From positions 1 to 64,000 of the forward strand of contig NZ_QKZO01000010.1 of the NCBI RefSeq assembly GCF_003254295.1: a stretch of DNA of 64,000 bases. Direction: 5' to 3'. A program made the position numbers and the translations under genes. The stretch is from Rhodobacter capsulatus (lineage in GTDB: Bacteria; Pseudomonadota; Alphaproteobacteria; Rhodobacterales; Rhodobacteraceae). This document shows, in pieces, positions 1 through 64,000 of the stretch (positions within the stretch are counted from its first letter, which is position 1; each line of letters starts with the position of its first letter). The notes beneath the pieces were generated by a model. It made no database searches. It was not told the origin of the DNA and saw only the letters and a list, made by a program, of their open reading frames with translations.

Positions 1-276
1 GACGCGCTCGGCCCTTGCGGCGGGCTGCATCGGTTCGGGCGTCAGCGAGGCGCCCAGACAATGCTGCAGGCAGCCTTCCGGCGCGAAGGTGGTGGGTCTG
101 GGCGAAGGTTTCGCATCGGGGACCATCGCATAATGGCCCGCGCCCCTGCCCTGCGCGCAATCGGCGCCGGGATGCGGACAGGCGTCCGGCGCGGCGACCA
201 CGGGCGCAGCCGAGCCAAGCGCCGCCAGAAAGACGGCAATCAGGCTGAGGCGAAGCAGGGCGCAAAGAATCCGCAT
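1..276 (-). CDS. Partial small secreted protein, cysteine-containing, function unknown
   Basis: An open frame runs from an ATG at 276 down past the left edge of the window, so the C-terminus is missing. The first about 30 residues form a typical Sec signal peptide: Met-Arg, a leucine/alanine/valine-rich core, then AAPVVAAPDA with a plausible cleavage after VAA. The mature part starts with two spaced cysteines (CPHPGADC) and has a further pair later (CLQHC). This looks like a small exported, possibly metal- or disulfide-related protein. I do not recognise the family. The frame is open over all 92 visible codons and no competing frame gives a signal peptide, which supports it being real. Confidence 0.55.
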   Translation of the reverse strand, partial: MRILCALLRLSLIAVFLAALGSAAPVVAAPDACPHPGADCAQGRGAGHYAMVPDAKPSPRPTTFAPEGCLQHCLGASLTPEPMQPAARAERV

Positions 277-955
277 GGGCACAGCATGGCACGGGGCGGG
301 GCGGTTGTCAGGTGACGATTTCAGGAGCGATGCGTGGCTGCAATCCGGGGTCTCTTCAGGCATGACGCCAGAACTGCACCGTCAACAAATCGCCCGGGCC
401 GCCTTCGCGAGACATCGCGCTGCACCCCGAACGAAGGTCGGTTCAGGGCTGCGCGCACCTGTCGCTGCGCCGTGCCGGGTCTGATGGTTTGACGGCCCGC
501 GCCGGGAGTGCCGACCGGCGGCTCAGGGCCGACCATGTCCAAGAGGCCAAGACCAACGTGAGGGGCGGTTTGCCGACGGTGAGGCTGCGGCATTGCACCC
601 GCGGCAACCCGCGATAGCGGTAGTTCGACACCGCCGACGAGTTGGTAACGACGCGCAGGAAGCGGAGGTCGCTCCTCCAGAACGACTCTGGAAATACCAT
701 GGGCTGGCGTCCCTTTGCCGTCGGTGGAGTGTGTGACGCCGCTGCGGCCATTCACATGAGCCGATATTGGTTCGTTTGCAAAACCCGGTCACGCTGCCAT
801 CGTGATGGGCATTTCCGGTCGCGCAAACTGCAGGTGCAGCTGTTGCGCTGAGGCCAGAACGCCGAAACGCGGGCTCCGAGAGGCAGGCCGCCGCCTGCCT
901 CTTGCGGGGCGCGGCTCCATCGCCTATCGTCGATTGACGAACAATAAGGTTGCCG
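277..955. other. Intergenic stretch without a recognisable gene
   Basis: About 680 bases lie between the divergent secreted-protein gene and arsR. Several short frames overlap here on both strands, but none has a recognisable domain, a Shine-Dalgarno sequence or codon use like the neighbours. The composition is slightly less GC-biased than flanking genes. It could be decayed coding DNA, but I could not assign it to any family. The last 30 bases hold the arsR control region. Confidence 0.4.
927..940. promoter_or_regulatory. Candidate ArsR operator upstream of arsR-acr3
   Basis: TCGTC-GATT-GACGA is a perfect inverted repeat with 5-bp arms, centred about 23 bases before the ATG of arsR (956). 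ArsR-family repressors bind short dyads in their own promoters, so autoregulation of arsR-acr3 is expected. TTGACG inside the dyad could also serve as a -35 element, although no good -10 is visible before the start codon. Confidence 0.4.
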
Positions 956-1279
956 ATGGTCACCGACGACACACTTGCGGAACTGGCGAAATCGCTGGCG
1001 CATCCGGCCCGGCTGCGCATCCTGCGGGTGCTGCTTGCCACGCCGGGCTGCATCGGTGGCGAGATCGTGGAGGCAGTCGGGCTGGCGCAGTCCACGGTGT
1101 CGGAACATCTGCGCATCCTGAAGGCGGCCGGGATCATCACCGGCGAAATCGACGGGCCGCGCATCTGCTATGCGCTCAGCCCGGACGCTCTTGCGCCTCT
1201 GGGCGCGTTCCTTGCCAGCCTGACGCCCCCGGCCGAGGGGGCGTGCTGCCTGCCCGCCGGAAAGGACAACAGAACATGA
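956..1279 (+). CDS. arsR: ArsR-family winged-helix transcriptional repressor
   Basis: This is a 107-residue protein of usual ArsR length. The helix-turn-helix core around residues 37-62 reads VGLAQSTVSEHLRILKAAGI, a textbook ArsR/SmtB recognition region. The classical CxC arsenite site of plasmid ArsR is absent. Cysteines sit instead at about 32, 71, 97 and 98 (ending GACC), which could form a different As(III) site near the C-terminus. The start is taken at the ATG at 956; a TTG at 950 is in frame. The stop codon overlaps the acr3 start (ATGA), so the two genes are translationally coupled and the regulator most likely controls the arsenite exporter. The sensing role is inferred from family and context. 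Confidence 0.85.
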   Translation: MVTDDTLAELAKSLAHPARLRILRVLLATPGCIGGEIVEAVGLAQSTVSEHLRILKAAGIITGEIDGPRICYALSPDALAPLGAFLASLTPPAEGACCLPAGKDNRT

Positions 1280-2322
1280 GCCTCTTTGAACGCTATCTGA
1301 CGCTCTGGGTTGCGCTCTGCATCGGTGCGGGGGTCGCGCTGGGGCAGATGTTTCCCGCCGTCTTCCGCGGGATCGGCGCGATGGAGATCGCCCGCGTCAA
1401 CCTGCCCGTCGCGGTGCTGATCTGGCTGATGATCATTCCGATGCTGCTCAAGATCGACTTCGCCGCGCTGGGTCAGGTGACCCGCCATTGGCGCGGCGTC
1501 GGGGTGACGCTGTTTATCAACTGGGCGGTGAAGCCGTTTTCCATGGCGGCGCTGGGGTGGCTGTTCCTGTCGGTCCTGTTCCGCCCCTTCCTGCCCGCCG
1601 ATCAGATCGAGAGCTACATGGCCGGGTTGATCCTGCTCGCCGCCGCCCCCTGCACGGCGATGGTGTTCGTCTGGTCGAACCTCTCGAACGGCGAGCCGCA
1701 TTTCACGCTGAGCCAGGTGGCGCTGAATGATGCGATCATGGTCGTGGCCTTTGCGCCGATCGTGGCGTTTCTTCTGGGTCTTTCGGCGATCACTGTGCCC
1801 TGGGCGACGCTGGTGCTGTCGGTCGTGCTTTACATCCTTGTGCCGGTGGCGGTGGCGCAATGGATCCGCCGCCGCAAGCTGGCCGAGGGGGGCGAGGCCT
1901 TGCCACGGCTGATTTCGCGCCTGGGTCCGGTGTCGATCCTCGCGCTGCTCACCACGCTGGTGCTGCTTTTCGGCTTTCAGGGCGAACAGATTCTGGCCCA
2001 GCCGCTGGTGATCGCGCTTCTGGCGGTGCCGATCCTCATTCAGGTCTATTTCAACGCGGCGCTTGCCTATTGGCTCAACCGCGTGACCGGCGAGGCGCAT
2101 TGCGTTGCCGCCCCCTCGGCGCTGATCGGGGCGTCGAATTTCTTCGAACTGGCGGTGGCGGCGGCGATCAGCCTCTTTGGCTTCACCTCGGGCGCGGCGC
2201 TGGCGACGGTGGTGGGCGTGCTGATCGAAGTGCCGGTGATGCTCTCGGTGGTGCGGATCGTGGCCCGCACCAAGCCCTGGTATGAAAGCGGCCCGGCGGT
2301 GCAACGACGGGCGGGGCGGTAA
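1276..2322 (+). CDS. acr3: ACR3-family arsenite efflux transporter
   Basis: A 348-residue inner-membrane protein with about ten hydrophobic segments belongs to the bile/arsenite/riboflavin transporter superfamily. The segment around residue 120-130, LAAAPCTAMVFVWSNL, carries the conserved cysteine found in transmembrane helix 4 of Acr3 proteins and needed for As(OH)3 transport. The length fits the family (about 340-360). Acr3 exports arsenite using the proton motive force. The gene is coupled to arsR by a 4-base overlap. It ends two bases from the stop of a convergent rhodanese gene, leaving no room for a separate terminator. Confidence 0.92.
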   Translation: MSLFERYLTLWVALCIGAGVALGQMFPAVFRGIGAMEIARVNLPVAVLIWLMIIPMLLKIDFAALGQVTRHWRGVGVTLFINWAVKPFSMAALGWLFLSVLFRPFLPADQIESYMAGLILLAAAPCTAMVFVWSNLSNGEPHFTLSQVALNDAIMVVAFAPIVAFLLGLSAITVPWATLVLSVVLYILVPVAVAQWIRRRKLAEGGEALPRLISRLGPVSILALLTTLVLLFGFQGEQILAQPLVIALLAVPILIQVYFNAALAYWLNRVTGEAHCVAAPSALIGASNFFELAVAAAISLFGFTSGAALATVVGVLIEVPVMLSVVRIVARTKPWYESGPAVQRRAGR

Positions 2323-2324
2323 GC

Positions 2325-2708
2325 TCAGCAGCAGGTGCCCGAGCCGCAACCGCCCGAACTGACGGCGGCGGCGTTGCCGGTGACGGGGAAGCCCCGCGCC
2401 ACCCAGCGGGCCAGACCGTGCTTCATGTTCGTCACCTTCGCATAGCCCTGATACATCAGGAAATACGTGGCCTTGAGGCTGCGATCGCCGCTGGCGCAGG
2501 CGAGGATCACCTCGCGGTCGCGCGGGATTTCGGCAAAGCGCGCCTCGAACTGGCTCAGCGGGATCGTCATCGCCGCGCAGCCCGCAAAACCGCAGGCCGC
2601 CACTTCCTCCGCCTCGCGCACATCAATCAGCAGCGCCCCCCCGGCCAAAAGCTTTTGCGACGCGGTCGGGCAGGCTTCGCGTGCCTCGGGCAGATCCACG
2701 TTGGTCAT
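2325..2708 (-). CDS. Rhodanese-like sulfurtransferase with Cys-rich tail
   Basis: A 127-residue single-domain rhodanese. The substrate-entry motif LLIDVREAEEV lies near residue 26. The catalytic loop CASGDRS around residue 70 has the active cysteine, though the usual C-R-S-G-x-R loop is altered to C-A-S-G-D-R. The last residues, SGGCGSGTCC, add three cysteines, a tail that could bind a thiophilic metal(loid) such as As(III). It is the last gene of the arsR-permease-thioredoxin-rhodanese operon, 9 bases after the thioredoxin-like gene, so a thiol-redox role in arsenic handling is likely. A general persulfide role cannot be excluded. Confidence 0.85.
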   Translation of the reverse strand: MTNVDLPEAREACPTASQKLLAGGALLIDVREAEEVAACGFAGCAAMTIPLSQFEARFAEIPRDREVILACASGDRSLKATYFLMYQGYAKVTNMKHGLARWVARGFPVTGNAAAVSSGGCGSGTCC

Positions 2709-2717
2709 GAGTGTCTC

Positions 2718-2948
2718 CTAGTCCAGCCAGGCCAGCACCTGCGCGCGGCTCGGCACCGAGCCCTTGTGAACCACCTTTTCGCCCACCACCACGGCGGGCG
2801 TCGCCATCACGCCATAGCCGACGATCTGGCGCATCTCCTCGATCTTGACGATCTCGACGGGCTTGCCCGCCTCGGCCGCCACCTGCGCGATCAGATCGGC
2901 GGTGGCCTTGCACTTGGCGCAGCCCGTGCCCAGCACCTTGATTTCCAT
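2718..2948 (-). CDS. Small thioredoxin-like redox-active disulfide protein
   Basis: A 76-residue thioredoxin-fold protein of the MTH895/TM0996-like small family. The redox motif CAKC lies at residues 10-13 after a first beta strand (MEIKVLGTG). The cis-proline loop reads GVMATPAVVV near residue 50. It is too short for full thioredoxin, but this is the normal length for the family. It sits between the ArsP-like permease and the rhodanese with gaps of 11 and 9 bases. A common arrangement in ars operons pairs this protein with the permease. It probably supplies reducing equivalents or passes a thiol-bound metalloid to the exporter. Confidence 0.88.
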   Translation of the reverse strand: MEIKVLGTGCAKCKATADLIAQVAAEAGKPVEIVKIEEMRQIVGYGVMATPAVVVGEKVVHKGSVPSRAQVLAWLD

Positions 2949-2959
2949 GATTTACCCTT

Positions 2960-4015
2960 TCAGAACAGAAAGTTGAACAGATAGCCCACGGTCAGGATGC
3001 CGGTGCCCACCACGGCGACGAAGACAGCGATCAGCCGCAGGCTGAGAACCTGTTTCAGGATGATCATCTCGGGCAGGCTCAGCGCGATCACCGACATCAT
3101 GAAGGCGAGAACCGTGCCAAGCGCGGCCCCCTTGCCCAGAAGCGCCTCGACGATCGGGATCACTCCCGCGGCATTGGTATACATCGGAATGCCGATCAGA
3201 ACGGCGGCGGGCACCGACCACCAGGCCTCCGCCCCCATGATCCGCGCCATCAGATCTTCGGGCACATAGCCGTGGATCAGCGCCCCCATGCCGATCCCGG
3301 CCAGGATCCAGATCCAGACCCGGCCGACGATCTCGCGCAGCGCCGCCAAACCTAGACGGTAGCGGTCGACCAGGCTCAGCCGGTCGCCCTCGAAGGCCGC
3401 GGGGGCAGAGGCGCCGGTGTGGATGTCGCGCACCCAATCCTGCAGCCAGCCCTCCAGATGCAGCCGCCCGATCACCCAGCCCGAGACGATGGCCACGGCC
3501 AGCCCGAAGCCGAAATAGACCGCCGCGACCTGCCAGCCGACCAGACCGAAGAGCAGGACCAGCGCGACCTCGTTCACCATCGGCGCCGAAATCAGGAAGG
3601 AAAAGGTGACGCCCAGCGGCACACCGGCCGAGACGAGGCCGATGAACAAGGGCACCGCCGAGCAGGAACAGAACGGCGTCACCACCCCAAGCCCTGCGGC
3701 AAGCACGTTGCCCACCCCCTCGCGCCGCCCGGCCAGCAGGGCGCGGGTGCGTTCGGGCGCAAACCAGCTGCGCACCACCCCCATGGCGAAGACGATCAGC
3801 GCCAGCAGCAGCAGCACCTTGGGCAGGTCATAAAGGAAAAACGCGATGGCTTCGCCGGTGTGGCTGTGACGGTCGATCGGCAAGAGCGCGGTGAGCCGCT
3901 CGGACAGGGGCGCAAGCTGGCGATAGATCAGCCCCCAGAGCACCAGCGCCACAAGCAGCCCGAGATGCCAGAGCCAGTCCGGGGCCGGACGGGTGGAAAG
4001 GCTGTGATCGCTCAT
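2960..4015 (-). CDS. arsP: Permease of the DUF318/ArsP family, probable (organo)arsenical exporter
   Basis: A 351-residue polytopic membrane protein. The start is the ATG at 4015, which overlaps the arsR stop (ATGA); upstream in-frame codons belong to shadow sequence over arsR. The family signature TPFCSCSAVPLF, with the paired cysteines of DUF318 permeases, lies after the third helix, followed by the ISAPMVNEVA segment. ArsP members export trivalent methylated or aromatic arsenicals; other DUF318 members have unknown substrates. The operon partner arsR has a CxC metalloid site, which supports an arsenic or antimony role. The exact substrate is not visible from sequence. Confidence 0.8.
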   Translation of the reverse strand: MSDHSLSTRPAPDWLWHLGLLVALVLWGLIYRQLAPLSERLTALLPIDRHSHTGEAIAFFLYDLPKVLLLLALIVFAMGVVRSWFAPERTRALLAGRREGVGNVLAAGLGVVTPFCSCSAVPLFIGLVSAGVPLGVTFSFLISAPMVNEVALVLLFGLVGWQVAAVYFGFGLAVAIVSGWVIGRLHLEGWLQDWVRDIHTGASAPAAFEGDRLSLVDRYRLGLAALREIVGRVWIWILAGIGMGALIHGYVPEDLMARIMGAEAWWSVPAAVLIGIPMYTNAAGVIPIVEALLGKGAALGTVLAFMMSVIALSLPEMIILKQVLSLRLIAVFVAVVGTGILTVGYLFNFLF

Positions 4016-4302
4016 GCGGCGTTCCTCTCGGTTGCGGCCGCCGCGTCGAGCACGGCCCTCAGCACGGCGCGGATCTCGGGCGGCATCTCCGGGTTCAGCC
4101 GGTAGCGCACCCATTGCGCATCGCGCCGGTCCACCACCAGCCCCGCCTGCTTCAGCGCCTGCATATGCCGCGACATCCGGCTTTGCGTGGCGTCGAGCGC
4201 CGCCATCAATTCGCAGACGCAATGTTCGCGCCCATCGGCCAGTCGCAGGATCGCGGCCAGACGGGTCGGTTCGGCCAGGGCGGAGAGGACGGGAAGAATC
4301 AT
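4012..4302 (-). CDS. arsR: ArsR-family As(III)/Sb(III)-sensing repressor
   Basis: A 96-residue repressor starting MILPVLSALAEPTRL. The metalloid-binding motif HCVCELM near residue 28 is the classical ArsR CxC site at the start of the DNA-binding helix, followed by the recognition region ATQSRMSRHMQALKQAG. The start is the ATG at 4302; a longer in-frame extension upstream has no coding character. It heads an operon with the ArsP-like permease, thioredoxin-like protein and rhodanese. Two matching palindromic operators lie just upstream, so negative autoregulation relieved by As(III) is expected. This ArsR is of a different subtype from the one at 956. Confidence 0.9.
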   Translation of the reverse strand: MILPVLSALAEPTRLAAILRLADGREHCVCELMAALDATQSRMSRHMQALKQAGLVVDRRDAQWVRYRLNPEMPPEIRAVLRAVLDAAAATERNAA

Positions 4303-4313
4303 CGGACACCTTT

Positions 4314-4362
4314 TGCGCTTTGACGCATATTCTTCCCGGCGCATCCCATGCGTCAAGGCGCA
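4314..4362 (-). promoter_or_regulatory. ars operon promoter with two TGCG-N6-CGCA operators
   Basis: Two copies of a 14-bp dyad TGCG-N6-CGCA lie at 4314-4327 and 4349-4362, 35 bp apart centre to centre. Read on the minus strand, a -35 hexamer TTGACG (4356-4351) lies inside the upstream dyad. A -10-like AGAATA (4333-4328) follows after a 17-bp spacer and abuts the downstream dyad, which in turn ends 11 bases before the arsR start. Repressor bound at both sites would cover the whole promoter. Confidence 0.65.
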
Positions 4363-4431
4363 TAAGGTCGCCATCGTTTTTTCTGGACCGAACCCCGGGC
4401 GCTTCCTAATCTGGCCCTGGGGAAAGACCGG

Positions 4432-4900
4432 ATGCCGGGGATCACGCGACGCGGTCTGATCGGTTGGCGGGGCCGCCTTCTGCGCAACGCGGGGGCGGGC
4501 CGAGGCGGTGCTGCGCTTTGCCCTGACGCCGGTCATTTTCGACAACGATGCGGATGCGGCCGAAACCCTGCGTGCCGCGCTTGCCGCGGCAAGTGGCCAG
4601 ACGATCAAGTTGGTGCGGCGGCGTTCCTATGCCGAAATCACGGCGCTGCTTCTGGAAGGCAGCGTCGAGGCGGCTTGGCTTTGCGGCTATCCCTATCTGC
4701 AACATCGCGCCGAACTGGCGCTTCTGGGGGGCCGGTCTGGCGGGGCCGACTGCGCTATCAATCCTGTCCGATCGCCGCCGCGAGCGATCCGGCGCGCTGC
4801 CTGGCCGATCTGGCGGCGGCGCAAAACCTCGACGGGCTGGACTTGACCGGGTTGGAACTGACAGGCGGGGGGCCGCTGCGGGTGGGGGCGCCGCTGATCT
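4432..4900 (+). pseudogene. Frameshifted remnant of a PhnD-like periplasmic binding protein
   Basis: The sequence reads like the N-terminal third of a phosphate/phosphonate-type (PhnD/AioX-like) binding protein, spread over two frames. One frame gives ITRRGLIG, then the frame shifts to an AEA signal-peptide cleavage site followed by LRFALTPVIFDNDAD and SYAEITALLLEGSVEAAWLCG. The frame shifts back before RLRYQS and SDPARCLADLA. The sequence then stops at 4899-4901 with no C-terminal half. At least two frameshifts plus truncation make it non-functional. PhnD-like proteins near ars genes include arsenite-sensing AioX-type proteins, but too little is left to assign a subtype. Confidence 0.6.
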
Positions 4901-5719
4901 AACCGCATCTGCTCCGCCTTCATTGCAATGGGGGTGGAAAAGCTGCGTGTCACCGGGGGCGAACCGCTGGTGCGGCGCGACGTGATGGCGTTCTTTCGCG
5001 CGATGGCGCGGCATCTGCGCTTGGGCACGCTGCGCGAGCTGACGCTTACGACGAACGGTACGCAGCCGGAGCGGCCTGCCGAGGAGTTGGCTTCCTGCGG
5101 CGTGCGGCGGGTGAATGTCTCGCTTGATACGCTCGACGCGGAGAAATTCGCCCGCATCACCCGGCTGGGCCGTCTGGCGCCAGTGCTGGCGGGGATTTCC
5201 GCGGCGCAGGCGGCGGGCTTGCGGGTCAAGATCAACACCGTGGCACTGAAGGGGGTGAACGAGGACGCGCTTTTCGCGCTGACCGACTGGTGCGGCGCCC
5301 AGGGCTTCGATCTGATGGGCGCGGGGCTGGGGGCGGAACGGTTCTGGCCGCTCTCCGATCTGCGCGCGCGGCTGGGAAGCCGCTATCGCCTTGTCGAGAC
5401 AGCCGAAACCAGCGGCGGCCCGGCGCGCTATCTGCGGGTCGAGGGCCGCGGGCAGAAGATCGGCTTCATCACGCCGCTGAGCCACAATTTCTGCGCCAGC
5501 TGCAACCGGATGCGGCTCAGTTGCACGGGCGAGCTGTTTTCCTGCCTCGGTCAGGCGGGCAAGACCGATCTGCGCGGCCTTGTGCGCGGCGCGCCCGAGG
5601 ATGACGGCTTATGCGCAGCAATTGCGCGGGCGATCGGGCAGAAAACCGGTGGCCACGGCTTTGACCCGGTCACCCGCCGCGGCGCGATCGCGCGAATGAT
5701 GAGCCACACCGGCGGTTAG
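4901..5719 (+). pseudogene. moaA: Truncated moaA (GTP 3',8-cyclase), lacks first Fe-S cluster
   Basis: MoaA similarity begins abruptly at 4901 (reading [15 protein letters not shown]) immediately after a stop codon at the junction with the PhnD-like remnant. The radical-SAM CxxxCxxC segment that binds the catalytic cluster is therefore missing. Present are [19 protein letters not shown], the VNVSLDTLD strand, and the second-cluster cysteines in [13 protein letters not shown] and LFSCLG. The central segment is also unusually short between [12 protein letters not shown] and [10 protein letters not shown], suggesting an internal deletion. An open frame of 263 codons from ATG 4928 survives, but the product could not perform the MoaA reaction. 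The end overlaps the arsJ stop. Confidence 0.75.
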
Positions 5720-6954
5720 GCCAGCCTGCGCGCGGCACACCAGCTTGCGGCGGCCATCGCGCCTGCGGTGGCAAGGCACAGCGGCAGGCCGCCGATCTGG
5801 TAGCTCAGCCCCGAGAGCATCGTGCCGATCAGCCGCCCCGCCGCATTGGCCATGTAGTAAAAGCCGACATCGCGGGTGATCCGGGCGGCGTCGCCAAAGG
5901 CGAGGATCAGATAGGAATGCACCGAGGAATTGATCGCGAAGACGAAGCCGAAGGCGAGAAGCCCGATCAGGATCGTGGCGGTCAGCCCGGGCGCGGGCGC
6001 GGGGGCGATCAGCACGGCGGCTGCCAGCGCGAAGGGGATCGGCACCAGATAGCCCGCCCAGGTGATGGCTTTGGCGGTGATCGCGGCCTCGGGCTGGGAT
6101 TTCGCGCCCAGAAGCTTGGGCGCAAAGGCCTGCACCGCGCCGTAAGCGATGATCCAGAGCGCCATGAAACCGCCAGTCAGAAAGAACGCCTCGCGTCGGC
6201 CCTCGGCGGTGCCATCCGACAGAACCGCCTGAAAATACACGGGCAAGCCGACGACGAACCAGACATCGCGGGCACCGAAGAGGAACATCCGTGCCAGTGA
6301 CAGCCGGTTCACCCGCGGGTCTTTCGACCGCCAGCCGCCCCAGGCCTCCTCGGATTTCATCCGCCCCGGCAGGCCTGCGGGCAAAAACGCCACGACCGCG
6401 ATCAGGATCAGGGCAAGCAGCCCCGCCATGCCCCAGATCGCCGGCTTGAAGCCGACAAGCGCCAGCAAAGCCGCGCCAAGGAAGAAGCCCAGCCCCTTCA
6501 CCGCGTTTTTCGAGCCGGTCAACGCCGCGACCCAGCGGAAAAGCCCGCCCTCCGCGGCGGGGGCCAGAAGCTTGACCGCCGATTTCGAGGACATCTTCGC
6601 CAGATCCTTGGCCACGCCCGAGACGCCCTGCACCGCCATCACGAAGGCGACCGAGGCGGGGATCGACCAGCCGGGGCTCAGCTGGGCCAGCGCCACGAGG
6701 GCCGCGACCTGCAGCGCGAGCCCGGCGTAAAGCGTGGCGGCGAGGCCGAAGCGCGCCGCCAGCCAGCCCGCGCCAAGGTTGGTGCCGATGCCCGCCAGTT
6801 CGTAAAGCAGGAACAGCCAGGCCAGCGCCACCGGGCTGAAACCGAGGCCGTTGAAATGAAGCAGCACCAGCATCCGCAGCGCGCCATCGGTGAGCATGAA
6901 GGCCCAATAGGCGGCGGTGACGGCGGCATAGGCGCGGATCGGGTTTTCGGACAT
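5716..6954 (-). CDS. arsJ: ArsJ, major-facilitator exporter of 1-arseno-3-phosphoglycerate
   Basis: A 412-residue MFS protein with about 11-12 hydrophobic segments. The N-terminal sequence ending [20 protein letters not shown] and the loop [17 protein letters not shown] are typical of the ArsJ subfamily. In characterised systems a dedicated GAPDH makes 1-arseno-3-phosphoglycerate from arsenate and ArsJ exports it, giving arsenate resistance. Here the GAPDH gene lies immediately upstream on the same strand, 120 bases away, with the fused arsR-arsC gene before it, so the assignment is strong. The start MSENPIRAY follows a short gap holding two hairpins and a dispersed repeat. The stop overlaps the end of the moaA remnant. 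Confidence 0.9.
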
Positions 6955-6976
6955 GGCGGGTTCCCGTTCGGGCCGC

Positions 6977-7070
6977 CGGGGGCTGTCTGCCCCCGTTCGA
7001 TGGGGCAGCCTTCCACTGGAAGGCTGCTCGATCCCATCTCACCCGAGGATATTTGAAGCAAGATGAAAGG
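6977..7070. repeat. Two hairpins plus GGATATTTG/CAAGATGAAAG intergenic repeat inside ars operon
   Basis: The gap between the GAPDH and arsJ genes contains a CGGGGGC/GCCCCCG hairpin (6977-6995) and an almost perfect palindrome with 11-base arms, GCAGCCTTCCA and TGGAAGGCTGC (7005-7027). A conserved motif follows (7043-7070) containing GGATATTTG and CAAGATGAAAGG. The same motif, next to GGGGGC/GCCCCC hairpins, recurs near 35.8 kb and 59.7 kb. These hairpins could attenuate transcription or set mRNA decay between the two genes. Confidence 0.6.
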
Positions 7071-7074
7071 AAGA

Positions 7075-8088
7075 TCAGAGGCTTGCGGCGACCATCCGGG
7101 TGATATCGGCCATTCGGCAGACATAGCCCCATTCGTTGTCATACCAGGCGTAAAGCTTCAGCTGCGTGCCGTTCACCACCATCGTCGAAGGCCCGTCAAT
7201 GATGGCAGAGCGCGGGTCGTTGGTGAAATCGGACGACACCAGCGACCGGGTCTCGAAGCCGAGAATGCCCGCGAGCGGCCCCTCGGCCGCGGCTTGCAGG
7301 AGGCCGTTGACCTCCTCCACCGTGGTCGGGCGGTCAAGTTCGAAGACGCAATCGGTGAGCGAGGCATTGAGCAGCGGCACCCGGACGGCATGGCCATTCA
7401 GCCGCCCCTTGAGGTCCGGGTAGATCAGCGTGATCGCCGTGGCCGAGCCGGTGGTGGTGGGAATGAGGTTCAACAGCGCCGAGCGCGCCCGGCGCAGGTC
7501 TTTCGCGGGGCGGTCGACGATCGTCTGCGTGTTCGTCACATCATGCAGCGTGGTGATGGATCCGTGTTTGATCCCAAGGGCTTCGTGGATCACCTTTACC
7601 ACCGGCGCCAGGCAGTTGGTGGTGCAGGACGCCGCCGTGATCAGCCGCTGGCTGCCATCGTAAAGATGATGGTTGATGCCATAAACCAGGTTCAGCGCGC
7701 CCTCGTCCTTGACCGGGGCGGAAACGACGACCTTGCGCACGCCTGCGTCGAAATAGGGCTGCACCTTGGCGGCCGTCTTGAAATGGCCGGTGCAGTCGAG
7801 CACCAGATCGACGCCGAGCGCGGCCAGCGGCAGGGCTTCGAGGGTCTTTTCCCGCGTCAGGGGAATGTGCTGCCCCGCGATCTGAAGCCCGGCTTCGGGG
7901 ACGGCGACGGGGGTGGGCCAGCGGCCATGCACGGAGTCGAATTCCAGAAGCAGCGCGTGCGTTTCGGCATCGCCCAGGGCGTCATTGAGCAGCACGACCT
8001 GAGGCCCGTGGCCCAGATCGACCAGCCGCCGCAAGAGCAATTTTCCCATCCGGCCCAGGCCGTTGATCGCAATTCTGGCCATGGTCAT
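7075..8088 (-). CDS. gapdh (ars): ars-associated glyceraldehyde-3-phosphate dehydrogenase
   Basis: A 337-residue phosphorylating GAPDH. The NAD-binding start reads [17 protein letters not shown], and the catalytic motif [16 protein letters not shown] lies near residue 150. The substrate region [14 protein letters not shown] and the C-terminal [11 protein letters not shown] are also family signatures. The start is the ATG at 8088, coupled by ATGA to the end of the arsR-arsC gene; a second ATG at 8082 is possible. Next to arsJ, this enzyme is expected to use arsenate in place of phosphate and form 1-arseno-3-phosphoglycerate for export. Glycolytic use cannot be excluded, but operon context argues against that as its main role. 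Confidence 0.9.
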
Positions 8089-8930
8089 TCCCCCTCCGAC
8101 GTTGCGCCGATCGCATCGACGCGGGTCTGCAGCGCAAGGCGGTCGAGCGTGTCGAAGGGCAGCGCGACAAAGGCGGTGATGCGGGCCCGCAGCGCGCCAT
8201 AGGTTTGCGCGAAGACCAGCGCCTTTTCCGCCTCGGTGCCCGTGGCCTTCACCGGATCGGGCAGGCCCCAATGGCCGGTGATCGGCTGGCCGGGCCAGGG
8301 CGGGCATTCCTCGGCCGCGGCACTGTCGCAGACGGTGAAGACGAAATCCATCTGCGGCGCGGCCGGGCCTTGGAATTCCGACAGATGCTTGGCGCGCAGG
8401 CCGGTGATGTCGTGGCCGTTGCGGGTCAGCACCTCGAGCACGAAGGGGTGGATCGCGGTTCCGGGCCTTGTGCCGGCGGAATGGGCGGTGAACCGCCCCT
8501 TGCCCAGATCGCGCAGAAGCGCCTCGGCAAAGATCGAGCGGGCGGAATTGCCCGAGCAGATGAAGAGCACTTTGAACGGCGTATCGGGCATGAGATGTGC
8601 CTTTTCATGAAGGGCTTTGGGCAGCAGATCCGGGCGGGCCCGGCCCAGATCGAGGGCGAGATAACCGATCAGGGCTTCGGTTTTGTGAAGATCGACGGCG
8701 TAGAACAGCGACCGCCCTTGCCGGGTGACCGTGACCAGCCCGCAGCCGGTCAGATCCGCCAGATGATGCGAGAGCGTGTTTGGCTTGACCCCCAGCGCCG
8801 CGGCGATCTCCGTCGGCCGCACGCCCTGCGGCGCAAAGCGCATGAGCAGCCGGAACACCGCCAGGCGGCCCGGGTGGCCAAGGCAGGCGAAGGCTGCGGC
8901 GGCCTTTGGGGTGGGGCAAATGTCTTTCAT
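8085..8930 (-). CDS. arsRC: Fused ArsR repressor and thioredoxin-type arsenate reductase
   Basis: A 281-residue fusion. Residues about 1-105 are an ArsR winged helix (recognition region [17 protein letters not shown] near 48-64) with no CxC site. Residues about 117-281 are a low-molecular-weight phosphatase-fold arsenate reductase. Its P-loop CSGNSARS holds nucleophile Cys125 and Arg131, and the resolving pair lies in [15 protein letters not shown] at Cys201 and Cys209. The three-cysteine relay matches the thioredoxin-coupled ArsC class. As first gene of the GAPDH-arsJ operon it could both repress the operon and reduce arsenate. Joining sensor and enzyme on one chain could let substrate binding influence repression, but that is inference. 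Confidence 0.9.
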
Positions 8931-8931
8931 T

Positions 8932-8949
8932 CTTCCTGAATACAGGAAG
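8932..8949. promoter_or_regulatory. Candidate operator overlapping the arsRC ribosome-binding site
   Basis: CTTCCTG-AATA-CAGGAAG is a perfect 7-bp dyad ending one base before the arsRC start codon (8930). On the minus strand its proximal arm reads CAGGAAG, which is also the only Shine-Dalgarno-like sequence. It therefore combines a probable repressor site with the ribosome-binding site. It differs from the TGCG-N6-CGCA operators at 4.3 kb, in keeping with a different ArsR subtype. Confidence 0.5.
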
Positions 8950-9074
8950 TAATGACCCGGTCCAGTGAAGCTTTCATGACAGTCTGGCGACAGGCGCCGC
9001 CGGACTGTTCAGATTGCGCCCGTTGGGGGCCAAGGGCGTTCATGCGGCCTTGCAGGCGCAAGCCGGAGACCGCG

Positions 9075-10928
9075 TCACAGCGCGGCCCGCCCGGCCAGCA
9101 GCGCGGCTTCGAAACGGCGGGTGAAATCCTCGGCATCGCCGAGCGTGCGCTCCCAGGCGCCGGTCGCCAGATGCGCCTTGAGCGCCCCGAGCCGCGCCGG
9201 ATCGGTGCCGATCGCCACCGCCAGATCCTCATAGCCCGCCAGATCCGCGGCGATGCAGTCGGGCAGGCCGATCGCGGTGAGCAGGCTCGCCCCCATCCGT
9301 GCGGCAAAGGCCCGGCCGCGGGTGGTGATCAGCGGCAGCCCCATGCGCAACGCATCCGAGGCGATCGTGCCCGCGTTGTAAGGCGTGGTGTCGAGGAACA
9401 GATCGGCCAGCGCCAGCCGGGCGCGGTAGCGTGCCGGATCGGTGCGGGCGGCAAAGATCAGCCGCTCGGGCGCCAGCCCCGCCGCGGCCCAGCGCGCCGT
9501 CAGCGCCGCGCGCGACTGCGGATTGTCGTCGATGATCCAGAGCACCGAACCGGGCACCCGGGCGACGATGCGGCCCCAGGCCCCCCAGACCGCCTCGGTC
9601 AGCTTGTAGTGATGCGAGACGCAGGTGAAGACGATGGCGTCCTCGGGCAGGCCCTCTTCGGCGCGGGTGACGGCGGGCAGCTCGGGCACGACGCCGTCAT
9701 TGGCCTGATAGCAGCCCGCGATCCGCAGCGGGCGGGGGCTGTAATCGGCCTCGGCCCCGGGCGGCACGGTGACCGCGTCGCACAGCAGATAATCGAGTTC
9801 GGGCAGCGGCACCGGGCCGATATAGCCCAGATAGGTCACCTGCATCGGCGCCGGTTTCGCCCGCAAGATCGCCGGGCGCGCGCCCTTGGTCAGCCCGTTC
9901 AGATCGATCAGGATGTCGATTTCATCGGCGCGGATGCGCGCGGCGGCCGCCTCGTCGGTCATCTCCTGGATCGGCACGTGATGATCGAGCGCCGCCAGCA
10001 CCCGGGCGCGCACGTCGCTGCCGTCGTCGCGGGTGGCGTCATAGCCCCAGATCTCGAAACGCGCGCGGTCATGGCGTTCCAGAAGCTCGGCGATCAGATA
10101 GCTCATCGCATGGCGGCAGAAATCCGAAGACAGATAGCCGATGCGCAGCCGGTCATGGCCATAGCCGCCCGCGGGCGCCAGAAGCTGCGGCGCCGCGGGG
10201 ATCTTGCGACCGATCCAGCTGGCGCAGATTTCGGCCTGGCGCGCCGGATCATCGACCAGCGCCAGCGCGGCGAGAGGGCCCGCATGGAGCGCCGCCATCG
10301 CCTCGGACAGGCCGGGCACGGCCAGTTCGGTCACCGGCCAGGCGGTGGTGCGCTGGCGGTTGTGCACCAGATGCTGGATCACGTCGGGCTGGTCGGGCGC
10401 GATCAAGAGCGCCGCCCGCGCCTCCTCGATCGCCTCGCCCAGACGGCCGCGATCTTCGAGCAGCCGCGCCATCTGGATGTGGATCTGCCGCCGCGCCTCG
10501 GCCGGGGGCAGGATCTCGCGCCAGACGCTCAGCGCCGCGTCGGGGGCGCCCGCCGCCTCGAAGGCCAGCCCGCGGCCAAGCCCCGCCTGCCACAGCCCGG
10601 GCCGCAGCCTTTGCGCCGTCTCAAGCGCCGCCGTCGCCTCGGCATGTTTGCCGATCCGCTGCAGCGCGACGCCCAGATTGTACCAGGCCGCCGCCGAGTC
10701 CCCCTTCTGGCCATGCTGCAAAAGCCAGGCGCGGTAAAGCGCCACCCCCTGCGCCGGGGCCACGGCCTCGCCGATGCTGACCAGCCCCTCGATCCCGAGG
10801 GCCGCCACCGCCCGCGCCAGATGCGGCGCCAGATCGCCCTGGGCCGTGAAGCCGCCGGGCTGGTGCAGCGCCGCGGCGATCGTCTGGGTGTCGCCGGGCA
10901 GGGGCAGGAACGGAACGACGGATGGCAA
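9075..10928 (-). CDS. SPINDLY/O-GlcNAc-transferase-like (GT41) glycosyltransferase with TPR region
   Basis: About 617 residues. The N-terminal third has helical TPR-like segments (YNLGVALQRIGKHAEATAALETA and following). From about residue 270 the C-terminal region matches the SPINDLY/OGT type of GT41: LRIGYLSSDFCRHAMSYLIAEL, DILIDLNGLTKGARPAILR, PMQVTYLGYIGPVPLPELDY, and FLDTTPYNAGTIASDALRMGLPLIT. Such enzymes add single sugars to Ser/Thr (or Asn for HMW1C types) of proteins in the cytoplasm. The start is taken as TTG at 10928 because an AGGAG lies 7 bases upstream of it; no ATG fits. It is divergent from the Ser/Thr-rich octapeptide-repeat gene, which is the obvious candidate substrate, though this is inferred from position only. 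Confidence 0.85.
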   Translation of the reverse strand: MPSVVPFLPLPGDTQTIAAALHQPGGFTAQGDLAPHLARAVAALGIEGLVSIGEAVAPAQGVALYRAWLLQHGQKGDSAAAWYNLGVALQRIGKHAEATAALETAQRLRPGLWQAGLGRGLAFEAAGAPDAALSVWREILPPAEARRQIHIQMARLLEDRGRLGEAIEEARAALLIAPDQPDVIQHLVHNRQRTTAWPVTELAVPGLSEAMAALHAGPLAALALVDDPARQAEICASWIGRKIPAAPQLLAPAGGYGHDRLRIGYLSSDFCRHAMSYLIAELLERHDRARFEIWGYDATRDDGSDVRARVLAALDHHVPIQEMTDEAAAARIRADEIDILIDLNGLTKGARPAILRAKPAPMQVTYLGYIGPVPLPELDYLLCDAVTVPPGAEADYSPRPLRIAGCYQANDGVVPELPAVTRAEEGLPEDAIVFTCVSHHYKLTEAVWGAWGRIVARVPGSVLWIIDDNPQSRAALTARWAAAGLAPERLIFAARTDPARYRARLALADLFLDTTPYNAGTIASDALRMGLPLITTRGRAFAARMGASLLTAIGLPDCIAADLAGYEDLAVAIGTDPARLGALKAHLATGAWERTLGDAEDFTRRFEAALLAGRAAL

Positions 10929-11205
10929 GGGCAAACTCCTTCTGGATGCCGACCTTCGCAGAGGTCTCGGCCCGAGCCTCGCATCGCAAGGTAAATCCGC
11001 GGTAAACAACCGGGCTTTTCCCGCGGTTGAATTGAATGCGACCTAATTTTTCAAGGCCGCGCGGGCTGCGAAGGGGCGGATTTAACCGCTCCGTAACGGC
11101 TTGCGCGCAAGGTCCGGTGACATGCGTGGCCGAGAACCGGCCGATGCCCGTCGGGGGGAATTCCCGATGGTGCAGATTGTTGATCCTTCAACCCGGGAAC
11201 GTACC

Positions 11206-13977
11206 ATGACTGCCATTTCTCTTATGACGACGGCCCAGATCGCGGCGCTGGAGACCTCCGCGATCGCGGCGCTGACGACGGCCGATGTCGCCTCGATGAC
11301 TTCCGCGCAGCTCGGCGCGCTGACCAGCGATCAGCTGCCGGTGCTCGGCACCGCCAATCTGCGCGTGCTGACCTCGGCGCAGCTGGCCGGGCTGACCGCG
11401 ACCCAGGTCCCGACGCTGCTTGACACCCAGGTCGCGGTGCTGACCACCGCGGGCATCAAGGGGCTCAGTGCGGCGGCGATCGGCGCGCTCGGCTCGGATC
11501 AGGCGGCGGTGCTCTCCTCGACCCAGCTGGCCGCGCTGACCACGACGCAGCTGCCCAACCTCACCACGACCGCCCTTGCCGGGCTGACGGCCACCGGCCT
11601 GCGCGGCCTCTCCTCGGCGCAGATCACCGCGCTGAGCAGCGCCGCCGCTGCCGCGCTGACCGCCGAGCAGATCGCCGGTCTCACCACCTCGGCGGTCAAG
11701 GGTCTTGAGGCGGCCGAAATCGCCGCTTTCACCTCGGCGCAGCTGGCGGGTTTCACCACCGCGCAGATCGCGGCGCTGGGCTCGGCCCAGCTTGACGATC
11801 TGACCACCACCCAGGCGCCGCTTCTGAGCACCGCGCAAGTGGCCGCGCTGAACGCCACGGCGGTTGCCGGGCTGACGTCGAGCTTCATCGGCGCGCTGGA
11901 TGGCGCCCGCGTCGCGGCGCTCTCGTCGAAACAGCTCGCCGCGCTGACCACGGCGCAGATCGACGACATCACCACCACCGCGATCACCAGCCTGACCACC
12001 GCGGCGGTGAAGGGTCTTGGCTCGGCCCAGGTGAGCGCGCTGACCAACGCCCAGGTCGGCCAGCTGACCACAGCGCAGATCGCCAACATGAGCGCCGCCG
12101 CCGTCAAGGGCCTGTCCTCGGCGGATCTGAACACCAACATGAGTTCGACCCAGGTCGCGGCGATGACCACGGCGCAACTGGCCGCGCTGTCTTCGGCGCA
12201 GCTCGCGGGCGTCAGCACCGCCACCGTCGCCGGTCTGAGCTCGACGCAGATCGGCGCGCTCAGCGCCACCGGCGTCGTCGGGGTGACCACCGCGACCGTC
12301 GCCGCCCTGACCACGGCGCAGGTCAAGGGCCTGAATGCCAAGCAACTTGCCGTCATGACCTCGGGTCAGATCGCGGCGATCGGGACGGCGGCGATCGACG
12401 ATCTGAGCACGGCGGCGATCAAGGGCCTCGGCTCGATGCAGGTCGATGCGATGACCACGACCCAGCTTGGCCAGCTGACCACGGCGCAGATCGCGCAGAT
12501 CTCGACCGCGGCGATCAAGGGGCTTGCGGCAGCCGACATCACGGCGCTCAGCGGCACGCAGATCGGCGGGCTGAGCTCGGCGCAGATCGCGGTGATGACC
12601 ACCGCGCAGGTGGCCGGGATCGAAAGCGCCGATATCGCCAGCCTGAGCACCGTTGCGGTGAAGGGCCTGACCTCGGCGCAGATCGCGGCGCTGTCCGATG
12701 CCCAGGCGGGGGCGCTGACCTCCACCCAGATCGGCCTGCTCTCGACCTCGGCGGTCAAGGGGCTGAGCACGGACGACATGGCGGGGCTGACGACGGCCGA
12801 GGCGCAGGCGCTGACTTCGGCGCAGATCGGGGCGCTCAGCTCGTCGCAGATCCGGGCCATGACCACGGCGCAGATCGCCGCGCTGGGCACCGCGCAGGTC
12901 AAGGGCTTCACCGCCGGCAACATCGCCGGCTTCGAGACCGCCGACATCGTGGCGCTGACCACCGCCCAGGCTGCGGCGCTGAGCTCGGCCCAGCTCGGCG
13001 CGCTCAGCACCTCGCTGCTGGCGGCGATGGAAACCGCCGATTTCGCCAAGCTTTCGACCGCGGCCGTCAAGGGCCTGACCTCGGCGCAGATCACCGCGCT
13101 GACCACGGCGCAGGCGGCGGCGCTCGGCACCGACCAGATCGCCCAGATCACCACGGCGGCGATCAAGGGGCTCGAGACCGCCGATCTCGCCGCGCTGGCC
13201 GACGCCACGCTGGCGAAGATGACGACGGCGCAGATCGGGGCATTGTCCTCGGCGCAGCTCGCCGGTCTGACCACGGCGCAGATCAACGGCGTGCTCGGCA
13301 CGGCGCAGGTCAAGGCGCTGGGGGCGGCGGCTCTGGCCGGGCTTGGCACCGATGACATCGTGGCGCTGACCACGGCGCAGGCGGCGGTGCTGACCTCGGC
13401 GCAGGTGGCGGCGCTCGGCACGGGGCAGATCGCGGCGCTCGAGACGGCCGATTTCGCCAAGCTTGCGACGGCGTCGGTGAAGGCGCTGAGCTCGACCCAG
13501 ATCGCGGCGCTGAGCACGGCGCAGATCGATGCCCTGACGACGGCGCAGGCGAAGGCGCTGACGGCGACGCAGATTGCGGCGATGTCGACCGCGCAGATCG
13601 GGGCGCTCGAAAGCCAGGATTTCGGCGCGCTGACCTCCACCGCGGTGAAGGCGCTGAGCACGGTTCAACTGGCGGCGCTGACCTCGGAACAGGGGGCGGG
13701 CTTCACCACGGCGCAGATCGCCAGCCTGACGACCGCGCAGATCGGGGCGATGTCCGTTGCCGCGCTCAATGAGCTGACCGTGGGCGCCGTTGCGGCGCTG
13801 GGCACGAAGCAGGTGATGGCTCTGACCACCGCCCAGCTCTCCGGCCTTGACGCCGGGATGCTTGGCGCGATGGAAACGGCGGATCTCGCGGCGCTGACCT
13901 CGACCCAGACGGCCGCCTTCAGCGCGACCCAGCTTGGCTATCTGACCGACGAACAGCGCTCGGCGCTGCTGCTCTGA
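11206..13977 (+). CDS. Giant octapeptide-repeat (L-T/S-T/S-A-Q-I-x-A/G) secreted-type protein
   Basis: The protein is about 923 residues and almost wholly made of about 114 tandem octads with consensus L-[TS]-[TS]-A-Q-[ILV]-x-[AG]. The register breaks by one residue only near octads 39 and 87. About every 4-7 octads a unit ends VKG or IKG, giving a higher-order pattern. There are no cysteines, no signal peptide and very few charged residues. The C-terminus ends RSALLL, compatible with an uncleaved type I secretion signal. The start is chosen at ATG 11206, where the repeats begin; ATG 11167 with a stronger GGGGGGA upstream would add 13 residues. An ABC/HlyD exporter, methyltransferase and GT41 enzyme surround it. 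I infer a secreted, possibly O-glycosylated surface or matrix protein. Confidence 0.85.
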   Translation: MTAISLMTTAQIAALETSAIAALTTADVASMTSAQLGALTSDQLPVLGTANLRVLTSAQLAGLTATQVPTLLDTQVAVLTTAGIKGLSAAAIGALGSDQAAVLSSTQLAALTTTQLPNLTTTALAGLTATGLRGLSSAQITALSSAAAAALTAEQIAGLTTSAVKGLEAAEIAAFTSAQLAGFTTAQIAALGSAQLDDLTTTQAPLLSTAQVAALNATAVAGLTSSFIGALDGARVAALSSKQLAALTTAQIDDITTTAITSLTTAAVKGLGSAQVSALTNAQVGQLTTAQIANMSAAAVKGLSSADLNTNMSSTQVAAMTTAQLAALSSAQLAGVSTATVAGLSSTQIGALSATGVVGVTTATVAALTTAQVKGLNAKQLAVMTSGQIAAIGTAAIDDLSTAAIKGLGSMQVDAMTTTQLGQLTTAQIAQISTAAIKGLAAADITALSGTQIGGLSSAQIAVMTTAQVAGIESADIASLSTVAVKGLTSAQIAALSDAQAGALTSTQIGLLSTSAVKGLSTDDMAGLTTAEAQALTSAQIGALSSSQIRAMTTAQIAALGTAQVKGFTAGNIAGFETADIVALTTAQAAALSSAQLGALSTSLLAAMETADFAKLSTAAVKGLTSAQITALTTAQAAALGTDQIAQITTAAIKGLETADLAALADATLAKMTTAQIGALSSAQLAGLTTAQINGVLGTAQVKALGAAALAGLGTDDIVALTTAQAAVLTSAQVAALGTGQIAALETADFAKLATASVKALSSTQIAALSTAQIDALTTAQAKALTATQIAAMSTAQIGALESQDFGALTSTAVKALSTVQLAALTSEQGAGFTTAQIASLTTAQIGAMSVAALNELTVGAVAALGTKQVMALTTAQLSGLDAGMLGAMETADLAALTSTQTAAFSATQLGYLTDEQRSALLL

Positions 13978-13993
13978 TCCGATCCGACAACGG

Positions 13994-14056
13994 CCGCTTC
14001 CGCTTCGGCGGAGGCGGTCTTCCCGATCCGGGGCTTCCGTCTGGAAGCCCCGTTTT
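13994..14056 (+). terminator. Tandem hairpin terminator after the octad-repeat gene
   Basis: Two strong hairpins follow the stop codon. The first is a 10-bp stem CCGCTTCCGC/GCGGAGGCGG closed by a TTCG tetraloop (13994-14017). The second is GGGGCTTCC-GTCT-GGAAGCCCC followed by GTTTT (14030-14056), a classic rho-independent terminator. Confidence 0.8.
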
Positions 14057-14160
14057 CATGTCCGGCCCCGACCGGCGGCCCCGACCGGCGGCGCCTCGAT
14101 GCCCTCCGGGGCGGCACTTCGGGGCGGCGGGAGCGGGCAGGCGCATCACGATGCAGAAGA

Positions 14161-14189
14161 AGGCCCGGATCAGATGATCCGGGCCTTTC
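14161..14189. terminator. Bidirectional hairpin between octad gene and methyltransferase gene
   Basis: A 12-bp stem AGGCCCGGATCA/TGATCCGGGCCT with a 2-base gap (14161-14186) is followed by TTT on the plus strand. It is preceded by AAGA, giving U-rich RNA on the minus strand. It lies about 40 bases beyond the minus-strand methyltransferase stop, so it probably ends that operon and backs up the upstream plus-strand terminator. Confidence 0.65.
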
Positions 14190-14225
14190 GCGGTCCTGTG
14201 CTTCATCTTGTCGGCGCCGGGCCGG

Positions 14226-14834
14226 TCAGGCCGCGGCAAGCCGGGTGCCGACCCCCCAAAGCGCGAAGCGGCCGTCGCGTTCGACGGTCACGCCCGCGAA
14301 ACCGGCGCGGGTCAGGTGCTCCTTCAGCGACTTGGCGGTGAAGCCGGTGCGATGGCCCATGAAGATGTTGCCTTCGGCCAGCGCGGGGCGGTAGCCGTAA
14401 AGGATGTCGAGCGGCGAGATCGGCCCGAGGCTCGACATGTAGGCGGGCTCTTCGAGCTGCCCCTCGGCCACCAGCGTTGCGACCTGCTGCAGATCGGGCA
14501 TCGTCACCAGCACGAAGCCGCCCGGTTTCAGCACCCGGATGAACTCGGCCAGCGCCACCGGAACCTCGTGCGGCGCCAGATGCTCGAGGTTGTGCGACGA
14601 CCAGACCGCATCGACGCTGGCATCGGCGACGGCCGACATGTCGGTCAGGCTGGCGACGATATCGGGGGCGACGTCGGGATCGATGTCAAGCCGCAGCTCG
14701 CGCCAGTCGGAAAGCGGGAAATACGCCTCGGGCAGTTTCGCCGGATGGGCAAGACCGCAGCCGACATGCAGCACGGTCCGGGTTTCGGTCATCGGCACCG
14801 CATCGGCGGTTTCGATCGGGGTGGCGTCGGTCAT
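14226..14834 (-). CDS. SAM-dependent methyltransferase, class I
   Basis: A 202-residue protein. Motif I is VLHVGCGLAHPAKLP, with an acidic strand-2 segment ELRLDIDPDVAPDIV. Motif post-I includes VDAVWSSHNLEHL, then FIRVLKPGGFVLVTMPD. This is the Methyltransf_11-like architecture seen for small cytoplasmic methyltransferases acting on sugars, lipids or proteins. The start is the ATG at 14834, preceded by AAGGAG at 6 bases; an upstream ATG lacks a ribosome-binding site. It is the third gene after the T1SS ABC and adaptor genes (49 bases downstream of the latter). It may modify the exported octad protein or its glycan. The substrate is unknown. Confidence 0.8.
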   Translation of the reverse strand: MTDATPIETADAVPMTETRTVLHVGCGLAHPAKLPEAYFPLSDWRELRLDIDPDVAPDIVASLTDMSAVADASVDAVWSSHNLEHLAPHEVPVALAEFIRVLKPGGFVLVTMPDLQQVATLVAEGQLEEPAYMSSLGPISPLDILYGYRPALAEGNIFMGHRTGFTAKSLKEHLTRAGFAGVTVERDGRFALWGVGTRLAAA

Positions 14835-14883
14835 GGGATTCTCCTTCATGGGCGATCTGAAAAAACGGGGGCGGTCATGGCGA

Positions 14884-16200
14884 TCACGGATCGCGCAGCG
14901 CTTCGGCCAATCCGCGCAGGATCGGTTCGAAGAACGTGGACAGGACAGAGCGGGTGCCGGTGTGGATTTCGGCCGAAAGCGTCATGCCGGGCAGAAGCGT
15001 CGCCGCGGGCGGCAGGTTGTCCAGCACCGCGGCGGGATCAAGCGCGACATGGGCGGGATGTTGCGCCTCCGAGGCGCCCTGGGCGCGGTAGCTGGCATGG
15101 CCGACCTCAGTCAGGGAGCCGGTCAGCTGGCCGTGTTCGCGCCAGGGAAAGGCGTCGATCTTGATCGAGACCGGATCGCCCGCCACGACCCGCCCGGCAT
15201 CGGTCGAGCGCAGCCCGATCTCGGCCAGAAGCGGCACATCGGTCGGCACCAGAACCACCACCGGATTGCCCGCCGGGATCAGGCTGCCGACGCCGCCTTC
15301 GGCGACGCGCAGCACCACACCCGGGCGCGGCGCGACCAGATCGGCCATTTCCCGCAGCGCGCGGGCCTTGGCGATCTGCTCCTCGACCACCTGCAGCCGC
15401 GGCTGCGCCTCGGCGAGCTGTTCGCTGGCGGAGCGTTTCAGGCTGGTCAGGAACATCCGATGTTCGGCGATGGCGCGGTCGCGACGGTCGCGCAATTCGG
15501 CCAGGCGGCTTTCATGGGCGCGCTGGTCGGCCTCGGCGCGCAGCCGCATCAGCCGCGCATCGAGCACCGCGAGCTGCGAGCCGCTTTGCCGTTCGGCCAG
15601 GGTGTTGCGCATCGCCTCGACCTCGCGCAGGATCGAGAGCTGCTCGCGCAGCCCCGCGCCATCGCCGGTCTCGGCTTCGATCAGGGCCTCGGCCGAGGCG
15701 ATTTCGGCCTGCAGCGCCTCGGCTTTCGTGCGGCTTTCCAGCCGCCGCTCGGTCAGCACATCGGCTTCCGCGGCCAGCGCCGGGCCGGTTTCGGCCAGCA
15801 CGCCGCCCTCAAGTTCCGCGGTCAGCCGCGCGATCCGGGCCGAAAGCGCATCGCGCTCGGCCTCAAGCGCGGCCAGATCGGCCTCGGGCTGGGTCGGATC
15901 GAGCCGCGCCAGCAGCTGACCCGCCACCACCACATCGCCCGGACGCACCAGGAGCGCGTCAAGCCGGGTGCTGGCGGCGGGGCGCAGCATCAAGGGCGGC
16001 TCGGCGGCGGCCAGCTGGCCGGGCGCCGTCACCACGACATCGACGCGCAAGATCGCGGCAAGCCCGATCAGCCCCGCCAGCAGCGCCGCCGCCAGAAACG
16101 GCCAGAGCCGCAGCAGCACCGGCACCGGCTCGACCTGCACCCGGTCGAGATCGTCCTGAAAGGCAATGGCCTCGCGGTCGATGGAGCCAAGCTGGATCAT
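14884..16200 (-). CDS. HlyD-family periplasmic adaptor of a type I secretion system
   Basis: A 438-residue membrane-fusion protein. A single N-terminal transmembrane helix (about residues 30-50, WPFLAAALLAGLIGLAAIL) follows a short cytoplasmic start. A lipoyl-like half (TAPGQLAAAEPPLML) and a long alanine/glutamate/arginine-rich coiled coil (about 110-290) come next, then the second lipoyl half (LVAPRPGVVLRVAEGGVGSLIPAG) and a beta-barrel domain. The start at 16200 overlaps the ABC gene stop (ATGA). It should link the ABC exporter to an outer-membrane TolC-like channel, which is not encoded in this window. Confidence 0.9.
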   Translation of the reverse strand: MIQLGSIDREAIAFQDDLDRVQVEPVPVLLRLWPFLAAALLAGLIGLAAILRVDVVVTAPGQLAAAEPPLMLRPAASTRLDALLVRPGDVVVAGQLLARLDPTQPEADLAALEAERDALSARIARLTAELEGGVLAETGPALAAEADVLTERRLESRTKAEALQAEIASAEALIEAETGDGAGLREQLSILREVEAMRNTLAERQSGSQLAVLDARLMRLRAEADQRAHESRLAELRDRRDRAIAEHRMFLTSLKRSASEQLAEAQPRLQVVEEQIAKARALREMADLVAPRPGVVLRVAEGGVGSLIPAGNPVVVLVPTDVPLLAEIGLRSTDAGRVVAGDPVSIKIDAFPWREHGQLTGSLTEVGHASYRAQGASEAQHPAHVALDPAAVLDNLPPAATLLPGMTLSAEIHTGTRSVLSTFFEPILRGLAEALRDP

Positions 16201-18374
16201 TCCGTCTGCCCCGCCTGTTGCAGCCACAGATGGCGATAGGTCGTCGACCGCGCCAGAAGCACCGCATGGGGTGCGAAATCCTCGATCCGGCCGCGATCCA
16301 GCACCAGGATCGCATCGGAACGGGCCAGCGAACTCATCCGGTGCGAGACCACGATCACCGTGCGGCCCTGCGCGATGGCGGCCAGATTGCGGTTCACCAC
16401 CGCCTCGGATTCCGGGTCAAGCGCGCTGGTCGCCTCGTCGAGGATCAGGATCGGCGGATCGGCGAGCAGCGCGCGCGCGAGCGCGATGCGTTGCCGCTGC
16501 CCGCCCGAAAGGTTTGCCCCGCCTTCCTCGACCGGGGTATCAAGCCCCTGCGGCAGCCGGTCGATGAATTCCGCCGCCCCCGCCAGCGTCGCGGCGCGCA
16601 GCACCGCCTCGTGGCTGGCATCGGGACGGGCAAGCGCGATGTTTTCGCGCAGGGTGCCGCGGAACAGCACGTTTTCCTGCAGCACGATGCCGACCGAGCG
16701 GCGCAGATGGTCCAGATCGATGTGGCGCGCGTCATTGCCGTCGTAAAGGATGCGGCCCGATTGCGCCGATCCGATCCCCTGCAACAGCCGCGTCAGCGTC
16801 GTCTTGCCCGAGCCCGAACGCCCGACGATGCCGATCACCTGCCCGGCGGCGATGTCGAGGGTCAGATGATCAAGCGCAGGCGTCGCGGTGCCGGGATAGG
16901 TGAAGCACAGATCCTCGATCCGGATCGCGCCGCGCAGTGCCGGGCGGATCGGCCGCACCTCGGGGCCGCGCTCGGGCGGGTGGTCCATCACGCCGCGCAG
17001 GGTGCGCACGGCGAGCGCGGCCTCCTGCCATTCGTTGATCAGCCCGACGATCTGCACCAGCGGGCCGGTGACCCGCCCGGACAGCATCATGAAGGCGACC
17101 AGCGTGCCGACGCTGATCTGCCCCGAGAGCACCTGTTCGGCGCCAAGGCCCAGAACCGCGACCTGCATCAGCCGCTCCATCAGCGAGGTCAGCGCGCTGA
17201 CGGTGGCGGAAAGCTCCCCCACCTGCCACTGGCTGCGGATCGTGCGCGCGAGCGCCGTTTCCCAAAGCCCGCGCCGGGTGCCCTCCAGCACCAGCGCCTT
17301 TACGGTGCGCATGTTGTGCAGCGTCTCGACCAGATGCGCCTGCCGCCCCGCCTCGGCGTCGTAAAGCGCCGAAAGACGGCGTTGCAGCGCGGGCAGGAAC
17401 AGCGCCAGAAGCCCCGCGATGGTCAGCGCAAAGCCCAGAACGACCAGCGTCATCAGCCCTGAAAGCAGCGCCAGAAGCGTCAGCAGCACCGGCAAAAGCG
17501 CCGCATCCAGCATCGTCTGAAACAGCCGTCCGACCAGAAAATGTCGTATTTTTTCCGTCAGTTGCATGTTGCGGGCCAGAATCCCCGCGGCCGTCGTCTC
17601 AAACACCGACAAAGGCAGCGAGAGCAGATGCGCATGCACCGCCGCGCCGATCCGCGCATCGAGCCGCCCGCCGCAGATCTGCATCAGGCGCTGGCGCACA
17701 TAGCTGAAGGCGGCGTCGAACAGCACCAGGAATACATAGACCGACAGCACCGCCGCCAGCGTGTTCCAGCTGTGCGAGGAAATCACGCTGTCGATCATCA
17801 CCTGCATCAGGAAGGGCAGGGCAAAGGCGATCAGGTTGCCCGCCACCACCGCCACCGCGACGCCGCCAAAGAGCGCGCGCTGCTCCAGCAGCGCCGGCAT
17901 GAACCAGCCCAGACCAAAGGGCCGCCGCGCCGAGGTTTCGGACTTGCGCAGCCGCGCGAGGATCAGCCGCCCCGACCAGCGCGCCTCGAAGTCTGCCTGC
18001 GGCAGGAACAGGATGCCCTCGCCCTCGCGCGCGGGGTCAAGGATGGCGGCATGCGGCCCGGCGGGCAGATCGACGGTATGGGCGAGGATGAACCAGCGGC
18101 CGTCCTTGCCCTCGCACAGCGCCGGATAGGCCGAGCCGAGCCCCTTCGCCGTGCGCCAGCTGCCGCCGCTGATCTGGCGGCTGCGAAAGCCCGCGCGCTG
18201 AAAGGTCGCCTCGAGCCGGGGGGCGATGCTGCCCTCTTCCAGCGTGGGGATCTCGGTCACCGGCAGGGTGACGCCGTGGTGCAGGCAGATCAGGAACAGG
18301 CCCCGCAACGCCGTCATCTGCGGCGAGCCGAGGGCGATGTCTTCCTGTTGGCGGGGCGAAAGCGCATGGGTCAT
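16197..18374 (-). CDS. Type I secretion ABC transporter with C39-like peptidase domain
   Basis: A 725-residue HlyB-type exporter. Residues about 1-145 form a C39 peptidase-like domain in which the catalytic cysteine region is degenerate (a CLD, used to bind substrate rather than cut it). Membrane helices span about 160-440. The nucleotide-binding domain has Walker A GRSGSGKT, signature LSGGQRQR and Walker B ILILDEATSALD, then the H-loop VVSHRM. It is the first gene of an operon with the HlyD adaptor and a methyltransferase. Likely cargo includes the octad-repeat protein and possibly the RTX proteins at 21-28 kb, which carry no Sec signal. Confidence 0.9.
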   Translation of the reverse strand: MTHALSPRQQEDIALGSPQMTALRGLFLICLHHGVTLPVTEIPTLEEGSIAPRLEATFQRAGFRSRQISGGSWRTAKGLGSAYPALCEGKDGRWFILAHTVDLPAGPHAAILDPAREGEGILFLPQADFEARWSGRLILARLRKSETSARRPFGLGWFMPALLEQRALFGGVAVAVVAGNLIAFALPFLMQVMIDSVISSHSWNTLAAVLSVYVFLVLFDAAFSYVRQRLMQICGGRLDARIGAAVHAHLLSLPLSVFETTAAGILARNMQLTEKIRHFLVGRLFQTMLDAALLPVLLTLLALLSGLMTLVVLGFALTIAGLLALFLPALQRRLSALYDAEAGRQAHLVETLHNMRTVKALVLEGTRRGLWETALARTIRSQWQVGELSATVSALTSLMERLMQVAVLGLGAEQVLSGQISVGTLVAFMMLSGRVTGPLVQIVGLINEWQEAALAVRTLRGVMDHPPERGPEVRPIRPALRGAIRIEDLCFTYPGTATPALDHLTLDIAAGQVIGIVGRSGSGKTTLTRLLQGIGSAQSGRILYDGNDARHIDLDHLRRSVGIVLQENVLFRGTLRENIALARPDASHEAVLRAATLAGAAEFIDRLPQGLDTPVEEGGANLSGGQRQRIALARALLADPPILILDEATSALDPESEAVVNRNLAAIAQGRTVIVVSHRMSSLARSDAILVLDRGRIEDFAPHAVLLARSTTYRHLWLQQAGQTE

Positions 18375-18562
18375 GCGGGCAAGCTACGCCAGCTTGATTA
18401 ACAGCTTCTTTCCGCAAAAGAGATTCCATCGCGATTTCGGGGGGCTGGCCGGGCCTGATTGCGGCGCTCCCGGCTCTGGCCGAACCCGGGCCAATCGCGC
18501 TATGAAAGCGCAACCCCGGCCCGTGCGCGGCCAAGGGAAACCGGCAGGACGGGAGGAATGCG

Positions 18563-20455
18563 ATGACCGAGGACACGAGCAGGCTGGTGCTGACCTGGGC
18601 CACGATCGCGGCGATGGCGCTTGGCGCGGCGGTGCACTGGCTCTTTCCGGGGCTGGGCGAGGGCTGGGTCGAGACGGCGGCGCTCTTCTCGGTCTTTCTG
18701 ACCGGCGGGGTTCCGGCGGCCTCTCGGGCGATCGGCGCGCTGATCGAGGAACGCCAGCTCGACATCGATTTGCTGATGGTGGTCGCGGCGCTGGCGGCGG
18801 CGGCGGTGGGGGCGGCGCTGGAAGGGGCGGTGCTGCTGACGCTGTTCAGCCTGTCGACCACGCTGGAACACCGCGCGATGGGGCGGGCCCGCCGCGCCAT
18901 CGAGGCGCTGATGGAGCTGCGCCCCGACCGGGCGCTGAAACGGCGCGGCGAGGATATGGTCGAGGTGGCGGTGGAAACGCTGGTGCCGGGCGATGTGGTG
19001 ATCTTGCGTCCGGGCGCGCGGGTGCCGGTCGATGGCGTCATCGTCGCGGGCGAGGGGTCGATCGACGAAAGCACGATCACCGGTGAATCCGTCCCCGTCC
19101 ACAAGACGCCGGGGGCGCAGGTCTTCGAGGCCACGGTGAACCTGCATGGCGTGCTGGAAATCGAGGTGCGGCGCGCGCTGGGCGAAAGCACCGTGGCGCG
19201 GATGATCGCGCTGGTGACCGAGGCGCAGGCGGCGCGCTCGCCCTCGGAGCGGTTCTCGGCCTGGTTCGGGCAGCGCTACACCGTGGCGGTTCTGCTCGCC
19301 GCGGTCTCGGCCTTTGCCGCCTTCTGGGCGATCGGGCATGGCTGGAACGCGGCGCTTTACAAGGCGGCGACGCTGCTGGTGGCGGCCAGCCCCTGCGCGA
19401 TTGTGATTTCGGTGCCCGCGGCGATCCTCTCGGCGCTTTCGGCGGCGGCGCGGGGGGGCGTCCTGTTCAAGGGCGGCGCGGCTTTGGAGACGCTCGCCAA
19501 GGTCGAGACCTTCGCTTTTGACAAGACCGGCACGCTGACCACCGGCAAGCAGGAGATCGTCGATATCCACTGCGAGGGCGAGGAGGCGCTGTTCCTGGCC
19601 CGTCTGTCCGGGATCGAGGCGCAATCCGAACATCCGATCGCCGCGGCGATCCGCGCCCATGCCGCCCGGCGCGGCATCACCCCGCTGCCGGTGCGCGAGG
19701 CCAAGGCCGTGCCCGGCGAGGGGATGGTGGCGGTCGATGACGAGGGGGTGATCTGGGCGGGCAATGCGCGGCTGGCGGCGCGGATGGGGGCGCGGGCGGC
19801 CGAGACGCTGGCGCTGCCTGCGGTGCTGGAAACCGCGCCGCGGACGCTGGTGCTTTTGGGGCGGGGCGCGAAGATCCTCGGCGGGGTGACTTGCGAGGAC
19901 CGCCCGCGCGACAGCACCGCGGCCGGGCTTGCGGCCTTGCGGGCGGGCGGGGTCGGCCATGTCGCGATGCTGACCGGCGACCGGCGCGCGGTGGCCGAGC
20001 GGATCGGCGCCGAGCTGGGCATCGGCGCGGGCGAGATCCACGCCGATCTGCGCCCCGAGGACAAGGTGAAGATCGTCGCCGATCTGACCACGCGGGGCCG
20101 GGTGGCTTTCGTCGGCGACGGGGTGAATGATGCGGCTGCGCTGGCGCGGGCCGATGTCGGCATCGCGATGGGGGTGGCGGGCTCGGAGGTGGCGCTGCAG
20201 GCGGCCGATGTGGCGCTTCTGGCCGATGACATCTCGCGGCTGTCGGAAGCGCACCGGCTGGCGCGGCGTACGGCGCGGATCATCCGGCAGAACCTGATCT
20301 TCGCGATGGGGGCGATGGCGGTTCTGGTGCTCTCGGGGCTGTTCTTCGAGCTGCCGCTGCCGATCGCGGTGATCGGTCACGAGGGCGGGACGGTGCTGGT
20401 GGTGCTCAACGGGCTGCGGCTTCTGGCCGATCCGATCCGCAAAAGCCGGGGCTGA
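18563..20455 (+). CDS. P1B-4-type heavy-metal ATPase (Co2+/Zn2+/Fe2+ export)
   Basis: A 630-residue P-type ATPase without an N-terminal metal-binding domain. The key features are the actuator motif TGES, the phosphorylation site DKTGTLTTG and the hinge GDGVNDAAAL. The transmembrane metal site has SPC (ASPCAIVIS) in place of CPC, and the last helices carry HEGGT. SPC together with HEGGT/HEGST marks the P1B-4 subgroup, whose members export Co2+, Zn2+ or Fe2+. Cobalt export would fit the large B12 locus nearby, but the metal cannot be fixed from sequence. GGAGG precedes the ATG at 18563. It stands alone, divergent from the T1SS operon. Confidence 0.88.
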   Translation: MTEDTSRLVLTWATIAAMALGAAVHWLFPGLGEGWVETAALFSVFLTGGVPAASRAIGALIEERQLDIDLLMVVAALAAAAVGAALEGAVLLTLFSLSTTLEHRAMGRARRAIEALMELRPDRALKRRGEDMVEVAVETLVPGDVVILRPGARVPVDGVIVAGEGSIDESTITGESVPVHKTPGAQVFEATVNLHGVLEIEVRRALGESTVARMIALVTEAQAARSPSERFSAWFGQRYTVAVLLAAVSAFAAFWAIGHGWNAALYKAATLLVAASPCAIVISVPAAILSALSAAARGGVLFKGGAALETLAKVETFAFDKTGTLTTGKQEIVDIHCEGEEALFLARLSGIEAQSEHPIAAAIRAHAARRGITPLPVREAKAVPGEGMVAVDDEGVIWAGNARLAARMGARAAETLALPAVLETAPRTLVLLGRGAKILGGVTCEDRPRDSTAAGLAALRAGGVGHVAMLTGDRRAVAERIGAELGIGAGEIHADLRPEDKVKIVADLTTRGRVAFVGDGVNDAAALARADVGIAMGVAGSEVALQAADVALLADDISRLSEAHRLARRTARIIRQNLIFAMGAMAVLVLSGLFFELPLPIAVIGHEGGTVLVVLNGLRLLADPIRKSRG

Positions 20456-20868
20456 TCGCGGCAGCCTGCGGCGATTCGGCCACCTGCGCCGCCCGCCGCA
20501 AGACTGCCGTTTCCGCCCCGGGCACGGTTCCGCCGCGGCCCCGCCGCGCGCCTGCCACCGCATCGCCGCAGCGATGAACAAAGCCCGCCCCGCGCGCGGC
20601 CGCGGCAAGGATCTGTTCACCACGCCGCAGAACTTGCGCCGCAATCCCGGGCCGGGCGGCTTGTCGCATCGCCCCGCGACCGGGTAGGGTCAACTCCGGG
20701 AAGCGGATCCCCCGGTGGCCATGAAGGCCCTGTCTTCCCCCCCAGACGCCAAAGGCGTCCCTCCTTTCACGCGACGCCGAAGGCGTTTCCCCTTTCCCGT
20801 CGTCGTTTGCCGACCGGCCCGCCGGTCGTATGGCCGCGTGCCGCACGCGCCCGATCAGGAGTGCCCGG
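20456..20868. other. Intergenic stretch with tandem small hairpins, no gene
   Basis: About 410 GC-rich bases lie between the metal ATPase and the RTX protease gene. I see no coding frame of merit. Two related hairpins occur 28 bases apart, GACGCC-AAA-GGCGTC (20745-20759) and GACGCC-GAA-GGCGTT (20773-20787). They lie in the likely 5' leader of the protease gene, about 80-125 bases before its start. Confidence 0.45.
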
Positions 20869-23800
20869 ATGCCCCTTCCCACCTTCACCGAGGACCAGGC
20901 GGTCCAGCAGCTCATCCGTGGCTATTTCGGCGGCTACACCTATGGCTGGGCGCTTGATGCGTCCCGCACGCTCACCTATTCCTTCACCGCCTCGGTCAGC
21001 ACCGCCGAGCGCGCGCTGATCGAGACCGCGCTGGACAGCTGGGCCGCGGTGGCGGGGATCAGTTTCGTCCGGGTCGCCAGCGGCGGCCAGATCGGCTTTC
21101 AGAACAGTGCCGCGGGCGCCTATTGTTCGATGAGCGGCACCGGCACGAACATGGTCTCGGCCTCGGTCAATGTGTCTGCAAGCTGGTTCAGCAACTATGG
21201 CGGCACGCTGGGCAGCTACAGCTACCAGACCTATGTCCACGAGATCGGCCATGCGCTCGGGCTGGGCCATACCGGCAATTACAACGGCTCGGCCAGTTTC
21301 GCCCGTGATGCGCTTTATGCCAATGACAGCTGGCAGACCTCGGTCATGTCCTATTTCGCGCAGACCCAGAACCCGAACACCGGCGCGAGCTCTGCCTATC
21401 TGCTGACGCCGATGGCCTTCGACATCGCGGCGATGCGGGCGCTTTACGGCGCCCCGGCCGCGGTACATGGCGGCAACACCACCTATGGCAGCGGCTCGAC
21501 CGCGGGCGACGGGCTGGATTATCTGGCCAGCGCAAACCACCGGGCCGATGTCGCCTTCACCCTGATGGACACCGACGGCATCGACACGCTTGATTTTTCC
21601 GCCCGAGCCGAGGCGGCGCGGATCGATCTGACGCCCGGGGCGATCTCGGATCTGTTCGGGCAGCGCGGCAACATGGTGATCTATGCCGGCACGGTGATCG
21701 AACATGTCCGCAGCGGCGCCGGGGCGGATCGGATCACCGGCAACAACGCCGCGAACCGCATCGCCGCGGGGGCGGGCAATGACACCGTCGCGGGCGGGGC
21801 GGGCGATGACACGCTCTCGGGCGAGGCGGGCGACGACCGGCTTGCGGGCGAGGGCGGCAACGATCTGCTGACCGGCGGCGCGGGGGCGGATATCTTCACC
21901 TTCGGCACCGGCTTTGGCACCGACACGATCGCGGATCTGGTCGCGAGCATCGATTACGTCGATCTCTCCGCCATCGCCGCGATCGCCGACTGGAGCGCGC
22001 TGCTGGCGCTGATGGCCGACACCGCCGCGGGCGTGCGCATCGCCACCGCCGAGGGCACGATCCTGCTTTCGGGGCTCGTGATCTCGATGCTCGATCCGGC
22101 GCATTTCCTGTTTGCGGGCGGCAGCGGGACCGGGGGCGGCAGCGGGACCGGGGGCGGCTCCGGCGGCAGTGTCGGGCTGGTGCTGGCGGGCAGCGCGGGC
22201 CGCGACACGCTTCTGGGCGGGCAGGGCGCCGACACGATCGACGGCGGCATGGGCAATGACAGCATCACCGCGGGGGCGGGCAATGACAGCGTCACCGGCG
22301 GCGCGGGCAATGACACGATCCAGTTGCAGGACGGCGACGACATCTTCATCGACGGCACCGACAGCGGCGCCGATCTGGTCTGGGGCGGGGCGGGGGCGGA
22401 TGTGCTGACCAGCCGCGGCGGCAGCGACTCGCTGCACGGCGAGGCGGGCGACGATCTTTTGCAGGCGGGCCCCGCGGGCGGTCTGCTCTCGGGCGGGCTG
22501 GGCGATGACACGCTGCAAGGCGGGACCGGCGCCGACCGGGTCAGCGACAGCGGTGGCGCCGATGTGGTGAGCCTCGGCGCGGGCAACGACAGCTACATCG
22601 GCACCGGCGACACCGCGACCGGGGGCGACAGCGTCTCGGGCGGCGACGGCAACGACCGGATCGAGACCGGCGCGGGCCTTGACACGATCCTCGGCGGCGC
22701 CGGGCGGGACACGATCAGCGCGGGCGCGGGCAATGACATTGTCAGCGGCGGCGCCGATGCCGACCGCATCGATCTGGGCGCGGGCGACGACATCTTCACC
22801 GACACCACCGACGCGGGGGCCGACACGGTTCTGGGCGGGGCAGGCAATGAGGTGCTGACCAGCCTGGGCGGGCGCGACAGTCTGGACGGCGGCGCGGGCA
22901 ACGACAGCCTGACCGCCTCGGCGGCGGGCAGCATGCTGCAGGGCGGTCTGGGCAATGACACGCTGCGCGGCGGTGCCGGGGCCGACAGAGCGGCCGATAC
23001 CGGCGGCAATGATCTGGTCGATCTGGGCGCGGGCAATGACAGCTACACCGCCAGCGGTGACAGCGCCGCAAATGCCGATACCGTGCGGGGCGGCGATGGC
23101 AATGACGTGATCACCGGCGGCGCAGGCGGCGACAGTCTGGACGGCGGCAGCGGCGACGACCGGCTGGCGGGCAATGACGGCGCGGACACGATCCTCGGCG
23201 GTGCCGGGCGGGACACGATCAGCGCGGGCGCGGGCAATGACATTGTCAGCGGCGGCGCCGATGCCGACCGCATCGATCTGGGCGCGGGCGATGACATCTT
23301 CACCGACACGGCCGATGCGGGCGCCGATGCGGTCATGGGCGGGCTGGGCAACGAGGTGCTGACCAGTCTTGGCGGCCTTGACACGCTGGACGGCGGCGCG
23401 GGCAACGACAGGCTGACCGCCTCGGATGCGGGCTCGCGTCTGGCGGGCGGGCTTGGCAACGACACGCTGCAGGGCGGCGCCGGGATCGATGCGGTGACCG
23501 ACACCGGCGGCAATGATCTGGTCAGCCTTGGCGCGGGCGACGACAGCTTCACCGCCACCGGTGACAGCGCTGCAAGCTCCGACACGATCTCGGCCGGGGC
23601 GGGCAACGACCGGATCTCGGCCGGGGCCGGGAACGACCTGCTGCTGGGCGAGGCGGGCAATGACAGCCTGACCGCGGGCGCGGGCAACGACCGGCTGACG
23701 GCGGGCACGGGCAACGACCTGATGACCGGCGGGCTGGGCAACGATGTCTTCATCTTCGCGACCGGCGATGGCACCGACCGGATCACCGATTTCCGCATCG

Positions 23801-23970
23801 GCGCCGACGACATCGACCTGCGCGGGGTGGCGGGGCTCGACAGTTTCGCCGATCTTGCGGGGCAGATGACGCAATCGGGCCGCGCCGTGGTGATCCAGCT
23901 CGACGGGCTGGTGATCACGCTGGACAATGTCACGCTGGGCGCGCTTTCGGCGGGGGATTTCCTGCTCTGA
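20869..23970 (+). CDS. Serralysin-like zinc metalloprotease with long RTX array
   Basis: About 1033 residues, roughly twice a normal serralysin. The catalytic domain (about 1-210) has the metzincin site HEIGHALGLGH (His124, His128, His134, Glu125) and the Met-turn SVMSYF (Met160). After about residue 280 come blocks of GGxGxDxLx-type calcium-binding nonapeptides, arranged in three or four long similar units (GRDTISAGAGNDIVSGG... repeated nearly verbatim near 22.7 and 23.2 kb). The protein ends in a C-terminal DIDLRGV...FADLAGQ region and ALSAGDFLL, typical of T1SS signals. The start is ATG 20869 with AGGAG 7 bases upstream. It is expected to be exported by a type I system and to fold on meeting Ca2+. 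Confidence 0.92.
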   Translation: MPLPTFTEDQAVQQLIRGYFGGYTYGWALDASRTLTYSFTASVSTAERALIETALDSWAAVAGISFVRVASGGQIGFQNSAAGAYCSMSGTGTNMVSASVNVSASWFSNYGGTLGSYSYQTYVHEIGHALGLGHTGNYNGSASFARDALYANDSWQTSVMSYFAQTQNPNTGASSAYLLTPMAFDIAAMRALYGAPAAVHGGNTTYGSGSTAGDGLDYLASANHRADVAFTLMDTDGIDTLDFSARAEAARIDLTPGAISDLFGQRGNMVIYAGTVIEHVRSGAGADRITGNNAANRIAAGAGNDTVAGGAGDDTLSGEAGDDRLAGEGGNDLLTGGAGADIFTFGTGFGTDTIADLVASIDYVDLSAIAAIADWSALLALMADTAAGVRIATAEGTILLSGLVISMLDPAHFLFAGGSGTGGGSGTGGGSGGSVGLVLAGSAGRDTLLGGQGADTIDGGMGNDSITAGAGNDSVTGGAGNDTIQLQDGDDIFIDGTDSGADLVWGGAGADVLTSRGGSDSLHGEAGDDLLQAGPAGGLLSGGLGDDTLQGGTGADRVSDSGGADVVSLGAGNDSYIGTGDTATGGDSVSGGDGNDRIETGAGLDTILGGAGRDTISAGAGNDIVSGGADADRIDLGAGDDIFTDTTDAGADTVLGGAGNEVLTSLGGRDSLDGGAGNDSLTASAAGSMLQGGLGNDTLRGGAGADRAADTGGNDLVDLGAGNDSYTASGDSAANADTVRGGDGNDVITGGAGGDSLDGGSGDDRLAGNDGADTILGGAGRDTISAGAGNDIVSGGADADRIDLGAGDDIFTDTADAGADAVMGGLGNEVLTSLGGLDTLDGGAGNDRLTASDAGSRLAGGLGNDTLQGGAGIDAVTDTGGNDLVSLGAGDDSFTATGDSAASSDTISAGAGNDRISAGAGNDLLLGEAGNDSLTAGAGNDRLTAGTGNDLMTGGLGNDVFIFATGDGTDRITDFRIGADDIDLRGVAGLDSFADLAGQMTQSGRAVVIQLDGLVITLDNVTLGALSAGDFLL

Positions 23971-24015
23971 TCCGGGCCGCGGCCGCCCCCTTGCCAGAGC
24001 CGCCGAAACCCTGTA

Positions 24016-24044
24016 GCGGGCCTCTTTTCGCCAAAGGGGCCCGC
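24016..24044 (+). promoter_or_regulatory. Hairpin covering the ribosome-binding site of the Hsp70-like gene
   Basis: GCGGGCC (24016-24022) pairs with GGCCCGC (24038-24044), and inside it CTTT (24024-24027) pairs with AAAG (24033-24036), with a 5-base loop. The AAAGGGG that could act as Shine-Dalgarno is within the 3' arm, and the stem ends one base before the start codon (24046). It could block initiation, or act as the terminator for the RTX gene that ends 45 bases upstream, though no U-run follows. Confidence 0.45.
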
Positions 24045-24045
24045 G

Positions 24046-25284
24046 ATGACCGACCTTGCGCTTGCGATCGACTTCGGCACGTCGAATTCCGCCGCCGCCC
24101 TCGTGCAGGACGGCCGGGTGCGTCGCCTGGCGCTGGACGGCACCGCCGACACCCTGCCCACCGCGGTCTTCTTTCCGGCCGAGCCGGGGCCGATGCGGAT
24201 CGGCGCTGCCGCCGTCTCGGCGCTGGTCGCGGGCGAGGAGGGGCGGTTCATGCGGGCGCTCAAAAGCGTTCTGGGCACGGCCCTGTTCCATGAACCGCGC
24301 CCGATCGGCGGGCGCCGCCGCACCCTGGCCGAAGTGGTCACCGCCTTTCTGGCGGAAACGAAGACCCGGGCCGAGGCGCAGACCGGCCTGCGCTTTTCCC
24401 GCGTCCTATCCGGCCGTCCGGTGCATTTCCACGCCGATCCCGGCCGCGATGCCCGGGCGCTGGCCGATCTGACCGGCTGCCTCTCGGCGGCGGGCTTTGC
24501 CGAGATCGGCTTTTGCCCCGAACCCGAGGCCGCCGCCCGCGCCTCGGCCGATCTGACCGGCACGACGCTTGGTCTGATCGTCGATATCGGCGGCGGCACC
24601 TCGGATTTCTCGCTGTTCCGGGTCGGCGGGGCCCGGGTCGAGATCATCGCCAGCCACGGCATCCGGCTGGGCGGCACCGATTTCGACCGCGCCATCGCGC
24701 TCGATCACGTCATGCCGCTGCTGGGGCAGGGCGGGCAGCTCAAGCGCGAATTCGGCCCCGGTCTGCTGCCGATGCCGAACGAGATCTTCGTCGATCTGGC
24801 GACCTGGGCGAAGATCCCCTTCCTTTACACGCAAGACACCCGCAAGTCCGTGGCGCATCTGGCGAAATTCGCCGTCGCGCCGCAGCCGATCGCGCGTCTG
24901 GCGCGGGTGATCGAGGATGAGCTCGGCCATGATCTGGCCTTCGCGGTCGAGCGCGGCAAGATCGAGGCGAATGCAGGCAAGCCCGGCGCGATGATCCGTC
25001 TGGGCAAGATCGAGCGCGGCCTTTACGCCGAGATCGACGCCGCCTCGATGGCGGCGGCGCTTTTGCGGGCGCGCGCCGAACTGGATGCGGCTTTGGCGGA
25101 AACCTGCCGTCTGGCGGGCATCGCCCCCGCGGCGGTCGAGACCGCGATCCTTGTCGGCGGCTCCAGCCTGATGGGGCTGGTCGGGCAGGCCGTCGGTGCC
25201 GCCTTTCCGCAGGCCCGACAGGCGCAGGGCGACGCCTTCACCGCGGTCGTCGACGGTCTTGCATTGGCCGCAACCGAGGGTTGA
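24046..25284 (+). CDS. Hsp70/DnaK-like ATPase of the YegD type
   Basis: A 412-residue actin/Hsp70-fold ATPase starting ALAIDFGTSNSAAAL (phosphate-1 motif). The second phosphate motif is GLIVDIGGGTSDFSLF and the adenosine motif AILVGGSSLMGLV. The substrate-binding beta-sandwich and lid of DnaK are absent, as in YegD and related chaperone-like proteins. Length agrees with YegD-like members (about 410-450). Its role in cells is poorly known. It lies between two RTX protein genes but has no recognisable co-chaperone beside it. Its ribosome-binding site lies in a hairpin. Confidence 0.85.
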   Translation: MTDLALAIDFGTSNSAAALVQDGRVRRLALDGTADTLPTAVFFPAEPGPMRIGAAAVSALVAGEEGRFMRALKSVLGTALFHEPRPIGGRRRTLAEVVTAFLAETKTRAEAQTGLRFSRVLSGRPVHFHADPGRDARALADLTGCLSAAGFAEIGFCPEPEAAARASADLTGTTLGLIVDIGGGTSDFSLFRVGGARVEIIASHGIRLGGTDFDRAIALDHVMPLLGQGGQLKREFGPGLLPMPNEIFVDLATWAKIPFLYTQDTRKSVAHLAKFAVAPQPIARLARVIEDELGHDLAFAVERGKIEANAGKPGAMIRLGKIERGLYAEIDAASMAAALLRARAELDAALAETCRLAGIAPAAVETAILVGGSSLMGLVGQAVGAAFPQARQAQGDAFTAVVDGLALAATEG

Positions 25285-25437
25285 TATTTTGTCCGCTTGA
25301 CCCTGTCGCGCCGCGGTCGCACAATCGTCGCAGTCTGCCCGGTGTCTTGCCGGACCGCGACCGCGTGATGCCCGCAAGCGCCCGCCGTCGTGACCGCGCG
25401 GGATGCCGTTCCTCTCCCTTGTCACAGGAGCCGCCCG

Positions 25438-25899
25438 ATGCCCGAGGTCATGGTCCTGCCCGAACTGACTGCGACACCGATTGCCGGGTCCGATCCGGGC
25501 TTGGCCGAGGCGCTGGCCGCGGCCCATCTTCCGGTCGAGGATCTGACCGATCCCGGACGGAGTTTCTTTGTCTTTTCCGATGCCTCCGGGGAAATCTGCG
25601 GCTTTGGCGGCTATGAGCTGCCGGGCGATCAGGCGCTGATCCGCTCGATGGTCGTGCCCGAGACGGCGCGCGGACGCGGCATCGGTTCGGCGATTCTGGC
25701 GGCGCTGCTCGAGCGGGTCGCGGCAGCGGGCGCGCGCGAGGCCTGGCTTTTCACCAAACATGCCGCGCCGTTCTTTTCGCATCGCGGTTTCCGCGCCCGC
25801 GCCCGCTACGAGGTGCCGCCGCCGGTGCTGGCGACGAAACAGGCCAGTTCGGTCTGCCCGATCACCGCCGTCGTGATGAGCCGCCCGCTGCCGGTCTGA
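25438..25899 (+). CDS. arsN2: GNAT acetyltransferase of the ArsN2 type
   Basis: A 153-residue GNAT protein. The acetyl-CoA loop is VVPETARGRGIGSAIL, followed by a helix and the segment WLFTKHAAPFFSHRGFRAR. The C-terminal run (YEVPPPVLATKQASSVCP, then ITAVVMSRPL) closely follows the ArsN2 pattern in which a proline-rich stretch, F/S-x-x-CP and a final strand end the protein. ArsN2-type enzymes are annotated as arsenic-resistance N-acetyltransferases; the best studied relative, ArsN1, acetylates arsinothricin. The ATG at 25438 is preceded by AGGAG. Unusually, it lies about 17 kb from the ars operons and appears to be a single-gene unit. The arsenic role is inferred from family only. Confidence 0.65.
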   Translation: MPEVMVLPELTATPIAGSDPGLAEALAAAHLPVEDLTDPGRSFFVFSDASGEICGFGGYELPGDQALIRSMVVPETARGRGIGSAILAALLERVAAAGAREAWLFTKHAAPFFSHRGFRARARYEVPPPVLATKQASSVCPITAVVMSRPLPV

Positions 25900-26103
25900 C
25901 CCCGCCCCGGCGGGTCCGCCCGGCTGCAACGCTTTTGCGCATTTTTCCGCCGCGCGGCGGCGTTGCCCGCCTTTGCCCCACTTTCGCCATATTTCTTGCG
26001 TTCCTGTTAACCTTGAAACGGGCCCTCCGGCAGCAGCGGGCGGGCGCGGGGGGCGAAGCCCCGCAACAACAAGGCAGGCGGAGACCTGCATACGGGCAGA
26101 GCA

Positions 26104-28035
26104 ATGGCGACTTACAGGATCGGCGGTTACAGCGCCGCGTCGATCACTTCGGCTGGCGGATCGAGCTTCACGCTGGATCCGGGCTACGAATCGGCGACGC
26201 AGGCGGTCACCATCACCGTCACCGACAATGACGCGTATTTCAGCGGATCGGCGAGCGGCCAGCTGGACGGAAACCAGACCGCGGTGGTGACGACGGCCAG
26301 CGGCGCGGTGCTGGCCTCGGGGGCGGTGCGGCTGGGCACGGCGACCAGTTTCATCACCCCCTCGGGCACGACGGCGCGGATTTACGATGTCTATGTCGGC
26401 AATACGCTGGTCGGCTATGTCTCGACCGCGGCGCTGACGCCGGGCGTGGTGATGACCGTCACCGGCAGCGCCTCGGCGACCTCGACCGGGCAAAGCTACA
26501 GCGGCCTTGCCAGCACGAGCTATGCCTCGTCGGCGGCCTCCTCGCTGGTGGGGGGGGCGGGCGACGATTCGATCCGCGCCGGGGCGGGCAATGACACGGT
26601 CAGCGGCAATGCGGGCCACGACACGATCGATGGCGGCGCGGGCAATGATGTGCTGTCGGGCAATGACGGCAACGACCTGATCCTGGGCGGCACCGGCAAT
26701 GACACGCTGGACGGCGGCGCGGGCAACGACACTTTGGCGGGCGGCGCCGGGGCGGACAGTCTGAACGGCGGCAGCGGCATGGATTATGCCGATTATTCCG
26801 CCAGTTCCGGCGCTGTGACCATCGATCTGTCGCGCTGGACGGCGGCGGGGGGCGATGCGGCGGGCGACAGTCTGACCGGCATCGACGGGCTGATCGGCTC
26901 GGCCCAGGGCGATTCCCTCGTCGGCTTCGACGATGCCGCCTACAGCGGCTCCGATGTCTATACGAACATCTTTTACGGCGGCGGCGGCAACGACACGCTG
27001 GACGGGCGCGGCGGCAACGACATCCTTTACGGCGGCGACGACAACGATCTGATCCTCGGCGGCAGCGGCGACGACACGCTGTTTGGCGATGCGGGCGATG
27101 ACCGGCTTTCGGGCGGGCTTGGCGCGGATGTGCTGACCGGCGGCAGCGGCGCCGATACCTTCGTGTTTGACGCGCAAAGCGGCGCCGACCGCATCACCGA
27201 TTTCGACCTTGCGCTGATCGACGGCAAGACGCGCGACCAGCTGGATGTGTCCGGGCTGCGCGACGATCAGGGCAAGCTGGTGACCTGGGACGATGCGGTG
27301 ATCGGCTCGGATGCCGATGGCCATGCGGTGATCACCTTCCCCACGGTGACCGGCGGGCCGGTGATCACCCTTGTCGGGACCCCGGCCGACCAGATCAGCC
27401 GGCCGCTTTTGCATGCGATGGGGGTGCCCTGTTTCACCGCCGGCACCCTGATCGAGACGCCGCGCGGTCCGGTTCCGGTCGAGAGCCTGCGCCCGGGCGA
27501 TCTGGTGCTGAGCCGCGATCACGGTGCGGTGCCGGTGCTCTGGTCCGGCGGGCGGTCGCTGACCGCGGGGGATCTGGCGGCGGAACCGGGGCTTTTGCCG
27601 GTGGCGATCCGCGAAAATGCGCTGGGGCGGCACGGGGCGCTGCTGGTCTCGCCGCAACATGCGGTGCTGGTGCTGACCGATCAGGGCGAGCGTCTGGTGC
27701 GGGCGCGGCATCTGGCCGAACTGAACGACCCGCGCTTTCGCATCGCGCGCGGCAAGCGCCGTGTCAGCTATCACCATATCCTTCTGGAACGGCACGGCAT
27801 CGTCACGGCAAACGGGCTGGCCTGCGAGACGCTTTACCCCGGGCCGATGGCGCTGGCGGCGCTGGGGCCCGCGGCGCGGCTGTCGATTGCCCTTGCCCAG
27901 CCCTGGCTGGCCGGGGTGGTTCTGGGCGCGGCCGATCCGCTGGCGGTCTATGGCCCCACGGCGCGGCCTTTGGCGGCGCGGCGGGGCCTGCGTCTGCTGG
28001 CTCCGGGGGCGCTGCCCCGGCAGCGCGTCGCCTGA
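26104..28035 (+). CDS. RTX calcium-binding protein with C-terminal Hint (intein-like) domain
   Basis: A 643-residue protein. Residues about 1-145 form a beta-rich, Thr/Ser-rich N-terminal region without a signal peptide. About 150-400 contain RTX nonapeptide blocks ([19 protein letters not shown] and later arrays). From Cys443 a Hint_2 domain begins, [21 protein letters not shown], with the GDLVLSRD strand and the SPQHAVLV block-B-like histidine. In Hint proteins the cysteine can attack the preceding peptide bond, so autoprocessing just before Cys443 is possible. No C-terminal Asn-Cys splicing junction is present, so protein splicing is not expected. Such RTX-Hint proteins are common in Rhodobacteraceae and are predicted T1SS cargo. 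Confidence 0.88.
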
Positions 28036-28046
28036 GCCTCAGGCGA
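28028..28046. terminator. Palindromic terminator containing both convergent stop codons
   Basis: TCGCCTGA-GCC-TCAGGCGA is an 8-bp perfect stem with a 3-base loop. The TGA of the RTX-Hint gene (28033-28035) is in one arm and the complement of the cobS stop (28039-28041) is in the other. The convergent genes therefore share one symmetrical hairpin. There is no U-run. Confidence 0.55.
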
Positions 28047-28806
28047 AGGCCGCCGCCAGCACCAGCCAGCCGCCGATCTCGGCCAGCTGCTGCGCCGCGC
28101 CCAGCACGTCGCCGGTCTGCCCGCCGATCTTTGCCCGCGCGACCTGCATCAGCCCAAGCACCAGCGCGCCCTGCACCACAAGCAGCGGCACGACTGGCAG
28201 GCCCAGCCCGAAAGCGGCGCCAATCGCCACCGCGCCCCCCGCCAGCACCCGTTTCCAGGCCGCGCCCGAGGCATAACGGCCCATGCCGTCGGGCCGCGCC
28301 GCGGGCAGCGCCGCCATCAGCACCCCGCAAGCCGCCCGCGACAGGATCGCCAGCCCGATCAGCCCCGCCATCGCCAGCGCGGGCGAAGCTTCGGCGAGCG
28401 CCGCCACCCCCTGCCAGCGCAGGCCAAGCGACAGCACCAGCGCCGCGACGCCATAAGAGCCGATGCGACTGTCGCGCATGATCTCGAGCCTGCGCGCCAC
28501 CTCGCGCCCGCCCCAGAAGCCGTCGGCGACATCGGCCAGACCGTCTTCATGCAGCGCGCCGGTGATGACGACCTGCAGCGTCACCGCCAGCCCCGCCGCC
28601 AAAGCGGGCGGCAGGCCAAGCGCCAGCGTGCCGAAAAGGGCAAGGGCGGAAATCGCCCCCACCACCAGCCCGGCCAGCGGATAGGCCCAGACCGATTGCG
28701 CCAGCGTCGGCACCGGATCGGCCAGACGCGGCATCGGCAGGCGGGTGAGCAAAAGCACCGCCAGATGCGCCTCGGAAAGCCGCGCCCGGATCCAGCCCCG
28801 TTCCAT
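28039..28806 (-). CDS. cobS (cobV): Adenosylcobinamide-GDP ribazoletransferase (cobalamin synthase)
   Basis: A 255-residue polytopic inner-membrane enzyme joining adenosylcobinamide-GDP with alpha-ribazole (phosphate) to give adenosylcobalamin (5'-phosphate). The active-site motif HEDGLADVADGFWGG near residue 77 binds Mg2+ and matches all CobS/CobV proteins; the segment DSRIGSYGVAALVL follows. The start is ATG 28806, sharing one base with the cobT stop (TGATG). It is the last gene of the minus-strand cobU-cobT-cobS operon. Names differ: Salmonella cobS equals cobV of Paracoccus/Rhodobacter nomenclature. Confidence 0.93.
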   Translation of the reverse strand: MERGWIRARLSEAHLAVLLLTRLPMPRLADPVPTLAQSVWAYPLAGLVVGAISALALFGTLALGLPPALAAGLAVTLQVVITGALHEDGLADVADGFWGGREVARRLEIMRDSRIGSYGVAALVLSLGLRWQGVAALAEASPALAMAGLIGLAILSRAACGVLMAALPAARPDGMGRYASGAAWKRVLAGGAVAIGAAFGLGLPVVPLLVVQGALVLGLMQVARAKIGGQTGDVLGAAQQLAEIGGWLVLAAAFA

Positions 28807-29810
28807 CAGGCGCTGATGCCCGCTTCGGCGTAAGTCACCATGCCGTTGTGGCATTCGAGCGCCGCGCGCACGACGCCAAGCGCCAGCGCCGCGCCGGTGC
28901 CTTCGCCCAGCCGCATCTCCATCTGCAACAGCGCGCGCTTGCCCATCGTGGTCAGCACCTTCTGATGCCCCGGCTCGGCCGAGGTATGGCCGACGACGCA
29001 GTGATCCAGAAGCCGCGGATCGACCTTGAACAGCGTCGAGACCGCGGCGGTCGAGATGAACCCGTCAAGGATCACCGGGATCCGCGCCGCCCGCGCGCCC
29101 AGAACCGCGCCGCACATCGCGGCGATCTCGCGCCCGCCAAGGGCCGCCAGCGTCTCCATCCCGCCAAGGCCGCCATGCAGCGCCAGACCCTTGTCGATGG
29201 CGGCGATCTTGCGCGCGATCCCGGCCGCATCCGAGCCAGTGCCCGGGCCGACGAAATCCTTGGCCGTGCCGCCGTAAATCGCCGCCGCCAGGGCCGCCGC
29301 GATGGTCGAATTGCCGATCCCCATCTCGCCGATGATCAGCGCATCGGCCGTCACATCAACCGCCGCCGCGCCCGTGTTCAGCGCCGCCACCGTCTCGGCC
29401 TCGGTCATCGCCGGGCCTTGGGTGAAATCCTGCGTCGGCCGGTCCAGATCCAGCGAGATCACCTGCAGATCCGCCCCCGCGGCGCGGCACAGCTGGTTGA
29501 TCGCCGCGCCGCCCATCTCGAAATTCTTCACCATCAGATGCGTGACTTCCTGCGGGAAGACGTTCACGCCCTGCGCGCAGACACCGTGATTGCCCGCAAA
29601 GCACAAAGCCTGCGCCTTGGTGATCGTGGGCCGCGCCGTCGCCCGCCAGGCCGCCCAATGCAGCGCCAGCTCCTCGAGCCGACCAAGCGAGCCCACCGGC
29701 TTCGTCAGGCTGTTTTGCCGTTCAAGCGCCGCGGCGCGGGCGGCCTCATCCGCCATGGGCAGCCGGTCGGCCAGGGTGGAAATCTCGGCAAAGGAATGGA
29801 GCTGCAGCAT
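28806..29810 (-). CDS. cobT (cobU): Nicotinate-nucleotide:dimethylbenzimidazole phosphoribosyltransferase
   Basis: A 334-residue cytoplasmic enzyme making alpha-ribazole 5'-phosphate from NaMN and DMB. Family features are TKPVGSLGRLEELA near residue 35, the CFAGNHGV strand, the EMGIGNSTIAAAL motif near 175 and the C-terminal MRLGEGTGAALAL segment that carries the catalytic glutamate. Length matches CobT (about 340). DMB would come from BluB, encoded 4 kb away. It is coupled to cobS downstream, and its start lies 2 bases after the cobU stop. Confidence 0.94.
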   Translation of the reverse strand: MLQLHSFAEISTLADRLPMADEAARAAALERQNSLTKPVGSLGRLEELALHWAAWRATARPTITKAQALCFAGNHGVCAQGVNVFPQEVTHLMVKNFEMGGAAINQLCRAAGADLQVISLDLDRPTQDFTQGPAMTEAETVAALNTGAAAVDVTADALIIGEMGIGNSTIAAALAAAIYGGTAKDFVGPGTGSDAAGIARKIAAIDKGLALHGGLGGMETLAALGGREIAAMCGAVLGARAARIPVILDGFISTAAVSTLFKVDPRLLDHCVVGHTSAEPGHQKVLTTMGKRALLQMEMRLGEGTGAALALGVVRAALECHNGMVTYAEAGISA

Positions 29811-29812
29811 AC

Positions 29813-30316
29813 CTATTTCACCTTCATTGGCAGGCCCGCGACGGTGAAGACGACTTCGTCCGCCGCCGCAGCGACCCATTGGTTGAGATGGCCCGCATTG
29901 TCGCGGAACGCACGGGCGAGACGGTTGTCGGGCACGATGCCCAGACCCACCTCGTTGGTGACAAAAATCACGGGTGCCCTCAGTTCGGGCAGAACCGCAA
30001 GAAGCCGCTTTGCCGCAGCCTCCCAGTCGTGATTGCCAAGCATCAGGTTGGTCAGCCACAGCGTCAGGCAATCGACCAGCCGCGGCGCATCGTCGGTTTC
30101 CCGCAAAGCCGTCACAAGATCGAGAGGTTCCGCCCGCGTCACCCATTCCGGGCCGCGCCGCGCCTGATGCGCCGCGATCCGCTCGGCCATTTCGTCATCC
30201 CAGATTTCCGAGGTGGCGATGTAATGCGCGGGCTGCCCCAGCGCCAGCGTGCGGGCCTCGGCATAGGTGCTTTTGCCCGAACGGGCGCCGCCGGTGACGA
30301 GAAGGGTGAAAGCCAT
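29813..30316 (-). CDS. cobU (cobP): Adenosylcobinamide kinase / adenosylcobinamide-phosphate guanylyltransferase
   Basis: A 167-residue bifunctional enzyme that phosphorylates adenosylcobinamide and transfers GMP from GTP. The P-loop is GGARSGKS (residues 9-16). The WDDEMAERIAAHQARRG segment contains the region guanylylated during catalysis, and TNEVGLGIVPDN is the second family signature. It is the first gene of the minus-strand operon. The 72-base gap to the divergent phosphatase gene must hold promoters for both; I found no B12 box there. Confidence 0.94.
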   Translation of the reverse strand: MAFTLLVTGGARSGKSTYAEARTLALGQPAHYIATSEIWDDEMAERIAAHQARRGPEWVTRAEPLDLVTALRETDDAPRLVDCLTLWLTNLMLGNHDWEAAAKRLLAVLPELRAPVIFVTNEVGLGIVPDNRLARAFRDNAGHLNQWVAAAADEVVFTVAGLPMKVK

Positions 30317-30388
30317 GAAGCGTTGCCTCTTGTTCCTTGCGGCGGAAAAAAGCAGAAACGGCGGCGGACCGAAAGGAGAAATGCGCGG

Positions 30389-30976
30389 ATGCAGACGATT
30401 GGGCAGGCGGATGTCACGACCGAGCTTTGGCTGATCCGCCATGCGCCCGCGGTTCATGGTGGGCGGCTGGCGGGGCGGCGCGATGTGCCCTGCGATCTGC
30501 CGGGCGACGAGGTGCTGGCGGCGGTCCGCGCCGCGGTGGGAATGGCAAGCCTTGTGTGTTCGCCCGCGGCGCGCTGTCAGCAGACGGCGGCGGCGCTGTG
30601 GCCCGGGGTCGAGCCGCGGCTTGATCCGCGGCTGTGGGAGCAGGATTTCGGCGCCTGGGAAAACCGCCCGTTCGCAGAGCTTCCCGATATCGGGCTGATG
30701 CCGCTCGCCGAGGTGGCCACGCATCGCCCGCCGGGCGGCGAAAGCTACGCCGAGCAATGCGCCCGCGTCGCGCCGGTGCTGCGCGAGCTGGCGGGGCAGG
30801 GCGGGCGGGTGGCCGTGATCGCCCATGCGGGGGTCGTGCGCGCGGCGCTGTCGCTGGCGCTGGGATCGGTGCCCGCGGGGCTGGCCTTTCAGGTGGCGCC
30901 GCTTTCGGTGACGCGGCTTGTCGCGGTGCCGGGGGGGCTTTGGTCGATCGCGGGCGTGAACCGGGTCTTCGGATGA
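30389..30976 (+). CDS. Histidine phosphatase, probable alpha-ribazole phosphatase
   Basis: A 195-residue member of the phosphoglycerate-mutase-like superfamily. The catalytic LIRHAPA motif lies near residue 15, with the second histidine in VAVIAHAGVVRAAL near 150. By position at the head of the bluE-cobD-cobC-bluB operon it is expected to remove the phosphate from alpha-ribazole phosphate or adenosylcobalamin 5'-phosphate. This is the role of Salmonella CobC, which must not be confused with the aminotransferase named cobC here. The start is ATG 30389 with GGAG about 10 bases upstream; ATG 30381 is out of frame. The stop overlaps the next start. Confidence 0.8.
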   Translation: MQTIGQADVTTELWLIRHAPAVHGGRLAGRRDVPCDLPGDEVLAAVRAAVGMASLVCSPAARCQQTAAALWPGVEPRLDPRLWEQDFGAWENRPFAELPDIGLMPLAEVATHRPPGGESYAEQCARVAPVLRELAGQGGRVAVIAHAGVVRAALSLALGSVPAGLAFQVAPLSVTRLVAVPGGLWSIAGVNRVFG

Positions 30977-31770
30977 GACCCGCGCTGCACATTCCCGGCC
31001 ATTTCGGCGAGTGGCTGCAGGGGCGGCTGGGCGCCGGGGGCCCGGTGGTGCTGGTGACGCTGCCTGCGCCCGCGCTGGGGCTGGATCTGTGCTACCGGCC
31101 CGGCCCGGGGCTGTCGCTGCGGGGGGCTGGGCTGACGGCTGCGCGGGCGCGGCGGTTTCTGGCGCCTTTGGGGCTTTCGCTGCGCGGGCGCATCGTGTTG
31201 CGCCCGGTGGTGGCGCCCGGTCTGGGCACCGGGGTTTCGACCGCCTCGCTGGTGGCTTTGGCGCGGCTGGCGGGCTGGAACGGTGCGCCCGAGATCCTCG
31301 CGCGGGCCTGTGTTGCGGCCGAGGGGGCCTCCGATCCGCTGATGTTCGCGGCCCCCGAGCGGCTGCTCTGGGCCTCGCGGCAGGGGCGGGCGCTTGCGGC
31401 GTTGCCCGTGCTGCCGCGCTACGAGATCCTGGGCGGATTTCAGGGCGGCCCGGCCCGGACCGAGGCCGCCGACAGTGCCTTTCCCGATGTCGCCGACCTT
31501 GTGGCGCGCTGGCAGCGGGCGCAGGGGCTTGGCGATTTTGCCGCAATCGCCACCGAAAGCGCCGTGCGCTGCAGCGCGTTGCGCGGCCCCGCGGGCGAGG
31601 TTGCGCCGCAGCTGGCCGCCGATCTGGGTGCGCTTGGCTGGCTGCGGGCGCATACCGGGGCGGCGCGCGGGTTGATCTTTGCGCCCGGCACGGTGCCCGC
31701 GGGGGCAGCGGCGGTGTTGCGCGCGGTGGGTTGGCGCGGTTTGGTGCGGATCAAGGGGGGCGGGCGATGA
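30973..31770 (+). CDS. bluE: GHMP-family L-threonine kinase (PduX/BluE type)
   Basis: A 265-residue GHMP-superfamily kinase. The N-terminal IPGHFGEWLQG motif is typical of PduX/BluE proteins. The glycine-rich phosphate loop APGLGTGVSTASLVAL lies near residue 80, and the C-terminal RGLIFAPGTVPAGA region corresponds to the third GHMP motif. The enzyme makes L-threonine O-3-phosphate from threonine and ATP; CobC then decarboxylates it to (R)-1-amino-2-propanol O-2-phosphate for CobD. It is coupled by ATGA overlaps to both neighbours. The order bluE-cobD-cobC-bluB matches the R. capsulatus blu locus. Confidence 0.82.
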   Translation: MRPALHIPGHFGEWLQGRLGAGGPVVLVTLPAPALGLDLCYRPGPGLSLRGAGLTAARARRFLAPLGLSLRGRIVLRPVVAPGLGTGVSTASLVALARLAGWNGAPEILARACVAAEGASDPLMFAAPERLLWASRQGRALAALPVLPRYEILGGFQGGPARTEAADSAFPDVADLVARWQRAQGLGDFAAIATESAVRCSALRGPAGEVAPQLAADLGALGWLRAHTGAARGLIFAPGTVPAGAAAVLRAVGWRGLVRIKGGGR

Positions 31771-32711
31771 ATTTTGCCGCGATGATGGCGGTGGCGCTGG
31801 TGATCGATCTGGCGCTTGGCTGGCCGGACGCGCTTTACAAACGCATCGGCCATCCGGTGACCTGGATCGGCGCGCTGATCGCACGGCTGGAAAAGGGCTG
31901 GAATTTCAAGGGCCGCCTGCGGCGGCTGCGCGGGGTGCTGGTCGCTTTGGCGGTGATCGGAACCACGGTGGTCATCGCGTCGGCTGTGCAGCTTTGGCTG
32001 CCTGCGGGCTGGCCGGGGGTGCTGATCGGCGGCATCCTCGTCTGGCCCTTCGTCGCGCTGCGCTCGATGCATGATCACGTTGCGGCGGTGGCAAAACCGC
32101 TGATCGCGGGCGATCTGCCCGGCGCGCGGCAGGCCGTCTCGATGATCGTCGGGCGCGATCCGAGCCAGCTGGATCAACCCGGCGTCGCCCGTGCCGCGCT
32201 CGAAAGCCTGGCCGAGAACAGCTCGGACGGGATCGTCGCGCCCTTGTTCTGGGGCTGCGTCGCGGGCCTGCCCGGCATTGCCGGCTACAAGGCGATCAAC
32301 ACGCTCGATTCGATGATCGGCCACCGCACGGAACGCTATGAGGCATTCGGCTGGGCCTCGGCGCGGATCGACGATCTGGTGAACCTGATCCCGGCGCGGC
32401 TGACCGGGCTGTTCTTCGTGCTCGCCGCGCCCTGCCGGGGGCGCGCGCTGGCGGTGATGCAAAGCGACGCCCGATCGCACCGCTCGCCCAATGCGGGCTG
32501 GCCTGAGGCGGCGATGGCCGGGGCGCTGGCGATCCGCCTCTCCGGGCCGCGCATCTATGCCGACCGGGTGGCCGAGGAACCGTGGCTGAACGGCACCGCC
32601 CCCGATCCGACGCCCGCAGACCTGGCCCGCGGGCTTGCGCTGTACCGTCGGGCAATGGCAGGGATGGCGCTGGCTATCGGCCTTGGGGCCCTTTTCTGGA
32701 GTGTCTTGTGA
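31767..32711 (+). CDS. cobD: Adenosylcobinamide-phosphate synthase (CbiB/CobD)
   Basis: A 314-residue membrane protein. Hallmarks are IDLALGWPDALYKRIGHPVTWIG at the N-terminus (the P-x-P/HPV region), ALESLAENSSDGIVAPLFW near 150 and INTLDSMIGHRTERYEAFGWASARIDDLVNLIPARL near 190. It amidates adenosylcobyric acid with aminopropanol or its phosphate. The gene overlaps bluE (ATGA) and cobC (TGATG). It is called bluD in older R. capsulatus work and cbiB in Salmonella. Confidence 0.94.
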   Translation: MNFAAMMAVALVIDLALGWPDALYKRIGHPVTWIGALIARLEKGWNFKGRLRRLRGVLVALAVIGTTVVIASAVQLWLPAGWPGVLIGGILVWPFVALRSMHDHVAAVAKPLIAGDLPGARQAVSMIVGRDPSQLDQPGVARAALESLAENSSDGIVAPLFWGCVAGLPGIAGYKAINTLDSMIGHRTERYEAFGWASARIDDLVNLIPARLTGLFFVLAAPCRGRALAVMQSDARSHRSPNAGWPEAAMAGALAIRLSGPRIYADRVAEEPWLNGTAPDPTPADLARGLALYRRAMAGMALAIGLGALFWSVL

Positions 32712-33673
32712 TGCGCGATCATGGCGGAAACTGCGACGCGGCCAAGGCGCATTATGGCGGCGAGGACTGGATCGATCTCTCCACCGGCATCAACCGCCAG
32801 CCCTGGCCCGTGCCCGATCTGCCCGCCCATGTCTGGACCGATCTGCCGACCGCGACGGCCAAGGCGGCGCTGCTCGAGGCCGCGGCCGCGGCCTTCGGCA
32901 CCCCGGCGCCCGGGGTGGCGCTGGCCGGGGCGCAGCAGGCGATCCAGCTCATTCCGCGGCTTTGGGCGCCGGGGCGGGCGCGGGTGCTGGGCCCGACCTA
33001 CAACGAACATGCAGCGGCGCTGCGCGCGGCAGGCTGGCAGGTCGAGGAGGTGGCAAGCCTTGGCGCGCTGGCGGGGGCCGATCTGGCGGTGGTGGTGAAC
33101 CCGAACAACCCCGATGGCCAGCGCCATCCGGCCCCGGCCCTGCGCGCGCTGTCGTTGCAGGTCGGGCGGCTGGTGGTGGATGAAAGCTTCGCCGATGCCT
33201 CGCCCGAGGCTTCGGTCACCGCAAAGGCCAGCCGCCGGATGCTGGTTCTGCGCTCGTTTGGCAAGTTCTACGGCCTGGCCGGGCTGCGGCTGGGCTTTGT
33301 CTTTGCCGATGCGGCGACGGTGGCGGCGCTCTCGGAGATGGCTGGTCCCTGGCCGGTCTCGGGCCCGGCGCTGGAGATCGGCCGCCGGGCGCTTCTCGAC
33401 CGGAACTGGGCGATGGCGACGGCGCTGCGGCTGGGGGCGGAAACGATGCGGATGGATGCGCTGGCGGCGCGGGCGGGCTGGCGGCTCGTTGGCGGTACGG
33501 CGCTCTTTCGCACCTATGCCACGCCCGATGCGGCGGCGGCCCAGGACCGCCTGGCCCGCGCCCGGATCTGGTCGCGGGTCTTTCCCTATGCGGCGGACTG
33601 GCTGCGCCTCGGTCTGCCGGGCAACGAGAGTGAATGGATGCGACTGGAAAAGGCCCTGACGGATGAACTTTGA
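32711..33673 (+). CDS. cobC: L-threonine-O-3-phosphate decarboxylase, PLP enzyme
   Basis: A 320-residue fold-type I aminotransferase-like protein. It begins HGGNCDAAKAHYG and has DLSTGINRQPWP, the substrate-side loop VVNPNNPDGQ, the PLP-contacting VVDESFAD, and the Schiff-base lysine in LRSFGKFYGLAGLRLGF. These are the signatures of CobC/CobD-type threonine-phosphate decarboxylases, shorter than general histidinol-phosphate aminotransferases. It supplies aminopropanol phosphate to CobD. It is translationally coupled to cobD upstream and overlaps bluB by 11 bases downstream. Confidence 0.92.
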   Translation: MRDHGGNCDAAKAHYGGEDWIDLSTGINRQPWPVPDLPAHVWTDLPTATAKAALLEAAAAAFGTPAPGVALAGAQQAIQLIPRLWAPGRARVLGPTYNEHAAALRAAGWQVEEVASLGALAGADLAVVVNPNNPDGQRHPAPALRALSLQVGRLVVDESFADASPEASVTAKASRRMLVLRSFGKFYGLAGLRLGFVFADAATVAALSEMAGPWPVSGPALEIGRRALLDRNWAMATALRLGAETMRMDALAARAGWRLVGGTALFRTYATPDAAAAQDRLARARIWSRVFPYAADWLRLGLPGNESEWMRLEKALTDEL

Positions 33674-34286
33674 ACAGACCCACCGCGACGCGCTGACCGA
33701 AGTGCTGCGCTGGCGCCGCGACGTGCGCCATTTCCGCCCCGATCCGATCGCCGAGGAGGTGATCGACCGGCTGCGCGCGGTGATGGACATGGCGCCCTCG
33801 GTCGGCAATGCGCGGCCCTGGCGGGTGATCCGGGTGGAGAGCCCGGCGATCCGCGCCGAGGTGCTGGCGAATTTCAACGCCGCGCGCGCGGCCGCGGGGC
33901 AGGGCTATGACGGCGAACAGGCCGAGGCCTATGCGAAGCTGAAACTGCAAGGCATCGATCAGGCGCCGTTGCAGCTCGCCGTCTTCACCCATCGCGATCC
34001 GACCGCGGGGCACGGGCTTGGCCGCGCCTCGATGCCGGTGACGCTGCAGCAATCGACGGCGATGGCCATTCACACGCTGTGGCTGGCCGCGCGGGCGGAA
34101 AACCTGGGTCTCGGCATGGTCTCGGTGCTCGATCCGAAAGCGGTCGAGCGGCTGCTGGACGTGCCGCCCGACTGGGACTTCGTCGCCTGGCTTTGCATCG
34201 GCACGCCCGAATTCACCGATGACACGCCGCTTCTGCACCGCGCGGGCTGGCAGGAAAACCTGCCGACCGAATGGGAACTGCGCTAA
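33663..34286 (+). CDS. bluB: 5,6-dimethylbenzimidazole synthase
   Basis: A 207-residue nitroreductase-fold flavoenzyme that breaks down reduced FMN with O2 to form DMB, the lower ligand of B12. BluB features are [13 protein letters not shown] near residue 18, [13 protein letters not shown] with the key Ser/Gly/Asn residues, and [26 protein letters not shown]. Its oxygen need fits an aerobic or facultative host. It is the last gene of the plus-strand operon; its stop overlaps the end of convergent cobQ by 4 bases. Confidence 0.94.
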
Positions 34287-35728
34287 CGCGCGAGCCGCAA
34301 AAGCCCGGTCACGTCGAGATGCGTCTCGAGGTGATCGGCCAGCGCGTCGAGCGCCGCCTCGACCCCCGCGGCATGGCTTTGCCCCGAGGCCGCGACGCCA
34401 AGGCCTTGCAGGAAGGCGGCGCGGAACGCATCCGCGCCAAACAGCCCGTGCAGATAGCTGCCGGTGACCCGACCATCGGCCGAGATCGCCCCCTCGGGCT
34501 GGCCGTCGACGATGGCAAAGGGCCGGGCGCGGTCGGGGCCGTCGGTGCGTCCGATGTGGATTTCATAGCCTTCGACCGCGAGCCCGGTCCCCGCATGTGT
34601 GGCCCGCGTTCGCGTCAGCCGCTTGTCGGGCGTCATCACCGTCTCGACCTCCAGCAGCCCCAGACCCGGGGTGGTGCCCGCAGGCCCCTCGATCCCCTCG
34701 GGATCGGCGACGGTCCGGCCCAGCATCTGATAGCCGCCGCAGATGCCCAGCACATGGCCGCCGCGCCGGACATGGGCCATCAGGTCCACGTCCCAGCCCT
34801 GCGCGCGCAGGAAGGCCAGATCGCCGCGGGTGGATTTCGAGCCGGGCAGGATCACCAGCCGCGCCTCGGCCGGGATCGGCTGGCCGGGCTGCACCATCAC
34901 CATCCGCACCCCCGGCTCGGCGGCAAGCGGGTCGAGATCGTCGAAATTGGCAATGCGCGAGAGCGTCAGGCAGGCGATCACCGTTCCCGCAGTCGCTGGG
35001 CCCGAGGCGATGTCGAGCGCATCCTCGGCGGGCAGCCTGTGGGCCAGCGGAAACCACGGCAGCGTGCCGAAACCGCGCCAGCCGGTGCGGGCCTCGATCA
35101 GCCGGTAGCCGTCGTCGAAAAGCGTGACATCGCCGCGGAACTTGTTGATCAGAAAGCCGGAAATCATTTCGGCATCGGCGGGGTCCAAAACCGCCTGGGT
35201 GCCGATGATCTGCGCGATGACGCCGCCGCGGTCGATGTCGCCCACCAGCACGACGGGCACATCGGCGGCGCGCGCAAAACCCATGTTGGCAATGTCGCCC
35301 GCGCGCAGATTGACCTCGGCCGGGCTGCCCGCACCTTCGACGATCACCAGATCATGGGTGGATTTCAGGCGCTGGAAGCTTTCGAGCACCGCGCCCATCA
35401 GCTGCGGCTTGAGTGTCGCATAGTCCCGCGCCCGGGTGGTGGTGAGCCGACGCCCCTGCACCACGACCTGCGCGCCGACGTCACTTTCGGGCTTCAGAAG
35501 GATCGGGTTCATGTCGGTCACCGGCTCCAGCCCGCAGGCCAGCGCTTGCAGCGCCTGTGCGCGACCGATCTCGCCGCCATCGGCGGTGACGGCGGCATTG
35601 TTCGACATGTTCTGCGGCTTGAACGGCGCGACCGTCAGCCCCCGCCGCCGCGCCGCCCGGCAGAGCCCGGCGACCAGCATCGACTTGCCGACATTCGAGC
35701 CCGCGCCCTGGATCATCAAGGCTGTCAT
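34283..35728 (-). CDS. cobQ: Cobyric acid synthase
   Basis: A 481-residue ATP-dependent glutamine amidotransferase amidating positions b, d, e and g of adenosyl-cobyrinate diamide. The N-terminal synthetase domain starts [20 protein letters not shown] and contains FKPQNMSNN. The C-terminal class I-like amidotransferase domain has the nucleophile motif [10 protein letters not shown] (near residue 330) and the histidine in GSYLHGLF. The start is ATG 35728 (GGAGG 5 bases upstream); the adjacent ATG at 35731 is the alternative. It is a monocistronic minus-strand gene between bluB and cobO. Confidence 0.94.
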
Positions 35729-35772
35729 CATCCCCTCCCGGTGCGCGTGCTGAGATTGCGGGAGCCTCCGGC

Positions 35773-35991
35773 GGGGATATTTGGTGGCAAGATGAAAGCA
35801 CATTCGCAAGAAAGTGGGCGACGCGCCTTGGGCCGCTTGCGCGGGGAAGACGCGCCGCTTTCACCTTGCACGGTCATCGGGATCCCTCCCTGTACCGTGT
35901 GCCCAGCTTGCCCGATCATTGTTACCAAATCCCTAACGCCCTGTTTCATCTTGCCACAAATATCCCGGGGGTCCGGGGGCAGCGCCCCCGG
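35773..35991. repeat. Inverted pair of GGATATTTG-CAAGATGAAA intergenic repeats with hairpin
   Basis: GGGGATATTTGGTGGCAAG and GATGAAA at 35774-35797 recur in reverse orientation at 35943-35966 (TTTCATCTTG, then CCACAAATATCCC). The distal copy is followed by a CCGGGGGC-AGC-GCCCCCGG hairpin (35973-35991) next to the cobO stop. The roughly 145 bases in between have no gene. The element sits between cobQ and cobO, both on the minus strand, and may end cobO transcription. Confidence 0.7.
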
Positions 35992-35999
35992 CCTTGGGC

Positions 36000-36638
36000 T
36001 CAGAACTCCACCCCCGGCTGGCCCTTGATGCCCGCGCGGAACGGGTGCTTCACCTGACCCATCTCGGTCACCAGATCGGCCGCCTCGATCAGCGCCTCGG
36101 CGGCATTGCGGCCGGTCAGCACCACATGCGTCCTCTCGGGCCGCTCGTCGCGCAAAAACGCCAGCACCTCCTCGACATCCAGATAGCCATAGCGCAGCGC
36201 GATGTTGATCTCGTCCAGAAGCACCATCCGGATCTCCGGATCTCGGATCAGCTCCTTCGCCTTTTCCCAGCCCGCGATGGCCGCCGCGATGTCGCGCTCG
36301 CGGTCCTGGGTTTCCCAGGTGAAGCCCTCGCCCATCGCATGGAACTGGCACAGATCGCCGAAATGCGTCGTCAGCAGCCGCCGCTCGCCGGTATCCCAGG
36401 CGCCCTTGATGAACTGCACCACCGCGCAGGGCATCTCATGCGCGATGCAGCGCAGAATCATCCCGAACCCGGCCGAGCTCTTCCCCTTGCCCGAGCCGGT
36501 ATGGACGATGATCAGCCCCTTTTCGCCGGATTTTTGCGCCATGATCTTGTCGCGGGCGGCTTTCTTCTTCGCCATCTTCACCGCATGGCGGGCCAGTTCG
36601 TCCGGTCCGGTCTCGGGGCTGTCGTTTTCGGGCGTCAT
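36000..36638 (-). CDS. cobO: Cob(I)yrinic acid a,c-diamide adenosyltransferase
   Basis: A 212-residue CobO/BtuR/CobA-Salmonella-type adenosyltransferase that attaches 5'-deoxyadenosine from ATP to Co(I) corrinoids. The P-loop variant HTGSGKGKSSAGFGM lies near residue 47. VVQFIKGAWDTGER and VLLDEINIALRYGYLDVEEVL follow, ending in PFRAGIKGQPGVEF. The start is ATG 36638. It is transcribed divergently from the riboswitch-controlled cobW-cobN operon. I see no riboswitch on its own strand. Confidence 0.94.
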   Translation of the reverse strand: MTPENDSPETGPDELARHAVKMAKKKAARDKIMAQKSGEKGLIIVHTGSGKGKSSAGFGMILRCIAHEMPCAVVQFIKGAWDTGERRLLTTHFGDLCQFHAMGEGFTWETQDRERDIAAAIAGWEKAKELIRDPEIRMVLLDEINIALRYGYLDVEEVLAFLRDERPERTHVVLTGRNAAEALIEAADLVTEMGQVKHPFRAGIKGQPGVEF

Positions 36639-36655
36639 CGGGGCGGTCCTCGCGC

Positions 36656-36684
36656 TTGACAATAGATCGCGTCTTGGCCACTCA
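36656..36684 (+). promoter_or_regulatory. Promoter for the riboswitch-controlled DUF1636-cobW-cobN operon
   Basis: A perfect -35 TTGACA (36656-36661) is followed after 17 bases by a weak -10 CACTCA (36679-36684). A transcript start about 7 bases on falls at 36691, exactly where the riboswitch closing helix begins. The cbiM riboswitch has the same layout, with a TACTCC -10. Confidence 0.55.
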
Positions 36685-36690
36685 GGGCGG

Positions 36691-36888
36691 GCGCTGGTTT
36701 CTGTCCTATGACAGGCGAAGAGGGAATGTGAAGGGAATTGCGACGGCTTTGCCGCGAAACCCGACCGCAGCCGCCCCCGCGACCGTGACCGGAGAGGGCG
36801 CCCCGAGGCCACTGGCAACAGCCGGGAAGGCGGGGCGACCGTGAGGGGAGACCCCCTCGCATCCGCAAGCCGGGAGACCTGCCAGCGC
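36691..36888 (+). ncRNA. Cobalamin (AdoCbl) riboswitch upstream of DUF1636-cobW-cobN
   Basis: The B12 box AGCCGGGAGACCTGCC lies at 36868-36883. The conserved GCCACTGGCAAC...CCGGGAAGG core lies at 36808-36830. The closing P1 helix is perfect: GCGCTGG (36691-36697) with CCAGCGC (36882-36888). The region up to the DUF1636 start can form a GGGGG/CCCCC hairpin (about 36921-36964) just before AGGAGGGG (36971-36978), suggesting control of termination or of ribosome access. Confidence 0.93.
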
Positions 36889-36980
36889 ATGGATTTCGGG
36901 CGGACGGGGTGTTCCGCGACCGGGGGCAGGGCGCATGCGCTCTCACTCTGGCCGTTCCCCCAAACCCATCAGGAGGGGCG

Positions 36981-37358
36981 ATGGCCACCACGCTGCATGT
37001 CTGCACCACCTGTCGCGGCACCGCTGCGGCGCCGCTGGCCGAGGCGGCCGCGCCCCGTCCGGGCGAGCTTCTGGCCCATGCGCTGGCCGCGCTGCCCGTG
37101 CCCGAGGGGGTGACGGTGGTGCCGGTCGAATGCCTTTCCGCCTGCACCCAGGGCTGCGCCATCGCGCTTTCGGGCCCCGGCAAATGGTCCTATGTCTTCG
37201 GCCGTCTCGACGCGCAGGACGCCGCGACGATCCTGACCGGTGCCGCCCAGTTCGAGGCCGCCGAGAAGGGTCTCATCCCCTGGCGCGAGCGCCCCGACAT
37301 CTTTCGCAAGCAATGTCTTGCCCGTATTCCCCCGCAAATCGTCCCGTCTCAGGAGTGA
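36981..37358 (+). CDS. DUF1636 metal-binding-like protein, first gene of the B12-repressed operon
   Basis: A 125-residue soluble protein of family DUF1636. It has two cysteine pairs, VCTTCRG at residues 7-13 and VECLSACTQGCAIAL near 50. The spacing resembles the thioredoxin-like [2Fe-2S] ferredoxin fold. Family members are regularly found beside cobW in alphaproteobacterial B12 loci. As first gene after a cobalamin riboswitch and 3 bases before cobW, it probably helps cobalt delivery or redox for chelation by CobN. No biochemical function is established that I know of. AGGAGGGG precedes the start. Confidence 0.8.
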   Translation: MATTLHVCTTCRGTAAAPLAEAAAPRPGELLAHALAALPVPEGVTVVPVECLSACTQGCAIALSGPGKWSYVFGRLDAQDAATILTGAAQFEAAEKGLIPWRERPDIFRKQCLARIPPQIVPSQE

Positions 37359-37361
37359 GCC

Positions 37362-38408
37362 ATGTCCGATCTGACCAAAATCCCCGTCACCGTGATCACC
37401 GGCTTTCTGGGCGCGGGGAAAACCACGCTCATCCGCCATCTGATGGCGAACCCCGAGGGCCGCAAGCTCGCCGTTCTGGTCAATGAATTCGGCACCGTCG
37501 GCGTCGATGGCGAGATCCTGCGCCAATGCGCCGATGAAAACTGCCCCGATGAAAACATCGTCGAGCTGGCCAATGGCTGCATCTGCTGCACCGTCGCCGA
37601 TGAATTCGTGCCCACGATCGAGGCGCTTCTGGCCCGGCCCGTCCGCCCCGATCACATCCTGATCGAGACCTCGGGGCTCGCCTTGCCGAAACCGCTTTTG
37701 AAGGCCTTCGACTGGCCCGCGATCCGCTCGAAGATCACCGTGGATGGCGTCATCGCCGTGGCCGATGCCGAGGCCGTCGCCGCCGGTCGTTTCGCCCCCG
37801 ATGTCGCCGCCGTCGATGCGCAGCGTCTGGCCGATGCGAGCATCGATCACGAAACGCCGCTTTCCGAGGTCTTCGAGGATCAGATCGCCTGCGCCGATAT
37901 CGTGCTTTTGTCGAAAGCCGATCTGGCGGGCGAGGCGGGTCTTGCCACCGCCCGCGCGCTGATCGAGGCGGAACTGCCGCGCAAACTGCCGATCCTGCCG
38001 CTGACCGAGGGGGTGATCGACCCCAAGGTGATCCTTGGCCTTGGCGCCGCCGCCGAGGATGATCTGGCCGCGCGGCCCAGCCATCACGACGATCACGGCG
38101 AGCATGAGCATGACGATTTCGACACGGTGGTGATCGAGCTGCCCGAAATCTCCGATCCGGCGGCACTGGTGGCCGCGATCGAACGTCTGGCGCGCGAGCA
38201 GAACATCCTGCGCGTCAAGGGGCACATCGCGGTTGCGGGCAAGCCGATGCGGCTTTTGGTGCAGGCCGTGGGCGAGCGGGTGCGGCATCAATACGACCGG
38301 CCCTGGGGCGCCGAGACCCGGCGCTCGGCGCTCGTCGTGATCGCCGAGCATGACGATGTCGACGAGGCCGCGATCCGCGCCGTGCTGCTGGGCGGGGTCG
38401 CCGCCTGA
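37362..38408 (+). CDS. cobW: CobW, COG0523-family GTPase metallochaperone
   Basis: A 348-residue G3E-family GTPase. The Walker A ITGFLGAGKTTLI lies near residue 12 and the metal-binding motif GCICCTV near residue 65. The Walker B-like ETSGLALPKP and the NKxD-variant LSKADLAGEAG follow. A His/Asp-rich tract (SHHDDHGEHEHDDFD) lies near residue 240, and the CobW C-terminal domain with LRVKGHIAVAGKP ends the protein. CobW is thought to deliver Co2+ to the CobNST chelatase in a GTP-dependent way. It is translationally coupled to cobN (TGATG). Confidence 0.94.
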   Translation: MSDLTKIPVTVITGFLGAGKTTLIRHLMANPEGRKLAVLVNEFGTVGVDGEILRQCADENCPDENIVELANGCICCTVADEFVPTIEALLARPVRPDHILIETSGLALPKPLLKAFDWPAIRSKITVDGVIAVADAEAVAAGRFAPDVAAVDAQRLADASIDHETPLSEVFEDQIACADIVLLSKADLAGEAGLATARALIEAELPRKLPILPLTEGVIDPKVILGLGAAAEDDLAARPSHHDDHGEHEHDDFDTVVIELPEISDPAALVAAIERLAREQNILRVKGHIAVAGKPMRLLVQAVGERVRHQYDRPWGAETRRSALVVIAEHDDVDEAAIRAVLLGGVAA

Positions 38409-41400
38409 TGCATGTCGTCTTCCGCGAAAGCCACGGGCTCGAGGAAACCGCGGTGCCGACCGATCTGGGTCAGCGCCCGGCGGATCTTGTGGTGCTGTCG
38501 CTCTCTGACAGCGATCTGGGGGCTTTCGCGGCGGGCTGGAAACGGGCGGGGGGCGGGCTGCCAAGCCTGCGCCTGGCCAATCTGGTGGCGCTGAAACACC
38601 CGATTTCGGTCGATACCTATGTCGAAAACACGCTGTCGGGCGCCAAGGGCATCCTGATCCGGCTGATCGGCGGCGAGGCTTACTGGCCCTATGGTCTGGC
38701 CTCGGTGCAGGATTTGTGCCGCCGCAAGGGGATTGCGCTGGCCGTGCTGCCCGCGGATGGCCGCCCCGATGATCGGCTGGATGCGCTCTCGACCCTGCCG
38801 GTTTCGACGCTGCGCAGGCTCAAGGAACTCTGCGATGCGGGGGGCGCGGTGGCGGCACAGGCGGCGCTGGCGCAGCTCGCCCTTGCCTCGGGCCTTTACG
38901 CGCCCCCGGTGCCGGGCGACAAGCGCCTGCCCGACTGGGGCTTTTACGATCCGGCCGCGGGCGTGATCGCCGCGCCCGAGGGCGAGGGCCCCCTGGCGCT
39001 GGTCAGCTTTTACCGCTCTTATCTGACCGCCGCCGATACCGCGCCGATCGATGCGCTGATCCATGGCCTGCGCGCGCGCGGTTTCGCGGCTTGCGGCCTC
39101 TTTGCGCCCTCGCTCAAATCCGAGGGTCTGGGCGATGCGCTGCAGGCGCGACTTGACGGCCGCGCCCCCGCGCTTGTCGTCAACGCGACCGCCTTTTCGG
39201 CGCAAGGCGCGGATGGCACGACGCCCTTTGACCGCTATGATGTGCCGGTCTTTCAGGTCGCGCTGTCGACCGCCCGCAAGCGCGATTGGGCCTTGGCCGA
39301 CCGCGGCCTCTCGCCCGCCGATCTGGCCATGCATGTCGTGCTGCCCGAGGTCGATGGCCGTCTTTTTGCCGGTGTCGTCTCCTTCAAGGCGCCCGAGCCG
39401 CGCGACCCCGATCTGGAATATTCCCGCTTCGCCCATCGCGCCGATCCGGCGCGGGTGGAGGCCGCGCTCGATCGCATCACCCTTTGGCACCGGCTGGCCG
39501 AAACCCCCACTGCTGCGCGCAAGCTGGCGGTGGTGCTTTCGACCTATCCCGGCCGGGCCTGGCAGATGGCCCATGCGGTGGGGCTGGATGCGCTCGCCTC
39601 GACCGAGGCGCTTTTGTCCCAACTCGCCGCCGAGGGCTATGCCATCGCCCCCGGTGCCGCGCTTGAGACCTTGGCGACCGAGCGGCTTTCTTGGGCGCTT
39701 TCGGACTATCTGGCCGCCCTTGACACCCTGTCCGACAAGCTGCGCGCCGATCTGACCGCGGCCTGGGGGGCGCCCGAGGCCGATCCCGCCTGCGCCAACG
39801 GCGCCTTTCATTTCGCCGCCCTGCGCCGCGGCGCCGCGCTGATCGCGCTGCAACCCGAGCGGGGCGATGTGCAAACCCGCGACGGCGAGTATCACGACCT
39901 TTCCCGCGTGCCGCGGCATGGCTATGTCGCCTTTTACCTCTGGCTGCGGGCGCAGGGCATCGACGCCTTGGTGCATATGGGCGCGCATGGCACGCTCGAA
40001 TGGCTGCCGGGCAAGGCCGTTGCGCTGTCGGACAGCTGCTGGCCCGAGGCGCTTTGCCCGCTGCCCGTCATTTATCCCTTCATCGTCAATGACCCGGGCG
40101 AGGCGGCGCAGGCGAAACGCCGCCTCTCCGCCGTGACTTTGGGCCATCTGCCGCCGCCCTTGTCCACCGCCGCCGTGCCCGAGGGGATGGCGCGGCTCGA
40201 ACGGCTTTTGGACGAATATTCCACCGCCGACGGGCTTGACCCGGCCCGGCGCGACCGGCTGATCTCTGACATCCGCGACGAGGCCCGCGCCAGCGGCGTC
40301 GAGGACGATCTGGGCATTCCCGCCACCGCCTCGGCCGCGGAAGCGATCACCCGCATCGACCGTTTTGTCTGTGATATCAAGGAGAGCCTGTTTGGTGACG
40401 GGCTGCATGTGCTGGGGCAGGGCGCTTGCGGGGCCGAAGAACAGGCGGGGCTGTCGGCGGCTTTGGCGGGCAGACGCGTGCCCCCCGGCCCCTCAGGCAG
40501 CCCGGCGCGCGGGCGCGCGGACGTGCTGCCGACGGGGCGCAACCTTTTTTCCGTCGATCCCCGGGCGGTGCCCAGCCGTGCCGCTTACGCGCAGGGGGTG
40601 AAACTGGCCGAGGAGCTGCTTCGCAAGCACTTGCAGGATCATGGCGACTGGCCGAAGGGGCTGGTCGTCGATCTTTGGGGCTCGGCGACGATGCGCACGG
40701 CGGGCGAAGAATTCGCCATGGCGCTGCATCTGGCCGGGCTGAAACCGGTCTGGGACGAGGGCGCGGCCCGGGTCTCGGGCGTCGAGGTGATCCCGCTCGC
40801 CCTTCTGGGCCGCCCGCGCATCGACGTGACCCTGCGTGTCTCGGGGCTCTTCCGCGATATCTTTCCGGGCCTTGCGCAGCTGTTCGAAACCGGCGCCGAG
40901 GCGCTGGCGACGCGCGAGGAAACGCCCGAGGACAACCCCTACCTTGCCGCCGCCCCGCGCGTTTTCGGGCCGCGCCCCGGCCAATACGGGCTGAACATGG
41001 GCGCGGCACTGGACGCCTTTACCCCCGAAGCGCGGGCAAGGGCGGGCGAGGCCTGGCTTGCGGCCTCCTCCTACACGATTGACAAGAAAGGCGAAATCCG
41101 CTCCGACCGGGCCGGTCTTGAAGCCCGCCTTTTGGGCGCCGACAGTTTCGTGCATGCGCAGGATCTGCCCGAAAGCGATATCCTGCTTGCCTCCGACTAT
41201 GCCGCGCATGAGGCCGGTTTTGCCGCCGCCCTTGCCCGGCTGGGCGCCGAGGCGCCGGCGCTTTACCATCTGGACGCCACCGACCCGAACCGGCCGCGCG
41301 CCCGCTCGCTGCCCGAGGAAATCGCCCGCGTGGTGCGGGCGCGCGCCGCGAACCCGGCCTGGGCCGATGGCATGATGCGGCACGGCTTCCGCGGTGGCGC

Positions 41401-41665
41401 CGAGATTGCCGCGACGCTCGACCACATGGCGGCTTTCGCGCATCTGGCCCAGGTCGTGCCCGCGCATCTTTTTGACCTTTACCACGAGGCGACGCTGGGC
41501 CGCGACGAGGTTCGCGATTTTCTGGCCCGCGAAAACCCCGAGGCGCTGGCGGCGATGCGCGATCTGTTCCAACGCCTGGCCGAGGCGGGCCTCTGGCTGA
41601 CGCGGCGCAATTCGATTGCGGCAAGCCTCGAGGAAAGGCTAGAAGCGCGCCAACCCGAAGGATGA
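38408..41665 (+). CDS. cobN: Aerobic cobaltochelatase large subunit CobN
   Basis: A 1085-residue member of the CobN/Mg-chelatase H family, inserting Co2+ into hydrogenobyrinate a,c-diamide. Features are LKHPISVDTYVENTLSGAKG near residue 65, IRLIGGEAYWPYG, the conserved block LVHMGAHGTLEWLPGKAVALSDSCWPEALCPLPVIYPFIVNDPGEAAQAKRR near 525-575, and LVVDLWGSATMRTAGEE near 755. It is somewhat shorter than the roughly 1250-residue norm. The partner subunits CobS and CobT are not encoded in this window and must lie elsewhere, or be replaced by ChlI/D-type subunits. Confidence 0.94.
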   Translation: MHVVFRESHGLEETAVPTDLGQRPADLVVLSLSDSDLGAFAAGWKRAGGGLPSLRLANLVALKHPISVDTYVENTLSGAKGILIRLIGGEAYWPYGLASVQDLCRRKGIALAVLPADGRPDDRLDALSTLPVSTLRRLKELCDAGGAVAAQAALAQLALASGLYAPPVPGDKRLPDWGFYDPAAGVIAAPEGEGPLALVSFYRSYLTAADTAPIDALIHGLRARGFAACGLFAPSLKSEGLGDALQARLDGRAPALVVNATAFSAQGADGTTPFDRYDVPVFQVALSTARKRDWALADRGLSPADLAMHVVLPEVDGRLFAGVVSFKAPEPRDPDLEYSRFAHRADPARVEAALDRITLWHRLAETPTAARKLAVVLSTYPGRAWQMAHAVGLDALASTEALLSQLAAEGYAIAPGAALETLATERLSWALSDYLAALDTLSDKLRADLTAAWGAPEADPACANGAFHFAALRRGAALIALQPERGDVQTRDGEYHDLSRVPRHGYVAFYLWLRAQGIDALVHMGAHGTLEWLPGKAVALSDSCWPEALCPLPVIYPFIVNDPGEAAQAKRRLSAVTLGHLPPPLSTAAVPEGMARLERLLDEYSTADGLDPARRDRLISDIRDEARASGVEDDLGIPATASAAEAITRIDRFVCDIKESLFGDGLHVLGQGACGAEEQAGLSAALAGRRVPPGPSGSPARGRADVLPTGRNLFSVDPRAVPSRAAYAQGVKLAEELLRKHLQDHGDWPKGLVVDLWGSATMRTAGEEFAMALHLAGLKPVWDEGAARVSGVEVIPLALLGRPRIDVTLRVSGLFRDIFPGLAQLFETGAEALATREETPEDNPYLAAAPRVFGPRPGQYGLNMGAALDAFTPEARARAGEAWLAASSYTIDKKGEIRSDRAGLEARLLGADSFVHAQDLPESDILLASDYAAHEAGFAAALARLGAEAPALYHLDATDPNRPRARSLPEEIARVVRARAANPAWADGMMRHGFRGGAEIAATLDHMAAFAHLAQVVPAHLFDLYHEATLGRDEVRDFLARENPEALAAMRDLFQRLAEAGLWLTRRNSIAASLEERLEARQPEG

Positions 41666-41671
41666 CCCCCG

Positions 41672-42301
41672 ATGCCCCATGAGTATGAAAAGGACGGCGC
41701 GAAGATCTACGTGCAATCTTTCGCCACGATCCGCGCCGAGGCCGATCTGGCCCGCTTCACCCCGGAAGAAGAGGTGGTGGTGGTCCGCATGATCCATGCC
41801 GCCGGGATGGTGGGGCTGGAAAACCACGTCCGGTTCGCGCCCGGCATGGCGATTGCCGCCCGCGCGGCCTTGGAGGCGGGGGCGCCGATCCTCTGCGATG
41901 CGCGGATGGTCTCCGAAGGCATCACCCGCGCCCGTCTCCCCGCGGGCAACGAGGTGATCTGCACGCTGAACGACCCCCGTGTGCCGGGGATGGCGCAGGA
42001 GATGGAGAACACCCGCTCGGCCGCGGCCTTGGAGCTGTGGCGGCCGAAGCTTGCGGGCGCGGTGGTGGCGATCGGCAATGCGCCGACGGCCTTGTTCCAT
42101 CTTTTGAACATGCTCGAAGACCCGACCTGCCCGCGTCCGGCGGCGATCATCGGCTGTCCGGTGGGCTTCATCGGCGCCGCGGAATCAAAAGCCGCGCTGG
42201 CGCTGGCGAACCCGGTGCCCTGGGTCATCGTCGAGGGGCGGCTGGGCGGCTCGGCGATCACGGTCGCGGCGGTGAACGCGCTCGCCTGCCGGAAGGAATA
42301 G
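41672..42301 (+). CDS. cobH: Precorrin-8X methylmutase
   Basis: A 209-residue enzyme that moves the C-11 methyl to C-12, forming hydrogenobyrinate. The catalytic histidine is in VVVRMIHAAGMVGL near residue 43. RAALEAGAPILCDARMVSEGI, VVAIGNAPTALFHLL and IGCPVGFIGAAESK are further family signatures. The gene begins 6 bases after cobN and ends 2 bases before the cobI start, within the long plus-strand operon. Confidence 0.95.
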   Translation: MPHEYEKDGAKIYVQSFATIRAEADLARFTPEEEVVVVRMIHAAGMVGLENHVRFAPGMAIAARAALEAGAPILCDARMVSEGITRARLPAGNEVICTLNDPRVPGMAQEMENTRSAAALELWRPKLAGAVVAIGNAPTALFHLLNMLEDPTCPRPAAIIGCPVGFIGAAESKAALALANPVPWVIVEGRLGGSAITVAAVNALACRKE

Positions 42302-42303
42302 AG

Positions 42304-43041
42304 ATGGGACGCATCCTTTGCGCGGGGCTTGGGCCGGGCGACCCCGATCTGATTTCGGTGCGATCCGACCGCGCCATTCGTGCCGCCACCGATATCGCGC
42401 ATTTCCGCAAGGCCGGGCGGGCCGGTCAGGCGCGGCGGATCGTCGAGGGGATGCTGCGCCCCGATGTCGTCGAACATGCGATGGAATATCCGGTCACGAC
42501 CGAATTGCCGTTCGACAGTCCCGAATATATCGAAGCTTTGGCACGGTTTTATGACGACTGGGCGTCGCGGCTTTCGGAACTTTCGAAAACCCGCGATGTG
42601 GTGGTGCTCTGCGAAGGTGATCCCTTCCTTTATGGCTCGTTCATGCATCTTTACACCCGCCTGCAGGGCCGCGCCGAGGTCGAGGTGATCCCCGGCATTC
42701 CCGGCATGGTCGGCTGCTGGTGGGCGACGGGCACGCCGATCACCTGGGGCGACGATGTGCTCACCGTGATGGCGGGCACGCTTCCCGAGGCGGATCTGGT
42801 CGCGCATATGGAACGGTCGGACGCGATCGTGGTGATGAAGACCGGGCGCAATCTGCCGAAAATCAAGCGCGCGCTTGCGGTTACGGGGCGGCTTGACGCG
42901 GCCTGGCTGGTCGAGCGCGGCACGATGCCGAGCCAGCGCATCGCGCGGCTGGTCGATGTGGCCGAGGAAGATTGCCCCTATTTCGCCATCGTGCTGGTGC
43001 ACGGGCAGGGGCGGCGGCCGGAACTGGGGGACGAGGCATGA
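42304..43041 (+). CDS. cobI: Precorrin-2 C20-methyltransferase
   Basis: A 245-residue SAM-dependent tetrapyrrole methylase, converting precorrin-2 to precorrin-3A. The fold begins ILCAGLGPGDPDLISVRS, followed by CEGDPFLYGSFMHLYTRL and VEVIPGIPGMVGCWWATG, which separate CobI from the other methylases. KTGRNLPKIKRAL comes later. It is coupled by ATGA to cobJ. Confidence 0.94.
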   Translation: MGRILCAGLGPGDPDLISVRSDRAIRAATDIAHFRKAGRAGQARRIVEGMLRPDVVEHAMEYPVTTELPFDSPEYIEALARFYDDWASRLSELSKTRDVVVLCEGDPFLYGSFMHLYTRLQGRAEVEVIPGIPGMVGCWWATGTPITWGDDVLTVMAGTLPEADLVAHMERSDAIVVMKTGRNLPKIKRALAVTGRLDAAWLVERGTMPSQRIARLVDVAEEDCPYFAIVLVHGQGRRPELGDEA

Positions 43042-43775
43042 GCGGTTGGGTCACGGTTGCCGGGCTTGGGCCCGGGCGCGAGGATCTGGTGACGCCCGAG
43101 GTCACCGCGGCGCTGGCCGAAGCGACCGATATCGTCGGCTACATCCCCTACGTCGCCCGCATCGCCCCGCGCGAAGGCCTGGTGCTGCATCCGACCGACA
43201 ACCGGGTCGAACTGGATCGCGCCACCCATGCCCTTGAAATGGCGGCAGAAGGTCGGCGCGTGGTGGTGGTGTCTTCGGGCGATCCGGGGGTCTTTGCCAT
43301 GGCTTCGGCTGTGTTCGAGGCGCTGGAAGCCCATCCCGAATACGCCGGAACCGAGATCCGCATCCTGCCCGGCATCACCGCGATGCTGGCGGCAGCAGCA
43401 GCGGCCGGGGCGCCCTTGGGGCACGACTTCTGCGCCATCAATCTTTCGGATAATCTCAAACCTTTCGAAATTCTCGAAAAGCGGCTGCGGCACGCGGCGC
43501 GCGGCGATTTCGCGATGGCCTTTTACAATCCGCGTTCGAAATCGCGTCCGCATCAATTCGCCCGCGTGCTGGAGATCCTGCGCGAGGAATGCGAGCCCGG
43601 GCGCCTGATCCTGTTCGCCCGCGCTGTGACGACGCCCGAACAGGCGATCACCGTGGTCGAATTGCGCGACGCGACGCCCGAGATGGCCGACATGCGGACC
43701 GTGGTTCTGGTCGGCAATGCCAGCACCCGCCGCGTCGGGCCCTGGGTCTATACGCCGCGTGGCGTCGCGCCGTGA
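43038..43775 (+). CDS. cobJ: Precorrin-3B C17-methyltransferase
   Basis: A 245-residue tetrapyrrole methylase carrying out ring contraction with C17 methylation. Signatures are VAGLGPGREDLVTPEV, the substrate region VVVVSSGDPGVFAMASAVFEAL, ILPGITAMLAAAAAAGAPLGHDFCAINLSD and FAMAFYNPRSKSR. Its substrate precorrin-3B should come from CobZ encoded at 51-54 kb. Its 3' end overlaps the convergent cobK gene by 28 bases. Confidence 0.95.
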   Translation: MSGWVTVAGLGPGREDLVTPEVTAALAEATDIVGYIPYVARIAPREGLVLHPTDNRVELDRATHALEMAAEGRRVVVVSSGDPGVFAMASAVFEALEAHPEYAGTEIRILPGITAMLAAAAAAGAPLGHDFCAINLSDNLKPFEILEKRLRHAARGDFAMAFYNPRSKSRPHQFARVLEILREECEPGRLILFARAVTTPEQAITVVELRDATPEMADMRTVVLVGNASTRRVGPWVYTPRGVAP

Positions 43776-44503
43776 TCGGCAAGCCAGCCCATCACCCCCT
43801 CGAGCGTGGCGCGGATCGCGCGCGCGGGGACGGCGGGCCGGTCGATCAGAATGACCGGCAGACCAAGGCTGCGGGCGGCCACAAGCTTCGCCTCGGCCCC
43901 CGCGCCCCCGGCGTTCTTGGCGACGACATGGGTGATGGTCTCGCTGCGCAGCAAGTCCGTATCCCCTTGCGCGTCAAAGGGGCCGCGGGCGATCACCGCC
44001 GTCGCATCGGGCAGGGGCAGCGGTGCTTCGGGCGGATCGACCAGCCGCAGCAAATAGTGATGCTGCGGTGCAGCGGAAAACGCGTCCAGATGCTGTTTGC
44101 CAATGGCAAGGAACACCCGCGCGGGCGTCTGCGGCAGCGCAGCGACGGCCCCGGCCAGATCGGGCACATGGGTCCAGCGATCGCCCGGCTGCGCGGCCCA
44201 GGGCGCGCGCTCGAAAGCACAAAGCGCCACGCCGGTTTGCGCACAGGCGGCGACCGCGTTCGCGCTCATCTGCGCGGCAAAGGGATGGGTGGCGTCGATC
44301 ACATGGGTCACGCCCTCGCGCGTCAGATAGTCCACCAGCCCCGCGACGCCGCCAAAGCCGCCGATGCGGGTGGGCAGCGGCTGGGCAACCGGCGCATCGG
44401 TCCGGCCCGCATAGGAAAAGACCGCATCAAAGCCTTGATCGGCAAGGGTTTTGGCAAGGCGGCTGGCTTCGGTGGTGCCGCCAAGCACAAGGAGGCGTGT
44501 CAT
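43748..44503 (-). CDS. cobK: Precorrin-6A reductase, antisense within the cob operon
   Basis: A 251-residue NADPH-dependent enzyme reducing precorrin-6A to precorrin-6B. It starts TRLLVLGGTTEASRLAKTLA, a Rossmann-like entry, and has HVIDATHPFAAQMSANAVAAC and RVFLAIGKQHLDAFS. It is the only gene in the cobW-to-cobF stretch on the minus strand. The chosen ATG (44503-44501) forms a CATG palindrome with the ATG of cobL (44502-44504), so the two divergent start codons overlap by two base pairs. An upstream ATG at 44524 has no ribosome-binding site. Its 3' end overlaps cobJ by 28 bases. Its promoter must lie inside cobL. Confidence 0.92.
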   Translation of the reverse strand: MTRLLVLGGTTEASRLAKTLADQGFDAVFSYAGRTDAPVAQPLPTRIGGFGGVAGLVDYLTREGVTHVIDATHPFAAQMSANAVAACAQTGVALCAFERAPWAAQPGDRWTHVPDLAGAVAALPQTPARVFLAIGKQHLDAFSAAPQHHYLLRLVDPPEAPLPLPDATAVIARGPFDAQGDTDLLRSETITHVVAKNAGGAGAEAKLVAARSLGLPVILIDRPAVPARAIRATLEGVMGWLADHGATPRGV

Positions 44504-45692
44504 GTCTGATCCGTGGTTGAGCATCGTGGGTCTGGGCGAAGATGGCCTTGAAGGCCTGTCCTTGGCAAGTCGTCAGGCGCTGGAAAAGGCCGAGGTGATC
44601 TTTGGCGGGCCGCGGCATCTGGAGCTTGTGGCGGCGGGCAGCCGCGGCCGGGCCTGGCCCGTGCCCTTTGATATTGCTCCGGTTCTGGCCTGTTGCGGGC
44701 GGGCGACGGTGGTTCTGGCCTCGGGCGATCCGTTCTGGTTCGGGGCGGGCTCGATGCTGGCGGAACGTTTGACGCCCGGCGAGTGGCGGGCGTTTCCGAT
44801 GCCCGGGGTGGTGTCGCATCTCTGCGCGCGGCTGGGCTGGCGGGCCGAGGAAACGCAGGCGCTTGGCCTGCATGCCGCGCCCTTTGGCCGGTTGCTGCCG
44901 GTGCTCGCGCGGGGCGTTCGGGCCATCGTCACGCTGCGCGACGGGGCCGCCGTGGGCGATCTGGCGGGCTGGCTGGTCGAAAACAGGCTTGGCGCGGTGC
45001 GGATGGTCGTGGCCGAGCGGCTGGGCGGACCAGCCGAAATGCTGCGCAGCATTGCCGCGCAAGACTATGATTTGACGAATGTTTCCGCGCCGGTCACGGT
45101 GGCGCTGGATGGTGCGGATCTCGCCCCCGGCGCGGGGCTTTCGCAGGTGCCGGGGCGGGCGGAAAATGCCTTTGCCCATGACGGGCAGATCACCAAATCG
45201 CCGATGCGGGCGCTGACGCTGGCGGCACTCGCCCCGCGCCGCGGCGAATTGTTGTGGGACATCGGCGGCGGCTCGGGCTCGGTCTCGGTCGAATGGTGTC
45301 TGGCGGGCGGACGCGCGATCACGATCGAGCCGCGCCCCGACCGGATCGAGAATATTCAAAAGAATATCTACACTTACGGGCTTTCCCCGCGGATGCGGGC
45401 GGTGCAGGGCACGGCCCCCGCGGCGCTGGCGGATCTGCCCCTGCCCGAGGCGGTGTTCATCGGTGGCGGCGGCTCGCAGGCGCTTTTCGACCGGCTGTGG
45501 GAGCGGCTTGTCCCCGGCACGCGGATCGTGGCGAATGCGGTGACGCTTGAATCCGAAGCGCTGCTTGCTGACCTGCACGCCCGCCATGGCGGCCAGCTTT
45601 TGCGCATCGACATTGCCGAGGCGCAGCCGCTGGGCCGGATGCGCGGCTGGTCGCCCAGCCGTCCGCAGCTGCAATGGAGCGGGCAAAGATGA
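44502..45692 (+). CDS. cobL: Precorrin-6Y C5,15-methyltransferase (decarboxylating), CbiE-CbiT fusion
   Basis: A 396-residue bifunctional enzyme. Residues 1-200 form the CbiE-like tetrapyrrole methylase (LSIVGLGEDGLEGLS, LASGDPFWFGAGSML, MPGVVSHLCARLGW). Residues about 210-396 form the CbiT-like class I methyltransferase and decarboxylase (ITKSPMRALTLAAL, LLWDIGGGSGSVSVEW, IEPRPDRIENIQKN). GGAGG lies 6 bases before ATG 44502, inside the first codons of antisense cobK. It is coupled to cobE by ATGA. Confidence 0.95.
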   Translation: MSDPWLSIVGLGEDGLEGLSLASRQALEKAEVIFGGPRHLELVAAGSRGRAWPVPFDIAPVLACCGRATVVLASGDPFWFGAGSMLAERLTPGEWRAFPMPGVVSHLCARLGWRAEETQALGLHAAPFGRLLPVLARGVRAIVTLRDGAAVGDLAGWLVENRLGAVRMVVAERLGGPAEMLRSIAAQDYDLTNVSAPVTVALDGADLAPGAGLSQVPGRAENAFAHDGQITKSPMRALTLAALAPRRGELLWDIGGGSGSVSVEWCLAGGRAITIEPRPDRIENIQKNIYTYGLSPRMRAVQGTAPAALADLPLPEAVFIGGGGSQALFDRLWERLVPGTRIVANAVTLESEALLADLHARHGGQLLRIDIAEAQPLGRMRGWSPSRPQLQWSGQR

Positions 45693-46021
45693 GGGTGGCG
45701 GGCGTCGGTTTTCGACCGGGAACCGGGTCAAAACCGCTGCGCCACGCCGTCGCGTCGCTGGGCAGGCTGGATGCTCTTGCCACGGCGCGCGAAAAAGCCG
45801 AAGAGCTTGCCGCCGCTCTGCCCGACTATCGGGTGATCGGCGTCACGGTGGCGGGGGTTGAAACGCCTTCGCAATCGGAGCGGGTCCGGGCGCTGAAAGG
45901 CACCGGATCGGTGGCAGAGGCGGCGGCGCTGGTCGCGGCGGGCAAGGGGGCGCGGCTGGTGCTGCCCCGACAGGTGATCGGCGGGGTGGTTCTTGCCGTG
46001 GCGGAGGGAGAGGACGAATGA
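45689..46021 (+). CDS. cobE: CobE, homologous to the C-terminal domain of CbiG
   Basis: A 110-residue protein. It begins [21 protein letters not shown], with the G-x-G-x-R pattern of the CbiG C-terminal domain, and ends [18 protein letters not shown]. In aerobic B12 producers CobE is encoded with the methylases, but its catalytic role is not settled; lactone handling by analogy with CbiG or tetrapyrrole binding is proposed. ATGA overlaps couple it to cobL and cobM. An in-frame ATG at 45674 would add five residues, but the overlap favours 45689. Confidence 0.88.
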
Positions 46022-46803
46022 CGGTGCATTTCATCGGCGCGGGGCCGGGGGCGGCGGATCTGATCACGATCCGCGGCCGCGATCTGATCGCGTCGTGTCC
46101 GGTCTGCCTTTACGCCGGATCGCTGGTGCCCGAGGCGCTGCTGAGCCATTGCCCGCCGGGTGCCAGGATCGTCAACACCGCGCCGATGAGCCTCGATGCG
46201 ATCATCGACACGATCGCCGAAGCCCATGGTGCGGGCCACGATGTCGCCCGGCTGCATTCGGGGGATCTGTCGATCTGGTCGGCGATGGGCGAGCAGTTGC
46301 GCCGCCTGCGCGCCTTGAACATTCCTTATGACGTGACGCCCGGTGTGCCCTCGTTCGCTGCCGCCGCCGCGACTTTGGGGGCCGAATTGACGCTTCCGGG
46401 CGTGGCGCAATCGGTCATTCTGACCCGCACCTCGGGGCGGGCCTCGGCGATGCCCGAAGGCGAGACGCTGGAGAATTTCGCCCGCACCGGGGCGGTTCTG
46501 GCCATTCACCTCTCGGTCCATGTGCTTGACGATGTTGTGCAAAAGCTGGTGCCGCATTATGGCGCCGATTGCCCGGTCGCTATCGTCTGGCGCGCAAGCT
46601 GGCCCGATCAGCGGGTGGTGCGCGCGACGCTTTCGACGCTGCAGACCAGCCTTGGCGCCGAGATGGAGCGCACGGCGCTGATCCTTGTCGGCCGCTCGCT
46701 CGCCACCGAGGATTTCGACGAAAGCCGTCTTTACGCGGGCGATTACGACCGCCGCTACCGCCCCTTGGGCACCCATCCGCGCTTTCCGGAGGGCACCGAA
46801 TGA
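46018..46803 (+). CDS. cobM: Precorrin-4 C11-methyltransferase
   Basis: A 261-residue tetrapyrrole methylase. Signatures are [50 protein letters not shown] and [23 protein letters not shown], which match CobM/CbiF. It makes precorrin-5. It is coupled by ATGA to cobE and to cobA. Confidence 0.95.
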
Positions 46804-47525
46804 GCGGTTTCGTTTCCTTCGTCTCCTCGGGCCCGGGCGATCCCGAGCTCTTGACGCTGAAGGCCGCCGACCGGCTGGCCAAGGCCGATGTGGTGCTGTT
46901 TGACGATCTTTCCGCCGGGCCGATCCTGGGCCATGCGCGGCCGGGGGCAGAGCTGATTGCGGTGGGCAAGCGGGCCGGGCGGCCCTCGCCGAAACAGGAT
47001 CATGTGAACCGGCTTCTGGTCGATCACGCGCTGACCGGGCTGCGGGTGGTGCGGCTGAAATCGGGGGATTCGGGGCTTTTCGGTCGGCTTGAGGAAGAGC
47101 TGGACGCGCTGACCGGCGCGGGCATTCCTTATGAGATCATCCCCGGCGTGCCCTCGGCCTGTGCCGCCGCCGCCGCGGCCGGGCTGCCGCTGACCCGCCG
47201 TCTGACCGCGCGCCGCGTGCAATTCGTCACCGGCGCCGATGTGACGGGCGATCTGCCCGAGGGGCTGAACTGGGCGGCGCTGGCCGACACCGGCGCGACG
47301 ACCGTCGTCTTCATGGGCAAGCGCACCTTCCCGAAACTGGCCGCCGATCTGATCGCGCATGGGCTGGCCCCCGACACGCCCGCGCTGCTGGCGGAAGCCG
47401 TGGGCCACCCCGAGCAAAGCGTGACCCGCTCGACCGTCGCGGATCTTGCCGCAAGCCTTGCCGCGGAACGCTCGGACCGGCCCGCGCTCATTCTTTACGG
47501 CCCGCTTTACGCTCCGGAGGCCTGA
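46800..47525 (+). CDS. cobA: Uroporphyrinogen-III C-methyltransferase
   Basis: A 241-residue SUMT making precorrin-2 from uroporphyrinogen III with two SAM. Features are [70 protein letters not shown] and [14 protein letters not shown]. It lacks the CysG oxidase/ferrochelatase domain, so it is dedicated to B12 supply. The branch-point enzyme is thus co-transcribed with the rest of the pathway. Confidence 0.94.
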
Positions 47526-47526
47526 G

Positions 47527-48294
47527 ATGATCGAGCTTTCCCTGATCGGCATCGGCACCGGCAATCCGCGCCACATCACCGGGCAGGCCGTCGATGCGAT
47601 GAACGCCGCCGATCTGATCCTGATCCCGCTCAAGGGCGCGGACAAATCCGATCTGGCCGGGCTGCGACGGCAGATTTGCGCGGCGCATCTGACGAACCCG
47701 GCGACGCGGGTCGTCGACTTCGCGCTGCCCGTCCGCGATGCCGCCAACCCCTCCTATCGCAAGGGGGTGGATGATTGGCACGATGCCATCGCCGAAGCCT
47801 GGCTTGCGGAAATCACCGCCCATTGTCCGGGGCTTGAGGGTCGGGTGGCGCTTCTGGTCTGGGGCGATCCTTCGCTTTACGACAGCACCTTGCGGATTGC
47901 CGAGCGGCTGAAATCCCGCCTGCCGATCACGACGAATGTCATCCCCGGCATCACCGCGATTCAGGCGCTGTGTGCCGCCCATGCGATCCCCTTGAACGAC
48001 ATCGGCGCGCCGGTCGTCATCACCACCGGGCGGCAATTGCGCGATCACGGCTGGCCCGCGGGCACCGATACGGTCGTTGCTATGCTCGATGGTGAATGCT
48101 CGTTCCAAAGTCTTGATCCGCAAGGGCTGACGATCTTCTGGGGCGCCTGTGTCGCGATGCCCGAAGAGGTGCTGATCGCAGGCCCCGTCTCGGAAGTGAC
48201 CGGGAAAATCCTGCAGGCCCGGGCCGATCTGCGCGCCCGGCACGGCTGGGTGATGGATATCTACCTGCTGCGTCGCAATGCGCCCAAGGCGTGA
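47527..48294 (+). CDS. cobF: Precorrin-6A synthase (deacetylating)
   Basis: A 255-residue methylase acting at C1 of precorrin-5 with loss of acetate, specific to the aerobic pathway. It starts IELSLIGIGTGNPRHITGQAVDAMNAADLILIPLKG, with KSDLAGLRRQIC and the CobF-specific DFALPVRD segment, then VALLVWGDPSLYDSTLRIAERL. The presence of cobF marks the pathway as oxygen-dependent, consistent with CobZ and BluB. It is the last gene before the second riboswitch, whose promoter begins only 12 bases after its stop. Confidence 0.94.
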   Translation: MIELSLIGIGTGNPRHITGQAVDAMNAADLILIPLKGADKSDLAGLRRQICAAHLTNPATRVVDFALPVRDAANPSYRKGVDDWHDAIAEAWLAEITAHCPGLEGRVALLVWGDPSLYDSTLRIAERLKSRLPITTNVIPGITAIQALCAAHAIPLNDIGAPVVITTGRQLRDHGWPAGTDTVVAMLDGECSFQSLDPQGLTIFWGACVAMPEEVLIAGPVSEVTGKILQARADLRARHGWVMDIYLLRRNAPKA

Positions 48295-48306
48295 CGCTTC
48301 CCGGCC

Positions 48307-48335
48307 TTGACCTCGCTTTCTCGCGCGGCTACTCC
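48307..48335 (+). promoter_or_regulatory. Promoter for the cbiM riboswitch transcript
   Basis: A -35 TTGACC (48307-48312) and a -10 TACTCC (48330-48335) are separated by 17 bases. They place the transcript start at about 48341-48343, at the 5' edge of the riboswitch P1 helix. The same geometry occurs at the cobW operon riboswitch. Confidence 0.55.
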
Positions 48336-48340
48336 AACAG

Positions 48341-48538
48341 GCGATGGTTCCCAACTGGACGGGATTAATAGGGAACACGGTGAGGATTACCCATCAGGGG
48401 CCTAATCCGTGGCTGCCCCCGCAACTGTGAGCGGCGAGACGACGGTCGAATGCCACTGGCCCCCCCGATCCACCGGGGAGAATGGCCGGGAAGGTGACCC
48501 GAGTTGATCGAACCGCAAGTCAGGAGACCTGCCATCGC
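48341..48538 (+). ncRNA. Cobalamin (AdoCbl) riboswitch upstream of cbiMNQO-cobZ-cobB
   Basis: This is a canonical architecture. AGGGAACACGGTGAGGATTA lies at 48370-48389, followed by TCCGTGGCTGCCCCCGCAAC, and GCCACTGG with CCGGGAAGG further on. The B12 box AGTCAGGAGACCTGCC lies at 48518-48533. The P1 helix is perfect: GCGATGG (48341-48347) with CCATCGC (48532-48538). A CCGGGG/CCCCGG hairpin follows at 48558-48577, before the GGAGG of cbiM at 48605-48609, and may be part of the expression platform. Confidence 0.96.
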
Positions 48539-48616
48539 TCTGGCGTCGCAAGCCTTCCCGGGGCGGGGTGTCCCCGGTCAATCCGAAAGCGGCGCGTTCG
48601 ATGTGGAGGTGTTCGC

Positions 48617-49285
48617 ATGCATATCATGGAGGGCTATCTGCCCGTCACCCATGCCATTGGCTGGTCCCTTGCCGCCGCCCCCTTTGTCGTCGCGGGCGCG
48701 CTGAAGATCCGCAAGATCGTCGCCGAACGCCCCGAGGCGCGGATGACCCTTGCCGCCGCGGGGGCCTTTGCCTTCGTGCTGTCGGCGCTGAAAATTCCCT
48801 CCGTCACCGGCTCGTGCTCGCACCCGACCGGCACCGGGCTGGGCGCGGTCGTCTTCGGCCCCTCGGTGATGGCGGTGCTCGGCGTGATCGTGCTGCTGTT
48901 TCAGGCGCTTTTGCTCGCCCATGGCGGTCTGACGACGCTGGGCGCTAATGCCTTTTCCATGGCGATCGTCGGGCCCTGGGTGGCCTTTGGCGTTTATAAA
49001 CTGGCGGGCAAGGCCGGGGCCTCGATGGCGGTTGCGGTGTTTCTGGCCGCTTTCCTCGGCGATCTGGCGACCTATGTGACCACCTCGCTGCAGCTGGCGC
49101 TGGCTTACCCCGATCCGGCCTCGGGCTTCCTTGGCGCGGCGCTGAAATTCGGCTCGGTCTTCGCGCTGACGCAGATCCCGCTTGCCATTGCCGAGGGTTT
49201 CCTGACCGTGATCGTCGTCGATGCCCTGGCGGGCAAGGTCGCCGACGAAGACAAACTGCGCATTCTGGCCGGGGAGGCACGCTGA
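48617..49285 (+). CDS. cbiM: Cobalt ECF transporter substrate-binding membrane protein CbiM
   Basis: A 222-residue polytopic protein starting MHIMEGYLP. The N-terminal Met-His-Ile-Met with His2 forms the Co2+ site in this family and depends on correct start choice. The ATG at 48617 has GGAGG 7 bases upstream and gives exactly that N-terminus. A second site region is [20 protein letters not shown] near residue 65. CbiM with CbiN gives basal cobalt uptake in R. capsulatus-type systems and, with CbiQO, high-affinity transport. It is overlapped by cbiN (TGATG). Confidence 0.95.
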
Positions 49286-49596
49286 TGAGCAGCAAACGGA
49301 CATTGTGGCTGCTGGCCGGAACCGTGGCGCTGGTGGTGGTGCCGCTTCTGATGGGCGGTGAATTCGGCGGCGCCGACGGGCAGGCGGCCGAGCTGATCGA
49401 GGCGACCGTGCCGGGCTTTGCCCCCTGGGCTGATCCGCTCTGGGAGCCGCCCAGCGGCGAGGTGGAAAGCCTGTTCTTCGCGCTGCAGGCGGCGCTTGGC
49501 GCCTTTGTCGTCGGGCTGGTGATCGGGCGCCGTCAGGGCGCGGCCAAGGCCCGCGAAGATAACGCCCCCGCCGCCCGGGCCGTCCCGGCGGAATGA
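49285..49596 (+). CDS. cbiN: Cobalt transporter auxiliary protein CbiN
   Basis: A 103-residue protein with two transmembrane helices (about residues 7-24 and 62-82) flanking a periplasmic loop FGGADGQAAELIEATVPGFAPWADPLWEPPSGEVES. The GADGxAxxxI pattern and the P-W-x-x-P-x-W-E-P-P-S-G-E-x-E-S stretch are CbiN signatures. The loop is thought to help load cobalt into CbiM. It is coupled to both cbiM and cbiQ. Confidence 0.94.
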   Translation: MSSKRTLWLLAGTVALVVVPLLMGGEFGGADGQAAELIEATVPGFAPWADPLWEPPSGEVESLFFALQAALGAFVVGLVIGRRQGAAKAREDNAPAARAVPAE

Positions 49597-50327
49597 GCCT
49601 CGCCTCGATCGATCGGGTCGCCGCGCAAGGTCATTGGCGCAGCCGCCCGCTGGCCGAAAAAAGCCTGATCGGTCTGGGGTTTCTGGCTTTGGCCGTGACC
49701 GTGCCGCCCTTTCCCGGGGCGGTGCTGGTCACGGTGGCGATCCTGGCCTTCACCTTTCTGGGCGCCCGGGTGCCGCTGCGCTTCTGGGCCTCGGTCGCGG
49801 TGCTGCCGCTGGGGTTTCTGACCACCGGGGCGGCAGTGCTTCTGATCCAGATCGGACCCGAGGGCATCGGCCTTGCCCCGGACGGCCCCGCCAAGGCCGC
49901 CGCGCTGGTGATGCGCGCCACGGCCGCGACCTGCTGCCTTCTCTTCCTCGCCACCACCACGCCCGCCGCCGATCTTCTGTCCGGCCTGCGCCGCTGGCGC
50001 GTGCCCGCCGAGCTGATCGAGATCGCGCTTCTGACCTATCGCTTTGTTTTCATTCTGGCCGAGGAAGCCGCCGCAATGACCACCGCGCAACGCGCCCGCC
50101 TTGGCCATGCCACCCGCCGTCGCTGGCTGCGCTCGACCGCGCAGGTGATCGCGGCGCTTTTGCCCCGCGCGCTGGCCCGCGCCCGGCGTCTGGAAACCGG
50201 GCTTGGCGCGCGCAACTGGCAGGGCGAGATGCGGGTGCTGTCGACCCGGCCCCCGGCCTCGGCCCGCGTGCTGGGCCTGATCCTGACCTTGCAAGCCGCG
50301 ATCCTTGCGGCCGGAGTGTTGCTGTGA
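49593..50327 (+). CDS. cbiQ: Cobalt ECF transporter T component CbiQ
   Basis: A 244-residue membrane protein. Two coupling-helix motifs appear near the middle and C-terminal side: YRFVFILAEEAAAMTTAQRARLG and the A-R-x-R-R-L-E-T-G-L-G-A-R segment near residue 195. These contact the ATPase. It joins CbiMN to CbiO. ATGA overlaps cbiN upstream and GTGA overlaps cbiO downstream. Confidence 0.94.
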   Translation: MSLASIDRVAAQGHWRSRPLAEKSLIGLGFLALAVTVPPFPGAVLVTVAILAFTFLGARVPLRFWASVAVLPLGFLTTGAAVLLIQIGPEGIGLAPDGPAKAAALVMRATAATCCLLFLATTTPAADLLSGLRRWRVPAELIEIALLTYRFVFILAEEAAAMTTAQRARLGHATRRRWLRSTAQVIAALLPRALARARRLETGLGARNWQGEMRVLSTRPPASARVLGLILTLQAAILAAGVLL

Positions 50328-51166
50328 CCCCGATCCTGGCCGCCGAGGCCCTGACCTACGCTTTCCCGGGCGGCGTGAAAGCGCTTGATGATCTGTCGCT
50401 TGCCGTGCCGAAGGGCGAAAGCCTGGCCATCCTTGGCCCGAATGGTGCCGGAAAATCGACGCTGCTTTTGCATCTGAACGGCACGTTGCGCCCGCAATCG
50501 GGCCGGGTGCTGCTGGGCGGCACCGCCACTGGCCATTCCCGCAAGGATCTGACCGGTTGGCGCCGCCGCGTCGGGCTGGTGCTGCAGGATGCCGATGACC
50601 AGCTTTTCGCGACCACGGTCTTCGAGGATGTCTCTTTCGGGCCCTTGAACCTCGGCCTTTCCGAAGCCGAGGCCCGCGCCCGGGTCGAGGAAGCGCTTGC
50701 GGCGCTCTCGATTTCCGATCTGCGCGACCGGCCGACCCACATGCTCTCGGGCGGGCAGAAGCGGCGGGTGGCGATTGCGGGCGCGGTGGCGATGCGCCCC
50801 GAGGTGCTGCTTCTCGATGAGCCCACCGCGGGGCTTGATCTGGCCGGGACCGAGCAGCTTTTGACCCTTTTGCGCGGGCTGCGCGCCGCCGGGATGACGC
50901 TGGTCTTTTCCACCCATGATGTCGAACTGGCCGCCGCGCTGGCGGACCGGGTGGCGCTCTTCCGCACCGGTCGCGTTCTGGCCGAGGGGGCGGCCGAGGC
51001 CGTGCTGTCGGACCGCGCGACGCTGGCCAAGGTGGCGCTGCGCCCGCCCCTGGTGATCGACCTTGCGCTTTTGGCGCGCGATCACGGCCTTTTGGCCCCC
51101 GAAGCGCCGCTGCCCAAGACCCGCGATGCGCTGGCGGCGCAGATGGCGGGCTGGACCCGGCGTTAG
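50324..51166 (+). CDS. cbiO: Cobalt ECF transporter ATPase CbiO
   Basis: A 280-residue ABC ATPase. Walker A is LGPNGAGKSTLL, the Q-loop is VLQDADDQLFATTVFEDVSFGP (typical of ECF ATPases), the signature is LSGGQKRRVAIAGA, Walker B is VLLLDEPTAGLD and the H-loop is FSTHD. The start is GTG at 50324, overlapping the cbiQ stop (GTGA); it is the only reasonable start. Only one ATPase gene is present, so a CbiO homodimer is expected. Confidence 0.94.
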   Translation: MTPILAAEALTYAFPGGVKALDDLSLAVPKGESLAILGPNGAGKSTLLLHLNGTLRPQSGRVLLGGTATGHSRKDLTGWRRRVGLVLQDADDQLFATTVFEDVSFGPLNLGLSEAEARARVEEALAALSISDLRDRPTHMLSGGQKRRVAIAGAVAMRPEVLLLDEPTAGLDLAGTEQLLTLLRGLRAAGMTLVFSTHDVELAAALADRVALFRTGRVLAEGAAEAVLSDRATLAKVALRPPLVIDLALLARDHGLLAPEAPLPKTRDALAAQMAGWTRR

Positions 51167-51206
51167 GCCGGTTTTCCTTGCCCGCGCCTTGCGTTACCCT
51201 GCTGCG

Positions 51207-53696
51207 ATGGACCAGACGCCCGCCCCTTCCTCGCCCTTGCCCGCTTCGGTCGGCGTTCTTGTCATCGGCGCCGGGCTCGCCGGGCTTTGCGCCGCGATCG
51301 AGGCGGCGCGGGCAGGCGCCTCGGTCCTCGTGCTGGATGCCGCGCCGCCCGAACGGCTGGGTGGCAATGCACGTCACGGGCGCAACATCCGCATCGCCTC
51401 GGACATCGAGACGCCGTTTCAGCGCGACAGCTACCCGGCCGCGGAATTCACCCGCGATCTGCTGCGCGTCGGCGCGGGCGATCCGGCTCTGGCCGAGACT
51501 TTGGCCGAAGGCTCCCGCGATCTGGCCGATTGGCTCATGGCGCAGGGGGTGCGGCTGGAACCCTGGGCCGAGGGCAATCTGCCCTATTCCCGCCGCACCG
51601 TCTTTTTGCGCGGCGGCGGGCAGGCCTTGACGAATGCGCTTCTGGCCCGGGCGCGGCGTCTGGGTGTGCAGATCTGCGCCGGGATCGCCGTCGATCAGCT
51701 GCCGCCCGAGGCTTTCGATCCGGCGCATCAGGGCCCGCTGAGTGTGGTGATCGGCGCGCATCGGATCACTGCGCAGGCGCTGGTTCTGGCCTCGGGCGGC
51801 ATCGGGGCGAACCGCGACTGGCTGGCACAGACGCACGGAGCCCGCGCCGATCACATTGCCAACCGCGGCACGCCCGAACAGCTGGGCGGGCCGCTCCTTC
51901 ACGCGCTGGCGCAGGGCGCGTTGGCGGCGGGCCTGCCCGGCGATGGCCATGTCGTCGCCGTCGATCCGCGCGCGCCCTTTCACGATGCGGGCATCGTCAG
52001 CCGGGTGGACGGGATGCAGCACGGGATCGTCGTCGGCGCCGAGGGCCGCCGTTTCGCCGATGAAGGCGCGGTCAGGGGCCCCGAGCGCCATTCGGTCTGG
52101 GCGCGCAAGCTGCTTGCCCGTCCCGATCCCCGCGCCTGGATCATTCTGGGCGCCGAGGCGGCGGGCAAGCTGCCGCCGATGGCCTGCCCGCCGCTTTCGG
52201 CCGATACGCCCGAGGCTTTGGCCGGGCTTTGCGGCATCGATCCCGGGGGGCTGGCCGAGACGCTGAAGGCCCCGCCGGATCCGCCGCGCACGGGCGAGAT
52301 CCCGCCGCTGGTCGCGCCCTTCCACGCCATCCCGATGATCCCCGGCATCGGCTTTACCCGCTACGGGCTGGTGGTGGACGCCAGCGCGCGGGTGCGTCTG
52401 GCCACGGCCGTCGCCCCCAGACTTTTCGCCGCCGGAACAAATATGTGCGGGGCGATCCTGGGGCAGGGCTATCTCTCGGGCGCGGGGCTGACCATTGCCG
52501 CCGTCTTCGGCCGCATCGCCGGGCGCGCGGCGGCAAAGCTTGCCCCCGAGGTCCGTTCGCGGCCGCAGCCGCAGCCGCCCGCTTTCGTTCCGCCCGCGCC
52601 CGAGACCGAACCCTTTGCCGAGGCGAAACGCGCGCTCAACCTGTGCAACAGCTGCGGCTTCTGCACCGGGCTTTGCGCCGTCTTTCCCGCCGCGCAGGGC
52701 CGCCCCGATCTTGCCCGGGGTGATCTGCGCTATCTGGCGCATCTGTGCCACGATTGCCGGTCCTGCCTGCATGATTGCCAATATGCCGCCCCGCATGCCT
52801 TTGCGGTGAACCTGCCCGCGACGTTGTCCGCCCTGCGCCGCGCCGAGTATCGCGAGCCGCTGGGCTTTGCGAAAGCCGTCTTCGCGCTTTGCTGCCTGCT
52901 GCCGCCGCTTCTGCTGCTGCTCTTGCAGCCGCTCGAGCGGGTCTTTGGCCTGCACACCGGCCCCGGCGCCTTTTACGCGCTGATCCCGCATCCGGTGATG
53001 GCCGGGGTGACGGGGGCGGTGATGGGGCTTGCGGCGCTGGGGCTGGCGCTGCGGCTGGCGCTGTTCTGGCGGGCAGGGCGCGGGCCGGTGCTGGTCGATG
53101 GGCCCGCCTTGCGCGACGGGGTGATCGCGGCGCTGACCCTGCGCAACCTTGGCGATTGCGAAGATCGCCGCGGCCCCACCGGGCGGCTGCGCCGGTTCGC
53201 GCATCATCTGCTGGCGGGCGGCTTCGGGCTGACCTTTCTGGCCACGGTCGCCGGGTTCGTGCTGCATCAGTTGGGCCAGCCCGCACCCTATCCCTGGCTC
53301 AGCGCCCCGGTGATCCTTGGCACCTCGGGCGGCGTGGCGATGCTGGCGGGGCTGGCGCTGATGTCCTTGCGCCCCGATCCGCTGAAGACACCCGCGATGG
53401 CGCGCTCCGACCGTTTCTTGCGGGCGCAACTTGTCCTGCTCGCAGGCACGGGGCTGGTGCTTCTGGCGCTGCGCGACACCCCGGCGATGGGGCTGTTGCT
53501 GGCGCTGCATCTGGGCACGGTGGCCGGGGCGGTGCTGTGCCTGCCGTTCGGAAAGCTTTCGCATGGCGGCTGGCGGCTGATCTCGCTGATCCGGGCCGCG
53601 GCCGAGGCGCGGGCCCGACGGCTTGAAAGAGGTGCGCTTGACAAGGGCCGGGCGCGCGACGCATCAGGGCGCGTCCGGGCTGGGGGGGAAAGATGA
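51207..53696 (+). CDS. cobZ: CobZ, precorrin-3B synthase (flavin, Fe-S and heme fusion)
   Basis: An 829-residue fusion. Residues about 10-450 form a TcuA-like FAD-binding reductase (VLVIGAGLAGLCAAIEAARAG, then GRNIRIASDIETPF, and the FAD-end motif CGAILGQGYLSGAGLTIAAVFGRIAG). From about 470 a TcuB-like part has cysteine clusters LCNSCGFCTGLCAVFPA and LCHDCRSCLHDCQYAAPHAF for two Fe-S centres. About six membrane helices follow with histidines able to bind heme. In R. capsulatus this enzyme replaces CobG and hydroxylates precorrin-3A at C20 with gamma-lactone formation. It lies between cbiO and cobB (ATGA overlap) in the second riboswitch operon. Confidence 0.92.
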   Translation: MDQTPAPSSPLPASVGVLVIGAGLAGLCAAIEAARAGASVLVLDAAPPERLGGNARHGRNIRIASDIETPFQRDSYPAAEFTRDLLRVGAGDPALAETLAEGSRDLADWLMAQGVRLEPWAEGNLPYSRRTVFLRGGGQALTNALLARARRLGVQICAGIAVDQLPPEAFDPAHQGPLSVVIGAHRITAQALVLASGGIGANRDWLAQTHGARADHIANRGTPEQLGGPLLHALAQGALAAGLPGDGHVVAVDPRAPFHDAGIVSRVDGMQHGIVVGAEGRRFADEGAVRGPERHSVWARKLLARPDPRAWIILGAEAAGKLPPMACPPLSADTPEALAGLCGIDPGGLAETLKAPPDPPRTGEIPPLVAPFHAIPMIPGIGFTRYGLVVDASARVRLATAVAPRLFAAGTNMCGAILGQGYLSGAGLTIAAVFGRIAGRAAAKLAPEVRSRPQPQPPAFVPPAPETEPFAEAKRALNLCNSCGFCTGLCAVFPAAQGRPDLARGDLRYLAHLCHDCRSCLHDCQYAAPHAFAVNLPATLSALRRAEYREPLGFAKAVFALCCLLPPLLLLLLQPLERVFGLHTGPGAFYALIPHPVMAGVTGAVMGLAALGLALRLALFWRAGRGPVLVDGPALRDGVIAALTLRNLGDCEDRRGPTGRLRRFAHHLLAGGFGLTFLATVAGFVLHQLGQPAPYPWLSAPVILGTSGGVAMLAGLALMSLRPDPLKTPAMARSDRFLRAQLVLLAGTGLVLLALRDTPAMGLLLALHLGTVAGAVLCLPFGKLSHGGWRLISLIRAAAEARARRLERGALDKGRARDASGRVRAGGER

Positions 53697-55000
53697 CCGA
53701 TGGACCGAAGGGTCTTGCGATTGCCGCTCCCGCCTCGGGCTCGGGCAAGACGACGCTGACGCTGGGGCTTTTGCGGGCGCTGACCCGGCGGGGGCTGGCG
53801 GTGCAGCCGTTCAAGAACGGTCCCGACTATATCGACCCCGCCTTTCACGCCGCCGCCGCCGGGCGGCCCAGCTTCAATCTGGATGGCTGGGCGATGGACC
53901 CGGCGCAGTTGCACGCGCTGGCGGGGCAGGCGGCGGGCGCCGATCTGGTGATTTTCGAAGGCGCGATGGGGCTTTACGACGGGCCCGCCGATCCGGGCCG
54001 GTCCGGGCGCGGCACCAGTGCCGAGATCGCGCGGATGTTTGGCTGGCCGGTGGTGCTGGTGCTCGATGTCAAGGGGCAGGGGCAATCGGCGGCGGCCACC
54101 GCGCTTGGCTTTGCCCGCCACCCCGAGGCGCCGCCCTTGGCGGGTGTGATCCTGAACCATGTCGCCAGCCCCCGGCACGAGGCGATGATCCGCGCCGAGA
54201 TGGACCGGCTGGGCCTGTGCGTGCTGGGCGCGCTGCCGCGCCGGTCGGATCTGAGCCTGCCCGAGCGGCATCTGGGTCTGGTGCAGGCCGAGGAACAGGC
54301 GGGGCTTGAGGCGACGCTTGAGGCGCTGGCCGATTTCGTCGCCGCGCATGTGGATCTGCAGGCGCTTTTGGCCGTGGCAGGCGCTGGTCCCGCGTCCGGG
54401 GCCGGGGCCTGGCCGGTGCCGCCTGCGGGGCGGATTGCGCTGGCCCGCGATGCGGCCTTTTCCTTCGTCTATCCGCATATGCTCGAGGCATGGCGTCGGG
54501 CGGGGGTGACGGTGTTGCCGTTCTCGCCCTTGGCTGATGAGGCACCTGATCCGTCGGCCGATCTGGTCTGGCTGCCGGGCGGCTATCCCGAATTGCATGC
54601 CGGGCGCATCGCCGCGGCCACGCGGTTCAAGGCGGGCTTGCGCGCTTTTGCCGAGACGAAACCGGTGCATGGCGAATGCGGCGGCTACATGGTTCTGGGG
54701 GCAACGCTTGTCGATGCCGAGGGCCGGGCGCATGCGATGACCGGGCTTCTGGGGCTGGTTACGAGCTACGAAAAGCGGCGCCTGCATCTGGGCTACCGGT
54801 CGGCGGACCTGCTGGCGCCTTTGCCGGGATATGGTTCGGGATCAAGGCTTTACGGGCATGAGTTCCATTATTCGACGATTCTTGACCAACCCGACGCGCC
54901 CTTGGCGAAGGTCTGCGATGCGGCGGGCGCTCCGGTGGCCGAGACTGGATCTGTGCGCGGCCATGTGACGGGGAGCTTCTTTCATCTGATCGCCGGGTAA
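53693..55000 (+). CDS. cobB: Hydrogenobyrinic acid a,c-diamide synthase
   Basis: A 435-residue glutamine-dependent amidotransferase acting on hydrogenobyrinate acetates a and c. The P-loop is IAAPASGSGKTTLTLGL, followed by VQPFKNGPDYIDPAFH and IFEGAMGLYDG. The amidotransferase domain has WLPGGYPELHAGRIA, the nucleophile motif HGECGGYMVLG near residue 325 and the histidine in GHEFHYS. It is coupled to cobZ and ends the operon; no clear terminator follows other than hairpins in the adjacent repeat. Confidence 0.95.
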   Translation: MTDGPKGLAIAAPASGSGKTTLTLGLLRALTRRGLAVQPFKNGPDYIDPAFHAAAAGRPSFNLDGWAMDPAQLHALAGQAAGADLVIFEGAMGLYDGPADPGRSGRGTSAEIARMFGWPVVLVLDVKGQGQSAAATALGFARHPEAPPLAGVILNHVASPRHEAMIRAEMDRLGLCVLGALPRRSDLSLPERHLGLVQAEEQAGLEATLEALADFVAAHVDLQALLAVAGAGPASGAGAWPVPPAGRIALARDAAFSFVYPHMLEAWRRAGVTVLPFSPLADEAPDPSADLVWLPGGYPELHAGRIAAATRFKAGLRAFAETKPVHGECGGYMVLGATLVDAEGRAHAMTGLLGLVTSYEKRRLHLGYRSADLLAPLPGYGSGSRLYGHEFHYSTILDQPDAPLAKVCDAAGAPVAETGSVRGHVTGSFFHLIAG

Positions 55001-55018
55001 ACTCTGCCTCCTCCCTGA

Positions 55019-55233
55019 CCGAGGCCATCGCCGAGGTCACGCGGAACGCAGGCCCCAGTCAGGCCGCGGCCCAAAGGCCGCCGGCCAGCGCCCGCCCCGC
55101 CCATGGCGGGCGCTTCTCGCCCGCCGGGACGGGCGCCGGCCTCTGTCGGGCTTGGGGCAGGTGGTCTTCGCAACAGGGTCGCGATCCGGGCGGGAAACGC
55201 GTTGCGTTTCCTGTTTCGCCCGAAACCGCGTCA
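55019..55233. repeat. Long intergenic direct repeat, copy A (3' of puuD)
   Basis: About 215 bases closely match 57099-57313 in the same orientation. A core of about 70 bases (about 55088-55143: GCCAGCGCCCGCCCCGCCC and onward) is nearly identical. It contains the hairpin GGCGGGCG-CTTCT-CGCCCGCC, and the match continues through CGCCCGAAACCG up to the complement of the stop codon of the minus-strand gene. It therefore forms the 3' untranslated region of puuD. Confidence 0.8.
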
Positions 55234-56469
55234 GTTCTGCGCCAGCTCGGCTTCCGCCCCGGCGCGATACCAGGTGCGGATCGCCGCGCGGTCCTCGGGC
55301 GTCATGAAATTCGCCGCCCCGGGCGGCATCGCCGCCGTCAGCCCGGCAAAGATGAAGACCGGTTCCGCCGCCCGCGCCACCGCCTCGGGCGTGTCGAGGA
55401 GTAGCCCTTTCGGTGCGGCCAGGATCCCCTCGTAGGCCGGTTCGCGCGTGTGGCACATCGCGCAATGCGCGGTGACAAGGCTTGCGACCTCGTCAAACCC
55501 CGGGGCCTGCGCAAATTGCAAAGCGGTGCCCGAAAGTGCCGCCTCTTCCTCCGGCGCCGCGCGCGGGCCCTGCATCGAGAGCCAGACGCACAGGCCAAAG
55601 AGCAGCAAAGTCGCCGGGATCGTCCAATACGGCGCGGGCTTGCGCGCATGGCGGCTGTTGAACCAGTGCCGGATCGTCACCCCCATCAGGAAAACCAGCG
55701 CCGCGATCACCCAGGCCCAGGTCGTCGCAAAAGCGAGCGGCGCGTGGTTCGACAGCATGAAGAACACCACCGGCAGCGTCAGGTAATTGTTGTGCATCGA
55801 GCGCAGCTTGGCGATTTTGCCATATTTCGGATCGGGGGCGCGCCCCGCGCGCAGATCGGCCACGACGATCTTCTGGTTCGGAATGATGATCAGAAACACA
55901 TTCGCGGTCATGATCGTGGCAGTATAGGCGCCCAGATGCAGGAAGGCCGCGCGGTCGGTGAAGATCTGCCCATAGCCCCAGGCCATCGCGGTCAGCGCCA
56001 CCAAAAGCAGCGCCATGAAAGCCGCCGGATAATTGCCCAGAGGCGACTTGCAGGCGGCATCATAGATCAGCCAGCCCAGGGTCAGCGAGGCCGCCGAAAT
56101 CGCCATGCCCTGCCAGGGCGCCCAGGCCACCTTGGCCGGGTCGATCAGAAACAGATCCGCCCGGTGCCAATAGACCAGGATCAGCATCGCCGCGCCGGAC
56201 AACCAGGTCGCATAGCTTTCCCATTTGAACCAGGTCAGATGCTCGGGCATGCGCGCGGGGGCGACCAGATATTTGCGGATGTGATAGAAGCCGCCGCCAT
56301 GCACCTGCCATTCCTCGCCTGCGGCGCCCTGGGGCAGATCGGGGGCTGTCCGCAGCCCGAGATCGAGCGCGATGAAATAGAACGACGAGCCGATCCAGGC
56401 GATGGCGGTCACGACATGCAGCCAGCGCATCGCAAAGGTGGCCCAGTCCCAGATCAGTGCAGCATCCAT
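55231..56469 (-). CDS. puuD: Membrane urate hydroxylase PuuD with C-terminal cytochrome c domain
   Basis: A 412-residue protein. Seven to eight membrane helices (residues about 10-320) belong to the PuuD/DUF989 family: RWLHVVTAIAWIGSSFYFIALD, HGGGFYHIRKY, SMHNNYLTLPVVFFMLSNH. The C-terminal domain has the heme c site CAMCHT near residue 346 and the likely axial methionine in TAAMPPGAANFM. PuuD oxidises urate to 5-hydroxyisourate and passes electrons to the respiratory chain, without H2O2. AGGAG precedes ATG 56469. Divergent allA continues purine degradation; other steps are not in the window. Confidence 0.9.
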   Translation of the reverse strand: MDAALIWDWATFAMRWLHVVTAIAWIGSSFYFIALDLGLRTAPDLPQGAAGEEWQVHGGGFYHIRKYLVAPARMPEHLTWFKWESYATWLSGAAMLILVYWHRADLFLIDPAKVAWAPWQGMAISAASLTLGWLIYDAACKSPLGNYPAAFMALLLVALTAMAWGYGQIFTDRAAFLHLGAYTATIMTANVFLIIIPNQKIVVADLRAGRAPDPKYGKIAKLRSMHNNYLTLPVVFFMLSNHAPLAFATTWAWVIAALVFLMGVTIRHWFNSRHARKPAPYWTIPATLLLFGLCVWLSMQGPRAAPEEEAALSGTALQFAQAPGFDEVASLVTAHCAMCHTREPAYEGILAAPKGLLLDTPEAVARAAEPVFIFAGLTAAMPPGAANFMTPEDRAAIRTWYRAGAEAELAQN

Positions 56470-56602
56470 GCGCGTCTCCTTTGCCCGCAGGCTAGCGGGG
56501 CGGGGACGCGGCCTCCAGCGCAAAAGCGACCGGCGGGCGTCGCCCCCTTGCACTTGCCCGTTTTTGCGCCTTTCCTGCGCGGGACTGGTTGCGGAGGATG
56601 GA

Positions 56603-57088
56603 ATGGAACGGCTGACGACAGAGCCCCTGACGGCCGAGGCCTTTGCGCCCTTCGGCGATCTGATCGACGTGCTCGGGCCCCCGACGAAGCTGATCAACGG
56701 CGGGCTGTGCGGGCGCCATAACGATCTGGCGCGGCTCTCGTTTGACGATGAAGGCCGGGCGGGGATTTCGCTCTTCGAGGCGCAGGCGCGGGCGTTGCCC
56801 TATCTGCTTGATCTGGTCGAGCGTCATCCGTTGGGGTCACAGGCGTTTTTGCCGCTTGATGGCGTGCCGTTTCTGGTCTGTGTGGCCGAGGATGCGGGCG
56901 GCGTGCCGGTGCGGTTCCGGGCGTTTCTGACGGCACCGGGGCAGGGGGTGAATATCCTGCGCAACTGCTGGCACGGGGTGCTGGCGCCGATCGGCGCGCC
57001 CGGGCGCTATGCGGTGGTGGACCGGATCGGGCCGGGGGCGAATTTGCAGGAATATCCCCTGCCGGTGCCGCTGCGGGTCGAGGGCTAA
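56603..57088 (+). CDS. allA: Ureidoglycolate lyase
   Basis: A 161-residue AllA-family cupin-like enzyme splitting ureidoglycolate to glyoxylate and urea. Signatures are TAEAFAPFGDLID, the RHNDLARL segment, LLDLVERHPLGSQAFLPLDGVPFLVCVAED and WHGVLAPIG. GGAGG lies a few bases before the ATG. It is divergent from puuD, so both ends of the urate-to-ureidoglycolate route share a control region (56470-56602), where I see no clear operator. Confidence 0.92.
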   Translation: MERLTTEPLTAEAFAPFGDLIDVLGPPTKLINGGLCGRHNDLARLSFDDEGRAGISLFEAQARALPYLLDLVERHPLGSQAFLPLDGVPFLVCVAEDAGGVPVRFRAFLTAPGQGVNILRNCWHGVLAPIGAPGRYAVVDRIGPGANLQEYPLPVPLRVEG

Positions 57089-57098
57089 AGGTCTTGGC

Positions 57099-57313
57099 CT
57101 CGGCCATCGCCGAGGCCATGCGAAACAGATGCCCCATGACCGCCGGGGGCCCAAAGGCCCTCGGCCAGCGCCCGCCCCGCCCCTGGCGGGCGCTTCTCGC
57201 CCGCCGGGCCGGGCGCCGGCCTCTGCTGTGCTTGGGGATGCGGTCTTGTCAAAGCACGGGCGACCCGGGCGGGGAAAGGCGGTGCCTTTCCTTCTCCGCC
57301 CGAAACCGGCTCA
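57099..57313. repeat. Long intergenic direct repeat, copy B (3' of feoB)
   Basis: This is the second copy of the roughly 215-base repeat at 55019-55233. It shares the GCCATCGCCGAGG start, the GGCCCAAAGGCC segment, the GGCGGGCGCTTCTCGCCCGC hairpin core, GGGCGCCGGCCTCTG and the CGCCCGAAACCG end. As in copy A, the match runs up to the complement of the stop codon, here of feoB. The two copies lie 2.1 kb apart and flank puuD-allA. Confidence 0.8.
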
Positions 57314-59182
57314 GCCCCAGCCGAGAGCCACCGCCAGATGATAGGTCAGGAAGCACGCCACCCAGGCCAGCGCGAACATGTAACCGACCGTCACCCACAT
57401 CCATTTGCCCGATCCGGTCTCGCGCTTGATCACCGCAAGGGTGGAGATGCATTGCGGCGCGAAGATGAACCAGACAAGGAAGGAAAGCGCCGTGGCAAGG
57501 CTCCATTGCGCCGACAGAAGCGTGCCCAGCACCGCCTCGCCGCCGCCGTCCGACACCGCGTAAACGGTGGCAAGCCCGGCCACGGCGATCTCGCGCGCGG
57601 CCATTGCGGGGACGATCGCCACCGCCATCTGCCAGTTGAAACCGATCGGCGACAAAAGCGGTTCCAGCAATTTCCCGATCCCGGCGGCGAAACTGTAAAG
57701 GATCGCCGGTTCCGTGGCCCCCGCGGGCGGTTGCGGGAAGCTGGCGAGCCCCCAGATCACCACGGTCATGGTGAAGATCGTCGTGCCCGCGCGCTTGAGG
57801 AAGGCCGAGGCCCGCGTCCAAAGCCCGATCACCACCGAGCGCGGCTGCGGGATCTTGTAATCGGGCAGATCGAGCATGAAGGGCGGCGAGGGCTCGCCGC
57901 GTGCGAACAGGAATTTGGCCACCGCCGAAACGGCCAGCGCCGAGATGATCCCCGCGCCGTAAAGGCAAAACATTACAAGCCCTTGCAGGCTGAAGATGCC
58001 AAGGACGGGACGCGCCGGGATGAAGGCCGAGACGATCAGCGTATAGACCGGAATGCGCGCCGAACAGGTCATCAGCGGTGCCACAAGGATGGTGGTCAGC
58101 CGGTCGCGCGGATTGTCGATCACCCGCGTCGCCATGATGCCGGGAATGGCGCAGGCGAAAGAGGACAGAAGCGGGATGAAGGCGCGGCCATGCAGCCCGG
58201 CGCCGCCCATGATCCGGTCCATCAAGAACGCGGCCCGCGCCATGTAGCCAAGGTCTTCCAAAAGCAGGATGAACAGGAACAGGATCACGATCTGCGGCAG
58301 GAAGATCACCACCCCGCCGACGCCGCCGATCACCGCATCGACAAGGAAGCTTTGCACCAGCCCCGCGGGGACATGGGCGCGGATCAGATCGGCCGCGGCG
58401 GTGAAGCTGGTGTCGATCAGATCCATCACCGGACCGGCCCAGCTGAACACCGCCTGAAACATCACGAACAGCAGGCCAAGCAGGAAGATCAGCCCGAAGA
58501 CCGGATGCAGCAAAAGCTTGTCGATGCGGTGGCTCAGCGTGTCATGTTCGGGCGGCAGGGTGACGGCGCGGGCGATCAGCCGGTCGGCGGCGCGGTGGCT
58601 CAGCCGCAGATCGGCCGCGTCGGGCGGCGCCCAGAGGTTCGGCCCGGCCTCGGGCACGCCCTCGGCCAGCGTTTCGTCAAGCGTGGTCAAAAGCGCGTCC
58701 AGCCCGCCCTTGCGCACCGCGGTCGAGCTGACGACGGGCACGCCCAGTTCTTCTTGCAGCGCAGCGCGGTCGATCTCGATCTTCCGGTGCCGGGCGATGT
58801 CGATCATGTTCAGAACGACGATCATCGGCAGGCCGGTGGCGACCAGTTCCATCGCCAGCCGCAGCCCCGAGCGTGGCGCGACGGCATCGACGACGACCAG
58901 CATCAGCTGCGGCGCGGGTTCGGCCGGATGGCGGCCCAGCACGACATCGCGCGTCACCGCCTCGTCGGGCGAGCGCGCGCGCAGGCTGTGCGTGCCGGGC
59001 AGGTCGGTCAGCTCGATGCGCCGCGCGCCGGGGGTGGTAAACAGGCCGACCTTGCGTTCGACCGTGACGCCGGCATAATTGCCGACCTTTTGCCGCGCGC
59101 CGGTCAGCGCGTTGAAAAGCGAGGTCTTGCCGCAATTGGGCGGCCCGACAAGGGCGAGGCGGTACGGATCGGGTGCGGGCAT
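57311..59182 (-). CDS. feoB: Ferrous iron transporter FeoB
   Basis: A 623-residue protein. The N-terminal G domain has VGPPNCGKTSLFNAL (G1), DLPGTHSL (G3) and VVLNMIDIA (G4), with a helical GDI region to about 220. The membrane core has two Gate-like halves with FACAIPGIMATRVIDNPRDRL, APLMTCSARIPVYTLI and AAREIAVAGLATVY. The Cys in MTCSARIP is the conserved family residue. It is shorter than E. coli FeoB (773), mostly in the cytoplasmic and C-terminal parts. It lies 5 bases after feoA. Confidence 0.94.
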   Translation of the reverse strand: MPAPDPYRLALVGPPNCGKTSLFNALTGARQKVGNYAGVTVERKVGLFTTPGARRIELTDLPGTHSLRARSPDEAVTRDVVLGRHPAEPAPQLMLVVVDAVAPRSGLRLAMELVATGLPMIVVLNMIDIARHRKIEIDRAALQEELGVPVVSSTAVRKGGLDALLTTLDETLAEGVPEAGPNLWAPPDAADLRLSHRAADRLIARAVTLPPEHDTLSHRIDKLLLHPVFGLIFLLGLLFVMFQAVFSWAGPVMDLIDTSFTAAADLIRAHVPAGLVQSFLVDAVIGGVGGVVIFLPQIVILFLFILLLEDLGYMARAAFLMDRIMGGAGLHGRAFIPLLSSFACAIPGIMATRVIDNPRDRLTTILVAPLMTCSARIPVYTLIVSAFIPARPVLGIFSLQGLVMFCLYGAGIISALAVSAVAKFLFARGEPSPPFMLDLPDYKIPQPRSVVIGLWTRASAFLKRAGTTIFTMTVVIWGLASFPQPPAGATEPAILYSFAAGIGKLLEPLLSPIGFNWQMAVAIVPAMAAREIAVAGLATVYAVSDGGGEAVLGTLLSAQWSLATALSFLVWFIFAPQCISTLAVIKRETGSGKWMWVTVGYMFALAWVACFLTYHLAVALGWG

Positions 59183-59187
59183 CGGGC

Positions 59188-59487
59188 TCAGGACACGAGA
59201 ATGGCCATCGCCTCGCGGCGACGCAGCGCGACAGTGGTGCCGTTCACCCTTACCGCGATCGGGTCGCGCCCGAACAGCCCCTCATGCAGGATCGTGACCT
59301 TGGCGCCCTCGATGAAGCCAAGCTCGATCAGGCGCCGCTCCATTTCCGCCGCGGGCAGGTTGACGGAATGATCGGCGGCGGCGATGTGAAAGACATGGCC
59401 CGAGTAGCCCTTGTGCAGCCCGCCAAGTGGCCGATGCTGGGCCAGCGGAACCGCCGTCTGGTGCGGAAGATCGGGCGTGTTCAACAT
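59188..59487 (-). CDS. feoA: FeoA SH3-like accessory protein
   Basis: A 99-residue cytoplasmic protein. A 45-residue N-terminal lead precedes the FeoA SH3-like core: RRLIELGFIEGAKVTILHEGLFGRDPIAVRVNGTTVALRRREAMAILV. The start is ATG 59487; a GTG one codon upstream is possible. FeoA supports Fe2+ uptake by FeoB. A promoter with TTGACC and AATGAT lies about 50-80 bases upstream. Confidence 0.93.
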   Translation of the reverse strand: MLNTPDLPHQTAVPLAQHRPLGGLHKGYSGHVFHIAAADHSVNLPAAEMERRLIELGFIEGAKVTILHEGLFGRDPIAVRVNGTTVALRRREAMAILVS

Positions 59488-59537
59488 CACTGCGGTCCTT
59501 GCGGCTGAGTCGGGAAGATCCCGCCTGGCGTCGGGCG

Positions 59538-59566
59538 ATCATTCCCAACCCGGTCCGGAGGGTCAA
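59538..59566 (-). promoter_or_regulatory. Probable feoAB promoter
   Basis: On the minus strand TTGACC (59566-59561) and AATGAT (59543-59538) are separated by 17 bases, a good sigma70-like pair 51 bases before the feoA start. No convincing Fur, Irr-box or FNR dyad overlaps it. Confidence 0.45.
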
Positions 59567-59637
59567 GTTATAGCCGCCCTGCTTGGCCGGGCTTTTGCGC
59601 GACAGGCCGTCGCAAGTCGTTCGGAAGGGGGCGTGTT

Positions 59638-59848
59638 TCGCCTCGGGCTTCGCCCGAGGCGACCCGCCGGGGGCTCCGCCCCCGGACCCCCGGGATATTT
59701 GCGCCAAGGTGAAAGGCGGGACGGTTCGGCGTTCCTTGTGCCGTCAAAACAAGGCCTTCCGGGCAAGCCGCTGTTTCTTCTTGGTGCAAATACGCCTGGG
59801 GTGCGGGGGCGGAGCCCCCGCCCGGTCGCCTCGGCACCGCCGAGGCGA
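59638..59848. repeat. Large palindromic intergenic element with nested hairpins
   Basis: From left to right it has an 11-bp stem TCGCCTCGGGC/GCCCGAGGCGA (59638-59662), a GGGGGC/GCCCCC-type hairpin (about 59669-59684) and the motif CGGGATATTTGCGCCAAGG (59691-59709) with TGAAAG. After about 60 bases the mirror parts follow: CTTCTTGGTGCAAATACGCC (about 59777-59796), GGGGGCGGAGCCCCC (59805-59819) and TCGCCTCGGC/GCCGAGGCGA (59826-59848). It is related to the elements at 7.0 and 35.8 kb. No gene lies in 59488-59924. Confidence 0.7.
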
Positions 59849-59924
59849 AACATCTCTGCGCGTCAAGGCGGCCCCGCCCGGGAGGGAGCAGAGCCGCCTT
59901 TTCCGGGGCGGAGGGTGCGGAGCG

Positions 59925-60089
59925 TTACGGCCCCAGATAATCCGCGATCCCCTTGCCGCTTTCCGTCACCCCGCAGCAATAGCGGCACCAGGGCGCCGAG
60001 AGCAGCACCAGCCCGTCAAAGCTGCCGCCCGTCGCGCTGATGACGGCGGCCTTCGAGGCGCAATAGACCGCGACAAGGCTTTCGCCGCG
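59925..60089 (-). pseudogene. Fused stubs of polyol dehydrogenases (SDR then MtlK-like)
   Basis: Reading down the minus strand, one open frame first gives RRGESLVAVYCASKAAVIS, the Tyr-x-x-x-Lys active-site helix of a short-chain dehydrogenase of the sorbitol dehydrogenase (SmoS) type. It then passes without a break into GGSFDGLVLLSAPWCRYCCG, which resembles the C-terminal region of long-chain mannitol 2-dehydrogenases (MtlK), and stops soon after (ADYLGP). Neither enzyme is complete. Two deletions joined internal pieces of two genes. Confidence 0.55.
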
Positions 60090-60225
60090 CCGAAGCGATG
60101 GCGTCGCCCTCGGTCTTGAAGGAGAGGATCACCGTCCAGAGGATCGGGAAGAAGAGCGCCAGGCTGATGGTCCGGGCGAGGACGGTGACAGGCGCCTTGC
60201 GGCGGGTCGTGACGGCGCGGGCCAT
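60090..60225 (-). pseudogene. N-terminal stub of a sugar ABC permease (SmoG-like)
   Basis: ATG 60225 begins MARAVTTRRKAP, and the first transmembrane helix follows, LARTISLALFFPILWTVILSFKTEGDAIA. This is the usual start of MalG-type polyol permeases. Similarity ends there and the DNA continues into the dehydrogenase stub in another frame. About 45 of the expected 275 or so residues remain. Confidence 0.6.
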
Positions 60226-60228
60226 GGC

Positions 60229-60675
60229 TCAATTCTCCGGGTTCTTGCCGATCATCCGCATCAGGAAGATCGCGACGATATTGGCGAGGATCACCGCGCC
60301 GATGCCGCCCGCCGCGCCGATGCCCTGGAATTCCGGGATCGCCACGAATTGCACGCCGACGTAAGGAACCGGGTCCACCGTGGGCCGCGTCGGATCGGCC
60401 GCGTTGATCGAATTCAGCGTCATCGCCGCGAAGGGCACTTTCGCATGGCCCGGGTTTTCATAAAGCGCGCTGCGGGTGCCCCGGGGCACGTTCGCCTTGA
60501 AGCCGTTGTTCGAGGCGCCGGGGGGGCCGTAATTCGTCATCAGCTCGAGATAATCGGTCAGCGTTTCTTTTCATGGTCCGCCGTCGAACTGCGGTTTCCA
60601 GTCCATGTCGAACCATTTCGCGCCGTAGCTGTTCGCCATCGCGCTCAGGAAGGCCATGGTCTCGCCGCAGCCCGC
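60229..60675 (-). pseudogene. Polyol-binding protein fragment fused to a permease C-terminus (SmoE/SmoF-like)
   Basis: The sequence reads ETMAFLSAMANSYGAKWFDM and WKPQFDGGP, then an in-frame TGA (60573-60571) where the family has Trp before KETLTDYLELM, so it is a nonsense change. It continues TNYGPPGASNNGFKANVPRG to VAIPEFQGIG, typical of the C-terminal part of sorbitol/mannitol ABC binding proteins. It then switches to AVILANIVAIFLMRMIGKNPEN, the last helix of a permease. It therefore has a missing N-terminus, a stop mutation and a deletion fusion. It ends 3 bases before the next stub. Confidence 0.65.
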
Positions 60676-61069
60676 CTTCGCGCGCGAAATACTCTCGGAA
60701 CTTGGCCAGATGACGATCCAGAACATCGACCAGACGGTGGAAACGCTCTCGGGCGGGCAGCGACAGGGCGTCGCGGTGGCGCGGGCGGCGGCCTTCGGCT
60801 CGAAGGCGATCATCCTTGATGAACCGACCGCCGCGCCGGGGGGGAAGGAAAGCCGCCGCGTGCTGGCGCTGATCCTTGATATGCGCGCCCGCGGCATTCC
60901 CATCATCTTGATTTCCCACAACATGCCGCATGTCTTCGAGGTTGCCGACCGCATCCCTGTCCACCGTCTGGGGCGGCGGTTGTGCGTGATCGACCCGAAA
61001 AGCCATTCGATGTCGGATGCGGTGGCGCTGATGACCGGGGCGAGGGCGCCCGAGGCGGCGGCCGCCTGA
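60676..61069 (+). pseudogene. C-terminal part of a FrcA/RbsA-type sugar ABC ATPase
   Basis: On the plus strand a frame gives LSELGQMTIQNIDQTVETLS, then the signature SGGQRQGVAVARA, Walker B AIILDEPTA, the H-loop ISHNM and HVFEVADRI, ending DAVALMTGARAPEAAAA. This matches the end of fructose-type (FrcA) ATPases. Walker A and the first half are missing; the sequence meets the opposite-strand binding-protein stub at about 60670. It may once have been in an operon with the downstream FAH and aldehyde dehydrogenase genes. Confidence 0.65.
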
Positions 61070-61202
61070 GCCCTGCGACAAAAAGCATCGGGCCTTGGCC
61101 GGGGCGGCCCCGGGCTTTCTCTTGCTCTGGCCCCGCACACTATCGCAGATTGTGCGTCTGGCCGAAGCGACGAGACGGCAGATTGGAATATCGGGAGTTG
61201 GA

Positions 61203-62045
61203 ATGAAACTGGTTCGCTATGGAGCGAAGGGCGCCGAGAAGCCCGGCCTCCTGCACGTTGACGGCACGATCCGTGATCTGTCGCGCGTGGTGCGTGATAT
61301 CGACGGCAAGGCGCTGAGCGACGAAGGCCTGTCGAAACTGTTCTGGACCGATGCGGGCAAGCTGCCGATCATTCCCGAAGGGGTGCGTCTGGGCGCCCCG
61401 GTTGCCGGGACGGGCAAGCTGATCGCGATCGGGCTGAACTATGCCGATCACGCCGAGGAGGCCGGGCTGACCGTGCCGCCCGAGCCCGTGGTCTTCATGA
61501 AGGCGACTTCGGCGATCTGCGGGCCCGATGACGATGTCGAGGCGCCGCGCGGCTCGGACAAGCTCGATTGGGAGGTGGAGCTGGCCTTCGTGATCGGCAC
61601 GCGGGCGAAATATGTGGCCCTCGAAGAGGCGATGGATCACGTTGCGGGCTACATGATCTGCAACGACGTCTCCGAACGCGGCTTCCAGATCGAGCGGTCC
61701 GGGCAATGGGTCAAGGGCAAGAGCCATGACACCTTTGCGCCGCTTGGCCCCTGGCTGGTGACCAAGGACGAGATCAAGGATCCGCAGGCGCTGGATCTGT
61801 GGCTGAATGTGAACGGCGTGCGGCGGCAGACCGGGACCACGGCAACGATGGTCTATGGCGTTGCCTTCCTTGTGCATTATCTGAGCCAGTTCATGACGCT
61901 GGAACCCGGTGACATCATCACCACCGGCACGCCGCCCGGTGTCGGCATGGGGATGAGGCCGCCGAAATTCCTGCATCCGGGCGATGTGATCGAATTGGGG
62001 ATCACCGGGCTTGGATCGCAGCGGCAAGTCGTGGTGCAGGCATGA
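61203..62045 (+). CDS. FAH-family hydrolase, 2,4-diketo-3-deoxy-sugar-acid hydrolase-like
   Basis: A 280-residue fumarylacetoacetate-hydrolase-fold enzyme. The catalytic/metal region is LIAIGLNYADHAEEAGL and VFMKATSAICGPDD near 80-110, then DWEVELAFVIG (metal-binding Glu residues) and VAGYMICNDVSERGFQ. The end is LEPGDIITTGTPPGVGMGMRPP. This subfamily is often annotated as ureidoglycolate lyase, but many members hydrolyse 2,4-diketo-3-deoxy-L-fuconate or similar acids. The sugar-transport remnant upstream favours the sugar-acid role. It overlaps the aldehyde dehydrogenase gene (ATGA). Confidence 0.75.
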   Translation: MKLVRYGAKGAEKPGLLHVDGTIRDLSRVVRDIDGKALSDEGLSKLFWTDAGKLPIIPEGVRLGAPVAGTGKLIAIGLNYADHAEEAGLTVPPEPVVFMKATSAICGPDDDVEAPRGSDKLDWEVELAFVIGTRAKYVALEEAMDHVAGYMICNDVSERGFQIERSGQWVKGKSHDTFAPLGPWLVTKDEIKDPQALDLWLNVNGVRRQTGTTATMVYGVAFLVHYLSQFMTLEPGDIITTGTPPGVGMGMRPPKFLHPGDVIELGITGLGSQRQVVVQA

Positions 62046-63439
62046 GCGCCGCCGCCGAGGTTTTCGCGCGTCTGAGGGCGGGCGATGCCCGGCGGCGGAC
62101 CGAATTCACCGTGCCCAGGCGTCGCGCGGTGCTGAGGCGGCTGGCCGCCGAGATCCGCGCCCGCGAGGCCGAGATCATGGCCGCTTTGGCCTCCGATCTG
62201 GGCAAGCCCGCGGTCGAGGTGCGGATTTCGGAAATCATCCCGATCCTGTCGGAAATCCGGCACACGTCGCGGCATCTGAAATCCTGGGCCGGGGTGCGGC
62301 GGGTGCGCCCGACGCTCTCGATGCTGGGCACCCGCGCGACGATCCGGCCCGAGCCGAAGGGCACGGTGCTGATCCTCGCGCCCTGGAACTATCCGCTCTG
62401 TCTGGCGCTGGGGCCTTTGGTCAGCGCGATTGCGGCGGGCAACGCGGCGGTGGTGAAACCCTCCGAACTGGCGCCCGCGACCTCGGCGCTGATCGCGAAA
62501 CTCGTTGCCGCCTGCCTGCCCGAAGATCTGGTCACTGTCGTCGAAGGCGGTGTCGAGACCGCGACCGAGCTTCTGGCGCTGCCCTTCGATCATATCTTCT
62601 TCACCGGCTCGCCCGCCGTGGGCAAGGTGGTGATGGCGGCGGCGGCGAAGACGCTGGCCTCGGTCACGCTGGAGCTGGGCGGCAAGTCGCCGGTCATCCT
62701 TGGCCCCGATGCCGATCTGAAAAAGGCGGCGCGGATGGTGGCCTGGGGCAAGTTTCAGAACGCCGGGCAGACCTGCATCGCCCCCGATCACGTCTTTGTC
62801 CCCCGCGCGCAGGAAGAGGCCTTCACCAGGGCGCTGCGGGCCGAGATCGTGCGGATGTATGGCGCCCGCCCGCAGGCCTCGCGCAGTTTTGCCCGGCTGA
62901 TTGGCGCGAAACATTTCGAGCGGCTGCGCGGGATGGTCACCGAGGCGGTCGGCCATGGCGCCACCCTGATCGCGGGCGGCGAGGCCGAGGCGGCCAGCCG
63001 CTATCTGGCGCCGACCGTTCTGGCCAATGTGCCCGAAAACGCAGCGCTGATGCGCGAGGAAATCTTCGGCCCCGTCCTGCCGGTGATTGCCTATGATGAT
63101 CTGGATGCCGTTCTGGCTGGCATCGAGGCGGGGGAAAAGCCGCTCGCGCTTTATGTCTTTGCCCGCGACCGGCGGCGGATTTCGCGGATCTGCGCCGCCA
63201 CGACCTCGGGCGCGGTGGGGGTGAATGTGACGCTGGCGCATTTCCTGCATCTCAATCTGCCCTTTGGCGGGATTGGGCAATCGGGGCTGGGCGCGGCGCA
63301 TGGGCACTGGGGCTTTGCGGCGTTTTCCCATGAAAAACCGGTGCTTGAGAACCGCTTTGCCGTGCTGGAGCCGTTGATGCCGCCTTATGGCAAGCTTGCC
63401 ACCCGGCTGGCGCGGATCGTGCAGGCGCTGGTCGGCTGA
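62042..63439 (+). CDS. Aldehyde dehydrogenase, class 3-like
   Basis: A 465-residue NAD(P)-dependent aldehyde dehydrogenase of the shorter class-3/coniferyl-fatty aldehyde type. Key parts are ILAPWNYPLCLALGPLVSAIAAGNAAVVKPSE (nucleotide site), IFFTGSPAVGKVVMAAAA, the general-base Glu in TLELGGKSPVI and the catalytic Cys in NAGQTCIAPDHVFVP. EIFGPVLPVIAYDD follows near residue 340. A hydrophobic C-terminus like that of membrane-bound fatty aldehyde dehydrogenases is weak here (TRLARIVQALVG). It forms an operon with the FAH gene and may oxidise an aldehyde from sugar breakdown such as lactaldehyde; this is inference. Confidence 0.85.
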   Translation: MSAAAEVFARLRAGDARRRTEFTVPRRRAVLRRLAAEIRAREAEIMAALASDLGKPAVEVRISEIIPILSEIRHTSRHLKSWAGVRRVRPTLSMLGTRATIRPEPKGTVLILAPWNYPLCLALGPLVSAIAAGNAAVVKPSELAPATSALIAKLVAACLPEDLVTVVEGGVETATELLALPFDHIFFTGSPAVGKVVMAAAAKTLASVTLELGGKSPVILGPDADLKKAARMVAWGKFQNAGQTCIAPDHVFVPRAQEEAFTRALRAEIVRMYGARPQASRSFARLIGAKHFERLRGMVTEAVGHGATLIAGGEAEAASRYLAPTVLANVPENAALMREEIFGPVLPVIAYDDLDAVLAGIEAGEKPLALYVFARDRRRISRICAATTSGAVGVNVTLAHFLHLNLPFGGIGQSGLGAAHGHWGFAAFSHEKPVLENRFAVLEPLMPPYGKLATRLARIVQALVG

Positions 63440-63576
63440 ACTCCCCGGTAATGCTGCAACTGCGAAGGTGACTTTGCTGCAGAGCAGCGCTACACTCAAC
63501 CCACGCGATACCGCTGCCGGACCGGAATCGGCGGGGGCGCGGGGGAAACTGGTGTGCATGCCTGCAGGGGGACTCG

Positions 63577-64000
63577 ATGAAAGAGCCGACGCCGAAGGAT
63601 CAGACGCAGCAGGAGGCGGCCGCCAACCCGGCCGCGCCAAACATGGATCAAGCCGAGCTGGCCGCCAGGGAGGCCGCCGCCAAGGAAGCCGCCGCGAAGG
63701 AGGCTGCCGCCAAGGAAGCCGCCGCGAAGGAGGCTACGGCCAAGGAAGCCGCTGCCGCAGAGGCCGCGGCGAAGCAGGAGGCGGCGAAGGCCGCAGCCCG
63801 GGAAACGGCTGCCAGGCCGAAGCCCGCCGCGGCGCCGAAACCGGCCTCCGGCCCGAAATCCTCCGACACGAAACCCGCCGCCGAGCCGGTCGTGGAAAAG
63901 GTCATGCGGACCTCGGAAACCGATGTGGCCTTTGCGCTTGGCGGGCTGGCGGGCAACAATGCGCATGGCGCGGGGTTCCTGCAGGCGGCGCTTGAGGGCG
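63577..64000 (+). CDS. Partial protein with EAAAK-repeat linker and patatin-like start
   Basis: The gene is cut by the right edge. The frame from ATG 63577 encodes a polar, Gln/Ala/Pro-rich start, then about eight pentads of the EAAAK type (residues about 28-70), an Ala/Pro/Lys-rich stretch to about 105, and then VAFALGGLAGNNAHGAGFLQ. The last part resembles the glycine-rich oxyanion-hole entry of patatin-like phospholipases (GG-x-x-G-x-x-x-x-G-x-L-Q-A), but the Ser-Asp dyad is beyond the window. The pentads predict a long rigid helix, acting as a spacer between the N-terminus and the enzyme domain. There is no signal peptide. Confidence 0.6.
   Translation, partial: MKEPTPKDQTQQEAAANPAAPNMDQAELAAREAAAKEAAAKEAAAKEAAAKEATAKEAAAAEAAAKQEAAKAAARETAARPKPAAAPKPASGPKSSDTKPAAEPVVEKVMRTSETDVAFALGGLAGNNAHGAGFLQAALEG

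Follow-up and report, generated by a model that had tools for sequence, protein, structure and literature searches.

The locus analyzed here lies in a window of 64 kb (the whole stretch of DNA that was analyzed) and raises the question of whether a glycosyltransferase, a repeat protein and a secretion apparatus encoded side by side form one system. The first-pass annotation had listed a GT41 glycosyltransferase, a 923-residue octad protein, a methyltransferase, an HlyD adaptor and a type I secretion system (T1SS) ABC exporter, and profile matches confirmed all five at their positions. The octad gene is on the plus strand (11206..13977, from an ATG at 11206 to a stop at 13977) and is followed on that strand by a terminator-like hairpin (14029..14052) with a 10-pair stem and a T-containing tail. 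The minus strand carries the GT41 gene (9075..11009), a class I SAM methyltransferase (14226..14849; PF08241, 43.8 bits), the HlyD-type periplasmic adaptor (14884..16227) and the ABC exporter (16197..18374). Five hairpins were found in the region, a number near chance (mean, 3.9), and a promoter scan of the locus region found none.

We parsed the translated octad protein and recovered the 923 residues, the roughly 114 octads and the absence of Cys that had been claimed. The protein consists of 114 octads with the consensus L-T-T-A-Q-I-A-A plus 11 residues outside them, and Ser and Thr together make up 220 residues (23.8%). The claim that each octad has one to three Ser/Thr held for 107 of the 114, five octads having none and two having four or five. 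No signal peptide was seen, as had been stated, the first 25 residues being without K/R or a strong hydrophobic stretch in a crude test. A dedicated octad substrate of this kind had been held not to be a standard described system; the repeat itself is already in Pfam as PF20080 (ALTTAQ repeat), and the match (574 bits; cut-off, 26.4) makes the protein a member of this family. Because of this score, and because SP108 and G1032, two other genomes, have the same length of 923 residues, the repeat is not a product of chance; compared with SP108, the gene shows 168 synonymous and 101 non-synonymous codon changes. The Pfam line for PF20080 gives a name and no function, and proteins of the family on plasmids are annotated as heme utilization protein, ICE nucleation protein or hypothetical protein. 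N-linked modification was ruled out, since there are only 4 N-x-S/T sequons (and 11 Asn) in 923 residues compared to the 220 Ser and Thr. A phage origin was likewise rejected, as tblastn of the protein against 50,697 phage records gave no match. RTX repeats (GGxGxD nonapeptides, PF00353) were not among the Pfam matches listed for the protein; an ALTTAQ-RTX fusion protein was found in a Desulfamplus MAG (PF00353, 94 bits). The AlphaFold2 model predicts a single short helix per octad. In a Foldseek search against the PDB, mesothelin gave the sole matches with an E value below 0.001, at a TM of 0.46 or less, and we regard these matches as uninformative.

The GT41 enzyme matches PF13844 with 224 bits (cut-off, 25), and TPR_2, TPR_8 and TPR_1 matches above cut-off cover its N-terminal part. 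The coordinates 9075-11009 correspond to the longest start; the likely start is near 10928, at a TTG after AGAAGGAG. The enzyme had been labeled SPINDLY, a name that sequence comparison does not support: SPINDLY matches with 140 bits, whereas human OGT and XcOGT reach up to 217-227 bits; judged by these scores, the enzyme is closer in sequence to OGT. The Lys aligned to what we take to be the active-site Lys of OGT is conserved in all 11 linked GT41 enzymes compared.

The exporter contains ABC_membrane (130.7 bits) and ABC_tran (116.1 bits) domains, both above cut-off, and the adaptor matches TIGR01843 (228.6 bits; cut-off, 208.65). At the N terminus of the exporter, the Peptidase_C39 match reaches 18.3 bits, under the cut-off of 22, and no Cys is common to the three long exporters that were aligned, consistent with a degenerate, C39-like (CLD) domain; in exporters beyond these three, a CLD was judged by ORF length. 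The match to the HlyB subfamily model TIGR01846 (558 bits) is also under its cut-off (725.55). By its domains, the pair thus fits a T1SS of the CLD class, as had been proposed, with the C39 and TIGR01846 matches both below cut-off. A TolC model that we derived from two genes of Pseudomonas found no match in the 64-kb window, and it did match in both Pseudomonas plasmid loci and in G998.

Co-occurrence of the octad protein, GT41 and T1SS in other genomes, a search that the first-pass annotation had suggested, was found both within the genus and beyond it. Among 18 genomes of the genus, GT41 was above cut-off in 5, and ALTTAQ was present in the same 5 and in none of the 13 others (hypergeometric, 1.2e-4). 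The two genes are adjacent in all five, despite altered gene order. An exporter orthologue (79-98%) was likewise found only in these five; the other exporter matches among those listed have 28-36% identity over long alignments. One of the five, G1027, has the exporter and HlyD on a different contig from ALTTAQ-GT41, the contig ends concerned being tens of kb away from both. A close relative of the methyltransferase (73-100%) occurs in 4 of the 5 genomes. The same locus is present in G1032 and also on C. sphaeroides plasmids.

For a wider view we compared 52 loci in stretches of at least 9 kb, 34 of them canonical and 18 divergent, the latter being Pfam matches that fall under our own strict ALTTAQ model. 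They came from genome searches (3/3, 6/6, 4/4 and 14/28 positives, besides the own genome), from three further sources (one of which, SP108, is G1036) and from 17 of 57 plasmid records, two of the 17 plasmids being also part of G333 and G467, with one or two loci per source. Flanks ranged from 0.9 to about 18 kb, some stopping at contig ends, and the sample includes same-species strains (three of Cereibacter) and close relatives. With models (GT41, ABC, HlyD, methyltransferase, TolC) built partly from loci later counted with them, GT41 was found in 27 of the 34 canonical loci, 7 lacking it, and the ABC-HlyD pair in 18 of 34. None of the 18 divergent loci had GT41 in the fetched stretch; in one of them (G700) it lies about 6 kb from the ALTTAQ gene, beyond that stretch. 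Genome-wide, GT41 was absent from 10 of 35 ALTTAQ-positive genomes. In whole genomes with canonical loci, GT41 lay within about 5 kb of ALTTAQ in 14 of 17 (expected, 0.26). This test excludes genomes whose fetched loci were Pfam-only, works with numbers entered by hand and treats every GT41 HMM piece as a separate gene; G763 enters it as a miss on account of the C1 locus, even though a poly-GT41 ORF adjoins the ALTTAQ ORF on C92. All 10 suspected GT41 neighbors of ALTTAQ genes that were scanned matched PF13844. GT41 together with a T1SS was also found beside ALTTAQ in Cereibacter, two Pseudomonas plasmids, G467, Pseudoroseomonas and further genomes, and no T1SS gene was seen in the fetched stretches near the GT41-linked rhizobial, Rhodovastum, Tepidiphilus, G495 and G980 loci. 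The earlier proposal of a single module of GT41, octad protein and T1SS is thus supported by co-occurrence in the genus and recurrence in other lineages, but not in full: the exporter is not universal, some ALTTAQ-GT41 loci are without a T1SS gene in the fetched stretch, and many divergent ALTTAQ loci are without both there. As a guess, one ALTTAQ-rich family (f197) may be linked to the EPS glycoproteins of Accumulibacter (PMC11320575).

The octad protein ends in a C-terminal tail of 34 residues (13873..13974, plus strand) of the type ETxDIxALxxxQxxAFxxxQxxxMxxxQxxALFL. The E-T-x-D start lies exactly 34 residues before the C terminus in 15 of 19 compared ALTTAQ proteins, namely 13 of the 17 from genomes with a long T1SS ABC exporter and two unlinked Rhodobacter paralogues; the four of the 17 that lack it (G700, G709, G735 and G738) belong to one family. 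The tail is a candidate export signal. A search of five ALTTAQ relatives for NCBIfam T1SS targeting domains hit RTX-type models in the Desulfamplus fusion alone, all below cut-off, and otherwise gave nothing but sub-cut-off chance matches. Beyond ALTTAQ itself, Pfam gave only sub-cut-off matches on four ALTTAQ C-terminal ends. We also compared Ser/Thr frequencies in 35 proteins, leaving out G700, fragments and duplicate strains. Position 3 of the octad was Ser/Thr at a frequency of 0.80 in 22 GT41-linked proteins, compared to 0.51 in 13 unlinked ones, position 3 having been picked after viewing the data and the test being uncorrected for four positions and for kinship. Position 2 was equal in both groups. 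The GT41-linked protein of G980 is low at position 3 (0.37) and high at position 4 (0.76), and four unlinked proteins have at least 0.70 at position 3.

RTX proteins are the classical cargo of T1SS, and the exporter of the window has such neighbors: a serralysin (RTX protease) beside it at 20830-23970 and a further RTX ORF at 26017-28032. It could therefore export these proteins, its adjacency to ALTTAQ-GT41 being incidental, or it could serve both. In each of the five ALTTAQ-positive genomes of the genus, RTX ORFs are found no more than about 10 kb from the cluster, and a close serralysin (79-100%) occurs in four of the five and nowhere else among the 18. In G1031, both genes are close to contig ends, the serralysin 3.8 kb from that of C20 and the exporter 0.4 kb from that of C25 (length, 21,644); the two are therefore probably neighbors parted by a contig gap. 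However, serralysin domains are present in 12 of the 18 genomes, 7 of which have neither ALTTAQ nor this exporter (two of the 7 with weak matches, E of about 1e-7 to 1e-8). Furthermore, G1027 retains ALTTAQ, GT41 and the exporter, whereas its own serralysin is only 58% identical and lies mid-contig elsewhere, and this kind (56-60%) is also found in two genomes without the exporter. In other genomes, the stretches fetched for eleven T1SS-linked ALTTAQ loci (G077, G130, G467, G562, two Pseudomonas plasmids, G998, G709, G738, G735 and Pseudoroseomonas) are free of RTX ORFs. These loci and G1027 weaken export of RTX proteins only, and we consider an exporter explained by its RTX neighbors unlikely.

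The role of GT41 can be questioned as well. It might mainly be an O-glycosyltransferase of flagellins, or serve another client, with ALTTAQ not being its substrate. FlmG has a plan of TPR plus GT-B and glycosylates flagellins before their export (PMC7591256), and flagellar genes are found next to ALTTAQ-GT41 on plasmids of Pseudorhizobium flavum and Rhodovastum. The other annotated GT41-linked plasmid stretches are without flagellar annotation in the PLSDB gene tables, which are incomplete, and within the genus GT41 is present or absent together with ALTTAQ and remains next to it through changes of gene order, so that we regard this role as improbable. Alternatively, GT41 could be a chaperone that holds the octad protein unfolded for export, sugar transfer being minor or absent; such a role has been considered for HMW1C, itself a GT41 protein, in a review (PMC3983070). 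The retention of the aligned Lys in 11/11 enzymes, the sugar-nucleotide genes close to several loci (gmd, glf, UDP-glucuronate decarboxylase and rfbABD near ALTTAQ relatives) and the enrichment of Ser/Thr at position 3 in GT41-linked proteins all speak against it, and we hold it to be very improbable.

We thus favor, with moderate confidence, the reading that the locus is a dedicated module by which an octad solenoid is O-glycosylated in the cytoplasm and exported by a type I system. Its computed basis is the gene content, the co-occurrence of the genes, the retention of the exporter alongside them, the conserved tail, the predicted fold and the Ser/Thr enrichment; from these we infer modification of the octad protein, its donor sugar and acceptor site, its secretion and where it ends up, on the surface or in the matrix. 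The ALTTAQ protein would be synthesized in the cytoplasm and gripped by the TPR part of GT41, while the catalytic part would put O-linked sugars on Ser/Thr, most likely on the residue at position 3 of the octad (or at position 4 in proteins of the LTTTQ or LSATQ type), with a load of roughly one per octad. This glycan may perhaps be capped by the methyltransferase. The ABC exporter and HlyD adaptor, with a TolC from a gene elsewhere, would then recognize the 34-residue tail and export the chain unfolded, to fold outside as a rod of short helices with rows of sugars. Counting against this reading, a stable helical octad fold would have to stay unfolded ahead of T1SS export.

By analogy, the module is best read as a counterpart of HMW1-HMW1C and of the serine-rich repeat proteins. 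In the HMW1/HMW1B/HMW1C system of Haemophilus, a GT41 enzyme is likewise tied to a large secreted adhesin with a dedicated transporter, and sugars are added in the cytoplasm ahead of export (PMC3983070). However, HMW1C is N-linking, with an AAD domain in place of TPRs and export through Sec and the HMW1B pore, whereas the octad locus has a TPR-GT41, only 4 sequons, no signal peptide seen and a T1SS. The TPRs and the 4 sequons in 923 residues do not fit an HMW1C-like N-glycosyltransferase. The serine-rich repeat proteins (GtfA/GtfB, SecA2/Y2) also combine a dedicated priming glycosyltransferase, an export system and a Ser/Thr-rich repeat cargo in clustered genes (PMC6973325). Unlike the octad locus, they are Gram-positive, use different enzymes and a different translocase, and have a long signal peptide, a trait that the crude N-terminus test did not find on the octad protein. 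FlmG of Caulobacter resembles the proposed enzyme in that its TPR part binds the substrate and O-glycosylation is soluble and precedes export (PMC7591256), but its substrate is flagellin, exported by the flagellar machinery, and its donor is pseudaminic acid. HeliScrew4 (PDB 9zem), judged here from its name and alignment alone, has octads of the AALTPEQI type and matches the octad protein by phmmer (E, 5.8e-12), but its position 3 is mostly Pro, and homology is not implied, because this is a low-complexity match. No paper came up in literature searches on ALTTAQ, on HeliScrew or on an O-GlcNAc transferase combined with a type I secretion system, and a GT41-T1SS link to the PF20080 family was not found in the literature searched.

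More tentatively, ALTTAQ and GT41 might form a portable core for sugar-coated helical rods, in which the repeat encodes the acceptor (position 3 or 4) and each lineage swaps the export route. The routes would be a long CLD-type T1SS together with an ALFL-type tail, a short PrtD-like T1SS together with a long C-terminal domain and, in rhizobia, a third one; in one ALTTAQ-rich family, the core would have expanded until one polypeptide holds at least four GT41 units. If this is true, HMW1 and the serine-rich repeat proteins would be joined by a third class of exporters dedicated to glycoproteins, a Gram-negative one. The favored reading by itself would give a function to a repeat family now annotated as heme utilization, ICE nucleation or hypothetical protein. 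Bacterial OGT-like enzymes would be tied to a concrete substrate, for which the octad protein would be an attractive, defined scaffold in studies of OGT specificity, and a type I exporter would be able to carry cargo glycosylated in the cytoplasm. Overall, this would be a little-studied route by which a secreted protein is coated with sugar before it leaves the cell.

The locus at 9075-18374 consists of five genes: a TPR and GT41 glycosyltransferase (-), the octad protein (11206-13977, +), a class I methyltransferase (-), an HlyD adaptor (-) and an ABC exporter (-). Gene content and the octad parse agree with the first-pass annotation, which had described five genes, the repeat pattern and a Cys-free octad protein. 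Starting at the ATG at 11206, this protein has 923 residues and 114 octads (consensus L-T-T-A-Q-I-A-A), 107 of which carry one to three Ser/Thr; it contains 220 Ser+Thr and no Cys. It matches the Pfam ALTTAQ repeat (PF20080) with 574 bits, and its closest named relative, in Rhodobacter capsulatus SP108, is 88% identical. On plasmids, the family is variously annotated as heme utilization protein, large exoprotein, ICE nucleation protein or hypothetical protein. Beside the locus, the genes at 2960-8930 resemble a cluster for arsenic resistance (ArsP-like permease, MFS, GAPDH, ArsR-ArsC fusion). The best reading of the five genes is a putative module in which the TPR-GT41 enzyme would O-glycosylate the octads in the cytoplasm and the unfolded chain would then leave by type I export.

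PF20080 is scarce in whole genomes: counting our own (24 contigs, 3.67 Mb, including the window), it was found in 3/295 genomes of the family, 6/385 of the class and 28/398 of the phylum (25 above cut-off), these samples overlapping in part. Within the genus, GT41 exceeded the cut-off in 5 of 18 genomes (our own, G1027, G1031, G1032 and G1036). PF20080 was present in exactly the same five, adjoining GT41 in every one, and the remaining 13 had neither, so that the co-occurrence in other genomes that the first-pass annotation had proposed to look for was indeed found. The hypergeometric chance of this coincidence is 1.2e-4 (n=18), the genomes being related and not independent. Overall, GT41 was detected in 25/35 ALTTAQ-positive genomes versus 10/56 other genomes scanned for it. 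GT41 alone does not imply ALTTAQ, since ten GT41-positive genomes outside the genus lacked ALTTAQ (two of these GT41 matches were weak).

We then considered 52 distinct ALTTAQ loci in stretches of at least 9 kb each, 34 of them canonical, i.e., matched by a strict model built on the window's own octads, and 18 recognized by Pfam only. Within the stretches examined, 27/34 canonical loci contained GT41 and 18/34 an ABC-HlyD pair; none of the 18 Pfam-only loci contained GT41, the GT41 of G700 lying just past the stretch end, and among these 18 only G700 had the T1SS pair. GT41 lay within ~5 kb in 14 of 17 genomes with canonical loci (0.26 expected), and all ten suspected GT41 neighbors scanned matched PF13844. 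ALTTAQ-GT41 loci were found on Cereibacter plasmids, in Rhodovastum and in several rhizobia, as well as on two Pseudomonas plasmids, there with TolC; a Pseudoroseomonas locus had two GT41 genes. No GT41 was seen in the stretches examined from two Shinella, Thioclava, Polaromonas, Sinorhizobium RAC02 and Rhizobium CB3090. The two genes are divergent in the window's genus and Cereibacter, and run ALTTAQ to GT41 in the same direction in Pseudomonas, Rhodovastum, Tepidiphilus, G998 and G980. Because gene order varies between lineages, their closeness speaks for selection on proximity.

Genes for flagellin or flagellar export lie next to ALTTAQ-GT41 in Pseudorhizobium flavum and Rhodovastum (stretches L144 12123-20614 and L085 4319-24538), and no T1SS match was found in these stretches. 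In the ALTTAQ-rich family f197, single open frames of 2,367 to 3,781 aa carry complete GT41 units in tandem, numbering from two to at least four (L171 1254-12596(-), which is G763:C92; L173 7380-15797; L174 1930-9030; L175 5420-12805; L176 3939-12071). At least four units were counted in the 3,781-aa frame of G763:C92; a 3,382-aa ALTTAQ frame on the same contig ends at ~47,890, and its start must be roughly 1 kb from this GT41 frame.

AlphaFold2 predicted one helix per octad (26 octads, 26 helices; mean pLDDT 95.6, pTM 0.86), a confidence that may be inflated because all 34 alignment rows were repeats of four proteins. Without an alignment, the best of five models (pLDDT 79) had nearly identical helices, except that the final pair was fused; pLDDT was <50 in the four remaining models. 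PDB 9zem, named HeliScrew4, has the same octad plan (E 5.8e-12). Octad position 2 is Ser/Thr in GT41-linked and unlinked groups alike, as would be expected of a helix cap. Position 3 is mostly Pro in HeliScrew4 and Ala or Pro in several unlinked relatives. In a comparison picked after looking at the data, its Ser/Thr fraction was 0.80 in GT41-linked proteins (n=22) versus 0.51 in unlinked ones (n=13; p 3.6e-4, uncorrected, relatives not independent), whereas positions 2 and 4 did not differ. This enrichment, the sole pointer to a site, hints at position 3 as the candidate acceptor.

Among the matches listed for the window ABC exporter in the genus, orthologues (79-98% identity) were confined to the four further ALTTAQ-positive genomes; the remaining matches had 28-36% identity over long alignments. 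The obvious rival cargo is the serralysin-type RTX protease at 20830-23970, which is followed by a further RTX ORF at 26017-28032. A close serralysin (≥79%) is present in 4/5 ALTTAQ-positive genus genomes and in no other, RTX ORFs are close to the cluster in all five, and in G1031 the serralysin and the exporter are possibly neighbors separated by a contig gap. However, the serralysin domain occurs in 12/18 genus genomes, seven of which lack both ALTTAQ and a window-type exporter, and outside the genus eleven T1SS-linked ALTTAQ loci had no RTX ORF in the stretches examined. Within the genus, the rival is weakened by one genome, since only G1027 clearly separates exporter and close serralysin. 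There, ABC and HlyD sit together on C32, with 20 kb between them and one contig end, whereas ALTTAQ and GT41 lie ~35 kb inside C23; the exporter is thus co-retained with ALTTAQ-GT41 without close linkage. In a Desulfamplus protein, ALTTAQ repeats are fused to RTX repeats within a single reading frame, which makes this relative a probable T1SS substrate.

Among 17 ALTTAQ proteins whose genomes encode a long, CLD-size T1SS ABC, 13 are similar in their last 34 residues: E-T-x-D sits exactly at -34, and the terminus is hydrophobic (ALFL, for example); the four without this tail are all from f197 (G700, G709, G735 and G738). E-T-x-D also occurs within the repeats, and the tail is marked by its fixed distance, not by the motif. 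The Pseudomonas (578 and 573 aa) and G998 (~580 aa) ABC proteins are shorter and lack the N-terminal domain, and their ALTTAQ proteins have a long nonrepeat C-terminal part. Rhizobial ALTTAQ proteins have IAAY-like tails, and no T1SS gene was found nearby. Four of the five ALTTAQ-positive genus genomes have a second ALTTAQ gene, an open frame of 2,185 to 2,361 aa (L067 872-7792 (G000:C14); G1031:C17; G1032:C1:677175-683381; G1036:C122), with no GT41 or T1SS match in the flanks examined. The two of these unlinked paralogues whose ends were read share the 34-residue tail, so one exporter may serve both linked and unlinked ALTTAQ proteins of the genus.

A literature search with little coverage of subscription journals and preprints returned no mention of ALTTAQ and nothing joining an O-GlcNAc transferase or SPINDLY with a type I secretion system. 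HMW1-HMW1C and the serine-rich repeat systems work similarly to the proposed module, but the window locus differs from both in its TPRs, an O-linkage suggested by composition, no signal peptide seen and a T1SS. The sugar-nucleotide genes lying close to relatives (gmd, glf, UDP-glucuronate decarboxylase, rfbABD) suggest that the sugar donor varies.
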